DNA from: a virus
Virus record (IMG/VR): IMGVR_UViG_3300035698_005524
Coordinates: 1-50,515 of that record
DNA length: 50,515 bases
Reading direction: 5' to 3' (one strand)
Shown: positions 1 to 50,515 of the stretch, piece by piece
How positions within the stretch are numbered: position 1 is the first letter of the stretch
Layout of the letters: every line of letters starts with the position of its first letter
The notes under the pieces: generated by a model
Told to the model about the DNA's origin: nothing
Database searches by the model: none
What the model saw: the letters and a program-made list of their open reading frames with translations, nothing else
Program-made: the position numbers and the translations under genes

Positions 1-347
1 ATGTCACCAAAGATTGTACGCGCCTCGTCCTTGTACATTCCGCCGTAATTGCGGTCCTCTTTGATCGCGTCCAGCATCACTTTCCGCGTGGAGTCCGCGT
101 TGAAGTTGCAGTTGAACAGCTTCGAGTCGAACAGCTTGCGACAGCAATAGTGCCAGTCGTCACCCGACCTCAATAGGAACTCTTTGACGGAGGCACACCC
201 TGTGCACCGGTTGGGCCAGTAGTGCTGGCCACCAATGTACGAGGATGACAACATGACCAACCCGGTATCCGGCTGGATCATCACGTACCCGCGCCCGTCA
301 GACCGGATCTCGTAGACCTCACAGTTTGTGATCTTCTCAACGATCAC
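1..347 (-). CDS. hypothetical early protein, partial at left edge
   Basis: An open frame on the minus strand runs from a GTG at 347 off the left edge, giving 115 residues and no stop. The GTG overlaps the stop of the upstream gene as GTGA, the coupling style of the whole block. The visible protein holds Cys residues in a C-T-G-C arrangement near residue 50 and further Cys around 70-80, so a small metal site is possible. I do not recognise the family. It is the furthest downstream visible member of the leftward early gene run. Confidence 0.75.
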   Translation of the reverse strand, partial: MIVEKITNCEVYEIRSDGRGYVMIQPDTGLVMLSSSYIGGQHYWPNRCTGCASVKEFLLRSGDDWHYCCRKLFDSKLFNCNFNADSTRKVMLDAIKEDRNYGGMYKDEARTIFGD

Positions 348-616
348 TGTGTGATTTCCTCAAAGATATGTCCCACGTCGCCACCCAAGGACATGGCGAT
401 CCACTCACACAAGTTGATTTCACCCACGTCATAGGGCTCCATTGTATCAAACATCTCTGGCGCCCACGCGTCGTGGTCACACAGCACGGCCATGCACTTG
501 TCGGAGCAGTAAATCACTACAGCCCGAACGGAGTCTTTCTCAGTGTGCTTGAGAACAGCCCCACAGCCGATGTCGTCTATGATCTTACTCGCAATACAGG
601 GTATGCTGGCGGTCAT
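344..616 (-). CDS. hypothetical protein (90 aa)
   Basis: Small acidic protein with no family I recognise. The ATG at 616 has a GGGAG Shine-Dalgarno seven bases upstream and overlaps the stop of the gene before it as ATGA. The downstream gene also starts in a GTGA overlap, so translation of the three genes is probably coupled. Four Cys residues lie in the first half (Cys 7, 18, 37, 41), without a clean CxxC pair. Role unknown; the position suggests an early host-takeover function, which is inference only. Confidence 0.75.
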   Translation of the reverse strand: MTASIPCIASKIIDDIGCGAVLKHTEKDSVRAVVIYCSDKCMAVLCDHDAWAPEMFDTMEPYDVGEINLCEWIAMSLGGDVGHIFEEITQ

Positions 617-810
617 GTCTTAACTCCCACGGCTTCGCGCATAACCTTCTGCGCGTCTGTCTTACCGAGTTGGTAGGCTTCTCCAATGGCCACGACGTCC
701 GTGTCTTCTACGTTGCGTTGAAACCAAATGGAACGCCCGTTTATGGAGATCGTTTGAGCCCAGACTTCAATGACCAGGGAGCCATGTCGGATTGTTTTGG
801 TAGCAGGCAT
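613..810 (-). CDS. hypothetical protein (65 aa)
   Basis: Short soluble protein starting at ATG 810, immediately after the stop of the upstream gene, with GGAG about ten bases before the start inside that gene's end. It overlaps the next gene by ATGA. The predicted pattern is a beta-rich first half followed by a helix. No motif or family recognised. Confidence 0.7.
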   Translation of the reverse strand: MPATKTIRHGSLVIEVWAQTISINGRSIWFQRNVEDTDVVAIGEAYQLGKTDAQKVMREAVGVKT

Positions 811-1017
811 TTACTTGATGCTCCTCTCAAGAAAGGTCCCGCATTGCGTACAGATGTCGCCCAGGTACACCTTGCCCATGGACGCCACTTGGAGGAGCTT
901 GGTTAGGTCTTCCTCATCATGGTCCTTGTCCGGGTCAAGCATCTCCAACACGGTTGCGGAGACCCCCTCGTCAAAGCGGGGCTCAAACTTGTGGTTCTGT
1001 CCGTTGCAGTCTTTCAT
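811..1017 (-). CDS. small CxxC protein (68 aa)
   Basis: Acidic small protein with a C-T-Q-C pair near its C-terminus and a Cys near the N-terminus; a single metal knuckle is possible. I start it at ATG 1017 because GAGGA lies five bases upstream; a second in-frame ATG at 1029 would add four residues but has a poorer site. The stop at 811 abuts the next gene. Function unknown. Confidence 0.7.
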   Translation of the reverse strand: MKDCNGQNHKFEPRFDEGVSATVLEMLDPDKDHDEEDLTKLLQVASMGKVYLGDICTQCGTFLERSIK

Positions 1018-1018
1018 G

Positions 1019-1156
1019 TTAGTCCTCATGATTCCAAACGACTGCGGCGGCTATAGCGGCGACTACAATTAGGAAGCACCCGTCATTGCGGCCTGTTACA
1101 AGCAACACTGTGCCACAGATCAACATTAAATGTGGAAATCCTACTTGGGCGTTCAT
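1019..1156 (-). CDS. small membrane protein (45 aa)
   Basis: Between its neighbours there is an ATG at 1156 with AAGGAG nine bases upstream, opening a 45-residue frame that ends in TAA at 1019-1021. The protein has two hydrophobic stretches, about residues 8-21 and 27-41, split by a short polar turn (TGRNDG), so it looks like a two-pass membrane hairpin. Holins and superinfection-exclusion proteins can have this shape, but nothing here distinguishes them. Its place in the early block rather than near the lysozyme-like gene argues mildly against holin. Confidence 0.6.
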   Translation of the reverse strand: MNAQVGFPHLMLICGTVLLVTGRNDGCFLIVVAAIAAAVVWNHED

Positions 1157-1169
1157 TGCAGACGTCTCC

Positions 1170-1550
1170 TTACACTTTTCCTATTCCGAATTCACCCATA
1201 ACACGAGCGGTGACTTTCATCAGTTCATTGGCCTCTTGCTCACACTCACTCGCCAGGTTCCTCTTACGGATGGCGAGGCAATGGCTACGCCCAGCTTCAA
1301 CGTGAGGGTCAAACAGGCCGTCAGCCTCTTCAGGGCTCCAACCGGTAGCCTTGCCTGTCCGCCCGCACTCCAGGCACACACACTGGAAAACGTCTGTAAT
1401 GGGGCTCGCGTCAATCGTGACTCTCTTGACGTTCCCGTCAGTGTGGCATTTCGGGCAGAAGACGTCTGTTTTCGAGACGCAGCAAATGTCGCCAAGGGAA
1501 AAGTTGAGTCCCAGGCATAGGGTTCTGTCAATGAAATCAGCCTTTGTCAT
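1170..1550 (-). CDS. zinc-ribbon-like hypothetical protein (126 aa)
   Basis: Two CxxC-type knuckles, CPKC near residue 32 and CLEC near residue 59, are spaced as in zinc ribbons, with extra Cys near residues 23-24. The C-terminal half is helical and charged. ATG 1550 has AAGGAGG six bases upstream and lies inside the end of the upstream gene (14-base overlap). A nucleic-acid or protein-binding zinc ribbon is likely; target unknown. Confidence 0.75.
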   Translation of the reverse strand: MTKADFIDRTLCLGLNFSLGDICCVSKTDVFCPKCHTDGNVKRVTIDASPITDVFQCVCLECGRTGKATGWSPEEADGLFDPHVEAGRSHCLAIRKRNLASECEQEANELMKVTARVMGEFGIGKV

Positions 1551-1776
1551 CGTGAGCCTCCTTTACACAGTCACAGTATATTTTGACGCCGTCTATGTAC
1601 ATTTGCTTTTCCTGCGGATGGGTTCTCACTCTTTCAATGACCCACTCGTCGGTCTCATCAAGGGCCTCTTCGGTCGTCTTGCCTCTATTGATGGCCTTGC
1701 TAACCATGAAAGCGATCTTACGTGCGATGTCGATACGCTTCTTCATCGCATCTGCTCTGTGCTGTGCCCTACTCAT
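1537..1776 (-). CDS. hypothetical helical protein (79 aa)
   Basis: Basic, mostly helical protein. The start at ATG 1776 is chosen because it forms an ATGA overlap with the stop of the upstream gene and has GAGG about eight bases before it; a longer in-frame reading would run into that gene. No family recognised. Confidence 0.7.
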   Translation of the reverse strand: MSRAQHRADAMKKRIDIARKIAFMVSKAINRGKTTEEALDETDEWVIERVRTHPQEKQMYIDGVKIYCDCVKEAHDDKG

Positions 1777-2369
1777 GGCCAGGTCCTCAGCTTCTTTAAC
1801 AATTCCTTGGCGTACCACTTCGCGAGCTTAGGCCAGCCGCCCTTCTTGCGGTAGACCAACCGGGGCCAGCGGCGTCTCATGCGGGAATTTCCCCACCCCC
1901 TGCTGGCGTGTAAGAGGTTACACCACACAACGTGCTCAACACCGGGTAACTTGTAAGCGTGCTTCCGTTCTGGGTTGTATCGACACATCCGTTCCAGTTT
2001 GCACACAGCGTTGTGGAGCTCATGGCCAGACCGGACTTCCTCACCCCCGTATTTGCGGAGGATGACTCGCACCTCGCTGGTCAGCTTTTCCTTCTTTCCC
2101 CGAAGACCCTCTTTTAGCCCGAACATGGCGACGTTCTCTTCGTCCTCATGTTTGTCGAGGATCGCGCTGCGCTCCGCAACGGATTCCTTTGACGGCATCT
2201 CTGGGCACTCAGCCCAGCGCCACACGGCAGCAGGCCGGTACAAGGCCCAGCCAACAGCGCACCAGTAGGCGGACGCCACAGTGCCTTGCCACGTCTGGAT
2301 CATGTACTGGGTCACGTTCCCGTCACGCGGCGGTGGGGGTAGCTCTGCTGGGAATTCATGCCAGGTCAT
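1773..2369 (-). CDS. hypothetical protein, DUF551-like N-terminus (198 aa)
   Basis: The first 60 residues follow the pattern of the small phage domain DUF551: a Trp-containing opening, a 'P-P-P-R-D-G' turn, a central beta stretch and a closing W-R-W-A-E-C-P-E-M-P like the family's W-x-P-L-P-E-P-P ending. The rest is basic and helical with several Trp and is not recognised. ATG 2369 has AGGAG six bases upstream; a TTG fifteen bases earlier is less likely. The 12-bp palindrome at 2381-2392 abuts this Shine-Dalgarno, so a bound protein or an RNA hairpin could affect translation. Confidence 0.65.
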   Translation of the reverse strand: MTWHEFPAELPPPPRDGNVTQYMIQTWQGTVASAYWCAVGWALYRPAAVWRWAECPEMPSKESVAERSAILDKHEDEENVAMFGLKEGLRGKKEKLTSEVRVILRKYGGEEVRSGHELHNAVCKLERMCRYNPERKHAYKLPGVEHVVWCNLLHASRGWGNSRMRRRWPRLVYRKKGGWPKLAKWYAKELLKKLRTWP

Positions 2370-2499
2370 CAAAGGCTCCTGCAAACGTTTGCCAGTTAAG
2401 GTGCACGGCCCAGCCGGGGGGTCAGTCCGACCAGACCGTGCGAGAGCGAGTAGCCCCGTGTAGTAATTCAGGAAGACAGGGGCGTTTGCTCGCTCAAAT
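2370..2499. other. short gap in the leftward operon
   Basis: A 130-base gap between two leftward genes, unusual in a block where nearly all genes overlap. It holds the palindrome at 2381-2392 next to the downstream ribosome site. I found no ATG-initiated frame of useful length on the minus strand and no convincing terminator. It may hold an internal promoter or operator. Confidence 0.4.
2381..2392. repeat. palindrome site 1 (GCAAACGTTTGC, exact)
   Basis: Exact copy of the dispersed palindrome, here in a gap and directly abutting the AGGAG ribosome site of the leftward gene that starts at 2369. One of two exact copies that are not inside a gene. Confidence 0.85.
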
Positions 2500-2778
2500 T
2501 TAGAGGCGACCCACTTGCTCGTGGAGGACGTCCAGCCAGACGCCCGTGTGCCGCTGTTGCTGTTTCAGGGAGTCAACGAGACAGCAGGGCTCAACGTCGT
2601 CAACGTCTGCTGCGGCCACTGCCGGGGGAGCCTGCCCGTGAATCTGGTCGAGCTTCATGCGCAGGATGTTCACACTCTCTTGGAGGTGGTGAAACTGCTC
2701 CTCGCCTACCTTTGGCAAGGCCTGAAGGCTCCCGCTCAACTCGCTGGTGTCCCTGCCCTTTATTTCGCTTGGCTTCAT
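2500..2778 (-). CDS. hypothetical coiled protein (92 aa)
   Basis: Starts at ATG 2778 in an ATGA overlap with the upstream stop, with AAGGAG eight bases before. The middle (residues about 20-50) is helical with heptad-like Leu/Ile spacing, followed by an Ala/Pro linker and a Cys-Cys pair. Possible oligomerising accessory protein; no family recognised. Confidence 0.65.
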   Translation of the reverse strand: MKPSEIKGRDTSELSGSLQALPKVGEEQFHHLQESVNILRMKLDQIHGQAPPAVAAADVDDVEPCCLVDSLKQQQRHTGVWLDVLHEQVGRL

Positions 2779-3104
2779 CTTCCAATCTCCTTTACCGTTA
2801 TCCATGCGTCATACAGATACGTCTCTCTCACGCCCCACTCACCGTCTTTCTTTCGGGGCACAGCTTTCACCCAAGGTCTGCCCTGGTGCCAGTCCCTCAC
2901 CTCAACCCACAGCACCTTGAAGACGTGTCCACTGTTCCGGTGTTCCGTGGAAGCAACCACGGTCCCCTTTTCAACGTTAAACATCTCCTTGGCGAGGCTC
3001 CTCTTTAGCACCAACAACTCTCTAATGGCCCCGCTCATAACACGTTTAGTAAACGCCACGTGCTTCTCTTGGTCCTCAACGGCTTTCTCTATGAGGGTAG
3101 TCAC
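2775..3104 (-). CDS. hypothetical protein (109 aa)
   Basis: GTG start at 3104 forms a GTGA overlap with the upstream gene. The N-terminal 45 residues are helical; the C-terminal half is beta-rich with several Trp, resembling a small SH3- or KOW-like barrel, which is a guess from pattern only. Coupled on both sides by four-base overlaps. Confidence 0.7.
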   Translation of the reverse strand: MTTLIEKAVEDQEKHVAFTKRVMSGAIRELLVLKRSLAKEMFNVEKGTVVASTEHRNSGHVFKVLWVEVRDWHQGRPWVKAVPRKKDGEWGVRETYLYDAWITVKEIGR

Positions 3105-3886
3105 GTGCTGAACTCCATTATGTACTCACGTTCATCGGTCCTGCTTAACATCCGCAGCTGTACATTTTTCAGCGTCGGGAGCACTCGCAGTAGCTGCGCT
3201 GTCGTCATGAGGGCAACATCGCCCGCTCCCTCAGGCGTGGTTGGATGTCCATCCGCCATAGCAGCATCTAGGAAACGCCTTATGGTAAGTGCAACTGATG
3301 CAGACCAGTCCACGCAGACCCTCACAAACGTGTGCTTGGGCTTGACACGATACTCTACTTCGAGGACTAGCAAGCCCTTTTTCATGTCTTCGTGGGTATG
3401 CACTTTTGAAATTCCCGGGCAGCACACCCTGATGAATTTTTCAGCGTTTGCCAAGGCCTCCCTGGCTGTGGCTCCCAGGGTAGGCCTGTACATTAGCTTG
3501 TTCACGGGCACCCTGTGATCCTCAATGGTTTCAAGAAAGATGGCTAGCGTAGTAGCAGGCTCGTCATTAAACTCCCTCATGCCCGCTTCCATGTGAATGC
3601 ATCTCTTCTCTTTCGGGTCATCCGGCGGCAGGGTGGCCGCGTCGGGGAGAATCCAAGCTTGTGGAGCTTTCCCTACGAGGTCACGCATTGCCTCTCGCAT
3701 CTCTTCCACTCGGTTGCTAAGCTCAATGACCATGCACGCGAGTACCCGCGTGTTCTGACCCTTGCCGGAGACTGCGGAGGCCGTGATAGATCCCTCAGCA
3801 AAGCTCACACACGTGTTTTCTTCGACGTGCACGTCTGCGAACCCCTGAGCTTTTTCAATCAGTTCTGTGAGTTTACTTGGTTGCAT
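3101..3886 (-). CDS. hypothetical early protein (261 aa)
   Basis: The largest gene of the leftward early block. The start at ATG 3886 has GAGG about nine bases upstream; a GTG five codons earlier is possible. The protein is mixed alpha/beta without membrane segments. I see no Walker, nuclease or polymerase motif and cannot assign a function. Overlaps the zinc-finger gene upstream by 14 bases and the next gene by four. Confidence 0.7.
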   Translation of the reverse strand: MQPSKLTELIEKAQGFADVHVEENTCVSFAEGSITASAVSGKGQNTRVLACMVIELSNRVEEMREAMRDLVGKAPQAWILPDAATLPPDDPKEKRCIHMEAGMREFNDEPATTLAIFLETIEDHRVPVNKLMYRPTLGATAREALANAEKFIRVCCPGISKVHTHEDMKKGLLVLEVEYRVKPKHTFVRVCVDWSASVALTIRRFLDAAMADGHPTTPEGAGDVALMTTAQLLRVLPTLKNVQLRMLSRTDEREYIMEFST

Positions 3887-4064
3887 CGTGTGACCTCGCA
3901 CGGAGGAGGATGCCGCCGATGGCGCGCTGGCCTTTGGTGCTCTTGTATGACTCTTGACGACGCTTGTTGCTGACCTGTCTACGGCACCGAGTTGAACAGT
4001 ATTCCCGGGGACGTCCCATGGGCTTCTGCTCGAACTCGGCGCCGCACTGTAGGCAGGCGCTCAT
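3873..4064 (-). CDS. small zinc-finger protein (63 aa)
   Basis: Pattern C-L-Q-C near residue 4 then R-P-R-E-Y-C-S-T-R-C near residue 18, followed by a Lys/Arg-rich helix. This matches the common phage and bacterial mini zinc finger (CxxC, 'GRPRxYCSxxCR') thought to bind nucleic acid. The start at 4064 overlaps the upstream stop as ATGA. Likely a small DNA- or RNA-binding early protein. Confidence 0.75.
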   Translation of the reverse strand: MSACLQCGAEFEQKPMGRPREYCSTRCRRQVSNKRRQESYKSTKGQRAIGGILLRARSHDATK

Positions 4065-4459
4065 GAGACAGTTGCGTCAAGGCCAAACAGCAGTTGGCCC
4101 TCAACCACCAACAGGTCCAGCTCACGGAGCCAACGGGGGCGTTCACGCCGGGGTGTCGTGTTGAAGGCCCGTGCTACACACTCTAGCCGGGGCTGGTCCG
4201 CGTTCTCAATCAGCACACGAGCACGGCGGTGGGTGCCCTGGTGCTTGTTCCGGGTCTTGCCCCTAAACAGCCGGGACGCGGCAAGCATGCGGCCTCGTTC
4301 CTTCACGAACTCGTCCTGTGGGGCGCAGAAGCTGAAAGAGACCAATGTAGTCCCCCCTCGAAATCCCCTCTTAGTGGCGGCGGTCATAACCCCACCGCTC
4401 ACCCGGGCATAAGCAAAGCTCACGCCATCCAGCAATTTCTTCCGTACTTCCTCGTTCAT
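4061..4459 (-). CDS. hypothetical basic protein (132 aa)
   Basis: ATG 4459 is preceded by AAGGAG with seven bases spacing, which fixes the start well inside the longer open frame. The protein is strongly basic, with an Arg/Lys/His-rich centre (residues about 50-80), suggesting nucleic-acid binding. No family recognised. Confidence 0.7.
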   Translation of the reverse strand: MNEEVRKKLLDGVSFAYARVSGGVMTAATKRGFRGGTTLVSFSFCAPQDEFVKERGRMLAASRLFRGKTRNKHQGTHRRARVLIENADQPRLECVARAFNTTPRRERPRWLRELDLLVVEGQLLFGLDATVS

Positions 4460-4485
4460 CTCACTCTCCTTCTTTGGTGAACTGG

Positions 4486-4656
4486 TTACTTCGATGGCCT
4501 CATCGTCATGTCGTGCGTGTCGAACACGGTCTGTGCAGTATGGCAAAAGTCACAGTGACCCTCGCGGGCCTTCGCGGAGGTAGCGTCCGAGATAACCCGG
4601 AGGCCCCTGGCCGTCTTGCAGGTCGCACAGATTCTACGCTTTTCTTTCACCGTCAC
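4486..4656 (-). CDS. small zinc-ribbon protein (56 aa)
   Basis: GTG 4656 overlaps the upstream stop as GTGA and has AGGAGAG directly upstream. The frame encodes 56 residues with C-A-T-C at 10-13 and C-D-F-C at 35-38, a complete four-Cys ribbon, with a basic N-terminus. The spacing fits treble-clef or ribbon folds that bind nucleic acid. It fills the gap between two recognised genes. Confidence 0.65.
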   Translation of the reverse strand: MTVKEKRRICATCKTARGLRVISDATSAKAREGHCDFCHTAQTVFDTHDMTMRPSK

Positions 4657-5078
4657 CCTCTCCTCGCCATAATGTTCGCCATGTCAGATACGTCCGCGAT
4701 GACCTTGGCGAGCATAGCCGCGACGTACATGTCGTCGGAGTCGCCTTCGAGTAACCCCTCAACGACATCGTCCATCTCTGTCGAAATCTCTTCGAGGTCA
4801 CTGAGAACAGCGTTCACGGGAGCACTGGCCTCTCCACAGTTGAGCCATGCCTTGATAGTCTCAGGCCATTCAGCGGAAAGGACAGTAGTAGCATCCGCGT
4901 CCCCCAGGATGTCCCCTGCTTCCGTGCGGTCAAAGGAGTCCGCTTCATAGATACGGACCTCGTCCAACTCCAGGGAGTCGCGCTCGGCCCTCGTCAGTTC
5001 TGCGATCATGTGGAAGAAAGCTGCGTCAGCAGTGATTAGGCCCAGGCCGATCCCATCGTATGCTATTGCGAGGTACAT
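4653..5078 (-). CDS. acidic hypothetical protein (141 aa)
   Basis: I start it at ATG 5078 because AAGGA lies seven bases upstream; the long open extension in front is covered by two other genes. The protein is very acidic, with long helical stretches in the second half. Acidic phage early proteins often mimic DNA or titrate host regulators, but that is inference. Overlaps the RMF-like gene by 16 bases. Confidence 0.7.
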   Translation of the reverse strand: MYLAIAYDGIGLGLITADAAFFHMIAELTRAERDSLELDEVRIYEADSFDRTEAGDILGDADATTVLSAEWPETIKAWLNCGEASAPVNAVLSDLEEISTEMDDVVEGLLEGDSDDMYVAAMLAKVIADVSDMANIMARRG

Positions 5079-5266
5079 TTCTTTTTCCTTCTGCTGGCGC
5101 GTGTTCTGAACCGGACTCCGGCAAACCACCCGTCGTTCCAGGCCCTCCAGAGAGCCTTCTCTGTTTTCAAATCCTTGTGGGGGTTGGTGCACCTGGGCTT
5201 GTGGTTCAACCCGGCACGAAACCCAGACCGGTACACCTTCAGCAGTGTGCTCTTCCTTGTCTTCAC
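5063..5266 (-). CDS. RMF-like small protein (67 aa)
   Basis: Residues about 12-48 carry the ribosome-modulation-factor pattern: G-F-x-A-G-L, then a C-x-N-P segment, then a Trp-rich helix W-x-A-W-x-x-G-W-x-x-G. RMF dimerises and inactivates bacterial ribosomes in stationary phase, and RMF-like domains are widespread in phages, where their role is unsettled. GTG 5266 overlaps the upstream stop as GTGA, which sets the start; the C-terminus is Lys/Arg-rich. Whether it binds ribosomes cannot be read from sequence. Confidence 0.6.
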   Translation of the reverse strand: MKTRKSTLLKVYRSGFRAGLNHKPRCTNPHKDLKTEKALWRAWNDGWFAGVRFRTRASRRKKKCTSQ

Positions 5267-5472
5267 GAAGCGTTCCCAACGTATTGGAGTTTCCGGCAGA
5301 GCGCGCCTTGTTGAGGGCACTCAACGTCCGGCTTAATCTTCACAACACCGCACTTACATGAGTTCCATACCCGGACGATAGTTCCCTGGTACACCTTGGG
5401 TGTGTTAGTCTTTCCGTAGAAGAACTCAACACGGAGACCCACCCTCACCAAACTACACATCGAACCCTTCAC
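5263..5472 (-). CDS. hypothetical KOW/SH3-like small protein (69 aa)
   Basis: GTG 5472 follows AGGAG at about seven bases; an ATG four codons in is also possible. The sequence alternates beta strands (G-L-R-V-E-F, Y-Q-G-T-I-V-R-V, G-V-V-K-I-K) around a C-K-C knuckle, resembling a small barrel. No family certain. Coupled to the RMF-like gene by GTGA. Confidence 0.6.
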   Translation of the reverse strand: MKGSMCSLVRVGLRVEFFYGKTNTPKVYQGTIVRVWNSCKCGVVKIKPDVECPQQGALCRKLQYVGNAS

Positions 5473-5482
5473 AGATATCTCC

Positions 5483-5776
5483 TCAGTTTTCCCCTGTCAT
5501 CCCAGCAACGATGTTCTGAGCAAGGTCCATCATTTTCCCAAGCTCAACAACACCTTGCGCGGCCAGAAAGTCGTCTTCGTACATGGCAGGCACTGGCGCG
5601 AACTTCACCAAGGCAACACCGCCTCCGGTCTCTGTGACGGCACACAGGGGAGAAACCAACGAGACGTGCGCAGTCTTGCTTCGGACGCACATGATGAGTG
5701 CGTTGTCAACCTCAACGATTTCACCGTCGAACTTGTCAACAAGGCGCTCCAGTTCAAGACGTACTTCGGTCAGCAT
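5483..5776 (-). CDS. hypothetical protein (97 aa)
   Basis: Mixed alpha/beta small protein beginning at ATG 5776, seven bases before the end of the upstream frame, with AAAGGA upstream. No recognisable domain. Confidence 0.65.
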   Translation of the reverse strand: MLTEVRLELERLVDKFDGEIVEVDNALIMCVRSKTAHVSLVSPLCAVTETGGGVALVKFAPVPAMYEDDFLAAQGVVELGKMMDLAQNIVAGMTGEN

Positions 5777-6102
5777 GCTTTCATCCTTTCCAGAGCCTCC
5801 TCAAACAAGGAGCCATTGCTGAGGGGAACTCCACCAGGGGTTCCCTCAACCTCGTCTGCGATTTCCTCGTAGGCGTCTTCGAGCATTTCATCAAGGCGCA
5901 CGCACCCCCACACAGCCTTTGTGAGGCACTCGGGACACGAGTACGGGCCTTTGTCGTGCTTTACGGGTGTAGGCTCGTCTGGCATGTCGGGGTCCGGTAT
6001 GGCGCTCACTTCTGCCCCACAGTTGGTACAGAACCCAACATCGTCACTGTAGAAGGCTTTGCTGGCAATCTCGTCTCTGTCTAGTACGTGTGCGGCTTTC
6101 AT
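5770..6102 (-). CDS. zinc-ribbon protein (110 aa)
   Basis: C-T-N-C and C-P-E-C pairs, roughly thirty residues apart in the N-terminal half, form a clear four-Cys ribbon; a further Cys lies just after. The C-terminal part is an acidic helix. ATG 6102 overlaps the upstream stop as ATGA and has AAGGA six bases before. Function unknown. Confidence 0.7.
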   Translation of the reverse strand: MKAAHVLDRDEIASKAFYSDDVGFCTNCGAEVSAIPDPDMPDEPTPVKHDKGPYSCPECLTKAVWGCVRLDEMLEDAYEEIADEVEGTPGGVPLSNGSLFEEALERMKAC

Positions 6103-6404
6103 GAGGGTTCCTTTGGCAAACGTTTGCAATCAATGACACCGGCTTTCGCCAGGGCTCGTTTAAGAACAGGTATAACGGTTGAGCGGTCCGGGTCGGGGTC
6201 ATTGATAAAGAGGTGCTCAAGGGCGTACTGACAGGCGTCAGCAAGCTCGGGTGCGGCAGCAAGTAAGGGAGCATCAGACAACGGTACTACGCCGTCGAAA
6301 ACGAGGCACCCATCGGAGTCCTCAATGAACCCAATGGTGTCGTTGAAAGCTTTTACCTGCCAAGGTGTAGGAGAATGTCCTGGCGTGACCCTAACGCTGT
6401 CCAT
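6099..6404 (-). CDS. conserved phage small protein (101 aa)
   Basis: The layout 'T-P-W-Q-V ... I-x-D-S-D-G ... L-L-A-A-A-P-E-L ... A-L' matches a common phage and prophage early protein of unknown function. ATG 6404 has AAGGA seven bases upstream and is the first gene after the leftward promoter-like sequence at 6453-6480. Near its end the palindrome at 6116-6127 is translated as C-K-R-L-P. Confidence 0.75.
   Translation of the reverse strand: MDSVRVTPGHSPTPWQVKAFNDTIGFIEDSDGCLVFDGVVPLSDAPLLAAAPELADACQYALEHLFINDPDPDRSTVIPVLKRALAKAGVIDCKRLPKEPS
6116..6127. repeat. palindrome site 2 (exact)
   Basis: Exact GCAAACGTTTGC inside the end of the leftward gene 6099-6404, read as C-K-R-L-P, and just upstream of the ribosome site of the next gene. 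Confidence 0.85.
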
Positions 6405-6452
6405 ATTCGTTCCTTACTGCATGTTGCTTGACCCACCACCAACTGCACCATA

Positions 6453-6480
6453 AATATACACTTTTCAAAAGGGTATGCAA
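6453..6480 (-). promoter_or_regulatory. leftward sigma70-like promoter for the early block
   Basis: On the minus strand TTGCAT (6480-6475), 16 bases, then TATATT (6458-6453). It lies about 50 bases upstream of the first leftward gene start at 6404 in an AT-rich patch. The -10 is close to consensus; the -35 is weak. Confidence 0.45.
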
Positions 6481-6582
6481 GCCCTAGATACACATTTTTC
6501 CTTTCTGAGCCTGGGAAGGCCCAAGGTGTATGTGCTTGGGGGCAGGAGGGAGTGTACTAGGGTGCTGGAAGGAAAGGGGGTA

Positions 6583-6625
6583 GTGCTGGACCAGCACAGT
6601 TGTTATGAGCTGCACTGGTCCAGTG
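6583..6625. terminator. twin hairpins after the sulfotransferase gene
   Basis: GTGCTGG-A-CCAGCAC (6583-6597) and CACTGG-T-CCAGTG (6613-6625) are two perfect odd-length palindromes, and they also pair with each other imperfectly. They lie just beyond the stop of the leftward gene 6631-7548. No U-tract is evident, so a rho-independent terminator is only possible; an RNA structure or protein site are alternatives. Confidence 0.35.
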
Positions 6626-6630
6626 GTCTG

Positions 6631-7548
6631 TCAGTCCCCGCTTAGGCTGTTGTCACCAACCTCGGGGTCTTCGACGGGCTCTTCAACGGGGTCATCAAGG
6701 ATTGTGGGGTCATCAAACCCACCGTCTTCATCCTCGTCGTTAACAATTGTCTCAGGGATGATGTGGCCCTCTTCGACGGCTTCTGCGGGGGTAATGGTGA
6801 GACCAGCAGGGGCTCGGTCAGAGAGACCTCCAGTCACCTCTGCAACGTCGGGACCAACCGGCTCAGTCGTGAACGTCGCCTGCTTCGGCGGGAAGTAGTG
6901 CATGGCCTCTTGGTAGAGAACCATGTCGTAACGGTTTGCTTCACGGATTGCGTCTCGGACTTCGCCTGGGATCTCAACATGCCCGGAGCCACTTGAGTTC
7001 TTGACGGGCATGCTGTCAAGCTCTGCGCCGTACCGGTCATGGAGAACACGCTGGACTTCGCCCAGGTCTTCAAAGAAGCCAACGTAGGCGAACTTCCGCA
7101 TGTTCACGATGGCCTTGTCCACATCCGCCTGTTGGATCGTTCCACGCATCTTCCCAGCGAACTGCCGGACATACACGTTCGTGAGGTTGGCAGCACGCGG
7201 GTTCTGGATGAAGTCAAGAACGCCGGACAGGGTGGCGTCGTAAAGGTCCATCTCAGGCCGGGTGTGCATCATCCAGTAATGGGAGAGGTACCGGCGAACG
7301 GGATGCCGGAGGACTGTGACGTACTCATATTCATGGGGTTTGACACAAGCATGGAATCCATACGGATAGTGTCCGTGGATAACCTTGGGGCAATTGTCTT
7401 CACTGCGAGCCCGTGACTTGACTTCCTCACGAGCAACAGCGCCGTCCTGCCAGCGGTACACGTCGTCTGCAAACGTTTGCCTCCAGTAGTACCACAGGGA
7501 CACTCCACCACACTTTGGCATGTGCATTGACATAATAACTGGGGCCAT
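6631..7548 (-). CDS. sulfotransferase family protein (305 aa)
   Basis: Predicted to move sulfate from PAPS to a carbohydrate or Tyr acceptor. Residues 8-19 (M-H-M-P-K-C-G-G-V-S-L-W) are the PAPS-binding P-loop, and residues 77-91 contain R-H-P-V-R-R-Y-L-S-H, the 3'-phosphate site with its Arg and Ser. The arrangement resembles carbohydrate sulfotransferases (Sulfotransfer_2 type). The core ends near residue 225; the last 40 residues are an acidic Asp/Glu/Pro tail. ATG 7548 has AGGAG seven bases upstream. It stands apart from the early block and faces the rightward genes. A second sulfotransferase lies at 39313. Confidence 0.8.
   Translation of the reverse strand: MAPVIMSMHMPKCGGVSLWYYWRQTFADDVYRWQDGAVAREEVKSRARSEDNCPKVIHGHYPYGFHACVKPHEYEYVTVLRHPVRRYLSHYWMMHTRPEMDLYDATLSGVLDFIQNPRAANLTNVYVRQFAGKMRGTIQQADVDKAIVNMRKFAYVGFFEDLGEVQRVLHDRYGAELDSMPVKNSSGSGHVEIPGEVRDAIREANRYDMVLYQEAMHYFPPKQATFTTEPVGPDVAEVTGGLSDRAPAGLTITPAEAVEEGHIIPETIVNDEDEDGGFDDPTILDDPVEEPVEDPEVGDNSLSGD
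7469..7480. repeat. palindrome site 3 (exact)
   Basis: Exact copy within the N-terminal part of the leftward sulfotransferase gene, read there as R-Q-T-F-A (residues 23-27). Confidence 0.85.
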
Positions 7549-7617
7549 AATGAATCTCCTTTGAGGTGTTCAACCTACAAGTACAGTATCAGCAACTGAG
7601 CCAAAAGCAATCGAAAC

Positions 7618-7646
7618 TTGCGCTGGGTACGTCTAGGCTGTATATT
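7618..7646 (+). promoter_or_regulatory. rightward sigma70-like promoter
   Basis: TTGCGC (7618-7623), 17 bases, TATATT (7641-7646). Same -10 hexamer as the leftward promoter-like sequence at 6453. Lies in the divergent region and could drive the first rightward genes. Confidence 0.4.
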
Positions 7647-7677
7647 AACTGCGTAGTTTACGATAAGGAGATTGAAG

Positions 7678-7764
7678 ATGGTATCCAGCGAAACGCCTCG
7701 CGTACACACGAGGGTGCATCCCCGCGCAGACTGGGCGCGCTCCGGAGTATCTCATAAACAATAA
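7678..7764 (+). CDS. possible 28-aa leader peptide
   Basis: ATG 7678 has AAGGAG seven bases upstream and opens a 28-codon basic frame ending in TAA just before the inverted repeat at 7771. The good ribosome site is the only support; codon content is not informative at this length. Could be a leader peptide or a chance frame. Confidence 0.3.
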   Translation: MVSSETPRVHTRVHPRADWARSGVSHKQ

Positions 7765-7770
7765 AATATC

Positions 7771-7791
7771 GCATACTATTACATAGTATGC
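7771..7791. promoter_or_regulatory. perfect 9-bp inverted repeat, likely operator
   Basis: Arms GCATACTAT and ATAGTATGC around a 3-base centre, all matching. It sits 94 bases before the ribbon-helix-helix gene, so it may be the operator of that protein. An RNA hairpin with a short T-rich flank is possible but AT-rich stems make poor terminators. Confidence 0.55.
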
Positions 7792-7885
7792 TCATTTTAC
7801 TGTTCCTTCGCTACCCGTCTCCTTCGGAGCCGGACTTACACGCACACCCGCCCGACCCAGCAACCGAAAACCTCAAGGAGAGAGC

Positions 7886-8053
7886 ATGCCAAGACAAAGA
7901 GTTTTCAAAGGCGAGCCAAAACGAGTCAGCCTTCTTTTGGAGCCAGAGGAGTACGACGCTTACTGCAAGATTGCGAAGAAGAAGGGCATGCAGTTCGTTA
8001 CGTGGTGTCGTACTTTGCTGCGCGCGGAAACAGGTTTTGAGCCGTCAGAATAA
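7886..8053 (+). CDS. ribbon-helix-helix DNA-binding protein (55 aa)
   Basis: After a basic N-terminus the protein reads as a short beta strand (K-R-V-S-L-L-L), a first helix (E-P-E-E-Y-D-A-Y-C-K-I-A-K-K), a G-M turn and a second helix (F-V-T-W-C-R-T-L-L-R-A), the Arc/MetJ ribbon-helix-helix layout. Such proteins dimerise and bind palindromic operators. ATG 7886 has AAGGAG seven bases upstream. Being the first clear rightward gene beside an inverted repeat makes it a candidate regulator of the divergent region. Confidence 0.65.
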   Translation: MPRQRVFKGEPKRVSLLLEPEEYDAYCKIAKKKGMQFVTWCRTLLRAETGFEPSE

Positions 8054-8056
8054 CCG

Positions 8057-8488
8057 GTGAACTGGATTTGCTTGCTAACCGCCCTCGCCATCGTTGAGGC
8101 ACCAAAGACAGAAGCGCAGGCTCTTGCTGCGATTGAACGCGAGGGAGCCTACGGACCTCTCCAAGTCCGGCAGGCTTGCCTTGACGATGTGAACGGGTGG
8201 TACGGCACAAACTATGCTCCAGAACAGATGGAGAACCTAGCTCTTGCACGGTTCGTTTGTGTGCATTATATTCGACACTGGTGTCAGAGGTACGAGTTCA
8301 AGACAACACTTAAGGCAGGCTACGAGATAGCTGCACGTATCTGGAACGGGGGTCCAACAGGATATTGGAAGACCGGGACAGAAGAGTACTGGCGAAACGT
8401 AGAGAAGGAGATTGGGATATGGCAGGACAACTCATTGGTGGACTCAACGAGACCGGCGAACTTTTCATTGTACGGAGGGGCAAGGTAA
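8057..8488 (+). CDS. lysozyme/transglycosylase-like protein (143 aa)
   Basis: Matches a small phage lysozyme-fold family by its layout: a hydrophobic start ending in I-V-E (candidate catalytic Glu 14), then G-A-Y-G-P-L-Q-V with a following D-D-V-N, and near residues 92-113 A-R-I-W-N-G-G-P-T-G-Y with T-E-E-Y-W. Family members are annotated as transglycosylase- or lysozyme-like, cutting peptidoglycan. GTG 8057 begins three bases after the previous stop. The hydrophobic N-terminus could be a short signal anchor. It could act in lysis or in DNA entry; no holin is adjacent. Confidence 0.65.
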   Translation: MNWICLLTALAIVEAPKTEAQALAAIEREGAYGPLQVRQACLDDVNGWYGTNYAPEQMENLALARFVCVHYIRHWCQRYEFKTTLKAGYEIAARIWNGGPTGYWKTGTEEYWRNVEKEIGIWQDNSLVDSTRPANFSLYGGAR

Positions 8489-8988
8489 AGACTTGTGAGT
8501 GCCGCTTCACTGTGTCAATGTTCAGGAACGCAGACGGCACCACTCTCCCCAGTGGCATGCCGTGCAACGATTACTGCCCTTTGCTTGGTGAGCCAACCCG
8601 GCGCGGCTCGGACCGAGTTGAACTTGAGCTTTGCAACAAGCGGACCTTGGCGTTTGCTCAGTTCATTGACCAGCGCCCCGCTCCTGTCATAAGCCCCCTC
8701 ACCAGGGAAGCCCCGGTACCTGCTCCAGTGACCCCCGCAGCCCCCCCGGTTCCTCGGTCTCTCACTGTAGACGGCGGCGGCATGGCACCCGATCCCCCCC
8801 TGCCAGCAGAACCTACCCTGAGCCCTGTTCCAATTGGACAGCCTGCGACACCTGCGATGGATGTTGTTGCCACCATGCCCCCCGCTCCCCTTGTTGTGCC
8901 TGCCCCCCGCCCTGTCCCGCCGGTCCTTCCACCATCCCTCCAGCAGGCTGTGCAAGACGCCGAAGCTGACCGGGCTGCCCAGGGATGA
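8419..8988 (+). CDS. hypothetical Cys- and Pro-rich protein (189 aa)
   Basis: ATG 8419 has AAGGAG eight bases upstream and lies inside the lysozyme-like gene (70-base overlap). Residues about 25-75 hold C-E-C and C-N-D-Y-C, a possible metal site; residues about 85-175 are a low-complexity Pro/Ala/Val region with repeated P-A-P and P-V-P. Pro-rich tails usually serve as extended linkers. No family recognised. Confidence 0.6.
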   Translation: MAGQLIGGLNETGELFIVRRGKVKTCECRFTVSMFRNADGTTLPSGMPCNDYCPLLGEPTRRGSDRVELELCNKRTLAFAQFIDQRPAPVISPLTREAPVPAPVTPAAPPVPRSLTVDGGGMAPDPPLPAEPTLSPVPIGQPATPAMDVVATMPPAPLVVPAPRPVPPVLPPSLQQAVQDAEADRAAQG

Positions 8989-9269
8989 TCAGCGACCTCC
9001 TTAGGGTGATGAGCGTTGAAAGCCTCCCTCACGTTGGATCTATCCAGTTTGTTCTGGATAACCGGCGGAAGGGGACCAGGATCTCAACGACGTCTGGGAA
9101 GTCTGGCGGTATCGTTGTGCGTTGCTCTGCTGAGTTATTTGTGAAGTACCGGGACGCCTCCAAGAGGCACCCGATAAAGTCAATGAAGGTGGAATTCGAT
9201 GATCACAGACAGACAGGGCAGGGTGAACCTTCCGACGCGGATGAAAAACGTCACGGTAGTGATCGTTGA
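8985..9269 (+). CDS. hypothetical protein (94 aa)
   Basis: ATG 8985 overlaps the preceding stop as ATGA. Beta-rich and basic in the first 70 residues; the last 25 residues overlap the next gene and look like run-on, so the protein's tail may be unconstrained. No family recognised. Confidence 0.55.
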   Translation: MISDLLRVMSVESLPHVGSIQFVLDNRRKGTRISTTSGKSGGIVVRCSAELFVKYRDASKRHPIKSMKVEFDDHRQTGQGEPSDADEKRHGSDR

Positions 9270-9549
9270 CACCCGCGATTTTCCAACGGTGAAGAAGCTG
9301 TATGCTCCTCTGCCGATGCCTATGACGGGGTTCCACGAGGCGTCCGCAATCAGGTGGCATCTCGAAGGCCTTGTTTCGTCCCCCAAGGGGGTTGTGTGTG
9401 ATGTTACCGGAAACTCGTGCTCTATCGTTTTCCCGTTCGTTGAAGCGACTGACGCCCTCGACGCGAAAACAAAACAGCCTGTAACCACAGATGATCTCGT
9501 TGGATTGTTCCGCCGTTTTGAGCCAAGGCTTGTGATTGTAAAGGAGTAG
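9199..9549 (+). CDS. hypothetical protein (116 aa)
   Basis: ATG 9199 has AAGGTGG six bases upstream, giving a 71-base overlap with the previous gene; a second ATG at 9241 (K-N-V-T-V-V-I-V) is a plausible alternative. Mixed alpha/beta; no motif recognised. Confidence 0.6.
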   Translation: MITDRQGRVNLPTRMKNVTVVIVDTRDFPTVKKLYAPLPMPMTGFHEASAIRWHLEGLVSSPKGVVCDVTGNSCSIVFPFVEATDALDAKTKQPVTTDDLVGLFRRFEPRLVIVKE

Positions 9550-9553
9550 ATTT

Positions 9554-9898
9554 ATGGAAGACGAACTGTGGGTCCAAATGTATACGGAAGCGCAACTGCC
9601 AGAAGGCTTTGCGTTGCTCAGCGACCCGTATCCAGAATTGGACGACGACGACAACATCATAGAAGGCGAGCTTGAAAGAGTCGCGTTGGTTCATGAAACC
9701 CTCAGGGGGCTTGGTGTCCGGTTTTTTCGAGACAACCGGCATTCAGAGTGCCCCTTCGACGTTGATGAGGCTGGTTTCGACGGGTACTACTACCAGCTTA
9801 GCCTGGATTCCGGTGTAGTCGATAATAGGCTCATGTGGGGAAAACTCGTTCGCGTTCTGTGGTTGACGCGGCGGCTGGTAAGGAAAAACGACAGATGA
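9554..9898 (+). CDS. hypothetical acidic protein (114 aa)
   Basis: ATG 9554 follows an AAGGAG site seven bases upstream. Acidic D-D-D-D stretch near residue 30, Tyr-rich segment near residue 78, basic C-terminus. Function unknown. The next gene starts in its ATGA stop overlap. Confidence 0.65.
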   Translation: MEDELWVQMYTEAQLPEGFALLSDPYPELDDDDNIIEGELERVALVHETLRGLGVRFFRDNRHSECPFDVDEAGFDGYYYQLSLDSGVVDNRLMWGKLVRVLWLTRRLVRKNDR

Positions 9899-10590
9899 TT
9901 TTGGACGTTGAAGTCAAAGAAGTACGCCACGAGGCGCTGCTTAGCGGTGAGTGCTCCATTTGCGGCCACGACTTCCGAGGCGGTACAGTAGTCATAGTGA
10001 ACCACGATGGTGAGGACGTTTCCCTCGACACGTGTGGAGGGATAGACTGCCTTTCGGAGATTGGGGTCCAGATGGGCGGTCCGATTTCTACCACGGTGCA
10101 GCAGGAAATCGGCAAACGTTTGCAAGACTTCTCCAGTGTTTTCCTCGTGAAGCGCCGGGAGGCCCTCGCGAGCAAACCGCATAACGCTGAGGACTTCTTC
10201 ATCCAGTTTCCTGAGTTCGGGAAGCTTGTTGAAGAGTTCGAGAACGGGATGTATGAGCGGGATGACGGTTCTCAGGACACCTACCTTGAGTCAGTGACTG
10301 ACCGGCTGAAAGAGGGGGTACTCCCAACGGGGAATCAGCAGAAAGCGTTTAAAGCCCGTGTGGACTACTACCTGACCTTACGCCGTGAGGGGAAGCCTGT
10401 GACCTCTTATGAGCGCACAGATGTTGCTGAGCTAATTGAGGACTCCCGGCGGATACTCAAGTCCATGCGACCCCGTCAGGCGGACCTCTTCCAGAACTGC
10501 GCTGACTTTTACAGGAAGCGTGGGTACCTCACTGTCAAGCAGGTAGCAGCACTCGAAATCATTAAGAAACGAGTATTGGCGGCATTCTAA
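9895..10590 (+). CDS. hypothetical protein with N-terminal zinc knuckle (231 aa)
   Basis: I start at ATG 9895, which overlaps the previous stop as ATGA and has AAGGA ten bases upstream; a GTG at 9835 would add 20 residues. C-S-I-C-G-H near residue 20 and C-G-G-I-D-C near residue 47 can form a metal site. The rest is helical with a basic C-terminus. It ends in a TAATG overlap with the small terminase, so it is co-translated with packaging genes, but I cannot assign a role. The palindrome at 10112 is read here as G-K-R-L-Q. Confidence 0.6.
   Translation: MILDVEVKEVRHEALLSGECSICGHDFRGGTVVIVNHDGEDVSLDTCGGIDCLSEIGVQMGGPISTTVQQEIGKRLQDFSSVFLVKRREALASKPHNAEDFFIQFPEFGKLVEEFENGMYERDDGSQDTYLESVTDRLKEGVLPTGNQQKAFKARVDYYLTLRREGKPVTSYERTDVAELIEDSRRILKSMRPRQADLFQNCADFYRKRGYLTVKQVAALEIIKKRVLAAF
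10112..10123. repeat. palindrome site 4 (exact)
   Basis: Exact copy inside the gene 9895-10590, read as G-K-R-L-Q. Confidence 0.85.
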
Positions 10591-11201
10591 TGGCAAGCAA
10601 GGTTGACAAGGTTGACAAGGCTGACAAGGTGAAGAGTGCAATTGCGCTTGCTCGGGATGAACGAATCTCAAACGTGTGGGAAATGCGTCTGAGGGGTGTG
10701 TCTACTCGTATGATCGCTGAGACTGTGAAGATCAGCGAGCGGCAGGTGTATGAGGACTTGAAGGAGATAGGGAGGAGGTACCGGGATGAAATCCTCAAGA
10801 TTGACCCTGTCACGCTCGTTGCGGAGAACCTCAAGTGGATTGATGAACTTGAACGCGTTGCTCTTTACGAGGTGTCGACGTCTAGTCGTAAGCGTCAGAG
10901 GGTGTTTGACCCTGATACTGGTAAACCTGTGGTTGACCCTGTCACTGGCGAGCAGAAAGAGGTTGAGGTTGTTGATCCCAACAAGGCCAAGTTTTACATG
11001 GCCGCGCTGAAGGCCCGGGAAATGAAGCTCAAGCTTCTCATGGAAACCGGCCTTATTCCCAAGGACCCAGAAAAGATGTTCCGGGCTCTGGAGGAATACG
11101 ATAAGGATGAGGTCAGGGAAGAGGGCACGGCGCGCACGGACGATGAAATACAAGAGTCCATTAAACATCTACTGAAGTTTGGGAGGCGCATGGGTGCCTG
11201 A
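10590..11201 (+). CDS. terS: terminase small subunit-like protein (203 aa)
   Basis: Likely recognises phage DNA and recruits the large terminase. Residues about 28-62 form a helix-turn-helix (R-G-V-S-T-R-M-I-A-E, then I-S-E-R-Q-V-Y-E-D-L), preceded by a Lys/Asp-rich leader and followed by a helical oligomerisation region. Near residues 100-125 is an inserted D-P-D-T-G-K-P-V-V-D-P-V-T-G loop. The position directly before the large subunit supports the call. It starts in a TAATG overlap with the gene before. Confidence 0.7.
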   Translation: MASKVDKVDKADKVKSAIALARDERISNVWEMRLRGVSTRMIAETVKISERQVYEDLKEIGRRYRDEILKIDPVTLVAENLKWIDELERVALYEVSTSSRKRQRVFDPDTGKPVVDPVTGEQKEVEVVDPNKAKFYMAALKAREMKLKLLMETGLIPKDPEKMFRALEEYDKDEVREEGTARTDDEIQESIKHLLKFGRRMGA

Positions 11202-12849
11202 AATAGACGACATGGAACCCAGGGATCTCATTGTCCTTGAGAAGCTCCTACAATTACGTGACAAACGGCTGGCCTTCGCGTTGGATCACCACCGCAACAC
11301 AAGGGGTCAGCCGATGTCGTTTGTAGAAAACGTGCACATGCATGAAATCTACAACACCCTTGCGAGGTCTATCGTGATTCAGGGGGGCGTCCAGAGTCTC
11401 AAGAGTGAATTTATCATTGTTGACACGCTTGCGTCGGCCGCTGTGGGGTTGTCCATATTTTTCGTTCTCCCGAAGTATGAGTCCAGAGCCAACTTTGTCC
11501 AGAACCGGATCGACAAGTGCATCCAGATGGTGCCGGAGTACAAGAGGATTTTGAAGAAGGGTTTCTTTGACAACGTGGCGATCAAGAACTTTGGTACAGG
11601 GGTAATCAAGTTTGTTGGCTCAAATGTAATAGCAGATTTTCGTGAGTTTCCGGCGGACGTATTGGTGGTAGACGAACTTGACGACTGTACACTGAAGAAC
11701 GTGTCTTACGGGGTCGACCGGCTCCGGTATAGTGACTACCAGTTCCAGCGTTACGTGGCCAACCCAACGGTGGAGGGTTGGGGCATCAATTCGTGGCTCC
11801 AACGGTCACAAGACAAACGGTGGTGTGTGGAATGTGATAACTGTCACGAGTTCAATGAGATGGACTGGTACAAGACCGTGGTGAGCTTGAAGTACGATGA
11901 GGATGGTGCTCCAAGCAGCTACACCATCATGGATGACGACTGGAAATCTGGCAAACGTTTGTACCCAATATGTCCGAAGTGCGGCCTCAAGTTTGGCCGT
12001 TTTAACTTTGGGCAGTGGCGGCCAAACAAGCCGGACGCAGTCATCGACGGGTACCTACTCAGTTTGCTCTTGTCCCACAAGAACACTCTCTCTGAGCTTC
12101 TCATGATGTTTCAAGAGGCTTTTGGCGACGAAGAGGGCATGAAGCATTTCCAGACGTCGGTTCTCGGGACCTGTTACTCTGGGTGGGGAATGAAGGTAAC
12201 GGATAGGATGTTGAACAAAGCCAAAGGGGAGTTCGGCTTTGTGCTTCTTCCCGGGTGCGGCCACATTGAGGGTGACAAGTCCGTTGGGACGAACAGCATG
12301 GGCATTGATGTAGGCAAGTTCTTCGACGTACGTGTGTCACAAGTTCTGGATGATGGAACGCGGAGAGCTCGTTTCATTGGCAAGGTGAAAACCGTAGATG
12401 AACTCATTGGGATTGGCATTAGGTACAACGTGGAATGCGCTGTGATGGACTCGGAGCCGGAGACGAGAATCGCGGAAGAGTTCCAGACAGATGCCCCCTT
12501 CTTTGTCTGGTTGTGCAAGTACGGTAGTGAAGGTGCAGCAGCCGGGTTGAAGAAGGACAAGAAGAAACTGCGGCTGACGGTGGACCGCACAAACGTACTC
12601 GACAAGACGATGAGCGAGTTTCGGAAGGGCCGGAACATCCTCCCACAGAACTTTGACAAGATTCTCAAGGGGGAGTACCTTGAAGAAATGACGATAAGTA
12701 CGCGCGAAGCAACTCACGACAGCAAGGGAAACCTGAGGTATATCTGGACGAAGGCAAAGGATCACTCACGGCACGCCGACGTTTACGACTACCTCGCGTC
12801 TAGGATGCTTGTAACGTCAGACATGACAATTGACGTATCAGTAGTCTGA
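11194..12849 (+). CDS. terL: terminase large subunit, GpA-like (551 aa)
   Basis: The ATP-driven DNA packaging motor and nuclease. GTG 11194 has GGGAGG eight bases upstream and overlaps the small subunit by eight bases. A Walker A-like segment (residues 63-72, I-Q-G-G-V-Q-S-L-K-S) and Walker B (V-L-V-V-D-E-L-D, 156-163) form the ATPase. A four-Cys zinc ribbon (Cys at about 211-217 and 260-263) is typical of GpA-type terminases. The nuclease domain starts near G-I-D-V-G (370) with Asp again near 419 (V-M-D-S-E). The Walker A has L-K-S where G-K-S/T is usual. Confidence 0.9.
   Translation: MPEIDDMEPRDLIVLEKLLQLRDKRLAFALDHHRNTRGQPMSFVENVHMHEIYNTLARSIVIQGGVQSLKSEFIIVDTLASAAVGLSIFFVLPKYESRANFVQNRIDKCIQMVPEYKRILKKGFFDNVAIKNFGTGVIKFVGSNVIADFREFPADVLVVDELDDCTLKNVSYGVDRLRYSDYQFQRYVANPTVEGWGINSWLQRSQDKRWCVECDNCHEFNEMDWYKTVVSLKYDEDGAPSSYTIMDDDWKSGKRLYPICPKCGLKFGRFNFGQWRPNKPDAVIDGYLLSLLLSHKNTLSELLMMFQEAFGDEEGMKHFQTSVLGTCYSGWGMKVTDRMLNKAKGEFGFVLLPGCGHIEGDKSVGTNSMGIDVGKFFDVRVSQVLDDGTRRARFIGKVKTVDELIGIGIRYNVECAVMDSEPETRIAEEFQTDAPFFVWLCKYGSEGAAAGLKKDKKKLRLTVDRTNVLDKTMSEFRKGRNILPQNFDKILKGEYLEEMTISTREATHDSKGNLRYIWTKAKDHSRHADVYDYLASRMLVTSDMTIDVSVV
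11951..11962. repeat. palindrome variant (GCAAACGTTTGT, 11/12)
   Basis: One mismatch at the last base; inside the large terminase gene, read as G-K-R-L-Y. Confidence 0.65.
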
Positions 12850-12858
12850 GGAAATACC

Positions 12859-14535
12859 ATGGCAGACAAAGCCACTAAGCTCGATGACGTTCTCGGGGAA
12901 GAAGAAGCTCCCGACGACGGGTTTCCTAGCTCAGAGGACGCACCGATCATAGAGAAGGCGTACATCTTTGGTGAGGACGACCCGGAACTCGTTACAGCCG
13001 AGGAGATCATAGACACTCAGTCTGACTTCTACAAGGCGCACCGCCTTGACACGAGTGAGATGAAGAAGAGCATGGCCGGGTCGAACCAGCCTGAGTCACG
13101 TGATCCTTCAAAAGAGATCACTGACCGGGATAGGGTTCCACATCCCTTTGATACCAAGATGCTCGCCCAGTTCCTCGAAGCGGAACCAATTCATTTCCGC
13201 TGTTGCCGGGTAAAGGTCACGGACTCCGTCATCCGCAATTGGCGAGTAGCCCCCCGGGAAGAGGAGAAGATCACTGCCCCGGAGTTCCTCGCAGAGAAGC
13301 AGGGGATGATTTCTTTCACGGAAGCCTGCAATGACTCTGAGGGTTTCGAGGGCGTCCTTGAGAAGGCGGCAACTGATTTTGAGGCAATCGGGTGGGGCGC
13401 CATTGAAGTGGTGAGAACACTCGACAAGAAGATAGTGTCCCTTTATCACATACCCGCGTCTCGGCTTTTTGCCCTGCGTGGGTTTCGTGGGTTTATTGAA
13501 GTGTGTCCTGTCACGGGCAAGAAGACGTACTTCCAGCCGTTTGGTCAGAAGGTTGTTAGCGTAACCCGTAAGGCTATTGATGGCACTCCTTTGATTTACG
13601 ATCCAAACTACGACGGCCCTATTGAGAGTGGTGGCGTTTGGAACCTCGTTGACAAGAGTGAACCAAACACGGTGCTCGTTGCAGGTGACATAGCGAAGTC
13701 TGCGAACGAGATCCTGTTTATCCCGAAGCCGCACCCGAAGAGTATCTACTATGGCATCCCCGACTGGATTCCTGCGGTGGGTGCTATCCTCGGGAACATC
13801 AACATCCGTGACTTCTTCCTCCAGTTTTTTGAGCATAACACGGTTCCTCAGTACGCTGTTATCATCAAGGGCGCGAGGGTCACTGACGAGGTGAAGAATG
13901 AGATCAAGAGGTACTTCACTCAGGAAGTCAAGGGACACAATCACCGGACTCTAGTTATCCCGCTACCGGCTGCTGGGGGCGACATCGAAGTTGTCTTTGA
14001 GAAGCTCAGCGCCGACACCAAGGAAGGCTCTTTTCAGGATACGCGCAAGAACAACTGGACTGAGATCCTCGTTGCTCACGGGCTTGCCCCGGCCATCGTT
14101 GGCGTCATCGAGTCAGCAAACCTCGGCAGTGGCAGAGGCACCGCACAGCAAGAGAACCACAAGAACCGCATTGTGGCGCCTCTCCAGAAGATGTGGGAGA
14201 GATACCTGAATCGACTGTTCAAGCATGGCCTTGGGCTTGTCATGTCCCTCATTGACTTTGACGAGTTGGACGAAGGCGACAAGCGCGCGGCTCGCCAGAA
14301 CAACGTTGAGTACCTCATACACGGGTGCCTGACGATCAATCAGGTCCGTCAGCGGTCAAAGCTTGGCCCACCTATCACAGGGGGCGACAGGGCTTTCGTA
14401 TTCGTTGGCGGGAACCTAATTTTCGTTGACGAGATGCCGAAGGCAGAGGGCGCCAAGAGCGAGGCGGAAGACTTGGATGCAATCGCCAAAACTATCGCGG
14501 AGCTACGGGATGCCTCCAAAGAGCCTAGCAGTTGA
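12859..14535 (+). CDS. portal protein, PBSX-like (558 aa)
   Basis: Forms the dodecameric DNA channel at the capsid vertex. Between residues about 395 and 450 lies the family signature: L-V-A-H-G-L-A-P-A-I-V-G-V-I, then a G-S-G-R-G loop and A-P-L-Q-K-M-W-E-R-Y-L. The N-terminal 65 residues are acidic and probably disordered. Y-Y-G-I-P-D-W-I-P-A near residue 300 is the typical 'YGxPdw' motif of PBSX-type portals. The gene follows the terminase by ten bases and overlaps the MuF-like gene by 26. Confidence 0.9.
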   Translation: MADKATKLDDVLGEEEAPDDGFPSSEDAPIIEKAYIFGEDDPELVTAEEIIDTQSDFYKAHRLDTSEMKKSMAGSNQPESRDPSKEITDRDRVPHPFDTKMLAQFLEAEPIHFRCCRVKVTDSVIRNWRVAPREEEKITAPEFLAEKQGMISFTEACNDSEGFEGVLEKAATDFEAIGWGAIEVVRTLDKKIVSLYHIPASRLFALRGFRGFIEVCPVTGKKTYFQPFGQKVVSVTRKAIDGTPLIYDPNYDGPIESGGVWNLVDKSEPNTVLVAGDIAKSANEILFIPKPHPKSIYYGIPDWIPAVGAILGNINIRDFFLQFFEHNTVPQYAVIIKGARVTDEVKNEIKRYFTQEVKGHNHRTLVIPLPAAGGDIEVVFEKLSADTKEGSFQDTRKNNWTEILVAHGLAPAIVGVIESANLGSGRGTAQQENHKNRIVAPLQKMWERYLNRLFKHGLGLVMSLIDFDELDEGDKRAARQNNVEYLIHGCLTINQVRQRSKLGPPITGGDRAFVFVGGNLIFVDEMPKAEGAKSEAEDLDAIAKTIAELRDASKEPSS

Positions 14536-15433
14536 CGAGACACTCCTTTACCGGGTATTCGCGAAGAGAGTGGCGACTGGCCCTTCCCGCATGTCACTTG
14601 AGCGACTCCATGTAGTTCGCTTTCCCCCTGAGTACCACAGGTGGTCTCGACGCCTTGCCCTGCGCTACGTTGACGATGGGATCGTCGAGAGCCTCCTGCG
14701 TGCACGGCACGCGATAAGAGGCCGGATACGATTCACCAACCTGTCAGACAGACAGGTGAAAGATCAAGTTAACCAGGCGCTCGCCCCGATCCTCGGTCAT
14801 TACATTGGTGACAAGCCGGGCACGTCATCAGTGAAGAGTGTCCTTCAGGGACTCTACAAAGACGCGTACAACCTTGGCATCAGTACTGCATACGACGAGA
14901 TTGGCTTTTTCAGTAAAGCCGTCCCGTCGTTTTTTGGTCTTACAGACGCAGAAATCATCTCGTCAGTTTCTGAGAGGCTTGAACGGGTCGCTGAGTTTAC
15001 GACAGACACCATCATAACCGATTCAATCAGTATCATTCAGCGTGACCTGTTTCTTGGGGACAAAAGCATTCGCGAGGTACTGGACGCAATCGGTGACCTT
15101 GGTGCTGACATTCGCCGTGCTTGGCTGATAGTTCAGACAGAGACGCAAGCCGTTCTTAGCCGTGCCCGTCACGACATGTACTCTAGGAGTGGTGTTAGGC
15201 GGAAGAGGTGGCTCTCCGTGGGAGACGACCGGGTACGCGCGTCCCACGTTAGCAACGAGATGCAGGGGTGGATTCCCATAGGGTCTGCGTTCCAGAACGG
15301 ATCTGTGTATCCTGGGGACACCTCTGACGACGTGAACTGCCGGTGTGTTGTAGAGCCTGACCTCTCTGATACAGGTCTTATCCTTGATGTGTGGGAGGGT
15401 GGTGGAACACGGGGTTTTGCCCTTACCCCGTAA
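14510..15433 (+). CDS. head morphogenesis protein, SPP1 gp7/MuF type (307 aa)
   Basis: Minor head protein that associates with the portal. The C-terminal part holds the Phage_Mu_F signature: K-R-W-L-S-V-G-D-D-R-V-R-A-S-H followed about 35 residues later by P-G-D-T-S-D-D-V-N-C-R-C. ATG 14510 has GGAG seven bases upstream and lies inside the portal end; a longer open frame from 14426 would overlap more of the portal in another frame and is unlikely. The last 20 residues are extra to the domain and carry no effector motif I recognise. Confidence 0.85.
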   Translation: MPPKSLAVDETLLYRVFAKRVATGPSRMSLERLHVVRFPPEYHRWSRRLALRYVDDGIVESLLRARHAIRGRIRFTNLSDRQVKDQVNQALAPILGHYIGDKPGTSSVKSVLQGLYKDAYNLGISTAYDEIGFFSKAVPSFFGLTDAEIISSVSERLERVAEFTTDTIITDSISIIQRDLFLGDKSIREVLDAIGDLGADIRRAWLIVQTETQAVLSRARHDMYSRSGVRRKRWLSVGDDRVRASHVSNEMQGWIPIGSAFQNGSVYPGDTSDDVNCRCVVEPDLSDTGLILDVWEGGGTRGFALTP

Positions 15434-15436
15434 TCT

Positions 15437-15448
15437 GCAAACGTTTGC
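15437..15448. repeat. palindrome site 5 (exact), next to a promoter-like sequence
   Basis: Exact copy in the 63-base gap before the protease gene, two bases upstream of the -35-like TTGAAA. This placement suits an operator. Confidence 0.85.
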
Positions 15449-15450
15449 CT

Positions 15451-15478
15451 TTGAAAGCATAGTCACCAGAGCTATAGT
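15451..15478 (+). promoter_or_regulatory. possible promoter before the protease gene
   Basis: TTGAAA (15451-15456), 16 bases, TATAGT (15473-15478), both five of six matches to sigma70 consensus. The gap before the AAGGAGG site is very short, so the transcript would have almost no leader; that lowers confidence. Confidence 0.35.
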
Positions 15479-15496
15479 AGTTGAAGGAGGTCCTTT

Positions 15497-17176
15497 ATGA
15501 GCCGCAGATATTTTAATTTCCACGCCGCCGTCGAGAAAACATCAGGAGGTGAACGGTCCGTTAAGGGGTTCGTTTCCATGAATAACCCGGACAGGTCACA
15601 CGATGTGATCGCGCCCGAGTCGTTCAATCTCAAGCGGTTCATGGCAAACCCTCAGGTGATGGTGGACCATGACTACTGGAAGGACTCCAATGGCAATAAC
15701 CGTACTGTTGGCACAGTTGCCAACGCTACCGTGGCGACCCTCAAGGACATCAAGGACAAAGACAATTGGGGAGTCTTCGTTGAGGGCACTCAGGTTGACA
15801 CCTTCAACAAGGATCGGGTCCCCGAGGCTTTCAACGGCATCAAGGGCTTGTACGCGCAGATCGCCATTGGCATTGACGACGTGTGGCAGATGGTTAAGAC
15901 GGGGGAACTCAACAGTTTCTCATGGCGTGGCTTTGTCACCATGGCCAAGGTAGTGATCAATGACGTTGAACATTACGTCACCAAGACCATTGATCTTCTC
16001 GAAGTGAGCCTTGTCCACATCCCCGACAACTTCCTCGCGACGTTTGAGATTGCGAAGTCCGTCAAGGGCGGCACGGATCTCATTCGCCGGAAGGATGCTG
16101 AAGAACTCATCGTCCAGCGCGTGACCTTTTCGTCAGACGTTTTTACTGAGTCCAGTGCGAAGGAGTGGCTTGTACGCAATGGATTTGAGACAGAAACCTT
16201 GCAAAGCATGAAGGGTGAGTTCGTCGCGGAGCAAGTAGACGCCGACACACTCGACCCAGAAATGGCTCTTACGATGCAGGTCGCTACAGGCGTGCAGGTA
16301 CTTGTTGCGCGGGAAATGCGTGAAAAGGGCTTGACAAACGCCAAAGGAGCAGGTCATAGTAACGGAGAACTCACGAACCTTTCGGAGTTGACTGACCTAC
16401 TCCGAGAAAAAGGTCTGAACAACGCGCCTAACGCGCCGGAGGACAATATGCCGAAGACACCCGCAGAACTACTCGCTGAAGAAGCCGAGAAGAAGCTGGC
16501 AGACGAAGCTGCCACGAAGAAGACGGCAGACGAAGCGGAAGCCACGAATGCTGCGAAGAAGACGGCAGACGAGGCCGGGTTTATTCTTGAGGGCTTTGAC
16601 GGCTTCACCGCTGACGACATTGCCAAGGCTCTCGTTCTCCTCCAGTCCACGAAGAAGTTGGACGACGAAGCTTTCACCACGGCTCCCGAAAAGGGCAGTG
16701 ACCTTTATCTGGTTCTGGAACAACTCAAGGGCCTGTTTGACAGCAAGTCCGCTGAGAAGTCCACCACAGACATGAGCGCGATTGTTGCTGACATCGCGGC
16801 CAAGACGTCGGAGAACGTCGCGGCTGGCCTCTCGGATGTGGTCAAGAGCCTGACAGACGTAGTCGGCAAACTGGCTGACGGTATGGAAACGGAAACGGAA
16901 CCGAAAACGGAAGCGGAAAAAGCTGCCGACGCAGAAGCTGCCAAGAAGGTAGTTGACGCAGAAGCTGCGAAGAAGACAGCGGAAGAGACACCTGCTGAGA
17001 CCGAGTTTGCCAAGTCCCTCAAGGACCAGCTTACCCAGCTTAACACGCGGGTTGAGCAGATGACGAAGAGTGTTGCCACTCCTCCGACGAAGCGGGAAGA
17101 AGGCGGCAACTCGACTGATGGCAAGAATCCGAATGAAGTCTTTGGAGACGCCAACTGGCCTTTCGGCGGTAAGTAA
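15497..17176 (+). CDS. prohead protease fused to scaffold-like domain (559 aa)
   Basis: Residues about 8-190 are an HK97-type (U35) protease: M-V-D-H-D-Y-W (His 58), G-E-L-N-S-F-S-W-R-G-F (Ser near 140-142) and L-L-E-V-S-L-V. From about residue 300 to 525 the chain is Ala/Lys/Asp/Glu-rich, with near repeats of K-K-T-A-D-E-A and A-E-A-A-K-K, and probably a long coiled coil like scaffolding proteins that are cleaved out during maturation. The short C-terminal end (W-P-F-G-G-K) may contact the capsid protein. ATG 15497 has AAGGAGG upstream. No separate scaffold gene lies before the capsid gene, which supports the fusion. Confidence 0.85.
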   Translation: MSRRYFNFHAAVEKTSGGERSVKGFVSMNNPDRSHDVIAPESFNLKRFMANPQVMVDHDYWKDSNGNNRTVGTVANATVATLKDIKDKDNWGVFVEGTQVDTFNKDRVPEAFNGIKGLYAQIAIGIDDVWQMVKTGELNSFSWRGFVTMAKVVINDVEHYVTKTIDLLEVSLVHIPDNFLATFEIAKSVKGGTDLIRRKDAEELIVQRVTFSSDVFTESSAKEWLVRNGFETETLQSMKGEFVAEQVDADTLDPEMALTMQVATGVQVLVAREMREKGLTNAKGAGHSNGELTNLSELTDLLREKGLNNAPNAPEDNMPKTPAELLAEEAEKKLADEAATKKTADEAEATNAAKKTADEAGFILEGFDGFTADDIAKALVLLQSTKKLDDEAFTTAPEKGSDLYLVLEQLKGLFDSKSAEKSTTDMSAIVADIAAKTSENVAAGLSDVVKSLTDVVGKLADGMETETEPKTEAEKAADAEAAKKVVDAEAAKKTAEETPAETEFAKSLKDQLTQLNTRVEQMTKSVATPPTKREEGGNSTDGKNPNEVFGDANWPFGGK

Positions 17177-17236
17177 GCTGACTGGCCTTGTTACCACTGA
17201 TCAAGCGCTGAATGATAGACCTTTGAGGAGACTGCG

Positions 17237-18229
17237 ATGAGCAACAAACTGAGTGCCGCATGGCTGATGAGCAAGGCCGCTGTTGACGAGGCGATCCTGC
17301 CCAATTCCATCCTGAACCGCCAACAGAGTGACCGGTTCATCGACCTTGTGATTGACTACTCAGTCTTGATCAAGAAGATCCGCAATGTGCGGGTCAACCA
17401 CCCCAAGGGCGAAATCAACAAGCTGAACATCGGCGCCATCGTCACTGAGGGTGCGAGCAGCACGACCAGCGCCACGACGCGGTCGCCCACTGAGAGCAAG
17501 GTCGAATACGACATGGTCAAGTACCGGTCTGCCTTCGACTTGACCACGGACTTCGTTGAGGATAACATCCAAGGCGACACCGTGCGTGACCTGCTCGTCA
17601 ACATGTTCACGAAGCGCATTGCGGTCGACCTCGAATACGCAGCCATTGAGGGTGACGACGCCCTCGTTACCGGTGACGCCGCAACCGACATCAACAACCT
17701 CCTTGGTGTCAACGACGGGATCTGCAAGATCCTCACGGCGGATGTTCCCGCCGCGCAACAGGTTGACGCGGCTGGCGCTGCTTCCAGCAAGAAGCTCTTC
17801 CACAAAATGAAGCGCGCCATTCCGGCCCGCTTCCGCGTGGCGAAGCCCGACTACCGGTGGGTCGTTGGGGCGAGCGTGTGGGACAAGTGGGAGCTCGACA
17901 TGAGTGACCGGGCTACGGCTCTCGGTGACGCTGGTACGCAGGGCTCGGCGCACAGCCGTCCCTTCGGCATCAACATGTGTGAGGTGCCCCTCATGCCTGA
18001 GGACCTCTCCATCGGGACATCCATCACGGACGGGACGAAGCTCGTCCTGTCTCCCTTGGACAACTTCATCTGGTTCATCCAGCGTGACATCACCATTGAG
18101 TGGGATCGCCAGCCCCGTTCCGACTCGTGGGAAGTGACCATCCATACCCGGACGGACGTGCAGGTCGAGGACTCCAACATGGTCATCCTCGGCAACAACG
18201 TGTCCGAGACCGGAACCGACTACGCATGA
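17237..18229 (+). CDS. major capsid protein, HK97 fold (330 aa)
   Basis: Main shell protein. Its place directly after the protease-scaffold gene, its length and its layout (N-terminal helical arm, E-loop region near 60-100, long spine helix near 105-140, C-terminal P-domain ending in V-Q-V-E-D-S-N-M-V-I-L) fit HK97-fold capsid proteins, nearest to the P2-like group by eye. The codon use is C/G-ending and more regular than neighbours, as expected for a highly expressed gene. A terminator follows. Confidence 0.85.
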   Translation: MSNKLSAAWLMSKAAVDEAILPNSILNRQQSDRFIDLVIDYSVLIKKIRNVRVNHPKGEINKLNIGAIVTEGASSTTSATTRSPTESKVEYDMVKYRSAFDLTTDFVEDNIQGDTVRDLLVNMFTKRIAVDLEYAAIEGDDALVTGDAATDINNLLGVNDGICKILTADVPAAQQVDAAGAASSKKLFHKMKRAIPARFRVAKPDYRWVVGASVWDKWELDMSDRATALGDAGTQGSAHSRPFGINMCEVPLMPEDLSIGTSITDGTKLVLSPLDNFIWFIQRDITIEWDRQPRSDSWEVTIHTRTDVQVEDSNMVILGNNVSETGTDYA

Positions 18230-18267
18230 GCGTAGTTCGGGCAGATTAGCCCAGGCAACCGGAGCGA

Positions 18268-18305
18268 GGCCCGCCCTTTCACAGGGGTGGGCCTTTCTCT
18301 TTCTA
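18268..18305 (+). terminator. rho-independent-like terminator after the capsid gene
   Basis: GGCCCGCCC pairs with GGGTGGGCC (one G-T wobble) around an eight-base loop, followed by TTTCTCTTTCT. It separates the capsid gene from the methyltransferase gene and would limit or attenuate read-through. Confidence 0.6.
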
Positions 18306-18316
18306 GGGAGTAAGAA

Positions 18317-18838
18317 ATGGCAAGGTACCACTCACTGGAGCGCGTTATCCGTAGGCCACTGGGGTCAGGGAGTCTCTTGGGGGTCGAGGTGGGTTGTGAC
18401 GAGGGGGAGACGTCCGAACACCTTTTACGCGTCTTCCCTGCTCTCGCACTGCACTGCGTAGACCCCTGGGCGGCTTACGAAGGGGACGACTGGTTTAGCC
18501 GGGCCAGGCGGGACGCCATAAGGTCCCATGCACGCTGGCACAGGCGCGTTCTTCCCTACTGGAGACGCGTCAGTGAACACCGGATGATGAGTGAGGACGC
18601 TGCGTGCGTTCTTTGGAACGTTAAGTTCGACTTTGTATTCATCGATGGCAACCATCAGTATGCCTGGGTAAAGCGTGACATTGAGGCGTGGTTGCCACTC
18701 ATTAGGTCTGGGGGGCTCCTTGTTGGTCACGACTACACTAACCAGCCTTACGGCGAAGGTGTGATAAGGGCTGTGAAGGAAAAGTTTACCAACGTGCAAC
18801 TTGCTACTAACATGGTATGGTACGTGCAGGTTGACTAA
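18317..18838 (+). CDS. class I SAM-dependent methyltransferase (173 aa)
   Basis: Motif I (L-L-G-V-E-V-G-C-D-E-G, residues 20-30) binds S-adenosylmethionine. F-D-F-V-F-I-D-G-N-H-Q-Y near 104-115 and S-G-G-L-L-V-G-H-D-Y at 131-140 are typical of the Methyltransf_24 group, whose members often modify sugars or cell-surface molecules. It lies between the capsid terminator and the giant glycosyltransferase, so a sugar acceptor is plausible but inferred. AGGGAG lies seven bases before the start. Confidence 0.8.
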   Translation: MARYHSLERVIRRPLGSGSLLGVEVGCDEGETSEHLLRVFPALALHCVDPWAAYEGDDWFSRARRDAIRSHARWHRRVLPYWRRVSEHRMMSEDAACVLWNVKFDFVFIDGNHQYAWVKRDIEAWLPLIRSGGLLVGHDYTNQPYGEGVIRAVKEKFTNVQLATNMVWYVQVD

Positions 18839-18855
18839 GCAGTAAGGAGTAGAGT

Positions 18856-21777
18856 ATGAAGACATTGGTACTGACCCGGAATGGTGGTTATCGGACTCCC
18901 ATAAGCAAGCAAATCGTAGAGCCGGGTAAGTCGTTTAACGTCATTGACGAGGAGGCAGAGCTTCTGCTCCGAACGGGGAACTTCGCTCTCACTGACGACA
19001 CCCCCGCGCTCCCCACCAGTGCAGGTCTCCAGACACTCCCCCTTGACTGGCGTGGTCTCAATATCCTTGTGAAGTGCGTCGGTGGTATCGGGGACGCTCT
19101 TATTGCGTCGGCGGTCACGACTACCCTCAAGGAACAAACGTGCTCTGTCACGATGTCAGTCAGCCAGTCTGCCCGGGAGTTCATTCACCTTGTTACTACC
19201 GTTGACTCCGTAGTTACTGGTGGTGCGAGTGCCGGATACGACGTGGTCATAGACCTGACGGGGTTCCTGCTTAAGAATCCGCGTGAAGTTGTTGATGAAG
19301 ACTTCTACGCACGTGCTATGTCCGTGTCGGGCCTCGGTGAGAAGACCTTTAGGCTCCCCGCGCTCCAAACCGGCATGGCGTCCCGGCAACTCCTGTCTCA
19401 GACCAACCAGCTTCGCAATATTGTTGCGATCCACGTCGACGCCAGCGCGGACCACCGTTGCTGGTCTGACGAGAGGTGGCAGAAGGTTATTGATAACATT
19501 CCGAAGAACTACCTCAAGGTTGTCCTTGGGAAGAACGGTGGGGGCCGATTCAGTGGGGTTCAGGACGGAACCCATTTGTCACCGCGCGAACAGGTGCTGG
19601 TCGTCAAGGCTGCTCGCTTCCTTCTCTGCGTTGACAGCGTGTTCATGCACGTCGGTGGGATTGTGGGGACTGAAACGTTTGTTGTGTTTGGACCGTCAAA
19701 GCAGCACGCAGTGGCTGCGCGCTACCCGAGTGTGCACCCTATCAAGGTACCGGCTTCTTGCCAGTGTGGCCCTCTGCTTCGCCCTCAGGACTGTCAGCAC
19801 GGCTTCCAGTGCATGTTGAGTGTCAGGGTGCCCGATGTGCTCCGCGCCATTCAGAAGTACCTCGGAAGGCGCCACGCGAGCGTTTCCAGTGTTGTGACGG
19901 GAGGCCGGGTATCAAACGTGGCTCCCGCGCTCAACCGGAACACACGAGTCGCGTTCGTATTTCCTCACCTTATCCTTGGCGGTGGTGAAACGAGTATGAT
20001 GCAGGTTGCGGAGGGTTTGTCCAAGTACTTTGACTTGCAAACGTTTGCCGTGAATGCCTGGGAGAGCCCCGGAGTTCCCATGATCAAAGAGGAGATCAAG
20101 GAGAGGCTTAACGCACTCATCTTGAAACCCTCGGAAGTCAGCGCCAGCCTGTTTGACGGGTTTGACGTTGTGGTCTTTTACGGGTACCTCGATGCTGTTC
20201 CGAAGGCGCTCTCTGAAATGGTGGAACGCCCGACGACTGTCCGGGTTGTGCACACGCACTTCGAGGAAGAGGGCGTCAAGTTCCATGAGAAGTGGAAGGA
20301 AGTCATTGACCAAACTGTGTGTGTCTCCCCCGTCATTGCTGACCAGATCCCGGGGGCTGTTTTCATACCGAACCCGGTTGACGCATCAAAGCTTGACGGG
20401 GTGACGTTCGACTTGTTTGAGAACAAGCTTCCAACTATCGGGTACCTGGGGCGCCTGGACTTCAACAAGCGCGTGCGTTGGCTCGTGGCCAACCTCAAAC
20501 ACATTAAATGCAACCTCGCTATCCAGGGGCTCAACAGTGATCAGCTTACCATGAAGGACCTCATTGCGCTCGCGGCACACCACGGGGTGACCGACCGGGT
20601 CAGGTTCCTTGACCAGAGCCGAAACGTCGGGACGTTCCTCAATTCGATAGACGCCCTTGTGTTGGTCTCGAAGCAGGAGGCGTTGCCCATGGTCGTACTG
20701 GAAGCAGCGTGGGTTGGGAAGCCCGTTATATCTACTCCGGTGGGCGCTTTGCCGACTCTGTTCAAGGACACAATCAACTTTCTCGACATGGACGGTGGAG
20801 CACCTGTAATTGAGAGCCTCCGTGTCAAGGCTCGTGACGCCCGCCGCCTCAAGTGGAAGGGGCTCAACAAACAGGTCCACGCAACGTGCGCCACTGATGT
20901 AGTAGTTGACCAGTACCGTGTGGTCATCCGCGAGGCGTTCGGCAAGTCTTTCGTTGACCCTGTGCAGGATGGCCCTATTGTCTTGTCTCGTTGGGGAGGC
21001 CTTGGTGACGTGATCATGTCGTCTGCGGCTATCCGGCGTATCAACGAGACCTTACCAACAACACCAGTCACCCTGGAGACGTGCGAAGACATGGCCCCGG
21101 TTATGGCCCGCACGTTTCCGAACATACACGTCGTGTCTAAGGGCGAGGTTCAGGGCGTCAAGCTCGAACTCGACTACCACAACTGCTGGGAGACTGGCAA
21201 GCACGCCATTGAAGGCCTTGGTGGCAAGATGGCGGAAGTTGGTGTTACACCCTCGTCAGGCTTCCTCGGGGGTCGCGCACGGAGGAACAGCGTTTCGATT
21301 TTCACACACTCATCCCGGCACGGGAGCATTCGCTTGAAGGAGTGGCCTGTTGCCCTTTGGGAAGAGCTTGCCAAGATGCTGAAGAAGCTGAAGTACCAAG
21401 TTGTGCAGATTGACCACGTCAGCACACCACGCATGCCCTTCGCCGTAGATGCACGTGTAGACAGCGTTGACGCTCTCTTCGGGCAGGTACACCGCGCAGA
21501 GCACGTCGTAACCGTAGAGGGCCTCATAGGCCACATGGCGTGGTGTCTCAACAAGCCTGTCGTCGTAGTACAGGGCAGTGCGTCTAATCCCAACGTGGTG
21601 TCTTACCCGATCCACGCCCACGTGACGGGAGCCTCAGACTGTCGCTGTAACGGCAGTATCCACGAGGCGCTCGTAGGGGAAAAGTGTTCTGGCAAGGCAC
21701 GCTCCGTGGATTGCATGGCGAGTATCTCTCCACTCAGCGTTATCAAGGCACTGCGTGAACAGGGCCTTCGGCCTTGA
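18856..21777 (+). CDS. three-domain glycosyltransferase fusion, GT9-GT4-GT9-like (973 aa)
   Basis: Residues about 1-50 resemble the small phage protein found near capsid genes ('V-E-P-G-K-S-F-N-V-I-D-E-E-A'). Residues 68-345 resemble a GT9/heptosyltransferase fold (V-K-C-V-G-G-I-G-D-A-L near 72-82, conserved Cys near its end). Residues about 360-690 are a GT4/GT-B enzyme with G-G-G-E-T-S and the donor site E-A-L-P-M-V-V-L-E-A near 608. Residues about 704-973 are a second GT9-like unit (R-W-G-G-L-G-D-V-I). It probably adds several sugars in sequence. It sits between head and connector genes rather than in the main glycan block. Confidence 0.75.
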   Translation: MKTLVLTRNGGYRTPISKQIVEPGKSFNVIDEEAELLLRTGNFALTDDTPALPTSAGLQTLPLDWRGLNILVKCVGGIGDALIASAVTTTLKEQTCSVTMSVSQSAREFIHLVTTVDSVVTGGASAGYDVVIDLTGFLLKNPREVVDEDFYARAMSVSGLGEKTFRLPALQTGMASRQLLSQTNQLRNIVAIHVDASADHRCWSDERWQKVIDNIPKNYLKVVLGKNGGGRFSGVQDGTHLSPREQVLVVKAARFLLCVDSVFMHVGGIVGTETFVVFGPSKQHAVAARYPSVHPIKVPASCQCGPLLRPQDCQHGFQCMLSVRVPDVLRAIQKYLGRRHASVSSVVTGGRVSNVAPALNRNTRVAFVFPHLILGGGETSMMQVAEGLSKYFDLQTFAVNAWESPGVPMIKEEIKERLNALILKPSEVSASLFDGFDVVVFYGYLDAVPKALSEMVERPTTVRVVHTHFEEEGVKFHEKWKEVIDQTVCVSPVIADQIPGAVFIPNPVDASKLDGVTFDLFENKLPTIGYLGRLDFNKRVRWLVANLKHIKCNLAIQGLNSDQLTMKDLIALAAHHGVTDRVRFLDQSRNVGTFLNSIDALVLVSKQEALPMVVLEAAWVGKPVISTPVGALPTLFKDTINFLDMDGGAPVIESLRVKARDARRLKWKGLNKQVHATCATDVVVDQYRVVIREAFGKSFVDPVQDGPIVLSRWGGLGDVIMSSAAIRRINETLPTTPVTLETCEDMAPVMARTFPNIHVVSKGEVQGVKLELDYHNCWETGKHAIEGLGGKMAEVGVTPSSGFLGGRARRNSVSIFTHSSRHGSIRLKEWPVALWEELAKMLKKLKYQVVQIDHVSTPRMPFAVDARVDSVDALFGQVHRAEHVVTVEGLIGHMAWCLNKPVVVVQGSASNPNVVSYPIHAHVTGASDCRCNGSIHEALVGEKCSGKARSVDCMASISPLSVIKALREQGLRP
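20037..20048. repeat. palindrome site 6 (exact)
   Basis: Exact copy in the central GT4 part of the fusion gene, read as L-Q-T-F-A. Confidence 0.85.
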
Positions 21778-21818
21778 CTTGTGGCTCACTTCGGCCTATC
21801 TTTTTAGGGAGGTGAAGC

Positions 21819-22532
21819 ATGAGCAACTATACTACCGTAGATGACCTTAAAGAGTTTAGACCGGCAGGCAGTGATGAGGCACTGGATTTTTCTGACTTCT
21901 CTGATGAGGAGTTACAGGTCATTCTTGACCAGGTTGAGGCGCTTTATGAGGCTGCTCTCAATGACAAGTTCTACTCGTTCACTGAGACTGTTCTGGTTGA
22001 TGGTAACGGCCAGCATTTGCTGTCGCTCCCTGAACACGCAATGTTTCCGTACAGCATTCTGACATTGACGTCTGTGCAGGAAATGGGTTTCAACCAGACG
22101 GACGTGCTCACCGCGTACGTTCTCGGAACTGACGTGCAGAACGACGCACACGCTATCTACACGAACACCAATGAACGGGCTACTGCCAGGCAATACGTCG
22201 GTAGTCAGAGGCGTTTTCCCAAGGGAGTCAGGAACATAAAGGTGATTGGAACCTTCGGTCACTCCGTTACGCCGGACCCGCTCATTCGGGCGGTACACCA
22301 GCTTGCAGTTGCCTGGTCGATTGGGGAAGACGAAGCCGGGTTCAGCCCATCAGCGGGGGGCACTGGTGTGAAACAACAGCAGTGGCAGGACTACATGGTG
22401 ACCTTTGGCCTTTCTCGGGCCGCATCCGAGCGCATGAACAGGGGCGTCGTGAATATCACGGGGTACCTTGACATCGACAGAGTTCTCACGCAGTACATGA
22501 ACTACGCGGGCCTGATGTTCGCAATTCTTTGA
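21819..22532 (+). CDS. head-tail connector-like protein (237 aa)
   Basis: Starts with T-T-V-D-D-L-K-E-F and an acidic helical segment, then a beta region, then P-K-G-V-R-N-I-K-V-I-G-T-F-G near residue 135 followed by P-L-I-R-A-V-H-Q-L-A. This is the layout of connector proteins related to HK97 gp6 that bind below the portal. The strong ribosome site (AGGGAGGTG) suggests good expression. Somewhat longer than typical members. Confidence 0.65.
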   Translation: MSNYTTVDDLKEFRPAGSDEALDFSDFSDEELQVILDQVEALYEAALNDKFYSFTETVLVDGNGQHLLSLPEHAMFPYSILTLTSVQEMGFNQTDVLTAYVLGTDVQNDAHAIYTNTNERATARQYVGSQRRFPKGVRNIKVIGTFGHSVTPDPLIRAVHQLAVAWSIGEDEAGFSPSAGGTGVKQQQWQDYMVTFGLSRAASERMNRGVVNITGYLDIDRVLTQYMNYAGLMFAIL

Positions 22533-22543
22533 GGAGATGGCAG

Positions 22544-22861
22544 ATGAGTGACCGCTTCAAGATTGGGCAGCCCGCAAACGCAATTCGCACGGCGATCCAG
22601 ACGTTTACGGCAGGCGGCGAGGCAATTGACCTTACCTTCTTGAACCACGAAGACGACCCGGTTTCGTTCTACGTTAGAGTCAAGACCGGCACCGCAGAGA
22701 TACGGGGGTACGAGTCCGCTGATGACTTCGTTGAGTTTGGCACGGCTGTCACTATCGACGTGGACTTCAATAAGCTGGGGGGCCGCGTGCCGATCATCCG
22801 AGGCGTAGGGGGGTCGGCGGTCGTCCACATCATTGCGTCGGTCTACCGGAGGGACTCCTGA
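22544..22861 (+). CDS. hypothetical virion-region protein (105 aa)
   Basis: ATG 22544 has GAGGAG seven bases upstream; a TTG five codons earlier is less likely. Beta-rich; could be a small connector or capsid decoration protein by position. TGATG overlap with the next gene. Confidence 0.6.
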   Translation: MSDRFKIGQPANAIRTAIQTFTAGGEAIDLTFLNHEDDPVSFYVRVKTGTAEIRGYESADDFVEFGTAVTIDVDFNKLGGRVPIIRGVGGSAVVHIIASVYRRDS

Positions 22862-23208
22862 TGAGTGTTAAGAGCGCAGAAAGCGGCGGCGGGACTCCCA
22901 GTCCTGCCCTTTTCGCTGATCAGGAACTCTCGTCTGCTGGCACGGCTACTGCTGTGGACGGGCGGAAGTGGGTGAGGTGTGACACAGACGGCGGTGCATT
23001 CCCGCTGGCACTCCCCTCTGCGGCAGAAGAGGCTGCGTGCGAACTGCTGATTCAGAATGTCGGGTCGAACATCCTGACTTACGTACCTGATGGGGTGGAA
23101 ACAGTTAATGACATTTCAGGGAGCCAGACCATTGTGTCGAAGTTTGGTATGTCACACCTGAAGAGCAACGGCGTCAACTGGGAAGTGGCTTCAGAAGTCA
23201 CACCGTAA
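22861..23208 (+). CDS. hypothetical virion-region protein (115 aa)
   Basis: Short beta-rich protein beginning in the stop of the previous gene. The pattern of small hydrophobic strands and Gly/Ser loops resembles domains found in phage fibres and capsid decorations, but I cannot place it. Its neighbour is the large fibre gene, so a virion surface role is likely. Confidence 0.55.
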   Translation: MSVKSAESGGGTPSPALFADQELSSAGTATAVDGRKWVRCDTDGGAFPLALPSAAEEAACELLIQNVGSNILTYVPDGVETVNDISGSQTIVSKFGMSHLKSNGVNWEVASEVTP

Positions 23209-23228
23209 AGGACCGAGGAAAAAACACC

Positions 23229-26200
23229 ATGAAACACGTTACTCGAACGCTTCTGACAGCCGCCCTACTCTTGGGCGGCTTCTCCAGTTTCGCAGGCAAG
23301 GGCAATGTCAAGCGAGATGAGACCACTGGGGTTGTCACTCAGAAGTTAGACCTCACAGGTGGGGCCAAACTGAATGGTGGCCCGGACCTCGATGCAAACG
23401 CAGACGGCGTTGTTGACGTGGCAACGTCTTCAACTACGAGTTCTGACCCGGAGCTTGCCGCGCTTGCTGGCACGGCCAGTGCGCCTGACAAGCTACCCTA
23501 CTATGACGGGGTTAACAGTGCTACAGTAGCTACATTCACTAACTTCGCCCGAACGCTTATTGCCTCGCCCGCCAACACTACAGCACAAACGATTCTGGGG
23601 CTTGTCCCGGGGACCGACGTTCAGACGCAGAGCGCCAACCTCAACACATACGCAGGGATTGCGCCGTCTGCCAATGTTCAGAGTGTTTTGGGGGCTGTTA
23701 GCTTCGCGGCGATCAACATCCTGCTTGGGGTCACAGTCGGGACTGACACGCAAGCGTGGGACACTGACCTCGACACATACGCCACGATTCCACCAAGCGC
23801 GGATGTTCAGGGCGTTCTGGGCGCGGGCTCATTTGGCGCGATCAATGCCTTACTCGACACGCAAACGGGTGTGGATTTTGAGTCATACGCCAAACGTCTG
23901 ACACCTCTGGTGAACGGCTCCTTTCGTGAACATTTCGACGCACTGGTTTCGTCTGACGGCACCACAATCACAGTGTCGCTTGAGCAGACAGGCGGCGGTG
24001 ACCTGACTATGCAGTTTAGCGATGGATTGTTAGCGTACGACACGTCACCCGCGACCACCATAGCCCTAACTGCTGGAACAACAGAGGCGCCGCAATCTAA
24101 CTACATCTACATCTTGCAAACGACCAAGGCATTGACAAAATCCACGGTTGCATGGCCAGCAACTGAACACATTCGGGTCGGGTACTTTTTTGTCCAATCA
24201 GCCGCTGCCGTCCAAGCGCGTGACGCGTTGATTAACCAGAACTGGAACAATTGCTTGGCGGGCACTGACCTGATGGGACACATGCTCCACATTGGCCGCT
24301 GGATTCGTGAGCAACCCGCGAACTACAAAAGCGGGATTGACGGTGCTGGAGCAGACGATTACACGACCAGCGGTGCGGGTACAGTGGACTATCTGGCGAG
24401 TGGTGGCAAGGTCGGACAATTACATTTGCACACGTTTGCCGCAGTGGACACTACTGGTGCTGACATTGTCGTCTTTCCCAACCATGACACCTCACCGAAC
24501 TTTTCAACCGGCAACATGTACGACGTGGTAAATGATGCGTCTGGGGGGACACTCACGAACAGGTACTTCAACATTATTGTGTGGGGCGTGGCAAACAAGA
24601 CCGGAGGTGCCCCCCACACCATGGTGAACCTGCCAGCGGGTTCCTACACTAACCTGTCCGGGGCGGCGGGGGACGCTGATGGACACGACGTATTCTTGAT
24701 CCCTAATGAGTACCAGTATGAGAGCGGCACCGGGTTTTTGATCTGTAGGTTGACCTTCCAGAAAACCGGCGGGACCTGGGTTTACAAAGCCACTGTAGAC
24801 CTTCGTGGACAGACCCCCGCGGGTGCAACCGGCGGCGTGGTGGCTGGGTCCGTAAAGGAATTTTTGGATAGCCAGTTCCGAATTGAGCAATTAGCGGACC
24901 CGTCAGCAAAGTTTGCGTTTGACGCTTCCGCGATTGCGACGGAAACAGTTAGGACTGGTACGGTTCCTGACCAGGATCTCGACTTTACTCCAGGCACGGG
25001 CACGTTTGCCTCAGCAGCAGAGGGGGACCTGGCGGCAACGGCCTTACAGAGCATACTCACGGACACTACTCCACAGTTGGGCGGTTTTCTTGACCCCAAC
25101 GGGAACTACGTAGGCCGCGATAAGGGAGGTGATATTGCTAGTTCCAATCCCCTAGTCATTGATGTTGACGGTGACTACTTTGACGTGACAGGGGTTACAA
25201 ACTTTTCAACGATGACCGTTGTTGTAGGGCGAGACTACGTCTTGCATTTCGACGGCATTTTGACGATGACACACGGCACGTCCTTGTTCCTGCCAAATGC
25301 CGCGGGCGACATCACGACCGCGGCGGGTGACACGGCGGTCTTCCAAAGCACTGCGTCAAACACTGTTGTTTGCACGCGCTACACCAGGGCGGACGGGACA
25401 GCGTTGGTTACCAGTAGTAGCGTGTACGGCATTGACACTGACCCAGATAGTTTGATTGAGGCTGACGACGGCAAGATTTTGTCATTCCAGTACAACGCAC
25501 CAGACACAACATATAACGAACTTTTCATTCCCGGTGATTCAGACTACCAAGACGCAGGGCCGAACCTGAGGACAGTTACGGCTGTGGGAAACGCCAATTA
25601 TCAGACATCTGTAAAGAAGTATGGTGCTGGCGCATTGTCTGCGGACGGGACTGGTGATTGGTTCAGCATCCCAGATTCAGATGATTTTGCCTTTGGGACT
25701 TCGGACTTTACTATTGAGTTTTGGATTTACCCCAATGTCCTAGGCACGAACCGGGACCTATTTGGACAGATAGAGGACGGCAACAACGAGTCCAAGATCC
25801 GCGTCGAAGCCAGCGGTAACATAAACTGGGGCGTCTACCAGAGCGGGTACCTCGTGAACACAACGACAAGTAGCGGGGTGACGGTTTCAACATGGAACCA
25901 CGTAGCCGTTTGCAGAGATGGAAATACGTGGCGCACGTACGTAAATGGGGTCCAACAGGCGTCGTCTACAAGTTCCACGGCGTACGCTAACTTTGCGGCT
26001 GACGTTTACCTCTGTGGTAATGGCCCGTATGCTGACTTTAATGGGTACATGGACGAACCACGTATAGAGAGTGAATGTCGGTACCCCGATGGCACTACCT
26101 TCACTCCAGTACAGGCTACCGTTACAACTGCTGACCCTTACTATGACGTTTCAGCTTTTGCTACCTCCACTGATGGCACCCTGGCCACCAACTCTGACGC

Positions 26201-26861
26201 GCTCATCCCCACCGAGAAGGCTGTGAAGACCTACGTCGACGGGGGGTGGGCTTTTGTGCCGACGACTGACTACACTGCCACGCCGACTGACACAGACACG
26301 CTGGCCATGTCAGACACCAGCTATGTAACGGTGGGGGCTCCTCTGCGCTACACGATAGGTGCCACGATCTATTATGGGCAGGCTGTGGCCGTAACCACAG
26401 ATACGAGTATAGACGTTGTAGGAGCACCTCTGAGTGCTTCCGTAACGAAGCTGGAAGTTGGCCCGTTGGAGAAGGCGGTCACGGAAACCATCATAGTCAC
26501 CAGCACCTACGCAAATGGTACTGACACGGACCTCTTGGCCAACGACATGAACAGGTATGCCAAATGGCGCATGGGCAAGGCCTACTGTGTGAGTTTCAGT
26601 TGTGTCCAGAAGACGATTGATACCGGCACAGAGCCCAAGGTCAACGTCCAGATCAACAACGCCCAGGTCTCGACGGCAGACAGTAGCAACGGCGTTCAGC
26701 TTGGTGCGTCTGGGACGTGGGTTGATAACTCGGCTATCGCGATCAGCACGGCGAACTATGACATCAACTTTGACGAAGAGCTGGAGATTGAATGCACAGC
26801 CGCAGGTGGCACAGGGGACGCGGCTAACTTGACCGTGCTGCTGACTTTCATTCTTGAATAG
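23229..26861 (+). CDS. large fibre-like protein with signal peptide and LamG domain (1210 aa)
   Basis: Residues 1-22 look like a Sec signal peptide: Lys/Arg start, hydrophobic core T-A-A-L-L-L-G-G-F, then S-S-F-A-G. Residues about 125-215 hold repeats of 'G-T-D-x-Q ... L-x-T-Y-A' seen in phage tail fibres. Residues about 790-945 form a LamG/concanavalin-like domain (F-T-I-E-F-W-I-Y-P, then W-N-H-V-A-V). Near 977-1005 is the fibre motif ending P-T-E-K-A-V-K-T-Y-V. The C-terminal 120 residues are beta-rich. Likely a receptor- or glycan-binding virion protein; the signal peptide is odd for one. Confidence 0.75.
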   Translation: MKHVTRTLLTAALLLGGFSSFAGKGNVKRDETTGVVTQKLDLTGGAKLNGGPDLDANADGVVDVATSSTTSSDPELAALAGTASAPDKLPYYDGVNSATVATFTNFARTLIASPANTTAQTILGLVPGTDVQTQSANLNTYAGIAPSANVQSVLGAVSFAAINILLGVTVGTDTQAWDTDLDTYATIPPSADVQGVLGAGSFGAINALLDTQTGVDFESYAKRLTPLVNGSFREHFDALVSSDGTTITVSLEQTGGGDLTMQFSDGLLAYDTSPATTIALTAGTTEAPQSNYIYILQTTKALTKSTVAWPATEHIRVGYFFVQSAAAVQARDALINQNWNNCLAGTDLMGHMLHIGRWIREQPANYKSGIDGAGADDYTTSGAGTVDYLASGGKVGQLHLHTFAAVDTTGADIVVFPNHDTSPNFSTGNMYDVVNDASGGTLTNRYFNIIVWGVANKTGGAPHTMVNLPAGSYTNLSGAAGDADGHDVFLIPNEYQYESGTGFLICRLTFQKTGGTWVYKATVDLRGQTPAGATGGVVAGSVKEFLDSQFRIEQLADPSAKFAFDASAIATETVRTGTVPDQDLDFTPGTGTFASAAEGDLAATALQSILTDTTPQLGGFLDPNGNYVGRDKGGDIASSNPLVIDVDGDYFDVTGVTNFSTMTVVVGRDYVLHFDGILTMTHGTSLFLPNAAGDITTAAGDTAVFQSTASNTVVCTRYTRADGTALVTSSSVYGIDTDPDSLIEADDGKILSFQYNAPDTTYNELFIPGDSDYQDAGPNLRTVTAVGNANYQTSVKKYGAGALSADGTGDWFSIPDSDDFAFGTSDFTIEFWIYPNVLGTNRDLFGQIEDGNNESKIRVEASGNINWGVYQSGYLVNTTTSSGVTVSTWNHVAVCRDGNTWRTYVNGVQQASSTSSTAYANFAADVYLCGNGPYADFNGYMDEPRIESECRYPDGTTFTPVQATVTTADPYYDVSAFATSTDGTLATNSDALIPTEKAVKTYVDGGWAFVPTTDYTATPTDTDTLAMSDTSYVTVGAPLRYTIGATIYYGQAVAVTTDTSIDVVGAPLSASVTKLEVGPLEKAVTETIIVTSTYANGTDTDLLANDMNRYAKWRMGKAYCVSFSCVQKTIDTGTEPKVNVQINNAQVSTADSSNGVQLGASGTWVDNSAIAISTANYDINFDEELEIECTAAGGTGDAANLTVLLTFILE
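24428..24439. repeat. palindrome variant (GCACACGTTTGC, 11/12)
   Basis: One mismatch at the fourth base; inside the large fibre gene, read as L-H-T-F-A. A further half-site lies near 24999-25010 (GGGCACGTTTGC). Confidence 0.6.
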
Positions 26862-26929
26862 GCGTGGAGAGTGCTTGCCCTTTTACTGCTGTTGACGCAC
26901 CTAACAGTGACGACTAGGATTGATAGATC

Positions 26930-27553
26930 ATGAGCGCACAATTCGACTTCGCCAATACAGTGATCTCCAGAGCAGCCGCAGAGCAGGGCGCTGACTTTGA
27001 TTGGGAACTACTCTGGAAGGACTCCGCAGGCGTTGGGGTAGACCTCACAGAGGCGACTGCCGAGATGCACGTGCGTGTTACCGCACAGTCCACTTCACCT
27101 GTCCTGGCCTTGTCAACAACGAACGGGCGGATCTGCATCCCGAATGGAACTGACGGGAAGATTCTGCTGCACATCGAAGCCGCTGACATGCCAATGATCG
27201 ACTCTGGGAGTTACGTGTACGACCTTGAAGTAACCCTTCCAGGTAATTTTGAGTGCGCGCCCGAGTTGAGTGAAACCAGTGAAGCAACGGAGTCATCGCA
27301 GACATCGGGGTCTTCAGAGCGCGTTCCTGATGACCACTTGGAGAAGTCCAGCGACTCAACTCAGTCCAGCGGTTCCAGTGGTTCCAGTGGTTCCAGCGGG
27401 GACCCTTCGTCACAGTCACCTTCGTCACAGTCACCTTCGTCACAGTCCCTTACGTCTCCTTCGTCGCAGTCCCTCTCGAATGCCTTCGGCGGTGGCAGTA
27501 TCACACGGCTGATGGAGGGCAAGTTCATTGTGTCCGCGGAGGTCACGAGATGA
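26930..27553 (+). CDS. phage tail-region protein with Ser-rich insertion (207 aa)
   Basis: The ends match a common small phage family: a start of the form 'Q-G-A-D-F-D-W-E-L-L-W-K-D', then L-T-x-A-T-A-E-M, then S-G-S-Y-V-Y-D-L-E-V (93-101), closing with I-T-R-L-M-E-G-K-F-I-V-S-A-E-V-T-R. In that family the last two blocks are joined by a short loop. Here residues about 106-187 are a Ser/Gln/Pro/Gly-rich insert with S-S-G repeats and S-S-Q-S-P repeats. The insert is a likely glycosylation substrate by analogy with the other Ser-rich proteins here. ATGA overlap with the next gene. Confidence 0.7.
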   Translation: MSAQFDFANTVISRAAAEQGADFDWELLWKDSAGVGVDLTEATAEMHVRVTAQSTSPVLALSTTNGRICIPNGTDGKILLHIEAADMPMIDSGSYVYDLEVTLPGNFECAPELSETSEATESSQTSGSSERVPDDHLEKSSDSTQSSGSSGSSGSSGDPSSQSPSSQSPSSQSLTSPSSQSLSNAFGGGSITRLMEGKFIVSAEVTR

Positions 27554-27708
27554 GTGGGTCAGTTACAATTCAAATGCCGAAGCCGACAGCTACGAACACC
27601 GTAAGGATTACGGCAACGAGCGTTTCCGGCGTGATAACGATTAGTAGCGGAACGAAACAAATTATACTCCGAGACGCTGTGAAGACAGTTGTACTTTCGG
27701 TGAAATGA
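27550..27708 (+). CDS. small hypothetical protein (52 aa)
   Basis: ATG 27550 overlaps the previous stop as ATGA and the frame ends in TGA at 27706-27708, itself overlapping the next frame's first ATG. A compact run of alternating Ser/Thr/Val/Ile strands, so probably an all-beta mini-protein accompanying the preceding tail protein. No family recognised. Confidence 0.6.
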   Translation: MSGSVTIQMPKPTATNTVRITATSVSGVITISSGTKQIILRDAVKTVVLSVK

Positions 27709-27716
27709 GGTTCAGT

Positions 27717-28124
27717 ATGCCAGACGCAGTTACAGAAGCCCTCGCTGGATTGGAAGACACAAAAATGAGCACACCTAAGACAACGCTAAGCACGGCCATT
27801 TCAATCTGCGCTGTGTTCGGGCTCGGCTTTGGCCTGATTGCAAACTTCCAAGACTGGGCCAGTACCTACGTTGACAGGAAGTGCGTTGATGGGATGATTT
27901 TGGAAAGTCGTAACCACCTCCGCGCTGAACTTGCAGGTGCGATTGCGATTGAGCGTCAACGTGCGGAAGGGTTGACTGAGGCAACTGACAGAAACACTGA
28001 CGCCCTGGAGAGGCTCGACGTAACCCTGACGGGTATGAACGACAAGCTGGTCAACGTTCGCCTTGCCCAAGAGGTCGTCCAGACGAAGCTCGACATCTTG
28101 TTGAAGGAGTGGAAGAGTGACTGA
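27717..28124 (+). CDS. membrane-anchored coiled-coil protein (135 aa)
   Basis: Start chosen at ATG 27717 because GAGG lies seven bases upstream; ATG 27705 would add four residues. One transmembrane segment (about residues 25-43, A-I-S-I-C-A-V-F-G-L-G-F-G-L-I-A) is followed by a helical region to the end with regular Leu/Val spacing (L-E-R-L-D-V-T-L ... V-V-Q-T-K-L-D-I-L-L). This is the shape of some holins, spanin-like subunits and phage membrane anchors. It overlaps the lipase gene, so a joint lysis or envelope role is possible. Confidence 0.6.
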   Translation: MPDAVTEALAGLEDTKMSTPKTTLSTAISICAVFGLGFGLIANFQDWASTYVDRKCVDGMILESRNHLRAELAGAIAIERQRAEGLTEATDRNTDALERLDVTLTGMNDKLVNVRLAQEVVQTKLDILLKEWKSD

Positions 28125-28818
28125 GTTACTGAAACTCGCCATGTTATCTGAGATCGTCTACCAGACCCGGGATGCTGAACAGGCTCCCGGGTTTGTTGGT
28201 TGGCTGGAAGACCCCGATACGGACACTCAGTGTGGCGTCTTCAGAGGGGACGGAAGCCTTATCTTTGTTCCCAGAGGGACCAGCAGTGTGGAGGATGTGC
28301 GCATAGACTTGAAGGTTGGCAAGCAACCTTGGACCAACGCAGACCAGCCAGACGACCGTCAGGAGGTCCACGGGGGCTTCCTACGGGCCTTTAACGCGGT
28401 ACGCGGGGAAATGTACGAGATGGCTGAGAAGGCTAACGTGGAGCGCCTCGTCTTCTGTGGGCATTCTTTGGGTGGAGCCATTGCTACTTTGGCAGCGTAT
28501 GACTTTGCGATAAACACAAGCTCTATCGTTAAGTGCGTTACGTTTGGTTCCCCCCGTGTTGGCAACAGGGAATTCGCTAAAGCGTTTTCTCAGAGAGTCC
28601 CATGCCATGTTAGAGTAACAAATGCGGCGGACCCCGTGACGGTCCTTCCTCCTTTGTGGATGGGGTACTGGCCTTGCGGCAAACGTTTGCACGTGGGAAT
28701 GCCCCGGTGGAGGGCTCTTCTGAGGAATGTGGGGAACCACCACAGGAACACTGTGAAAGACCACGGGATGCCCAACTATGCTAAGGCGTTGAGGGCTTAC
28801 ACCGGGCCTGGCGTCTGA
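28117..28818 (+). CDS. class 3 lipase/esterase (233 aa)
   Basis: Alpha/beta hydrolase of the lipase class 3 group. The nucleophile elbow G-H-S-L-G-G-A lies near residues 114-120; V-T-F-G-S-P-R-V-G-N follows, as in this family; Asp of N-A-A-D-P-V near 169 and His of D-H-G-M-P-N-Y near 216 complete the triad. GTG 28117 has AAGGAG seven bases upstream. No signal peptide. It may act on membrane lipids or acyl groups of surface glycans at lysis or entry, or remove acyl groups in the phage's glycan pathway. The palindrome at 28679 is read as G-K-R-L-H. Confidence 0.8.
   Translation: MTELLKLAMLSEIVYQTRDAEQAPGFVGWLEDPDTDTQCGVFRGDGSLIFVPRGTSSVEDVRIDLKVGKQPWTNADQPDDRQEVHGGFLRAFNAVRGEMYEMAEKANVERLVFCGHSLGGAIATLAAYDFAINTSSIVKCVTFGSPRVGNREFAKAFSQRVPCHVRVTNAADPVTVLPPLWMGYWPCGKRLHVGMPRWRALLRNVGNHHRNTVKDHGMPNYAKALRAYTGPGV
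28679..28690. repeat. palindrome site 7 (exact)
   Basis: Exact copy inside the lipase gene, read as G-K-R-L-H. Confidence 0.85.
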
Positions 28819-28828
28819 GGAGAAACCA

Positions 28829-29188
28829 ATGAGCACGACCGGCGTAAACAGAGGAATGAACAGGCGGGTTGACGTAATCGCCATCGAGCGTGCAGGAACG
28901 GATTACGGCACGATTGAAGGGCAGGAGCAGGTTGTCGCGTTTAACGTGAAGTGCAGGTTTACTATTTTCACAGGTGCGGACGAGGGCGCCGTGCAGGGTA
29001 GAGGGGTCAACATCAGGTGGAAGGTTGTCATGAAGGACACAGACATCTTTGGCTCGTTTGAAGAGGAGCAACGCACGTTCAGGTTGGCAGAGAACAACAA
29101 ACGGTATACTGTTGTAAGTGCTAACCGCCGCCGTCTTAGGTCTGGGAAGGGAGTCCACGTTGGGCTCGTCGTAGAGTTGGAAGAGTAA
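28829..29188 (+). CDS. head-tail joining-like protein (119 aa)
   Basis: Beta-rich protein of the size and position of phage head closure/stopper proteins, just before a gp10-like tail completion gene. F-N-V-K-C-R-F-T-I-F and the closing H-V-G-L-V-V-E-L-E-E fit that class only loosely, so the assignment rests mainly on context. AGGAG lies about seven bases before the start; TAATG overlap with the next gene. Confidence 0.5.
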   Translation: MSTTGVNRGMNRRVDVIAIERAGTDYGTIEGQEQVVAFNVKCRFTIFTGADEGAVQGRGVNIRWKVVMKDTDIFGSFEEEQRTFRLAENNKRYTVVSANRRRLRSGKGVHVGLVVELEE

Positions 29189-29685
29189 TGGCCCGTGTTT
29201 TCAACATAGAACTCCACGATAGAGGCTTGAAGAAAGGTCTCAGACGGCTCCGTGCTGACTTGTTTCCAAGCGTTGTGGGTCCTGTCCTCTTCACATCGCT
29301 GAACCACACGTACATCCCTAAAGTCCGGCGCACGATTCGGAGCAAGAACCTCGTTTACAAGGGGACTTTGTTTCGCAACATGGAAGGGCGGATCGTAGTT
29401 GCCGGGAAAGACGCTGCGGTTGATGTTGGCGCGTTCGGGGTGAACTACGGACTGAACCTTGAACTTGGGGGTCCCCCAAATTGGGTGCCCCTCGCTCCGC
29501 TGATTGACTGGAGCCGTTTGAAGGTGAAGGCGGCTAACCCGTACGCACACGCCAGGGCTGTACAGCGCACAATCGCCAGGAAGGGGACGAAGCCCCATCC
29601 GTACATGATACCAACGTTCAAGCGGACCAAGGGCAGGTTCACCATTGACTTTGTGAAACGCATGAGAGCACGATTAAAGACATGA
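29188..29685 (+). CDS. HK97 gp10-like tail completion protein (165 aa)
   Basis: The N-terminal helix (L-K-K-G-L-R-R-L-R-A-D-L-F), a central A-V-D-V-G-A-F-G-V-N-Y-G-L-N-L-E-L-G segment and the late H-P-Y-M-I-P-T-F motif are the hallmarks of gp10-like tail proteins, in which 'Y-A-x-x-x-E-x-G' and 'R-P-F-L-x-P-A' recur. It has a larger insert around residues 95-130. Works at the head-tail junction. Confidence 0.7.
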   Translation: MARVFNIELHDRGLKKGLRRLRADLFPSVVGPVLFTSLNHTYIPKVRRTIRSKNLVYKGTLFRNMEGRIVVAGKDAAVDVGAFGVNYGLNLELGGPPNWVPLAPLIDWSRLKVKAANPYAHARAVQRTIARKGTKPHPYMIPTFKRTKGRFTIDFVKRMRARLKT

Positions 29686-29754
29686 GAATTTTTAACAAGT
29701 AATGCGTGACTGTTAGCCGTGTGAACGGCTTGAGAAGGTCAGGAGGGTGACGTC

Positions 29755-30189
29755 ATCAAACTATTCTGGAAAGCGATTGCGGCAACGCTCAGGGCCGACA
29801 CGGAACTCGTTGCGTTGGCGAAGTACGAGGCGGGAACGAACTTGTCACTCACCCGGGGTGACTTCCGTGCGATTCAGTTCAAGCATGGGATCTTCTTCAT
29901 AGAAGACCCCGCTGACCCAATCCTTGAGAATGTGAACTCAAATGAACTCAAGGACTGGCGGGTCAACTTCACGATCATTGCGATTACTGAACTCGACGTA
30001 GCCGACATGTACCAGCGGTTCGAGAAGATGTTCGATGAGGCCGACCGGAAGTTCCTTGACTTTAGCACTGAAGACATCCATTGTTACTGGTCAGGCATTG
30101 AAGACGTTACAACGATTCGGTTTGACGATAAGAAGAAGGTGAACTCAACATCTGTGACGGTTGAGGTCCGGTGGGCCTACAAGACTTGA
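29755..30189 (+). CDS. tail terminator-like protein with unusual start (144 aa)
   Basis: The frame opens after a TGA at about 29731 and has no ATG, GTG or TTG until 29815. An AGGAGG site at 29741-29746 is eight bases before ATC 29755, and the residues between (I-K-L-F-W-K-A-I-A-A-T-L-R-A-D) look like the conserved N-terminal helix of tail terminator proteins. I therefore start at ATC; TTG 29815 is the conservative alternative (124 aa). The C-terminal half is alpha/beta and ends in V-T-V-E-V-R-W-A-Y-K-T. Confidence 0.55.
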   Translation: MKLFWKAIAATLRADTELVALAKYEAGTNLSLTRGDFRAIQFKHGIFFIEDPADPILENVNSNELKDWRVNFTIIAITELDVADMYQRFEKMFDEADRKFLDFSTEDIHCYWSGIEDVTTIRFDDKKKVNSTSVTVEVRWAYKT

Positions 30190-30214
30190 CGCATGCGTGA
30201 TACAGGGCTACCTT
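30186..30214 (+). promoter_or_regulatory. weak promoter-like sequence before the tail tube gene
   Basis: TTGACG (30186-30191), 17 bases, TACCTT (30209-30214). The -35 is overlapped by a perfect 10-bp palindrome ACGCATGCGT (30189-30198). The tail tube gene starts at 30253 with AGGAGG upstream, so the leader length is reasonable, but the -10 is poor. Confidence 0.25.
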
Positions 30215-30252
30215 TACCATAGTTGGCTTAGTAAATTGCAGGAGGAAGTAAA

Positions 30253-30729
30253 ATGACGACAGCATCAACAAATGTAGTGTGTGGCTCGGCCACTTTGAGT
30301 GTAGCTGGCGTGGACGTTGGTTTTACCCGGGACGGTATCCGCGTCAGGAACGAACGTGAGTACGTTGACGTTGAGGCCGACCAGATCGTCGGGATCGTCA
30401 AGAAGTGCAAGTCGATGGAGAAGATGTTCGTTGCGACAACCTTCCTTGAGTCCACTCTCAGGAACATTCAAACGGTGTGGGACCACCTCGTCGGCGGGAC
30501 TCTCCTTGGGTCGAGCACGGAACAGGAAGTTACGCTTGCTGTCACGGGGCCTGGTCCGACAAACGTCAACCGAACTATTACGTTTGACCGCGCCATTTCG
30601 ATTGGTGAGGGCGAACTGAACTGGTCTCGTGACGAGGAGACCGCACAGGAAGCTGAGTTTGAATGCCTGAAGAATAGCTCCGGCTACTTTGGGGCAATGT
30701 CGGACGACTACACCGTTTCCAGCGACTAA
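30253..30729 (+). CDS. major tail tube protein (158 aa)
   Basis: Position after the terminator-like gene and before the G/GT chaperones, plus its length and beta-rich layout, indicate the tail tube subunit. The end V-N-R-T-I-T-F-D-R-A-I followed by G-E-G-E-L-N-W-S-R-D-E-E and Q-E-A-E-F-E-C-L is typical of tube proteins that polymerise on the tape measure. A strong ribosome site (AGGAGG) precedes it. Confidence 0.7.
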   Translation: MTTASTNVVCGSATLSVAGVDVGFTRDGIRVRNEREYVDVEADQIVGIVKKCKSMEKMFVATTFLESTLRNIQTVWDHLVGGTLLGSSTEQEVTLAVTGPGPTNVNRTITFDRAISIGEGELNWSRDEETAQEAEFECLKNSSGYFGAMSDDYTVSSD

Positions 30730-30743
30730 TAGCGGGGTATAGT

Positions 30744-31007
30744 ATGGTATCGACTAAGGACGTAGAAGAGGCCGCGTTTCTGTGGTGCCAGCCAGGGGTG
30801 ACCTTTGAAAAGGCGTCCCCGAGGCCTAAACAGGGACGCGGCGTCTCCGTGTACTTTGAGTTTGATGTGGGTGAGTTGGACTACGACAGTCTTAAGCGCG
30901 CCTTCTTCAACCGAAAAAGTAGGGTAGAACCGCGCGAGTACGCGCAAAAGCTGGGCGACATCAGGAACATCCTGCACACGGCCCTGCGGAGAGGTAGTAG
31001 GGAATGA
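30744..31007 (+). CDS. DUF5659-like protein (87 aa)
   Basis: Follows the DUF5659 pattern: S-T-K-D-V-E-E-A-A-F-L at the start, a central V-S-V-Y-F-E-F-D and a late helical segment (E-Y-A-Q-K-L-G-D-I-R-N-I-L-H). The family is common in phages without a known function. ATGA overlap with the G chaperone gene. Confidence 0.55.
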   Translation: MVSTKDVEEAAFLWCQPGVTFEKASPRPKQGRGVSVYFEFDVGELDYDSLKRAFFNRKSRVEPREYAQKLGDIRNILHTALRRGSRE

Positions 31008-31393
31008 GCGACACGATCTTGAGAAAGCATAAGTCTGTTACCGTTGCTGACGGGAAAGAGACCTTGAATGTCTACGAGCTTACCATGGACGGGGTCATCA
31101 ACTTGATTGATGATCTCGTGGGCTTGTATGAGGTGTTTGATGAGACAGAGCTTGCGGACATGAACGGCGTTGCCGTGATGCGCAAACTCGTCCAGAGTGG
31201 TGCACTGGCGGGCAAGTTCCGCCGGTTCTTCGCTGAGGCAACTGGGAAGCCTGTGGAGCGTTTTGAGAACCTCCCGGTTTCCGACTTCGTCAAACTCCTC
31301 AAGGCGTTCTTTGAGGTGAACCCGATCAGTGAACTGAGGACACTTTTTTTGGAACTGAGAGAAGTCCTGGCACCAGGGACGAAGACGGGCTGA
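31004..31393 (+). CDS. tail assembly chaperone G-like (129 aa)
   Basis: Helical protein directly before the tape measure and in front of a second frame at -1, the arrangement of lambda G. These chaperones coat the tape measure protein during tail assembly. The frame ends in TGA at 31391-31393, about 40 bases past a T-TTT-TTG slippery heptamer. Confidence 0.75.
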   Translation: MSDTILRKHKSVTVADGKETLNVYELTMDGVINLIDDLVGLYEVFDETELADMNGVAVMRKLVQSGALAGKFRRFFAEATGKPVERFENLPVSDFVKLLKAFFEVNPISELRTLFLELREVLAPGTKTG

Positions 31394-31680
31394 CTGAGCA
31401 GATCGCCAGGATTCTCCACTACTACTCCGGTTACAGAGTTGACACGGTGGGAACGCTGACGATAAGACAGTTGGGGCTTCTCACACTAGAGTCCTACAGG
31501 TTAGAAGCGGCACAGCTACTTGCAAGTGCGAATTCTGTACGTGTTGCCCACCACGGAAAGCGAAGCCAATTTGAGCGGTTCTGCAAGCCTTTACAGCGTG
31601 TTGTCAATGCGCGGAAGTCTCGTAAAGAGATGGTAAAGACGAAGAAGCAGGCCGAGGAAGTTGGGTTGAAGCTTTCCTAA
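31004..31680 (+). CDS. GT-type chaperone by -1 frameshift (about 225 aa)
   Basis: Ribosomes slipping back one base at T-TTT-TTG (31345-31351) leave the G frame after 116 codons and continue in a frame open to TAA at 31680, adding 109 residues. The -1 frame has no ATG of its own near its beginning (a GTG at 31447 is the first strong start), it encodes a helical, basic C-terminal domain, and it lies right before the tape measure gene. All of this matches the lambda G/GT system, in which a few per cent of product is the fusion. The slip frequency cannot be read from sequence. Confidence 0.8.
31345..31351 (+). other. -1 slippery heptamer
   Basis: Seven T residues followed by G, giving T-TTT-TTG in the zero frame of the G gene (codons CTT TTT TTG). 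It fits the X-XXY-YYZ rule for -1 slippage, and the -1 frame stays open from here to 31680. Confidence 0.75.
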
Positions 31681-31692
31681 AGGAGCGGCAAT

Positions 31693-34600
31693 ATGGCACG
31701 CAATCTTGGCGAGGCTATCCTCAGAATCAGGACTGACTTTGGCAAGGCCATAAGTGGCATTGACAAGGTCGGTAAAAGTTTGCAGACCCTGGGATCTGGG
31801 ATGCAGACGATGGGGAGGAGTTCTCTTGTTTTTGGTGCGGGTCTCTCAGCCGCTCTGGGCAAGGCTGCTCAGGCCGGGATCTCTTTTGAGAAGCGGGTGG
31901 ATGCTGTCCTTGCGCGTACACAAGAAGGGGGTCCCGCGTTTGAGAGCCTCAACAAGGAAGCTCGTAGGCTTGGTCGAACAACTGTGTTCATGGCTACCGA
32001 GGTTGCTGAGGGTATGCAGTTCCTCGCACAGTCTGGCCTGAAGACCAACGACATCATCGCGGCCATGCCGGATGTCCTAGACCTCGCTATCGCCGGGGAA
32101 CTCACCATGGCGAAGGCCGCAGACGTTGCGGCAAACGCCATAAACGCTTTTGGAAAAAAGGCGGGTGATTTTGTTCAAGTTGCTGACGCAATGGCGATAG
32201 GCGCGGCGAGTTCCAATACCAGTGTTGCCCAGATGGGTCAGGCTTTCGGGTTTGTAGCAGCAGCAGCAGCACCAACGAAATCAACTATTGAGGAAGTTGC
32301 TTCGGCTATTGGTGTCCTTGGAAACGTAGGTCTCAAGGGGGGCCGTGCAGGTACCGGGTTACGCCGTATGTTCGCAACATTGTCGAAGGGCGGGTCAAGC
32401 CTTGAGAAGAAGCTTGCAAAGCTTGGGTTGACTTTGGGAGACGTTGACCCTAACACGAACAGCCTTACCCAGATTATTGGGAAGCTCGCACAAGTAACCC
32501 CGGAAGCTGCAAAGGCATTCAAGGTACTTGAGAAGCGTGGGGTTAACGTTGCTGACACACTTACAAGTCTGATAGAGAGTGGAATGTCGTCAAAAGAGGC
32601 TATGAAGGCGCTGGGTAAGCAGGCCGGGCTGTCCGACAAAGAAATTATGGGCATGGGGCGGAACGCAGGAGTATTGTTTGACATCTTTGGGGTACGCGGG
32701 GCCATTTCTACGATTGCGCTGACGAATAATCTTGGGAAGTTTAACCAGATTCTTAAGAAGATGAAAAAGAATCTTAAGAAGGGCGGGGGCGCGGCTAAGA
32801 AGATGGCTGGCGTCATGCAGGACAACGTGGCGGGTGCCCTCAAGCTTGTCAAGTCCCGCTTTACTGACATTGACATTGAAGTACTCACCCAGATTCGTGT
32901 TAAGTTGCGAGCGGCTCTAAAGAGCCTGACTGACTTCTTGGACAAGGTCCTTAAGTGGGTGTCCAAGAATCCAAAGCTTGTTACTCAGATGGTTACGCTC
33001 GCGTCGAAGGTTGCACTGGTAGCAACAGTTTTCGGAACACTGGCTCTCGTTGTTGGCACAATGATAGTGAGCCTTGCCGCGTTCCTTAAGGCTTGGGCAG
33101 CCGTCTCGGTTTTACTAACCCCACTAGGGCCAGCCTTACTCGTAGTGGCTCTTGCCTTTGGGGGGCTCTTTTTGGTTGTCAAGAATAACAAGGGGTCCAT
33201 AGCTGCGTTCGTGAGGTCACTCACTAATTTGGACCCCGCAATACAGGCTTTGCTAAAACTGAAGAACACGTTTCTCCGGTTAGGTGCGTCTATTGGAGGC
33301 GTCTTGGACGCCCTGGCGAAGCGTCTTGGTGCTGCGTGGGCTGGTACACTAGGTAGGTGGGTAAACTCTTGGCTTGGGTCTACTGCTAAGGTTCTCGGTA
33401 ACCTAAATGATTTCCTCGTAAAGGTTGAGCTTTTCCTCAATCGCCTTTCTGTGGCAATCAAGGACGGGGTTGCACTGGATTTCGTAGAGAAAGAGTTCCT
33501 TACAGCGTTCCCAGAGGCCCCTGACTGGATTCGGAGAGTGCTGGGTTGGAAAGACAAGTTTGCAGCGATTCTCTCGGAGATGCAACTCAACATTGAGTCC
33601 TCCGTTAGCGCCATGGGAACGACGTTGGATTTTCTTGCCCTTTCTTTTCGGGGGGAATTCGTTGGCGCGGCGAAGCAGGCCCAGGTCGTGTTTAGTGATG
33701 TCGTCGATCAGATGAAAGCGGATCTTGCCACGCTCAAGGAGCCTTCTGGGGAGGGCCTTTCCCATCTTATAGAGGGCATAACGTCTTTTTCGGAACTAAA
33801 AGAGCCCTCTTTGAGTGTTCTCGAAAAACTGTGGGAATCTATGAAGAACGTCCTAGAGACGGCCAAATTACTGAATTTTGATATACCCCTAAAAGCGATT
33901 CAGGGGTTTATCGAGGGACTGTCTTCCGGTTTCTCTATTGACTTCGCTAAGCATATTGAGCTTGTTTCTGACATGCTGAAGAACTCGTTCTTGTTTTTGA
34001 AGAACGCACTCGTTAGAGTCTTTGGCAGTCTTCCAGAGGGGGTAAAAGGTTTTGGGTCCCTCGAAGACGTGCTTGAGACAGTTAGGGTTATCTTTTTTGC
34101 AATAGGTAGCTTCCTTGGGACCACGCTCAGTAAGGGTCTGACAGGTGCGATTGCACTTCTAGCGGGGGTAGTCCGGGGCATAGCCGCTTTCTCTGACGGG
34201 CTGTTTTTTCTCATAACAGACTTTGACACTTTTGGTACCGCCCTTAAGCTCACATTCAGCGACTGGATTAACGATCTTATCGACGCGGTACTAGATGGGA
34301 TTCGTGAGTACTTCACTGGTATCATGGACGACATTGCTGAGCTTTTAGAAGAGTTTGAGGGTGATACCGTCTCAACTGTTGGCGTTGTTAAAACACTCTT
34401 TGAGGGCCTTTTCGGTTTCATTAAGTGGGGGTTGGGTGACGCCCTGGGTGATATTCGCGAACTCCTTGGTGAGGCTGAGAAGCTTAAGGGGGGTGTCTTA
34501 CCGAGGGTTCCCGGCCTACCGGGTCTCGGCGGTGCTAAGGCGGACCTCGCGGGTGTGGGCCTGGCGAACGTTGCAGCAATTGGGGGTCTCGGGGCTGGCG

Positions 34601-34725
34601 GTGGACAGGTAGTTGACAACCGTGTGACGAACTTCAAGGTGGACACCAAGCTTGACGAGAACACCATGATGCGTACAGTCTCGAACAAGTTTGACGAGTC
34701 AGCCAGGTCTAGGAGAGGGAGATGA
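31693..34725 (+). CDS. tail tape measure protein (1010 aa)
   Basis: Sets tail length. Residues about 60-260 form the PhageMin_Tail domain: T-V-F-M-A-T-E-V-A-E-G-M-Q-F-L-A-Q-S-G, then L-D-L-A-I-A-G-E-L-T and G-T-G-L-R-R-M-F. Hydrophobic membrane-like segments lie near residues 435-460 and 475-495 (V-L-L-T-P-L-G-P-A-L-L-V-V-A-L-A-F-G-G) and again near 800-845. The rest is helical. At about 1000 residues, and at the usual 1.5 Å per residue, a tail near 150 nm is expected. Followed by an ATGA overlap. Confidence 0.9.
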   Translation: MARNLGEAILRIRTDFGKAISGIDKVGKSLQTLGSGMQTMGRSSLVFGAGLSAALGKAAQAGISFEKRVDAVLARTQEGGPAFESLNKEARRLGRTTVFMATEVAEGMQFLAQSGLKTNDIIAAMPDVLDLAIAGELTMAKAADVAANAINAFGKKAGDFVQVADAMAIGAASSNTSVAQMGQAFGFVAAAAAPTKSTIEEVASAIGVLGNVGLKGGRAGTGLRRMFATLSKGGSSLEKKLAKLGLTLGDVDPNTNSLTQIIGKLAQVTPEAAKAFKVLEKRGVNVADTLTSLIESGMSSKEAMKALGKQAGLSDKEIMGMGRNAGVLFDIFGVRGAISTIALTNNLGKFNQILKKMKKNLKKGGGAAKKMAGVMQDNVAGALKLVKSRFTDIDIEVLTQIRVKLRAALKSLTDFLDKVLKWVSKNPKLVTQMVTLASKVALVATVFGTLALVVGTMIVSLAAFLKAWAAVSVLLTPLGPALLVVALAFGGLFLVVKNNKGSIAAFVRSLTNLDPAIQALLKLKNTFLRLGASIGGVLDALAKRLGAAWAGTLGRWVNSWLGSTAKVLGNLNDFLVKVELFLNRLSVAIKDGVALDFVEKEFLTAFPEAPDWIRRVLGWKDKFAAILSEMQLNIESSVSAMGTTLDFLALSFRGEFVGAAKQAQVVFSDVVDQMKADLATLKEPSGEGLSHLIEGITSFSELKEPSLSVLEKLWESMKNVLETAKLLNFDIPLKAIQGFIEGLSSGFSIDFAKHIELVSDMLKNSFLFLKNALVRVFGSLPEGVKGFGSLEDVLETVRVIFFAIGSFLGTTLSKGLTGAIALLAGVVRGIAAFSDGLFFLITDFDTFGTALKLTFSDWINDLIDAVLDGIREYFTGIMDDIAELLEEFEGDTVSTVGVVKTLFEGLFGFIKWGLGDALGDIRELLGEAEKLKGGVLPRVPGLPGLGGAKADLAGVGLANVAAIGGLGAGGGQVVDNRVTNFKVDTKLDENTMMRTVSNKFDESARSRRGR
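31772..31783. repeat. degenerate palindrome (GTAAAAGTTTGC, 10/12)
   Basis: Two mismatches; inside the start of the tape measure gene, read as G-K-S-L-Q. Listed because it is the only candidate in the 8-kb stretch lacking a good copy; chance occurrence is likely at this level. Confidence 0.25.
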
Positions 34726-35135
34726 CGCAAGCCCAGATAAAGTTAACCAGTGATGGTGCCTACACCCTCTTGCCACTCCAGCTCAGGTACAAGCCTCTCA
34801 TGCCGAAGAAGAGGTATACCCGGATGCCTGTTGTGGACGGGGTTGTCCAGCACACGGGGAACCAATTGTATCCCTCGGATGGAGTAATCCCCTGGTCGCT
34901 TGAAGCCGCAGATCAAGACGAGTTGGCACTGTTCATCGGGCTCTACAATACAACGACGGCCCCTACGTATGACTTTATTGGGTACTGGGGAGACGTGTAC
35001 GTTGTTAGGCTTAACGACATTGACGACCCCGATGTGCAGTCACGCCTGTTCAATCTCTCTGGTGCGTTCCACGTGGAATCCGTGACGTCCTACGTGTTGG
35101 CGTCCAGCTTCACGGACACCTCTGGCTCCAGTTGA
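34722..35135 (+). CDS. minor tail protein, distal-tail-like (137 aa)
   Basis: The first gene after the tape measure, in ATGA overlap with it, where distal tail or tail tip proteins usually lie. Beta-rich, with a Ser/Thr-rich C-terminus (T-D-T-S-G-S-S). Function by position only. Confidence 0.5.
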   Translation: MTQAQIKLTSDGAYTLLPLQLRYKPLMPKKRYTRMPVVDGVVQHTGNQLYPSDGVIPWSLEAADQDELALFIGLYNTTTAPTYDFIGYWGDVYVVRLNDIDDPDVQSRLFNLSGAFHVESVTSYVLASSFTDTSGSS

Positions 35136-35145
35136 TAGGTGACAC

Positions 35146-36627
35146 ATGGGTATGCTGTTCTCAACAAATGTTAGCATCGTTGAGGAGTTCACTCGACGCC
35201 TGACCTTCCTGGACGCGCCGGTACCCTATTCCCCTGCTGACGAGCGTAGGTATCGGCACACGAACGAGACGGTAACCCTCTCTTGGTCTGTCGACGCAGG
35301 TGTTAGCTTTTATATCTTGCAGACGGCGCTATCCCCCGAGTTTCGCGGGCCGTTCGTCAGAGGGTACAAAATAAGCAGTGCCGCGTTTGAGTCAGGTGGG
35401 CAGACCAGTCTCTCAACTGTGTCCGGTTCTTTTTACCCGGACGTGCCTGAGAACCCGGGAACGTACGCGTCAAAGACTCTCTCTATTGGTGTTGACTACT
35501 TCGTTGGTCTCCCCGTGTATTGGCGTGTGTACGCGCATGCTGCGGGGTCTAACTTTGTGGATGACTCTGGGGTGGGTCTCTTAAACCCGCGTGGAATTTC
35601 TCCTGCGTCAGAACCTCGGATGTTTCGGGTAACACCCCCGTGGCCAATCAACGTTGTTGGTGCGGCAGAGAAGGACAAGGGAGACGAAGATGGGAGTAAT
35701 TCGAGCGGGACTCAGATTGGGGAGTCCTCTCCAGAGACGCCCTCAATAACTGACATGGATGGAGACAAGTACATCTCTGCGGGGCAGTCAGCTAACGGCG
35801 TGGTGCGCGTCGAGTGGTCAGGCCCTGCGGAGGCTCCCTGGTCATGGGAGGCTCGTAACTTCTTTTGGATTACCGAGGACGACTTTGCTTGGGTGCCTGG
35901 CAGATCCACAGAGCGTTTTGTAGAATTCACAATTGATCCCGAGGCTCCCCATGGGTCTTTCGACGTCAGGTTCACCATCATCGACCCGGTAACGGGTAAC
36001 TCAATATTTCAGGATCACACTGTGGAAGTCCTGTCTACAGCGGAAGACTCAAGTGGAGGGTCGAGTTGGTCAAGTGTGTCGAGTGTCAGCAATTCTGACG
36101 GCGTAATATCCAACGGCGTCACTGATGTACTCTCTGACGGCGCAGGCAACTCTGAGGGCGGGTGTTCCGGTTCGTCTCTTGGGGTCACGTCTGCGGGGCA
36201 CACGGACCCATCAAGCCTTTCAAGCCCTTCGAGTGGGGGGTCAAGCCTTTCAAGCCTTAGTAGCCCCTCAAGTGGTGGCTCAAGCTTGAGTCTGTCGAGT
36301 GGAGGGTCAAGCCTGAGTCTGTCGAGTGGCGGGTCGAGTCTTACCAGTGTGCTGAGCCCCTCCAGCGCGTCAACTCTTTCCAGTGCGTCTTCTCTTTCCA
36401 GCGCGTCAAGCTTCTCTTCGGAGGGGTTCACTAGCCTGTCCTCCTTGGGGGAGACATCACAGTCTGACGGCATCTCAGCGAGTGACGCAGGCGGGGTAAT
36501 TTGCCTGGCAGCAGTCACGGGTGTCGATTGTGACACGGGGTGCTATCTTATCACTCCAGTAGCGTACCTGATAATTAACGGTAAACTGTACGAATCAGCC
36601 ACTGGATGCCCAGAGGACTGTCCATAG
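35146..36627 (+). CDS. tail-region protein with Ser-rich repeat segment (493 aa)
   Basis: Residues 1-165 and about 195-295 are beta-rich modules (the second with immunoglobulin-like strands, V-R-V-E-W-S-G-P-A and H-G-S-F-D-V-R-F-T). Residues about 298-445 are a Ser-rich segment built from S-S-G-G-S-S-L-S-L and S-S-A-S-S-L-S type units. The last 45 residues hold five Cys (C-L-A-A, D-C-D-T-G-C, G-C-P-E-D-C). AGG-type ribosome site at about eight bases. It precedes a second Ser-rich protein and the glycan block, so it is a likely O-glycosylation substrate, by inference. Confidence 0.75.
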   Translation: MGMLFSTNVSIVEEFTRRLTFLDAPVPYSPADERRYRHTNETVTLSWSVDAGVSFYILQTALSPEFRGPFVRGYKISSAAFESGGQTSLSTVSGSFYPDVPENPGTYASKTLSIGVDYFVGLPVYWRVYAHAAGSNFVDDSGVGLLNPRGISPASEPRMFRVTPPWPINVVGAAEKDKGDEDGSNSSGTQIGESSPETPSITDMDGDKYISAGQSANGVVRVEWSGPAEAPWSWEARNFFWITEDDFAWVPGRSTERFVEFTIDPEAPHGSFDVRFTIIDPVTGNSIFQDHTVEVLSTAEDSSGGSSWSSVSSVSNSDGVISNGVTDVLSDGAGNSEGGCSGSSLGVTSAGHTDPSSLSSPSSGGSSLSSLSSPSSGGSSLSLSSGGSSLSLSSGGSSLTSVLSPSSASTLSSASSLSSASSFSSEGFTSLSSLGETSQSDGISASDAGGVICLAAVTGVDCDTGCYLITPVAYLIINGKLYESATGCPEDCP

Positions 36628-36639
36628 GAGGGCCTTTTC

Positions 36640-39297
36640 ATGGCGAACTGGCCTATTGCAAACGCTTGCAACCACTGTTGTGACTTATCCACATCCACAC
36701 TGAGCAGCCTGTCCACGACGAGTGTTAGCAGCCTGTCCACGACGAGTGTGTCGACCACCAGTAACTCGTCTCTGAGCATTTCTCCCACGAGCCTTAGCAC
36801 TACCAGCGTAAGTAGTCTTTCAACGACATCCGTTTCAAGTTTGTCGACAACGAGTGTGAGTTCGCTGAGCACTACCTCGGTATCTTCTCTCAGCACTACG
36901 AGCCTCTCAAGTCTTTCGAGTGGGACTTTTACGTCAGTCAGTAGCTTTAGTTCACTCTCCACCACGAACCTTAGCTCAGTCTCCACCACGAGTGTGTCAT
37001 CGCTAAGTACGACCAGTCTCTCAAGTCTCAGCACAACGTCACAGAGTTCCCTTAGTACTACTTCGGTTAGCAGTTTGTCAACGACGAGCCTGAGTTCTCT
37101 GAGCAGCGGCGGGAGCAGTCTTTCCAGTCCGTCGTCTTTGTCCACGACAAGCCTCTCCTCACTCTCAACGACGTCTCAGAGCAGTCTTAGCACCACAAGC
37201 CTGTCTTCACTCTCCACGACGTCACAGTCGTCCTTAAGCACCACCTCTGTGTCCTCACTGTCAACTACAAGCGTTTCCTCCCTCTCAACAACATCCTTGT
37301 CCTCCCTCTCAACGACCAGCTTGAGTAGCTTGTCCAGCGGCGGAAGTAGCCTTTCCAGCCCCAGCAGCCTGTCAAGCTTGTCTACCGGGGGAAGCAGTCT
37401 TTCCAGCCCCAGCAGCCCGTCCAGCCTGAGTTCTTTTTCAACGGGTGGGTCAAGCCTGAGTAGTTTATCGAGTCCGTCCAGTGGTGGGAGCAGCCAGTCA
37501 GGAGGGAGCAGTCTTTCCAGCGTGTCGTCCCCCTCCAGTGTGAGCGTCAGCGACTTATCGTCTCAAACGTCAGTCTCAGTGAGTTACTCGTCTTCCCTGT
37601 CAACTCTTTCGTCGGTCTCTCAGAGTTTCTCTACGTCGTCAGCCCCGGAGTATGGCCCGTGGTACTTTAGGACGAGTTCAGCCGTTGACCGAGTCTACAC
37701 GTACGATAACAACTTTGCCGCCAAGGACTGGTTCTCAATTAACTTTGGGGTGGCAGCAAGGGACATTCAGGCTGAAGATGACGGTGTTGGTGTTTTCGAG
37801 GGGAACGCTCTACTACGCATAACATTTAGAGACTTCAGTGACTCCGCTATTGATGCTGCAATTGACTCCTGTTGGAACACCGACTTTGGAATAGCTCCGC
37901 GGTACGGCTCGGACGATGAACAATTGACGTGGGGTGTGGATTCAACGGCAGGGGCTGAAAAGTTATCTGTGTGCATAGGGTGTTCCGGCACCTACACGAG
38001 GACGGATGGCAGGATAATAGGTATCCGTGGGTGCACATATAACGGAACTGACATTGTTGTTCTTTACGCGGCGACAAACCAGGGGTCTGTCCGTGCGCAC
38101 GACCCCATCTCACTCGTGACCCAAGGAGCCCTTGACATATCGGGGAACTACTCAAACGACACGGGGGACCTCGTTGACGACATAGCCTACGTCGATGGTA
38201 AGTATTACATGGTCCAGCAGAACGGTGTGACCGGGGTGAGAATCCACAGGTTTGCCGCTGACGGGGTCTCTAACCTGCCAAGTACGTGGGAAGCCTCCTT
38301 TGACATTGACAACCCAGACCTCATAGGGCACCAGTTCTCACATCGTGATGAACTTAAGCCAACAGCTCTACTCTTGCCTGAGTTCCCTGTGTTGCAGATT
38401 GAAGGCTTTGACGTACAGGACGCCACCATGGCTTCGTTTACGGCAGACCCAGGCTCAATGTTGACTGACCCTGGCAACAACATTAAATGTGCTTTCCACT
38501 TCATACGGGAAACTCCGACAGGGAGCACGTGGAGCATATCACCTGCCATGAAAGCGGGTGAATGGCCAACATGTGTTGATGAGAATGATTATTTGATTGA
38601 CCCGATTGGAACGCGGATTACGGGCAGCACCGGTAACTGGACATTGACCATCATGGGGGTTGGGATGGGGGAAGGCACTTCGGGCCAGTCCTCGAATGGG
38701 GACACGGCAAGCAGTGACGGCCTCATAATGTGGCAGGGGACGAGCGACAAGAATCAGCCCTACAGCACGTACACACGAACGGGGGGTTCAGACTCCACGG
38801 CTACCTTGTGTGTTAGGCACTACGCGGGGGCTTTGCAGAATGGTGGTCGGTACATGGCCTGCATCCAGAAGGGGCAAGCGTACTGGACGTGGTGGGCCTA
38901 CCCAGAGAGCGTGGGCGTTTTAGCTGGGAACCCTTGGACCAAGGCAACGTATGCTAGTGCAACCCTGTCCTGCACAACCTTCACGTGGACGTGGACAACG
39001 ATGACGTGGCAAATGTGCTACCCGGTTGGGAACAGTGGCAAAGAAGAAAAGTTCGTGGGCGAACTAGAGGGTGGGAGGGGTTTGACCTTTCATGCAAAGA
39101 ATACATCAACATATTATGGGTACGCGCAGTCTTACTCGAAGATTTCGGCTAACCTGGGGTATGCCCCTGTTGTAATGGTATCCTTCACAACTGGTGTCAC
39201 GGGGTACCTGAAGGCTCGCCTCTTGTCTGGTGTCGTTAATGGGGCTCAGAGTTCCCGGTTCAGTTGGCAGCCAATCCCCTCGTGGCCAGCACCGTAA
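36640..39297 (+). CDS. tail fibre/tip protein with long Ser/Thr repeat stalk (885 aa)
   Basis: Begins with a Cys cluster (A-C-N-H-C-C, residues 9-14), then about 320 residues of nearly pure Ser/Thr/Leu repeats (units like S-L-S-T-T-S-V-S, with S-S-G-G-S-S blocks), then a 540-residue C-terminal part rich in beta strands, Trp and paired Cys, probably the receptor-facing domain. The repeat segment resembles serine-rich-repeat adhesins, which are heavily O-glycosylated by genes next to them; a sulfotransferase gene starts 16 bases after this one. Serine codons of both TCN and AGY types are mixed, so the repeats are kept as protein, not DNA. Confidence 0.75.
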   Translation: MANWPIANACNHCCDLSTSTLSSLSTTSVSSLSTTSVSTTSNSSLSISPTSLSTTSVSSLSTTSVSSLSTTSVSSLSTTSVSSLSTTSLSSLSSGTFTSVSSFSSLSTTNLSSVSTTSVSSLSTTSLSSLSTTSQSSLSTTSVSSLSTTSLSSLSSGGSSLSSPSSLSTTSLSSLSTTSQSSLSTTSLSSLSTTSQSSLSTTSVSSLSTTSVSSLSTTSLSSLSTTSLSSLSSGGSSLSSPSSLSSLSTGGSSLSSPSSPSSLSSFSTGGSSLSSLSSPSSGGSSQSGGSSLSSVSSPSSVSVSDLSSQTSVSVSYSSSLSTLSSVSQSFSTSSAPEYGPWYFRTSSAVDRVYTYDNNFAAKDWFSINFGVAARDIQAEDDGVGVFEGNALLRITFRDFSDSAIDAAIDSCWNTDFGIAPRYGSDDEQLTWGVDSTAGAEKLSVCIGCSGTYTRTDGRIIGIRGCTYNGTDIVVLYAATNQGSVRAHDPISLVTQGALDISGNYSNDTGDLVDDIAYVDGKYYMVQQNGVTGVRIHRFAADGVSNLPSTWEASFDIDNPDLIGHQFSHRDELKPTALLLPEFPVLQIEGFDVQDATMASFTADPGSMLTDPGNNIKCAFHFIRETPTGSTWSISPAMKAGEWPTCVDENDYLIDPIGTRITGSTGNWTLTIMGVGMGEGTSGQSSNGDTASSDGLIMWQGTSDKNQPYSTYTRTGGSDSTATLCVRHYAGALQNGGRYMACIQKGQAYWTWWAYPESVGVLAGNPWTKATYASATLSCTTFTWTWTTMTWQMCYPVGNSGKEEKFVGELEGGRGLTFHAKNTSTYYGYAQSYSKISANLGYAPVVMVSFTTGVTGYLKARLLSGVVNGAQSSRFSWQPIPSWPAP
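36658..36669. repeat. palindrome variant (GCAAACGCTTGC, 11/12)
   Basis: One mismatch; at the beginning of the long Ser-rich gene, read in a third frame as I-A-N-A-C-N. This shows the site is not kept for one peptide. Confidence 0.65.
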
Positions 39298-39312
39298 GTA
39301 GGGAGTAAGAAT

Positions 39313-40389
39313 ATGGCGTATCTCGTAAGCGGGACTGCCCGGAGTGGAACAAGTCTGTTCGTGGCATGCGTGCGGAAGGGCTTGGGGGAAGACAGGGTGT
39401 ATGGGTTGCACAGCCCGAGTGTCACCTGGCGGGAGAAAGCCATAGCAGAAGCTGTCAAGGATAACCCGGATTTTGGCCCTTGGCACGAGTTCACTAGGAA
39501 CAAGCTCTTCCCTGACGCGGACATGGAACAGGCACGCACAGATGAAATGAATCCCAATGGGTTTTGGGAATGCGAGTTCACTGTTTCTGGGTTGGTTTAC
39601 ACGTTAGCCTCGGCGGACTTCTTTGAAGCGGAGGAAGCACGCGAAGCTCCTATTGTTATGAAGATTGTGAGTTCCGGGTTACTCCGCACGAACCCCTCTT
39701 ATGTTGACGGTGTTGTTATGATGGTACGAGACTTCCGTAAGGTTGCTCTTTCGCAGCGTCACCTTTGGAGGAGGTCGCTCCAGAACATGATGCAGGCGAT
39801 GGCTCCCGAGGGGGTAAGCATTGATAATCCAGAAGTAGTAAGCCCCGAGATGTTCATTGGGAACGCACTTGCTGCTGCTCGGTGGTTCACGAGATACCCG
39901 GACGTACCTCGGATGGTGGTTGAGTACGACCAGTTCCTGAATAACCCAAGGCAAACGTTTGCCAACCTCGAAAAGTTCTTGGGCGAGCCTTTCGATGTGG
40001 ACGCGGCAGAGACCTGCATTGACACGTCCTTGAGCAGGAGCGGGGTTGAAGAGTACGAGGGCGGGATATGGGATGAAGCGGCCTACGCCTATGATTGCCT
40101 GCTCACGGGTTACTTCAAGGACATGATTGAGTTTTTTGAACAACCGCGCTCACAGTTTTCACGCTCGACAAAACAGTGGTTTTGCCTCCGTGTTGGTCTC
40201 GACGTATGTGATGACTACTGCAAGGGGTGCAAAGTGGGCGGTAACTTCCGGGCACAGCTTGCTCGTCACGCGGTTCAGCGTGGTATAGCCTGGGAAGGTC
40301 TCCCGTGTGCTTTCGAGGTTGCGTTTGACCTTGACAACCCGCGCGTCTCTATTGAAGAGAGCATTGAAAACAACTTTTGGGGTGTGTAA
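39313..40389 (+). CDS. sulfotransferase (358 aa)
   Basis: P-loop for PAPS at residues 5-16 (V-S-G-T-A-R-S-G-T-S-L-F) and 3'-phosphate site V-R-D-F-R-K-V-A-L-S-Q at 138-148, as in bacterial carbohydrate sulfotransferases. The C-terminal part carries a Cys cluster (C-D-D-Y-C-K-G-C near 296-303) not usual in the family. AGGGAG ribosome site. It opens the glycan block right after the Ser-rich fibre gene and probably sulfates the glycan added to it. The palindrome at 39951 is read as R-Q-T-F-A, the same peptide as in the other sulfotransferase although at a different position. Confidence 0.85.
   Translation: MAYLVSGTARSGTSLFVACVRKGLGEDRVYGLHSPSVTWREKAIAEAVKDNPDFGPWHEFTRNKLFPDADMEQARTDEMNPNGFWECEFTVSGLVYTLASADFFEAEEAREAPIVMKIVSSGLLRTNPSYVDGVVMMVRDFRKVALSQRHLWRRSLQNMMQAMAPEGVSIDNPEVVSPEMFIGNALAAARWFTRYPDVPRMVVEYDQFLNNPRQTFANLEKFLGEPFDVDAAETCIDTSLSRSGVEEYEGGIWDEAAYAYDCLLTGYFKDMIEFFEQPRSQFSRSTKQWFCLRVGLDVCDDYCKGCKVGGNFRAQLARHAVQRGIAWEGLPCAFEVAFDLDNPRVSIEESIENNFWGV
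39951..39962. repeat. palindrome site 8 (exact)
   Basis: Exact copy inside the second sulfotransferase gene, read as R-Q-T-F-A. Confidence 0.85.
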
Positions 40390-40913
40390 TGCCTTCCGAA
40401 TTAACAGACGAAAACGTTAAGAACATCAAGAGGATGCTGGACGAGGGGACGGTACTCTCGTTTATCATCAAGAAGTTCTACCCGAGAATACCCCGCAGGG
40501 TTATCCGGGGGGCCCTTGCAAAGAAGTATGGGTTCAAGAAGGTAAAGGAGCAACTAAATGCGATGGCGTTCGCCTCTACAAGGGCGTGGTCAATGCCTGA
40601 GGTTGCCCTGTGGACACCCACGCCCGTTCTTCAGAAGGCGCGTGACTTGATGGCAGCAAAGCTCGTTGAGATCGACGCGGTCCTTGAAGCACGCCCCCCT
40701 GACTTCAACCCGAAGACAGAAGCCAGGGTGTACGGCAGTGACGCGTGGGAGGATGAAGACGATGCGGAGGTTACTGCTCGCGCAGGCCGACGTGCCTTCT
40801 GCCTTATGTGTGACCGGTATGACCCAGCAACGGGGGTCTGCCGTGCGTGTGAGCGTCCAATGCAGAAGGTGACAAGACGGAAGAGTGCGACATGCCCGAT
40901 AGGCGAATGGTAG
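40389..40913 (+). CDS. zinc-ribbon protein, DUF6171-like C-terminus (174 aa)
   Basis: Starts in the stop of the sulfotransferase gene (TAATG). Residues 1-55 are basic and helical, possibly a helix-turn-helix; the centre is acidic; residues about 135-174 form a ribbon of the type C-L-M-C ... C-R-A-C ... C-P-I-G-E-W, close to DUF6171. Function unknown; possible scaffold or cofactor for the glycan enzymes, from context only. Confidence 0.6.
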   Translation: MPSELTDENVKNIKRMLDEGTVLSFIIKKFYPRIPRRVIRGALAKKYGFKKVKEQLNAMAFASTRAWSMPEVALWTPTPVLQKARDLMAAKLVEIDAVLEARPPDFNPKTEARVYGSDAWEDEDDAEVTARAGRRAFCLMCDRYDPATGVCRACERPMQKVTRRKSATCPIGEW

Positions 40914-43507
40914 AGGACTTGCCTTGTGAAGAGGTGAGTGTAATTTATGCCCATGCAACCCAGTGGATCGCGGCGAACGGGTCGGATACGCTGAAGCAAG
41001 AAGTCCAGTTGACTATAGACCTCTTTGAGAGGATGAACCACTGGACAGACTGTGAACGCGCGGCCCGCAAGAAGCGGATCATTACATACTGGCTTGCGGT
41101 AGACCCTGAAGCAACGATCAGGAGAAGTAAGATGAACGGAGTTGTTTACTACAACCGGGGCACCAAGTGCCTCGTTAGAATGACCGTATCCCTCCATTCC
41201 CTCCGCAAGCATTACGATGGCCCCGTCATGGTCCTCAATGACGGCGAGGCACACCCCCTCCTCAAGAACGTGTGCAAGGAACTCAGGGCTGAAGTTTTTG
41301 AGTTCGAGCGAATGCACGATCACCCTCTTGTCCAGAAGGTGCTGTGCATGAAGTATGCACCGTTTGACAACAACGTGTACCTCGACTCTGACACCCTTGT
41401 TCTCGCTCCCATTGGCCAGCTGCATGACTGGTGCGAAAAGGCTGGCGTTGTATTCGTTAACTTCGCGGACTGGGCAACTCGCGGCAAGACGATTCAGAAA
41501 CGTATCATGGAGTGGGACAGCCTGACCCCCGATCTCATCGACGCGGCACTGGACTACGGCACGGCCATCAATACCGGTGTGTACGCCTTTAAGAAGGACC
41601 ATGAGATTCTTCCAGTGTGGGCCAGGCTCACCCCGCTCGGTGCAGAGAAGAAGCTGTTCATCCCCGACGAAATCTGTGCTCAGCTGCTTGCACCTTGGTA
41701 CGAGCACTACCTGGCCCCGAAGGAGTGGAACGACTCCTGCAAGTATGGTGATCCGACAGTGGCGAAGATCGTACACTTCCACGGGTCCAAGCACGTGATG
41801 AATAACCCGTCCGCGAAGCTGTGGCGAGCAGCCTTCTGGGAGTGCAAGGACCTGTACGGGCTGACGGACTCGCTGGGAGACAAGCGGCTCCACGACCACA
41901 TGAGAAGGTGCAAGCTGAAGATTTCGCCGTACAGGGGTGCCGTGGATGCTCCCACACACCTTACCGAGGCAGACCCGGACACACCCCCGGCCAAGCCCTC
42001 AGAGCCCCCACGGGGGCCTGCTACGCCAAAGAGCCTCCCTCCGTCTATCACGGCCCAAGCAGTCCCTCCAGATATCTTGGCAGTGACCCCCGCGACACCA
42101 GAGGGTCTCCCCTTGACAAACCAGAGCACAACACCAATGCCAGAGGTGGCGGACCCCCTGGAGGCCCCCCCAGTTGATGAGGTGCTCCCTAAGTGGCTCG
42201 ACGTCGTTACAACCGTCGTTCCCCGGTGCACCGTTGCGGAGTCTCTCGGATCATTCCTTGACCATTTCGACAGGGCAGGTGTGAAGCTACGTTGGCTCGT
42301 GCATTACGATCCGGTCGAAGCCATGCAGGATGATGGCGAGACAATGACTCAGATTGAGAAGCTGGCAGGGAGGTTTAACGACATAATCTTACACGTGTCC
42401 CCTGAGAACGTTGGTATGGCCGCGTCACTGAAGTGGTGTTACGACCAAGTCAAGCACGACGTGATTTGCTGGGAAGACGACAAGACGACGACGGTCAACT
42501 TCAGCATTAGCCAGATCCTTGATAAGGGAGCGGACTTCGTGACCTTCCAGCAACGCAGGGTGAAGGCTGGGTCAACGGCGCCCGCGTTCTGGCGGAAGCA
42601 TGTCATTGATCACGCGATTGCCGGGTGGGACGCTGAGGAGTTCGATAACACAGACGTGGAGTATTGTTTGACGAAGATGCTTGGAACCGCGTTTACGCGT
42701 AGTCACGTGGCGCTCAGTCTCAAGGACATTGGTGTTACCGCGCAGGCTGATATGAACGTTGTGAGGATCAAGGAGAAGCCCGGGGGCCCTCTACGGTACG
42801 TGGAGTCCAATGACTCAGTCACGTTCGTCACAGCCGTCAACGCGCCTTACCTTGAAAAGCTCCGCAAGAACTGGCCAGCCTGGCACCAGCGGTTCTGCTT
42901 ATCCGGGTACCCTGTTATCGTCTTCTACAACGGCATTGAAGAGGAGCAACTCGACTTCATTGAAGGCACCGACATTCGGCTTGTGCCATGGTCAATGCCG
43001 GAGTACGACACGGACCGTGAGCTTATGCTTTCATCGTTCGTCCTCGGGACAGCAGAGCACGTTGACACGGACTACTGGATCAAGTTCGATGCTGACTCCC
43101 AGTGCAAGACCAGGGGTGACCAGCGGTACTTCCCGTTCTGGAAGGAATGGGAAGGTACCCATGACCTGTGTGGTCACCGTTGGGGGTACACCCGCGTGAA
43201 GGGAGACCCGAAAGCAACCCAGCACTGGCTCAATCGACTTGATGACTGGTGGAAGGAACACTTCCCAGAAAGTGAGCCCATCTTCCCACCGGCGATCCCA
43301 CTCAATTCGCGTCATGGCCACAAGCGAATCAACTCGTTCGTTTGCTTCCACAGAACGGCGCTCGTCAAGGCCGCTGTAGAGATGCTTGACGGTTGCAAAC
43401 GTTTGCCTGTCCCGTCCCATGATACGTTCCTTTGGTACGTAGCTCACAGGCACCCAGACTTTAAGGTTGGTTACCCGAACATGAAGAAGCTGGGGTTCTC
43501 ACAATGA
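40892..43507 (+). CDS. multi-domain glycosyltransferase (871 aa)
   Basis: Three GT-A-like parts. Residues about 81-330 resemble GT8 (V-Y-L-D-S-D-T-L-V near 160, the DxD metal site). A Pro-rich linker spans about 365-430. Residues about 432-635 look like a degenerate GT2 (C-W-E-D-D-K-T near 526). Residues about 640-871 are another GT-A (W-I-K-F-D-A-D-S near 729). The first 80 residues form an extra helical domain; ATG 41131 with AGGAG upstream is an alternative start that would omit it. Probably builds or extends a glycan with two or three sugars. GT assignments are by motif; substrates unknown. Confidence 0.75.
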   Translation: MPDRRMVEDLPCEEVSVIYAHATQWIAANGSDTLKQEVQLTIDLFERMNHWTDCERAARKKRIITYWLAVDPEATIRRSKMNGVVYYNRGTKCLVRMTVSLHSLRKHYDGPVMVLNDGEAHPLLKNVCKELRAEVFEFERMHDHPLVQKVLCMKYAPFDNNVYLDSDTLVLAPIGQLHDWCEKAGVVFVNFADWATRGKTIQKRIMEWDSLTPDLIDAALDYGTAINTGVYAFKKDHEILPVWARLTPLGAEKKLFIPDEICAQLLAPWYEHYLAPKEWNDSCKYGDPTVAKIVHFHGSKHVMNNPSAKLWRAAFWECKDLYGLTDSLGDKRLHDHMRRCKLKISPYRGAVDAPTHLTEADPDTPPAKPSEPPRGPATPKSLPPSITAQAVPPDILAVTPATPEGLPLTNQSTTPMPEVADPLEAPPVDEVLPKWLDVVTTVVPRCTVAESLGSFLDHFDRAGVKLRWLVHYDPVEAMQDDGETMTQIEKLAGRFNDIILHVSPENVGMAASLKWCYDQVKHDVICWEDDKTTTVNFSISQILDKGADFVTFQQRRVKAGSTAPAFWRKHVIDHAIAGWDAEEFDNTDVEYCLTKMLGTAFTRSHVALSLKDIGVTAQADMNVVRIKEKPGGPLRYVESNDSVTFVTAVNAPYLEKLRKNWPAWHQRFCLSGYPVIVFYNGIEEEQLDFIEGTDIRLVPWSMPEYDTDRELMLSSFVLGTAEHVDTDYWIKFDADSQCKTRGDQRYFPFWKEWEGTHDLCGHRWGYTRVKGDPKATQHWLNRLDDWWKEHFPESEPIFPPAIPLNSRHGHKRINSFVCFHRTALVKAAVEMLDGCKRLPVPSHDTFLWYVAHRHPDFKVGYPNMKKLGFSQ
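43395..43406. repeat. palindrome site 9 (exact)
   Basis: Exact copy near the end of the 871-residue glycosyltransferase gene, read as C-K-R-L-P, the same peptide as site 2 in an unrelated gene. Confidence 0.85.
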
Positions 43508-44097
43508 GAACAGAAGTAACCCAGTACGATGAGACGCCCTTCCTGTCTATCGTGACCCGGTGTAGCCTACGGCCAAACTGCTTGAGGCGGCATCAGGCTT
43601 CCCTGGACGAACAGGTATGCCGGAGCTTTGAGCACGTTTGTATCATAGACGACACGGGTGCTGGCCTTCGCGTGGCAAACGGAGCGTTCGCTGAGCACAA
43701 GAGTAGTGTGAACGGTGAGTACGTGTTTATACTGGATGACGATGACCGGCTTACGAGTATGCTTTTCGTGGGGATGCTGAAGGACTGCTGTGACCGGCTG
43801 AGCCCCGACATTGTTTTGTTCAAGATGGCAAGGAAAGGCGGCGTCATACCAACCCCGAAGGTGTGGCGGAAGTCGCCTGTGAAGGGCCACATTGGGAGTA
43901 GCTGTTTCGCGATAAGGCGAGACCTGTGGAAGGAACACATAGGTGCGTTCGCGGGAGGGCGTTGCGGGGACTTTCGATTCCTCCGCGCGGTCTGGCCTCA
44001 CCTGTCAAAGATAGCGTGGCTAGACTTCGTGTTCAGTGAAACCATGCAGGTGGGCCGGGGGAAACCAAGGGAGAGGGTCACGTCATGGCCAACTTAA
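43504..44097 (+). CDS. family 2-like glycosyltransferase (197 aa)
   Basis: Short GT-A enzyme: L-S-I-V-T-R at 14-19, I-I-D-D-T at 47-51 and F-I-L-D-D-D-D-R at 75-82, the acidic metal and donor site. At 197 residues it is a minimal catalytic domain. ATGA overlap with the previous gene ties it to the large glycosyltransferase. Confidence 0.75.
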   Translation: MRTEVTQYDETPFLSIVTRCSLRPNCLRRHQASLDEQVCRSFEHVCIIDDTGAGLRVANGAFAEHKSSVNGEYVFILDDDDRLTSMLFVGMLKDCCDRLSPDIVLFKMARKGGVIPTPKVWRKSPVKGHIGSSCFAIRRDLWKEHIGAFAGGRCGDFRFLRAVWPHLSKIAWLDFVFSETMQVGRGKPRERVTSWPT

Positions 44098-44121
44098 GGC
44101 AGTGTGACGTGAGAGGTCTCC

Positions 44122-44682
44122 ATGACTATTTTTGACTTAGACGATTTTTGTGAGCCGTGGGCCGACTTGGAACTTTTGCACAAGCTGCACGACGCGGTAC
44201 CAAATGTGAAGGTGAACCTGTTTACGATAGTGGGCAAGGCGAGTGCCTCGTGGCTTACTTCCGTGGCAGAGCCCTGGATGCAGTTTATCCCCCACGGGCT
44301 TTACCACGACGATTCACGTGAGTGTGAGCGTTGGGACCAGCAACAGAGCGAAGACTACCTTGACATGGTGGAGTCCATTGGCTTGTTTCAGAAGGGCTTT
44401 AAGGCACCCGGTTGGCAAATATCGGACGGTATGTATGTTGCGCTCCTGTCACGGGGCTACTGGGTAGCAGACCATGAGAAAAACGCGCTTCGCAGACCCA
44501 CAGGGCTAAGGGCTTACGTGGTAAACTGCCGTTGCCGGGAATGCTTGAGTTGCCAGCATACTCGCGTGCATGGTCACATAACGAACGTATGCCGAAACGG
44601 CTTGTCGGAGAGATTCGAGAAGTACGCAGCAATGACAGGCGAGTTTGCCTTCATAAGTGACACTATAGGAGACCCAGTTTAG
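44122..44682 (+). CDS. polysaccharide deacetylase-like protein (186 aa)
   Basis: NodB-fold pattern: F-D-L-D-D-F near the start (Asp 7 and 8), P-H-G-L-Y-H-D-D at 57-64 giving the H-x-x-x-H metal pair, and F-K-A-P-G-W at 93-98 matching the substrate-groove motif. Such enzymes remove N-acetyl groups from sugars such as GlcNAc. A Cys-rich segment (C-R-C-R-E-C-L-S-C) near 137-145 is unusual. Placed between two glycosyltransferase genes, so it probably edits their product, leaving free amines that could be sulfated or methylated. Confidence 0.65.
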   Translation: MTIFDLDDFCEPWADLELLHKLHDAVPNVKVNLFTIVGKASASWLTSVAEPWMQFIPHGLYHDDSRECERWDQQQSEDYLDMVESIGLFQKGFKAPGWQISDGMYVALLSRGYWVADHEKNALRRPTGLRAYVVNCRCRECLSCQHTRVHGHITNVCRNGLSERFEKYAAMTGEFAFISDTIGDPV

Positions 44683-44684
44683 TA

Positions 44685-45377
44685 ATGGTCACTCTTATCA
44701 CCAGAGCGTTCAATAGACTTGAGTACACGGCGATGTGTATCAGGGATGTCCACGAAAAGGCTGGGGGCACTTACCGTCACATCGTTGTTGACCAAGGGAG
44801 CACTGACGGGACACCTGAGTTTCTGCATTCCCTTGTTCACGAGGGGTTTTACCCGCTGGACGTTATTCATCTTGACAAGAACACGGGGGACGCCGGGGGC
44901 ATGTTGTTGGGCTTTGAGAGGGCGACAACTCCATACGTTATGCAGTGGGACAACGACTGTATTCCATTGGCTGACAACTTTATTCCTCGTTTGGTGGCCA
45001 TCATGGAAGCAGACAAGGAGCTTGCCGGGGTGCAGATGTACACCACAGGGACAGTGAGAGTCCTGCGTTACCCGGAGGAAAGTCTTAACTTAGCGGGGGA
45101 AGATGTGCGTGTCGTGCCATGGGTAACGTGCTGTTCCATCTACAGGTCGTCCACCGTGGAATCTGCTAATGTTTTGGAGTCATCTTTACGGAGCCGGGAC
45201 TGGGGCGCGAGCTTTTCTAAAGCCTCAACGGCAGTAGGTTTCAAGCTCGGGATACTCCCCCACATGAAGGTGTGGCACATTGATACAACACGAGGCCAGC
45301 ATAAAAGGTACCCCAGGTATTTTTCGTCTTTTTCAAGAAGGTCTAAGAACAAAGGCATTTGTTACAAGGATCAGTAA
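44685..45377 (+). CDS. family 2 glycosyltransferase (230 aa)
   Basis: Classic GT2: T-L-I-T-R-A-F-N at 3-10, V-V-D-Q-G-S-T-D-G-T at 34-43 for the nucleotide sugar, and M-Q-W-D-N-D at 86-91 as the DxD-type metal site. Basic C-terminus may touch membrane or acceptor. Starts three bases after the deacetylase stop. Confidence 0.85.
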   Translation: MVTLITRAFNRLEYTAMCIRDVHEKAGGTYRHIVVDQGSTDGTPEFLHSLVHEGFYPLDVIHLDKNTGDAGGMLLGFERATTPYVMQWDNDCIPLADNFIPRLVAIMEADKELAGVQMYTTGTVRVLRYPEESLNLAGEDVRVVPWVTCCSIYRSSTVESANVLESSLRSRDWGASFSKASTAVGFKLGILPHMKVWHIDTTRGQHKRYPRYFSSFSRRSKNKGICYKDQ

Positions 45378-45395
45378 CACGTCAGGAGTAAGAGC

Positions 45396-45929
45396 ATGAA
45401 AGAACTACGGGAAGCATACGAGCATTACACGGCAACGTACTCAGACGAGAAAACGGTTATGGGATGGCCGATGATCGTCTACATGAAGGAGTTGCTTGAG
45501 AAGGAACGCCCACGCATTGTAGTTGACCTTGGATCAGGGTTTAGCTCATTTGTCACGCGGCACACCTTGCCGGAGTCTGCACACTACTCGGTGGACACAG
45601 ACACGGGTTGGTTGTGGAAGACACATCAGTTCCTGAGTGAGATGCACACGCAAATGGGAACCCTGCTGACGTATGATGAGTACAGAGCAACGCGTGTTCA
45701 GTCAGACTTTTCGTTCTACGACCTTGGCAACTGTGGCAGACGCCGATGCGGGTTCCGCTCGGCTAACGCCGCATACGCATGGTCCCGGTGCATTGGGACG
45801 ATGCTGCTTGATGACACAAACAGAAGCTGGTATAGGGACAGTCTCATCGTGAGTTGTCCCGGTGCGGTCCACCTGAAAGAAGACACGTGCGACCAGTGGG
45901 GGCGTTATGGCTCCATCGTCAGGAGATAG
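45396..45929 (+). CDS. SAM methyltransferase-like protein (177 aa)
   Basis: Motif I (R-I-V-V-D-L-G-S-G-F-S-S, 40-51) points to a class I methyltransferase, but motif II onward is diverged and the protein is short, so activity is uncertain. The second half is Cys/Arg-rich. Probably adds methyl groups to sugars in this block, by context. AGGAG ribosome site. Confidence 0.65.
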   Translation: MKELREAYEHYTATYSDEKTVMGWPMIVYMKELLEKERPRIVVDLGSGFSSFVTRHTLPESAHYSVDTDTGWLWKTHQFLSEMHTQMGTLLTYDEYRATRVQSDFSFYDLGNCGRRRCGFRSANAAYAWSRCIGTMLLDDTNRSWYRDSLIVSCPGAVHLKEDTCDQWGRYGSIVRR

Positions 45930-45973
45930 CGAGTATGGGAACCAGGCTACGCCAACGGGATAGAATGTAGCAG

Positions 45974-46534
45974 TTGCTTGAGGCTGTCCCCGATCTTGGC
46001 AAACTTCATCTGCGTCACCTTGAGATCCTGTATGTAGGTGCCCGGGTAGAGAAGCGAGGGAACTTCCGGGTCCAGTTCCGCAAGCAGATGGAGATGTTCT
46101 CCATGATGGGGCACGTTACCATTCTTGAAGTGTTCCAAGAGAACGTGGATCGGCTGCGGGCTCACGAGGCGTACGGCGAGCTATACCACGAGGTAGTGTG
46201 TGGTGACGTGCGCGACTTGGAAAACGTTCTGCCGTTTCGGGAGTGGGGTATCATTGTTTGGTGGCATGGCCCAGAACACGTTACAGCAGACGAGCTACCC
46301 GGTGTGCTTAACACCCTTGAGGACGCTGCGGATGACCTCGTGATCCTCGGGTGCCCCTGGGGGGAGTACAAGCAAGGCCCAGAGTATGGAAACGAGCACG
46401 AATGCCACGTGAACACTCTGTGCTGTGAAGACTTGGAGGCCCTTGGATACTCTGTGTACGTGTGGGGTGACATGGGTGTGCGTGACAAGAACAACCTTAT
46501 CGCAGTTAAGTGCTGTGAAGAGAGCAGTGCGTGA
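45974..46534 (+). CDS. methyltransferase-like protein (186 aa)
   Basis: Rossmann-type layout: E-I-L-Y-V-G-A-R near 18-25, I-L-E-V near 50, V-V-C-G-D-V-R near 74-80, then W-W-H-G-P-E-H-V near 94-101 and L-G-C-P-W-G-E-Y, as in SAM-dependent enzymes of glycan clusters. A TAG two codons upstream forces a TTG start at 45974; this is the weakest point, and the ribosome site is poor. Confidence 0.6.
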   Translation: MLEAVPDLGKLHLRHLEILYVGARVEKRGNFRVQFRKQMEMFSMMGHVTILEVFQENVDRLRAHEAYGELYHEVVCGDVRDLENVLPFREWGIIVWWHGPEHVTADELPGVLNTLEDAADDLVILGCPWGEYKQGPEYGNEHECHVNTLCCEDLEALGYSVYVWGDMGVRDKNNLIAVKCCEESSA

Positions 46535-46537
46535 CCA

Positions 46538-47308
46538 ATGAAGATTGAGGTGATAGTTACGAGCCACTTCTTCCAGTGCCGTCTGTGCTGGATGGCCAGT
46601 TCCATGCTTAAGCAGGACGGGGTAAAAAAGGGGCGCCGGACAAGGAAGAGACACCCGGTACCAGACCTGTGCTTATGCGCGGCTGACATGGACGGCACGG
46701 GGGACCCAACGACAAAGGAGGTCCTTGATTACTTCTCCAAGAAAGGCCTCCAGACGCGTTACGTTGGCTACAAGGACACGGAGCGCCTCCAGTACCGGGG
46801 GTGGGTGCGAAATGACCAGATCACGGAGAGTGACGCTGACTGGTTGCTCTTTGCTGACGCGGACATGGTGTACCCTCATTTCTTCTTTTGCAGGATGGGA
46901 CTCCTCCTGACATCAGACGAGTACAAGGATGAGACGTGCATGCTCTACACGGGGCGGTATTCGACTACGCTTCCTGAAACGAACAAGCTTGTCAATTCGT
47001 TGCAGTACCCTAGTGTGGTTGATGATCCTTTTGAGACTGCCTGGGAGTTACCCAAGCGCAAGAAGTCAAACATTGGCGCCGGGTTCTGCCACTTGATCAA
47101 CCGGAAGGCTCTCATGGAGAAGCATAAGGGCCTGTATGCTAATCCGAAGAGGGTACGGGACCAGTCATGGAAGATAGGTCAGAAGGCCCGTAGCGACATC
47201 TACTTCAGGCGCAGGGTGGGTAAACGCAAGATTGCCCTGCCGTACATGGTTCATCTTCAGCATGTCCGCGATTCACAAGTGGGCAAGCACACGGAGGCAC
47301 AGCGATGA
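46538..47308 (+). CDS. GT-A type glycosyltransferase-like protein (256 aa)
   Basis: I-E-V-I-V-T-S-H-F at the start, then W-L-L-F-A-D-A-D-M at 102-110 with the D-A-D metal site, and a G-A-G-F-C-H-L-I segment later, match glycosyltransferases of the GT2/GT-A type. The basic patch near 30-40 and C-terminal R-R-R-V-G-K-R-K may contact nucleotide or lipid. Overlaps the next gene by ATGA. Confidence 0.7.
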   Translation: MKIEVIVTSHFFQCRLCWMASSMLKQDGVKKGRRTRKRHPVPDLCLCAADMDGTGDPTTKEVLDYFSKKGLQTRYVGYKDTERLQYRGWVRNDQITESDADWLLFADADMVYPHFFFCRMGLLLTSDEYKDETCMLYTGRYSTTLPETNKLVNSLQYPSVVDDPFETAWELPKRKKSNIGAGFCHLINRKALMEKHKGLYANPKRVRDQSWKIGQKARSDIYFRRRVGKRKIALPYMVHLQHVRDSQVGKHTEAQR

Positions 47309-48573
47309 ATCTCCTCGGTGAATACCCCGTTATGTGGACCTGCATGGGTCACCAAGTCCAACTCCAGAACACCCTTCGCGGGGGGTGTGCTTGGCTGGTT
47401 GTGAACGGCCCGTCCCTGAATGAGATCGACAAGGACAAGTTGTTCCTCCCTGGTATCTTCAAGATGGGTGTGAACAACGGCCCAAAGGCGTGCCGCCCGA
47501 ACGCGTGGGTCTGCGTCGACCCACCGGACAGGTTTCTGACGTCAGTCTTGTTTGACCCGACGATAATGAAGTTTGTGCCCCGGGGTTTCTGCAAGAAGAA
47601 CTTGTGGGACACTTACCATGACCGCCCCTTGAAGAGCACGCTTACTGATGCCCCCATGGTCTTCGAGTTCGACCGGGATAACACCTTTGATCCCGAGACG
47701 TTCCTGACGTCCAGAACGTTCAATTGGGGCCTGGGGAAGCATGAGAAGTATGAGGACCCAAAGACGAAAGAAACGGTCATGGGCGTCCGCACGTGCATGC
47801 TCGTGGCATTGAAGACCCTGGTCTACCTTGGTGCCCGCACGATCTTCATTGTGGGGTGTGACTTCAACATGGTACCGGACAAGCCCTACGCGTTTGAGCA
47901 GGGCAAGCATGAGGGAGGGTGCAAGTCCAATAACAACAGTTACCGTGGCATCAATATCTACATGCGGAACCTCCGTCCGGTATTCGAGAGGTTTGGCGTC
48001 AACGTCTATAACACGTACGCCCAGAGCGGTCTGAAAGCCTTTGACTTCGTTGACTTTGAAGAAGCGATAGGGTACTCTATCGCAAGGGTTGGTGACCCGG
48101 ACAAGGAAAGCACACAGGGCATGTATGAGGTACGAGGGCGCAGTAAGAAGAAGGTTGAGAAGCAGGTAGCGGAGCGGAAGAAGGACGGCCACTACAAGCC
48201 TCCGGCTAGCCTGAAGCCTGTGGAGGAGAAGCCGGAGTACAAGAAGCCCCCCCTAGAGGCGGTTCACAAGCCGGGTAAGTCCGTTGACAGGGACTACCTG
48301 TGGGAGCACCGTCACGAGTTTGCCAACGTCTACCGTGAGCTTCGCAGGAAGGTCGCTAACATTGAGCAGAAGTTCAAGGAGTACGACAGAAGCCCAGGCG
48401 GGTGCAAGGGGTGCTCCAGAAGCAAATATTTGCAAGCGTTTGCAGAGAGCGTGTCAAACGTTATCGCGGGCTCGCCTGACAAAGCGATCAAGGCGAAGAT
48501 ACTCCACCCGGAGGATTACATCACGTACCGTGGACAGTTATGCGCCATAGGGAGCTTGGGTAAACATGCCTAG
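47305..48573 (+). CDS. DUF115/MptE-like glycan protein (422 aa)
   Basis: Residues about 28-230 resemble the DUF115 group, related to Campylobacter motility-associated glycosylation factors and MptE: A-W-L-V-V-N-G-P-S-L-N-E-I-D at 29-42 and later T-I-F-I-V-G-C-D-F-N near 188. DUF115 proteins in bacteria help add nonulosonic acids to flagellin Ser/Thr, which would fit a Ser-rich substrate here. The rest holds a Lys/Pro-rich linker (about 280-330), a helical segment and a C-K-G-C motif like that in the second sulfotransferase. Overlaps the hub gene by eight bases. Confidence 0.65.
   Translation: MNLLGEYPVMWTCMGHQVQLQNTLRGGCAWLVVNGPSLNEIDKDKLFLPGIFKMGVNNGPKACRPNAWVCVDPPDRFLTSVLFDPTIMKFVPRGFCKKNLWDTYHDRPLKSTLTDAPMVFEFDRDNTFDPETFLTSRTFNWGLGKHEKYEDPKTKETVMGVRTCMLVALKTLVYLGARTIFIVGCDFNMVPDKPYAFEQGKHEGGCKSNNNSYRGINIYMRNLRPVFERFGVNVYNTYAQSGLKAFDFVDFEEAIGYSIARVGDPDKESTQGMYEVRGRSKKKVEKQVAERKKDGHYKPPASLKPVEEKPEYKKPPLEAVHKPGKSVDRDYLWEHRHEFANVYRELRRKVANIEQKFKEYDRSPGGCKGCSRSKYLQAFAESVSNVIAGSPDKAIKAKILHPEDYITYRGQLCAIGSLGKHA
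48422..48443. repeat. overlapping pair of palindrome variants
   Basis: GCAAATATTTGC (48422-48433, central CG replaced by TA) and GCAAGCGTTTGC (48432-48443, one mismatch) share two bases. Inside the DUF115-like gene; the second unit is read as L-Q-A-F-A. Confidence 0.6.
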
Positions 48574-50080
48574 CATAAACAGAAACGAGATCATTTCGTG
48601 GAGTGCCTCCTTCAACTTGAGGGGGGCTCCGTCCGCGTCTGTAGTCCTCGTGAACAACGCCGACAAGCTCAGTGTTGATACAGTTGACCTCACAGGCGCC
48701 AGAATCAACCTTGAACTCCTTCCAGTCAACGATGACGCCTTCTACGGCCCTCCAGTGCCCCTTGAGACATCATCTGGTGAGGTGATCCCGTCGAGCGGGA
48801 TAACAGACTCCGAAGTAATCTTTGACGTGTTCGCGGGGCGGGTCAAGAACCAGAGTCCAGACAACGATGAGGTGGGCCAGAAGTTCACAGTTAGCCTTGA
48901 CGCTTCGAGTGCAACTGAGGTCCTCGTTGACACCCCCGTGTCTACAGAGACGATTGACATGGACGGGGCCGAGTTGATGGCCTACCTCCTTGTCACGTAT
49001 GGGGGGCTCGACCCGACTCTTGTCGGTATCGTTGAGGACAACGGGGAACACTTCAGCAACGTCGTGATTGCAGAGGACTCTCTGATTGAGGCTGTCCGTA
49101 AGGTAGCAGAAGCGTGTAACGTGGAACTGTGGGTGGGGTATGGCGGTACGATTGTAACCGGACTGAAGAAGGACAGCACTTCCCCCATCGACTACGCATT
49201 CAAGGACGAAGACATCTCGGCAGCGATTGACGAGAACCTCTCAGAGACAGCCTACCCGTCTGTTGCGGTTGTACGAGGGCGTTACGTTGGGAGTGATGAG
49301 GGTGCACGCACCGCTGTTGTAACTGCGCATACTCGCGTGGCAATGGCGAGGGAGCCTAACAACCTCGTTACGCGGGTAAGACCCAACCAAAGGATAAGTG
49401 ACCTCCAGGCAGCAACGGCAATCGTGAACACCCTTGGGGGGACCGCAGAGAGAGGTAACGTGATAGGGCTCATCAACGACGACCTTTACATCCGGTTCGT
49501 GCCTCCGGAGGGCACTCCGTTTGTTGTGGGTGAGAGGAATTTGCTTACGTTTTCCGTAGACGCGTACCTCATGTCGTTCGGTGAAACAGTGATAACTGGT
49601 TTCGACGGCATTGGCGACGGTCGTGAGGTGGGTCAGGACGCTCTTGACATCCTCCGTGCCATTACGTCGGGGCAGAGTGCGAAGGCCCGCTCGTACGCGC
49701 CTCCTGTTAATAGCCACAGGGGCGCGCGTAGGCTTGATGAACCTATTAAGACACGTGTGGAAGTTACCATCTTTAACGCGGACGCAGTTGAACATGTTGG
49801 CGTGGCTTATACAGAGGTCAATAACGAGTACATACAAGACGCTGCACAGGCCGAAGTTATTGGTGACCGCGTTCTTTACGAAGGTACAATGGCACGGCGA
49901 ACGTTCTCGTTCTCTGGTCCGTACATTAACGGAGTGGGTTTGAACTCCGTTGTGACCATCCCGATCAAGGAAACCACTGTTAAGGGTTTGGTGACGGGCC
50001 ACACCATAAACTACAGTGCTGAGAACGCTTCAGCATCAAGCACTTACGAGGTAACGTCTCTGCCGGTACCGCCAGCATAA
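48566..50080 (+). CDS. tail hub/tip protein (504 aa)
   Basis: Last tail gene in view. The N-terminal part alternates strands (S-W-S-A-S-F-N, A-S-V-V-L-V) as in baseplate hub or tip proteins. Residues about 165-230 contain a domain-like segment (S-L-I-E-A-V-R-K-V-A-E-A-C-N), and a beta-rich C-terminal half follows. It starts inside the DUF115-like gene. The glycan block thus interrupts the tail genes, and this protein follows as the first structural gene after it. Role assigned by position and fold pattern. Confidence 0.6.
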   Translation: MPSINRNEIISWSASFNLRGAPSASVVLVNNADKLSVDTVDLTGARINLELLPVNDDAFYGPPVPLETSSGEVIPSSGITDSEVIFDVFAGRVKNQSPDNDEVGQKFTVSLDASSATEVLVDTPVSTETIDMDGAELMAYLLVTYGGLDPTLVGIVEDNGEHFSNVVIAEDSLIEAVRKVAEACNVELWVGYGGTIVTGLKKDSTSPIDYAFKDEDISAAIDENLSETAYPSVAVVRGRYVGSDEGARTAVVTAHTRVAMAREPNNLVTRVRPNQRISDLQAATAIVNTLGGTAERGNVIGLINDDLYIRFVPPEGTPFVVGERNLLTFSVDAYLMSFGETVITGFDGIGDGREVGQDALDILRAITSGQSAKARSYAPPVNSHRGARRLDEPIKTRVEVTIFNADAVEHVGVAYTEVNNEYIQDAAQAEVIGDRVLYEGTMARRTFSFSGPYINGVGLNSVVTIPIKETTVKGLVTGHTINYSAENASASSTYEVTSLPVPPA

Positions 50081-50095
50081 TTTTATTCCCTGTCC

Positions 50096-50124
50096 TTGTA
50101 TGATACGCATTAAGTGTGTATAGT
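50096..50124 (+). promoter_or_regulatory. promoter-like sequence before the last gene
   Basis: TTGTAT (50096-50101), 17 bases, TATAGT (50119-50124), with the same -10 hexamer as at 15473. About 28 bases separate it from the ATG at 50153, so the leader length is plausible. Confidence 0.45.
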
Positions 50125-50152
50125 AGACGAGGTTGCAAAAAGGGTTAAATGA

Positions 50153-50515
50153 ATGGCGGAAAATATCCTCTCGGCGGAACTATGGCACGCATCAACATTC
50201 TCCAATACATCGAACGACGCGCTTGTACTTTACCTAGCAGTACGAGCCGCTCGCATTTACGACGGTGAACGGCTTACAATCCAACAGCTATGCGAGCGTG
50301 TTGGCCTCAGCGAGATCACGGTCAGGCGTAAACTGAACGAGGTAAGCCGGAGGAGCTGGGTTCGTATTGAGGACAATGCAGTCATTGACTGTGAGCCAGA
50401 CTTGTCCAAGACGTATGAGCCTCGGAAGCTCACGCAGGAGGACACCCGGGGTCAGGACACGGTGGAAGACGTTAACGCGTTGTTCACGTTAGGCGTTGCT
50501 TCAGAGGTAGGGTCA
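50153..50515 (+). CDS. winged-helix DNA-binding protein, partial at right edge
   Basis: ATG 50153 opens a frame with no stop to the end of the window (121 codons). Residues 40-62 read I-Q-Q-L-C-E-R-V-G-L-S-E-I-T-V-R-R-K-L-N-E-V, a clear helix-turn-helix, preceded by a helical segment and followed by a short wing (W-V-R-I-E-D-N-A-V-I). The arrangement resembles the winged-helix part of phage replication initiators and of small regulators; the truncated end prevents choice. It has its own promoter-like sequence, so it probably starts a new gene group, replication or regulation. Confidence 0.65.
   Translation, partial: MAENILSAELWHASTFSNTSNDALVLYLAVRAARIYDGERLTIQQLCERVGLSEITVRRKLNEVSRRSWVRIEDNAVIDCEPDLSKTYEPRKLTQEDTRGQDTVEDVNALFTLGVASEVGS

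Follow-up and report, generated by a model that had tools for sequence, protein, structure and literature searches.

Serine-rich repeat adhesins are served by GtfA/GtfB and the accessory Sec system, and in these systems a long Ser-rich repeat protein is encoded beside a presumed glycosyltransferase cluster. MptE, which belongs to the same fold family as one of the enzyme models described below, is a pterin diphosphokinase. Flagellin is glycosylated on Ser/Thr with nonulosonic acids by Maf, and the central, PF01973 domain of Maf resembles Cst-II (PMC11339370). For mycobacteriophages, virion glycans are reported on the subunits of the capsid and the tail tube (Freeman et al. 2023, cited in both PMC12619734 and PMC11256854), and phage glycosyltransferases that alter the host serotype are well known (cited in PMC12619734). 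We found no paper in the openly licensed PMC literature that treats phage tail glycans and Ser-rich proteins together. In this study, we analysed a phage locus in which Ser-rich tail proteins lie beside a block of sugar-modifying enzymes.

Results

The window, that is, the whole stretch of DNA that was analysed, is an entire IMG/VR record of 50,515 bases, and its source is a tailed phage. Genes for terminase, portal, protease and capsid are located at 11-18 kb and the tail module at 21-50 kb. Neither an integrase nor a flagellin gene was noticed in the window. An MCP query against bacterial genomes gave no relatives. ORF calls were mechanical, and most of the contigs compared are fragments. 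An earlier note on this DNA had described two Ser-rich tail-region proteins, an enzyme block directly after them and a return to tail genes, and all three are present. All of its ORFs were recovered at the coordinates given there, and they run in a single direction. The ORFs 35146 and 36640 (genes are named by their first coordinate) come first, ten genes that encode sugar-modifying enzymes and one Zn-ribbon protein follow them, and tail genes start again at 48566. Besides the two Ser-rich tail proteins, the interval between the tail genes 34722 and 48566 contains these ten genes, and it lies inside a late tail operon. The relevant features are as follows.

26930..27553, + strand: third Ser-rich protein, a small domain of tail type into which a Ser-rich segment is inserted (residues ~112-188)
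34722..35135, + strand: small conserved tail protein that opens the slot (comparison with relatives)
35146..36627, + strand: tail protein with a Ser-rich stretch at residues 300-445; N-terminal region conserved across the clade
36640..39297, + strand: Ser/Thr-rich stalk protein with a short Cys motif, a ~330-residue repeat array (SSLSTTSV-type) and a C-terminal domain
39313..40389, + strand: sulfotransferase (PF00685; Sulfotransfer_1, 22.8 bits against a cut-off of 22)
40377..40913, + strand: protein with a C-terminal Zn ribbon (CxxC..CxxC..CPIGEW; phrog_13558, 8.5e-6)
40892..43507, + strand: three-domain glycosyltransferase (weak GT2 by Pfam; clear homologues elsewhere)
43504..44097, + strand: GT2-like enzyme with a DDD motif (sole match PHROG glycosyltransferase phrog_14775, 1.4e-4)
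44122..44682, + strand: polysaccharide-deacetylase-like protein, weak (motif by eye only)
44685..45377, + strand: GT2 glycosyltransferase (PF00535, 70.9 bits against a cut-off of 23.3, 1.5e-19)
45396..45929, + strand: methyltransferase-like protein (SAM motif by eye; no Pfam match)
45974..46534, + strand: methyltransferase-like protein (by eye; no convincing Pfam match)
46538..47308, + strand: GT-A glycosyltransferase (weak GT2 by Pfam; clear homologues elsewhere)
47305..48573, + strand: DUF115/MptE-like enzyme with a sialyltransferase-fold model (homologues across phages and PVC bacteria)
48566..50080, + strand: conserved tail protein at the far end of the slot (phrog_1887; match to the relatives' profile, 1.7e-52)

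The repeat array of 36640 contains 50% Ser and 17% Thr across ~330 residues. No family was assigned to its C-terminal domain, for which tblastn against isolated phages gave no homologue. The stretch in 35146, which follows an N-terminal region that is FN3-like by eye, contains ~44% Ser across 145 residues. The third protein, 26930, was absent from the earlier list of Ser-rich proteins; its aligned homologue in another contig (G014) has a short loop where the Ser-rich insert sits. The peak Ser content per 60 residues is 35 in 36640, 35 in 35146 and 29 in 26930. Among 18 SSLSTTS units of 36640, synonymous sites are saturated (pS 0.80) and pN is 0.32; the units were picked by motif, which biases pN low but leaves the saturation unaffected. 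Their mean nucleotide difference is 0.448, against 0.437 expected under independent synonymous draws, and a switch between TCN and AGY codons occurs in 51% of Ser-Ser comparisons. The Ser repeats of 36640 are under protein-level selection. In the Ser-rich proteins of other loci, Ser codons are scrambled alike, with a near-maximal entropy of 2.1-2.55 of 2.58 bits (all 13 carriers examined).

Among the enzyme identities first proposed for the block, the sulfotransferase at 39313 and the GT2 enzyme at 44685 scored above their cut-offs, whereas the deacetylase and the methyltransferases were recognised by eye only. The profile match of 44122 (0.05) was not significant. PAPS-type motifs (SGTARSGTSL and RDFRKVALS) are seen by eye in 39313, and 40377 matches a DUF6171 protein of G028, a related contig. 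Domains 1 and 3 of 40892 are found in other phages as separate genes or as fusions with the DUF115-like protein, and homologues of 46538 lie within the same cassette in three phage contigs (G052, G047 and G051) and in L159. No evident transmembrane helix was found in any block enzyme by hydropathy scan, and no genes for donor-sugar biosynthesis were seen in the block. Searches of isolated phages by tblastn with 39313, 40377, 40892, 47305 and the L157 homologue gave no matches.

The protein 47305 scored below the PF01973 cut-off (12.2 against 34.6 bits), and its L166 homologue reached 19.6 bits. A model built from a 14-sequence alignment (pLDDT 88, pTM 0.86) had as its best PDB matches the sialyltransferase CstII (prob 1.00, E 2.8e-3, TM ~0.4), and its viral matches in BFVD, at 7e-7 and weaker, are named MptE-like. 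The modelled fold is MptE/CstII-like, with a remote similarity to CstII. The link to flagellin glycosylation that had been suggested through DUF115 gains from this model, whose best solved match, CstII, is the enzyme that the Maf central domain resembles, but not from PF01973, whose cut-off was missed. From the CstII-like model and the likeness to Maf, we infer that sugar transfer to Ser/Thr is the best-supported predicted activity of 47305.

Relatives with the same tail order were chosen from alignments of capsid and tail genes. Their slot between the homologues of 34722 and 48566 usually contains a GNT-I-like glycosyltransferase, a small Zn-ribbon protein and a GT4-methyltransferase fusion, and in some of them also sulfotransferase-like proteins, methyltransferases or 2OG oxygenases. 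A glycosyltransferase cassette in the tail slot is a habit of the clade. Since these relatives have no Ser-rich proteins, slot glycosyltransferases alone do not imply Ser-rich substrates: across the 1.28 Mb of 22 related phage contigs, no protein exceeded 22 Ser per 60 residues, and the top few of their highest-Ser ORFs look non-coding. Many relatives without Ser-rich proteins also have a GT9-like gene after the capsid gene; in the window phage a GT9-like domain is found at 18856, outside the block. The earlier note had held that relatives keeping the enzymes without any Ser-rich protein would favour modification of a host glycan. By this measure the outcome is split. Slot glycosyltransferases are indeed kept without a Ser-rich protein, but profiles of these enzymes gave no match to the window's block, to which they are not homologous. 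With this result and the search for DUF115-like genes described below, we no longer read them as refuting the link between Ser-rich proteins and the block enzymes. The one relative with a homologous DUF115-like gene, together with a multi-domain glycosyltransferase, is G028, whose 25-kb fragment encodes no Ser-rich protein.

Scans of viral contigs with single proteins (47305, the tape measure protein and the terminase) and with the SSLSTTSV DNA pattern gave no matches. A search with 47305 and its G028 homologue found a 264-kb viral contig (L149/L152, G052), and further scans extended the set of phage contigs, in which one phage is a duplicate. The DUF115-like gene of G052 lies 17 bases behind the end of a gene for a 903-aa Ser-rich protein, and its own product is fused to a homologue of domain 1 of 40892 (36%, 1e-47). 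Homologues of domain 3 of 40892 (2e-33) and of 46538 (5e-25) follow, as do two methyltransferase-like genes. A protein was counted as Ser-rich when it had at least 24 Ser in 60 residues, a threshold set after the data had been seen; the bacterial control maximum was 19. By this count, a Ser-rich protein is present in 6 of the 8 phages with a DUF115-like gene and in 0 of 20 related contigs without one (Fisher p = 7e-5; p-values overstate independence, because there are near-duplicates among the control contigs and close relatives among the copies). In the window phage and in G052, the Ser-rich gene is adjacent to the DUF115-like gene or shares its operon; the distance is 8 kb in G047 and G049, and 20-30 kb in G050 and G051. 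G048 has a DUF115-like gene with no credible Ser-rich protein.

The scans also gave eleven Verrucomicrobiota or Planctomycetota contigs with a DUF115-like gene. The family is rare, being found in 7/778 PVC genomes (2/387 Verrucomicrobiota and 5/391 Planctomycetota) besides two centres. In this survey, whose profile search took no account of Ser content, 7 of the 10 copies had a Ser-rich protein within 10 kb, in most cases as the immediate neighbour, whereas none of 19 random 20-kb windows taken from these genomes contained one (maximum 19 Ser per 60; p = 8e-5); the ten copies come from seven genomes, three of them from one, so lineages are fewer than copies. When all bacterial copies examined are taken together, 18/24 have a Ser-rich neighbour. 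Around L159, L160, L169 and 3 of the 10 surveyed copies, no Ser-rich protein above the threshold was found. The neighbours, which include tail-fibre-like, LamG-like, Hint, RHS and other types, mostly lack detectable similarity outside the Ser stretch and form several groups and many singletons. One group is of RHS type. Another, the Hint-domain group in Planctomycetota, is prophage-like, as L166 encodes a capsid and a tail tape-measure protein as well. Because the Ser-rich segment is the common feature of these differing neighbours, it is pointed to as the substrate. The recurrence of the DUF115-like gene beside otherwise unrelated Ser-rich proteins suggests that its product probably attaches sugars to Ser-rich stalks. 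The earlier note had proposed comparing relatives for co-occurrence of Ser-rich segments and the enzyme block, and the coupling is supported by independent phages and by bacterial loci.

The glycan had further been proposed to be sulfated. In the window, one clear sulfotransferase lies in the block, 39313, and one weak match lies at 6631 on the - strand. Among the other cassette phages, however, there is just a weak match in G052, ~68 kb from the DUF115-like gene. Sulfation is absent from the conserved association and was rejected as a core feature; it may be a local ornament of the window phage.

Discussion

We consider it fairly probable that the block is an O-glycosylation cassette that acts on Ser-rich tail segments of the phage itself, namely those in 36640, in 35146 and probably in 26930. 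The original proposal, that the phage decorates its own tail fibres with a sulfated glycan, is partly supported: the coupling of Ser-rich proteins and cassette gains support, and the sulfation is weak. The block would be expressed late, and its enzymes would act as non-membrane proteins. Acting in the cytoplasm, either ahead of tail assembly or in the course of it, 47305 would put the first sugar on Ser/Thr hydroxyls of the stalks. Its donor would be a host-made activated sugar, possibly CMP-nonulosonate by analogy with CstII and Maf. Then 40892, the GT2 enzymes and 46538 may lengthen the glycan, and the methyltransferases, the deacetylase and the sulfotransferase may complete it. These steps would yield a glycan stalk close to the tail tip that is stiff, hydrated and resistant to proteases, and the predicted target of the cassette would be located on the virion.

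A different acceptor on the virion is unlikely, but it is the alternative that we weigh most seriously. In that case the main acceptor would be another structural protein, such as the tail tube, a Cys-rich or FN3-like tail protein or the capsid, and the Ser-rich segments would be secondary at most. The tail-slot glycosyltransferases and the post-capsid GT9-like gene of many relatives without Ser-rich proteins are consistent with this, as are the glycans of mycobacteriophage capsids and tail tubes, to the extent that Freeman et al. 2023 is cited in PMC12619734 and PMC11256854. However, the DUF115-like family tracks Ser-rich segments, and no other shared partner, in both phages and bacteria.

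That the enzymes remodel a host surface polysaccharide, for receptor masking or superinfection exclusion, and that the Ser-rich stalks are unmodified flexible linkers, appears more doubtful still. The serotype-changing phage enzymes, as cited in PMC12619734, offer a precedent, and the relatives' tail slots hold glycosyltransferase sets in the absence of Ser-rich proteins. Yet the block enzymes have no evident membrane helix, their genes are within a late tail operon of a phage in which no integrase was noticed, and the association of DUF115-like genes with Ser-rich proteins would be left unexplained. There is only a slim chance that the DUF115-like enzyme adds a non-sugar group (phosphoryl or pyrophosphoryl-type, like MptE on pterin) to the Ser-rich segments, since, although the fold family includes MptE by the PF01973 name and by the MptE-like viral fold matches, the best solved-structure matches are sialyltransferases and glycosyltransferase genes usually accompany the DUF115-like gene in phages.

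Returning to glycosylation of the Ser-rich segments, we tentatively suggest a wider reading, to which we give slightly less than an even chance: the DUF115-like enzyme and its partner glycosyltransferases may form a portable O-glycosylation module, in which a Ser-rich insert serves as an acceptor tag that turns nearly any carrier into a glycan stalk, with codons scrambled against DNA repeats. The carriers would be phages, prophages and Planctomycetota/Verrucomicrobiota, and the tagged proteins would be tail fibre, RHS and Hint proteins. If this is true, an enzyme family devoted to the task allows phages to make their own heavily glycosylated tail stalks, and in PVC bacteria it also accounts for the Ser-rich segments that RHS and Hint proteins carry. 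An enzyme family that has no name, and low-complexity Ser-rich proteins that mostly receive no attention, are thereby given a function that can be tested.

The autotransporter heptosyltransferases TibC/AAH likewise transfer sugar to Ser of a repetitive surface protein (PMC4358343), but the enzyme differs, and the GT9-like domain of the window phage lies outside the block. As in mycobacteriophages, so far as the citing papers describe them, phage-encoded glycosyltransferases would decorate the phage's own virion; there the acceptors are capsid and tail tube, whereas here they would be a Ser-rich stalk served by a DUF115-like enzyme. The long Ser-rich repeat domain of the window phage (~330 residues, 50% Ser) resembles that of the serine-rich repeat adhesins. 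The enzyme families are different, however, and the carriers are phage tail, prophage and RHS proteins, not cell-wall adhesins. The block enzymes gave no match to a GtfA/GtfB-type priming pair in Pfam and NCBIfam, and no accessory Sec component (SecA2/SecY2/Asp) was seen among the proteins scanned. Maf (Maf_flag10/DUF115, PF01973) shares with the model of 47305 a CstII-like fold, and its Ser/Thr targets lie in a protein which is afterwards built into a surface filament (PMC11339370), as we propose here. In contrast to Maf, 47305 misses the PF01973 cut-off, only the central-type domain is recognisable and the three-domain architecture is not recovered; the putative acceptors here are Ser-rich low-complexity segments, and several glycosyltransferases are encoded alongside.

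Glycosyltransferase and other genes in the window and its relatives

In the phage relatives (L120-L136), the interval between the homologues of the tail genes at 34722 and 48566 holds a conserved set composed of a GNT-I-like glycosyltransferase, a DUF6171-like Zn ribbon protein and a GT4-methyltransferase fusion. Three further genes of the window are as follows.

6631-7548, minus (opposite) strand: second sulfotransferase-like gene besides that at 39313 (PF03567, E = 0.006, below the cut-off)
18856-21777, plus strand: GT9-like protein of 973 aa (GT9-GT4 plus a second GT9-like domain)
28117-28818, plus strand: class 3 lipase gene within the tail module (1.5e-28)

Residues 1-37 of the GT9-like protein match a protein of contig G005 at 56%, and in several relatives the corresponding GT9-like gene lies shortly downstream of the capsid gene (L124-L127, G001:28121 and G003:16311). 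The lipase has a weak homologue at G001:29876.

Ser-rich genes and the DUF115-like gene

The viral locus L149, where a Ser-rich gene directly precedes the DUF115-like gene, also encodes a fused protein.

L149:9668-11056: fusion of a glycosyltransferase with a segment (CQLGCFNCDRNC) that, read by eye, may be radical-SAM-like

In the Ser-rich genes of G049, G051, G726 and G396b, a Ser codon of one family (TCN or AGY) is followed by one of the other family at a frequency of 0.65-0.70, versus 0.45-0.50 for random order; this excess looks as if DNA repeats were avoided.

In Planctomycetota, Ser-rich proteins with a Hint-type domain immediately adjoin the DUF115-like gene (L166, L167, L168, L185 and L190-L193), and L166 and L193 additionally carry tape-measure-like genes. 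At L161, L162, L164 and L165, the DUF115-like gene is found near RHS-type proteins containing Ser-rich stretches.
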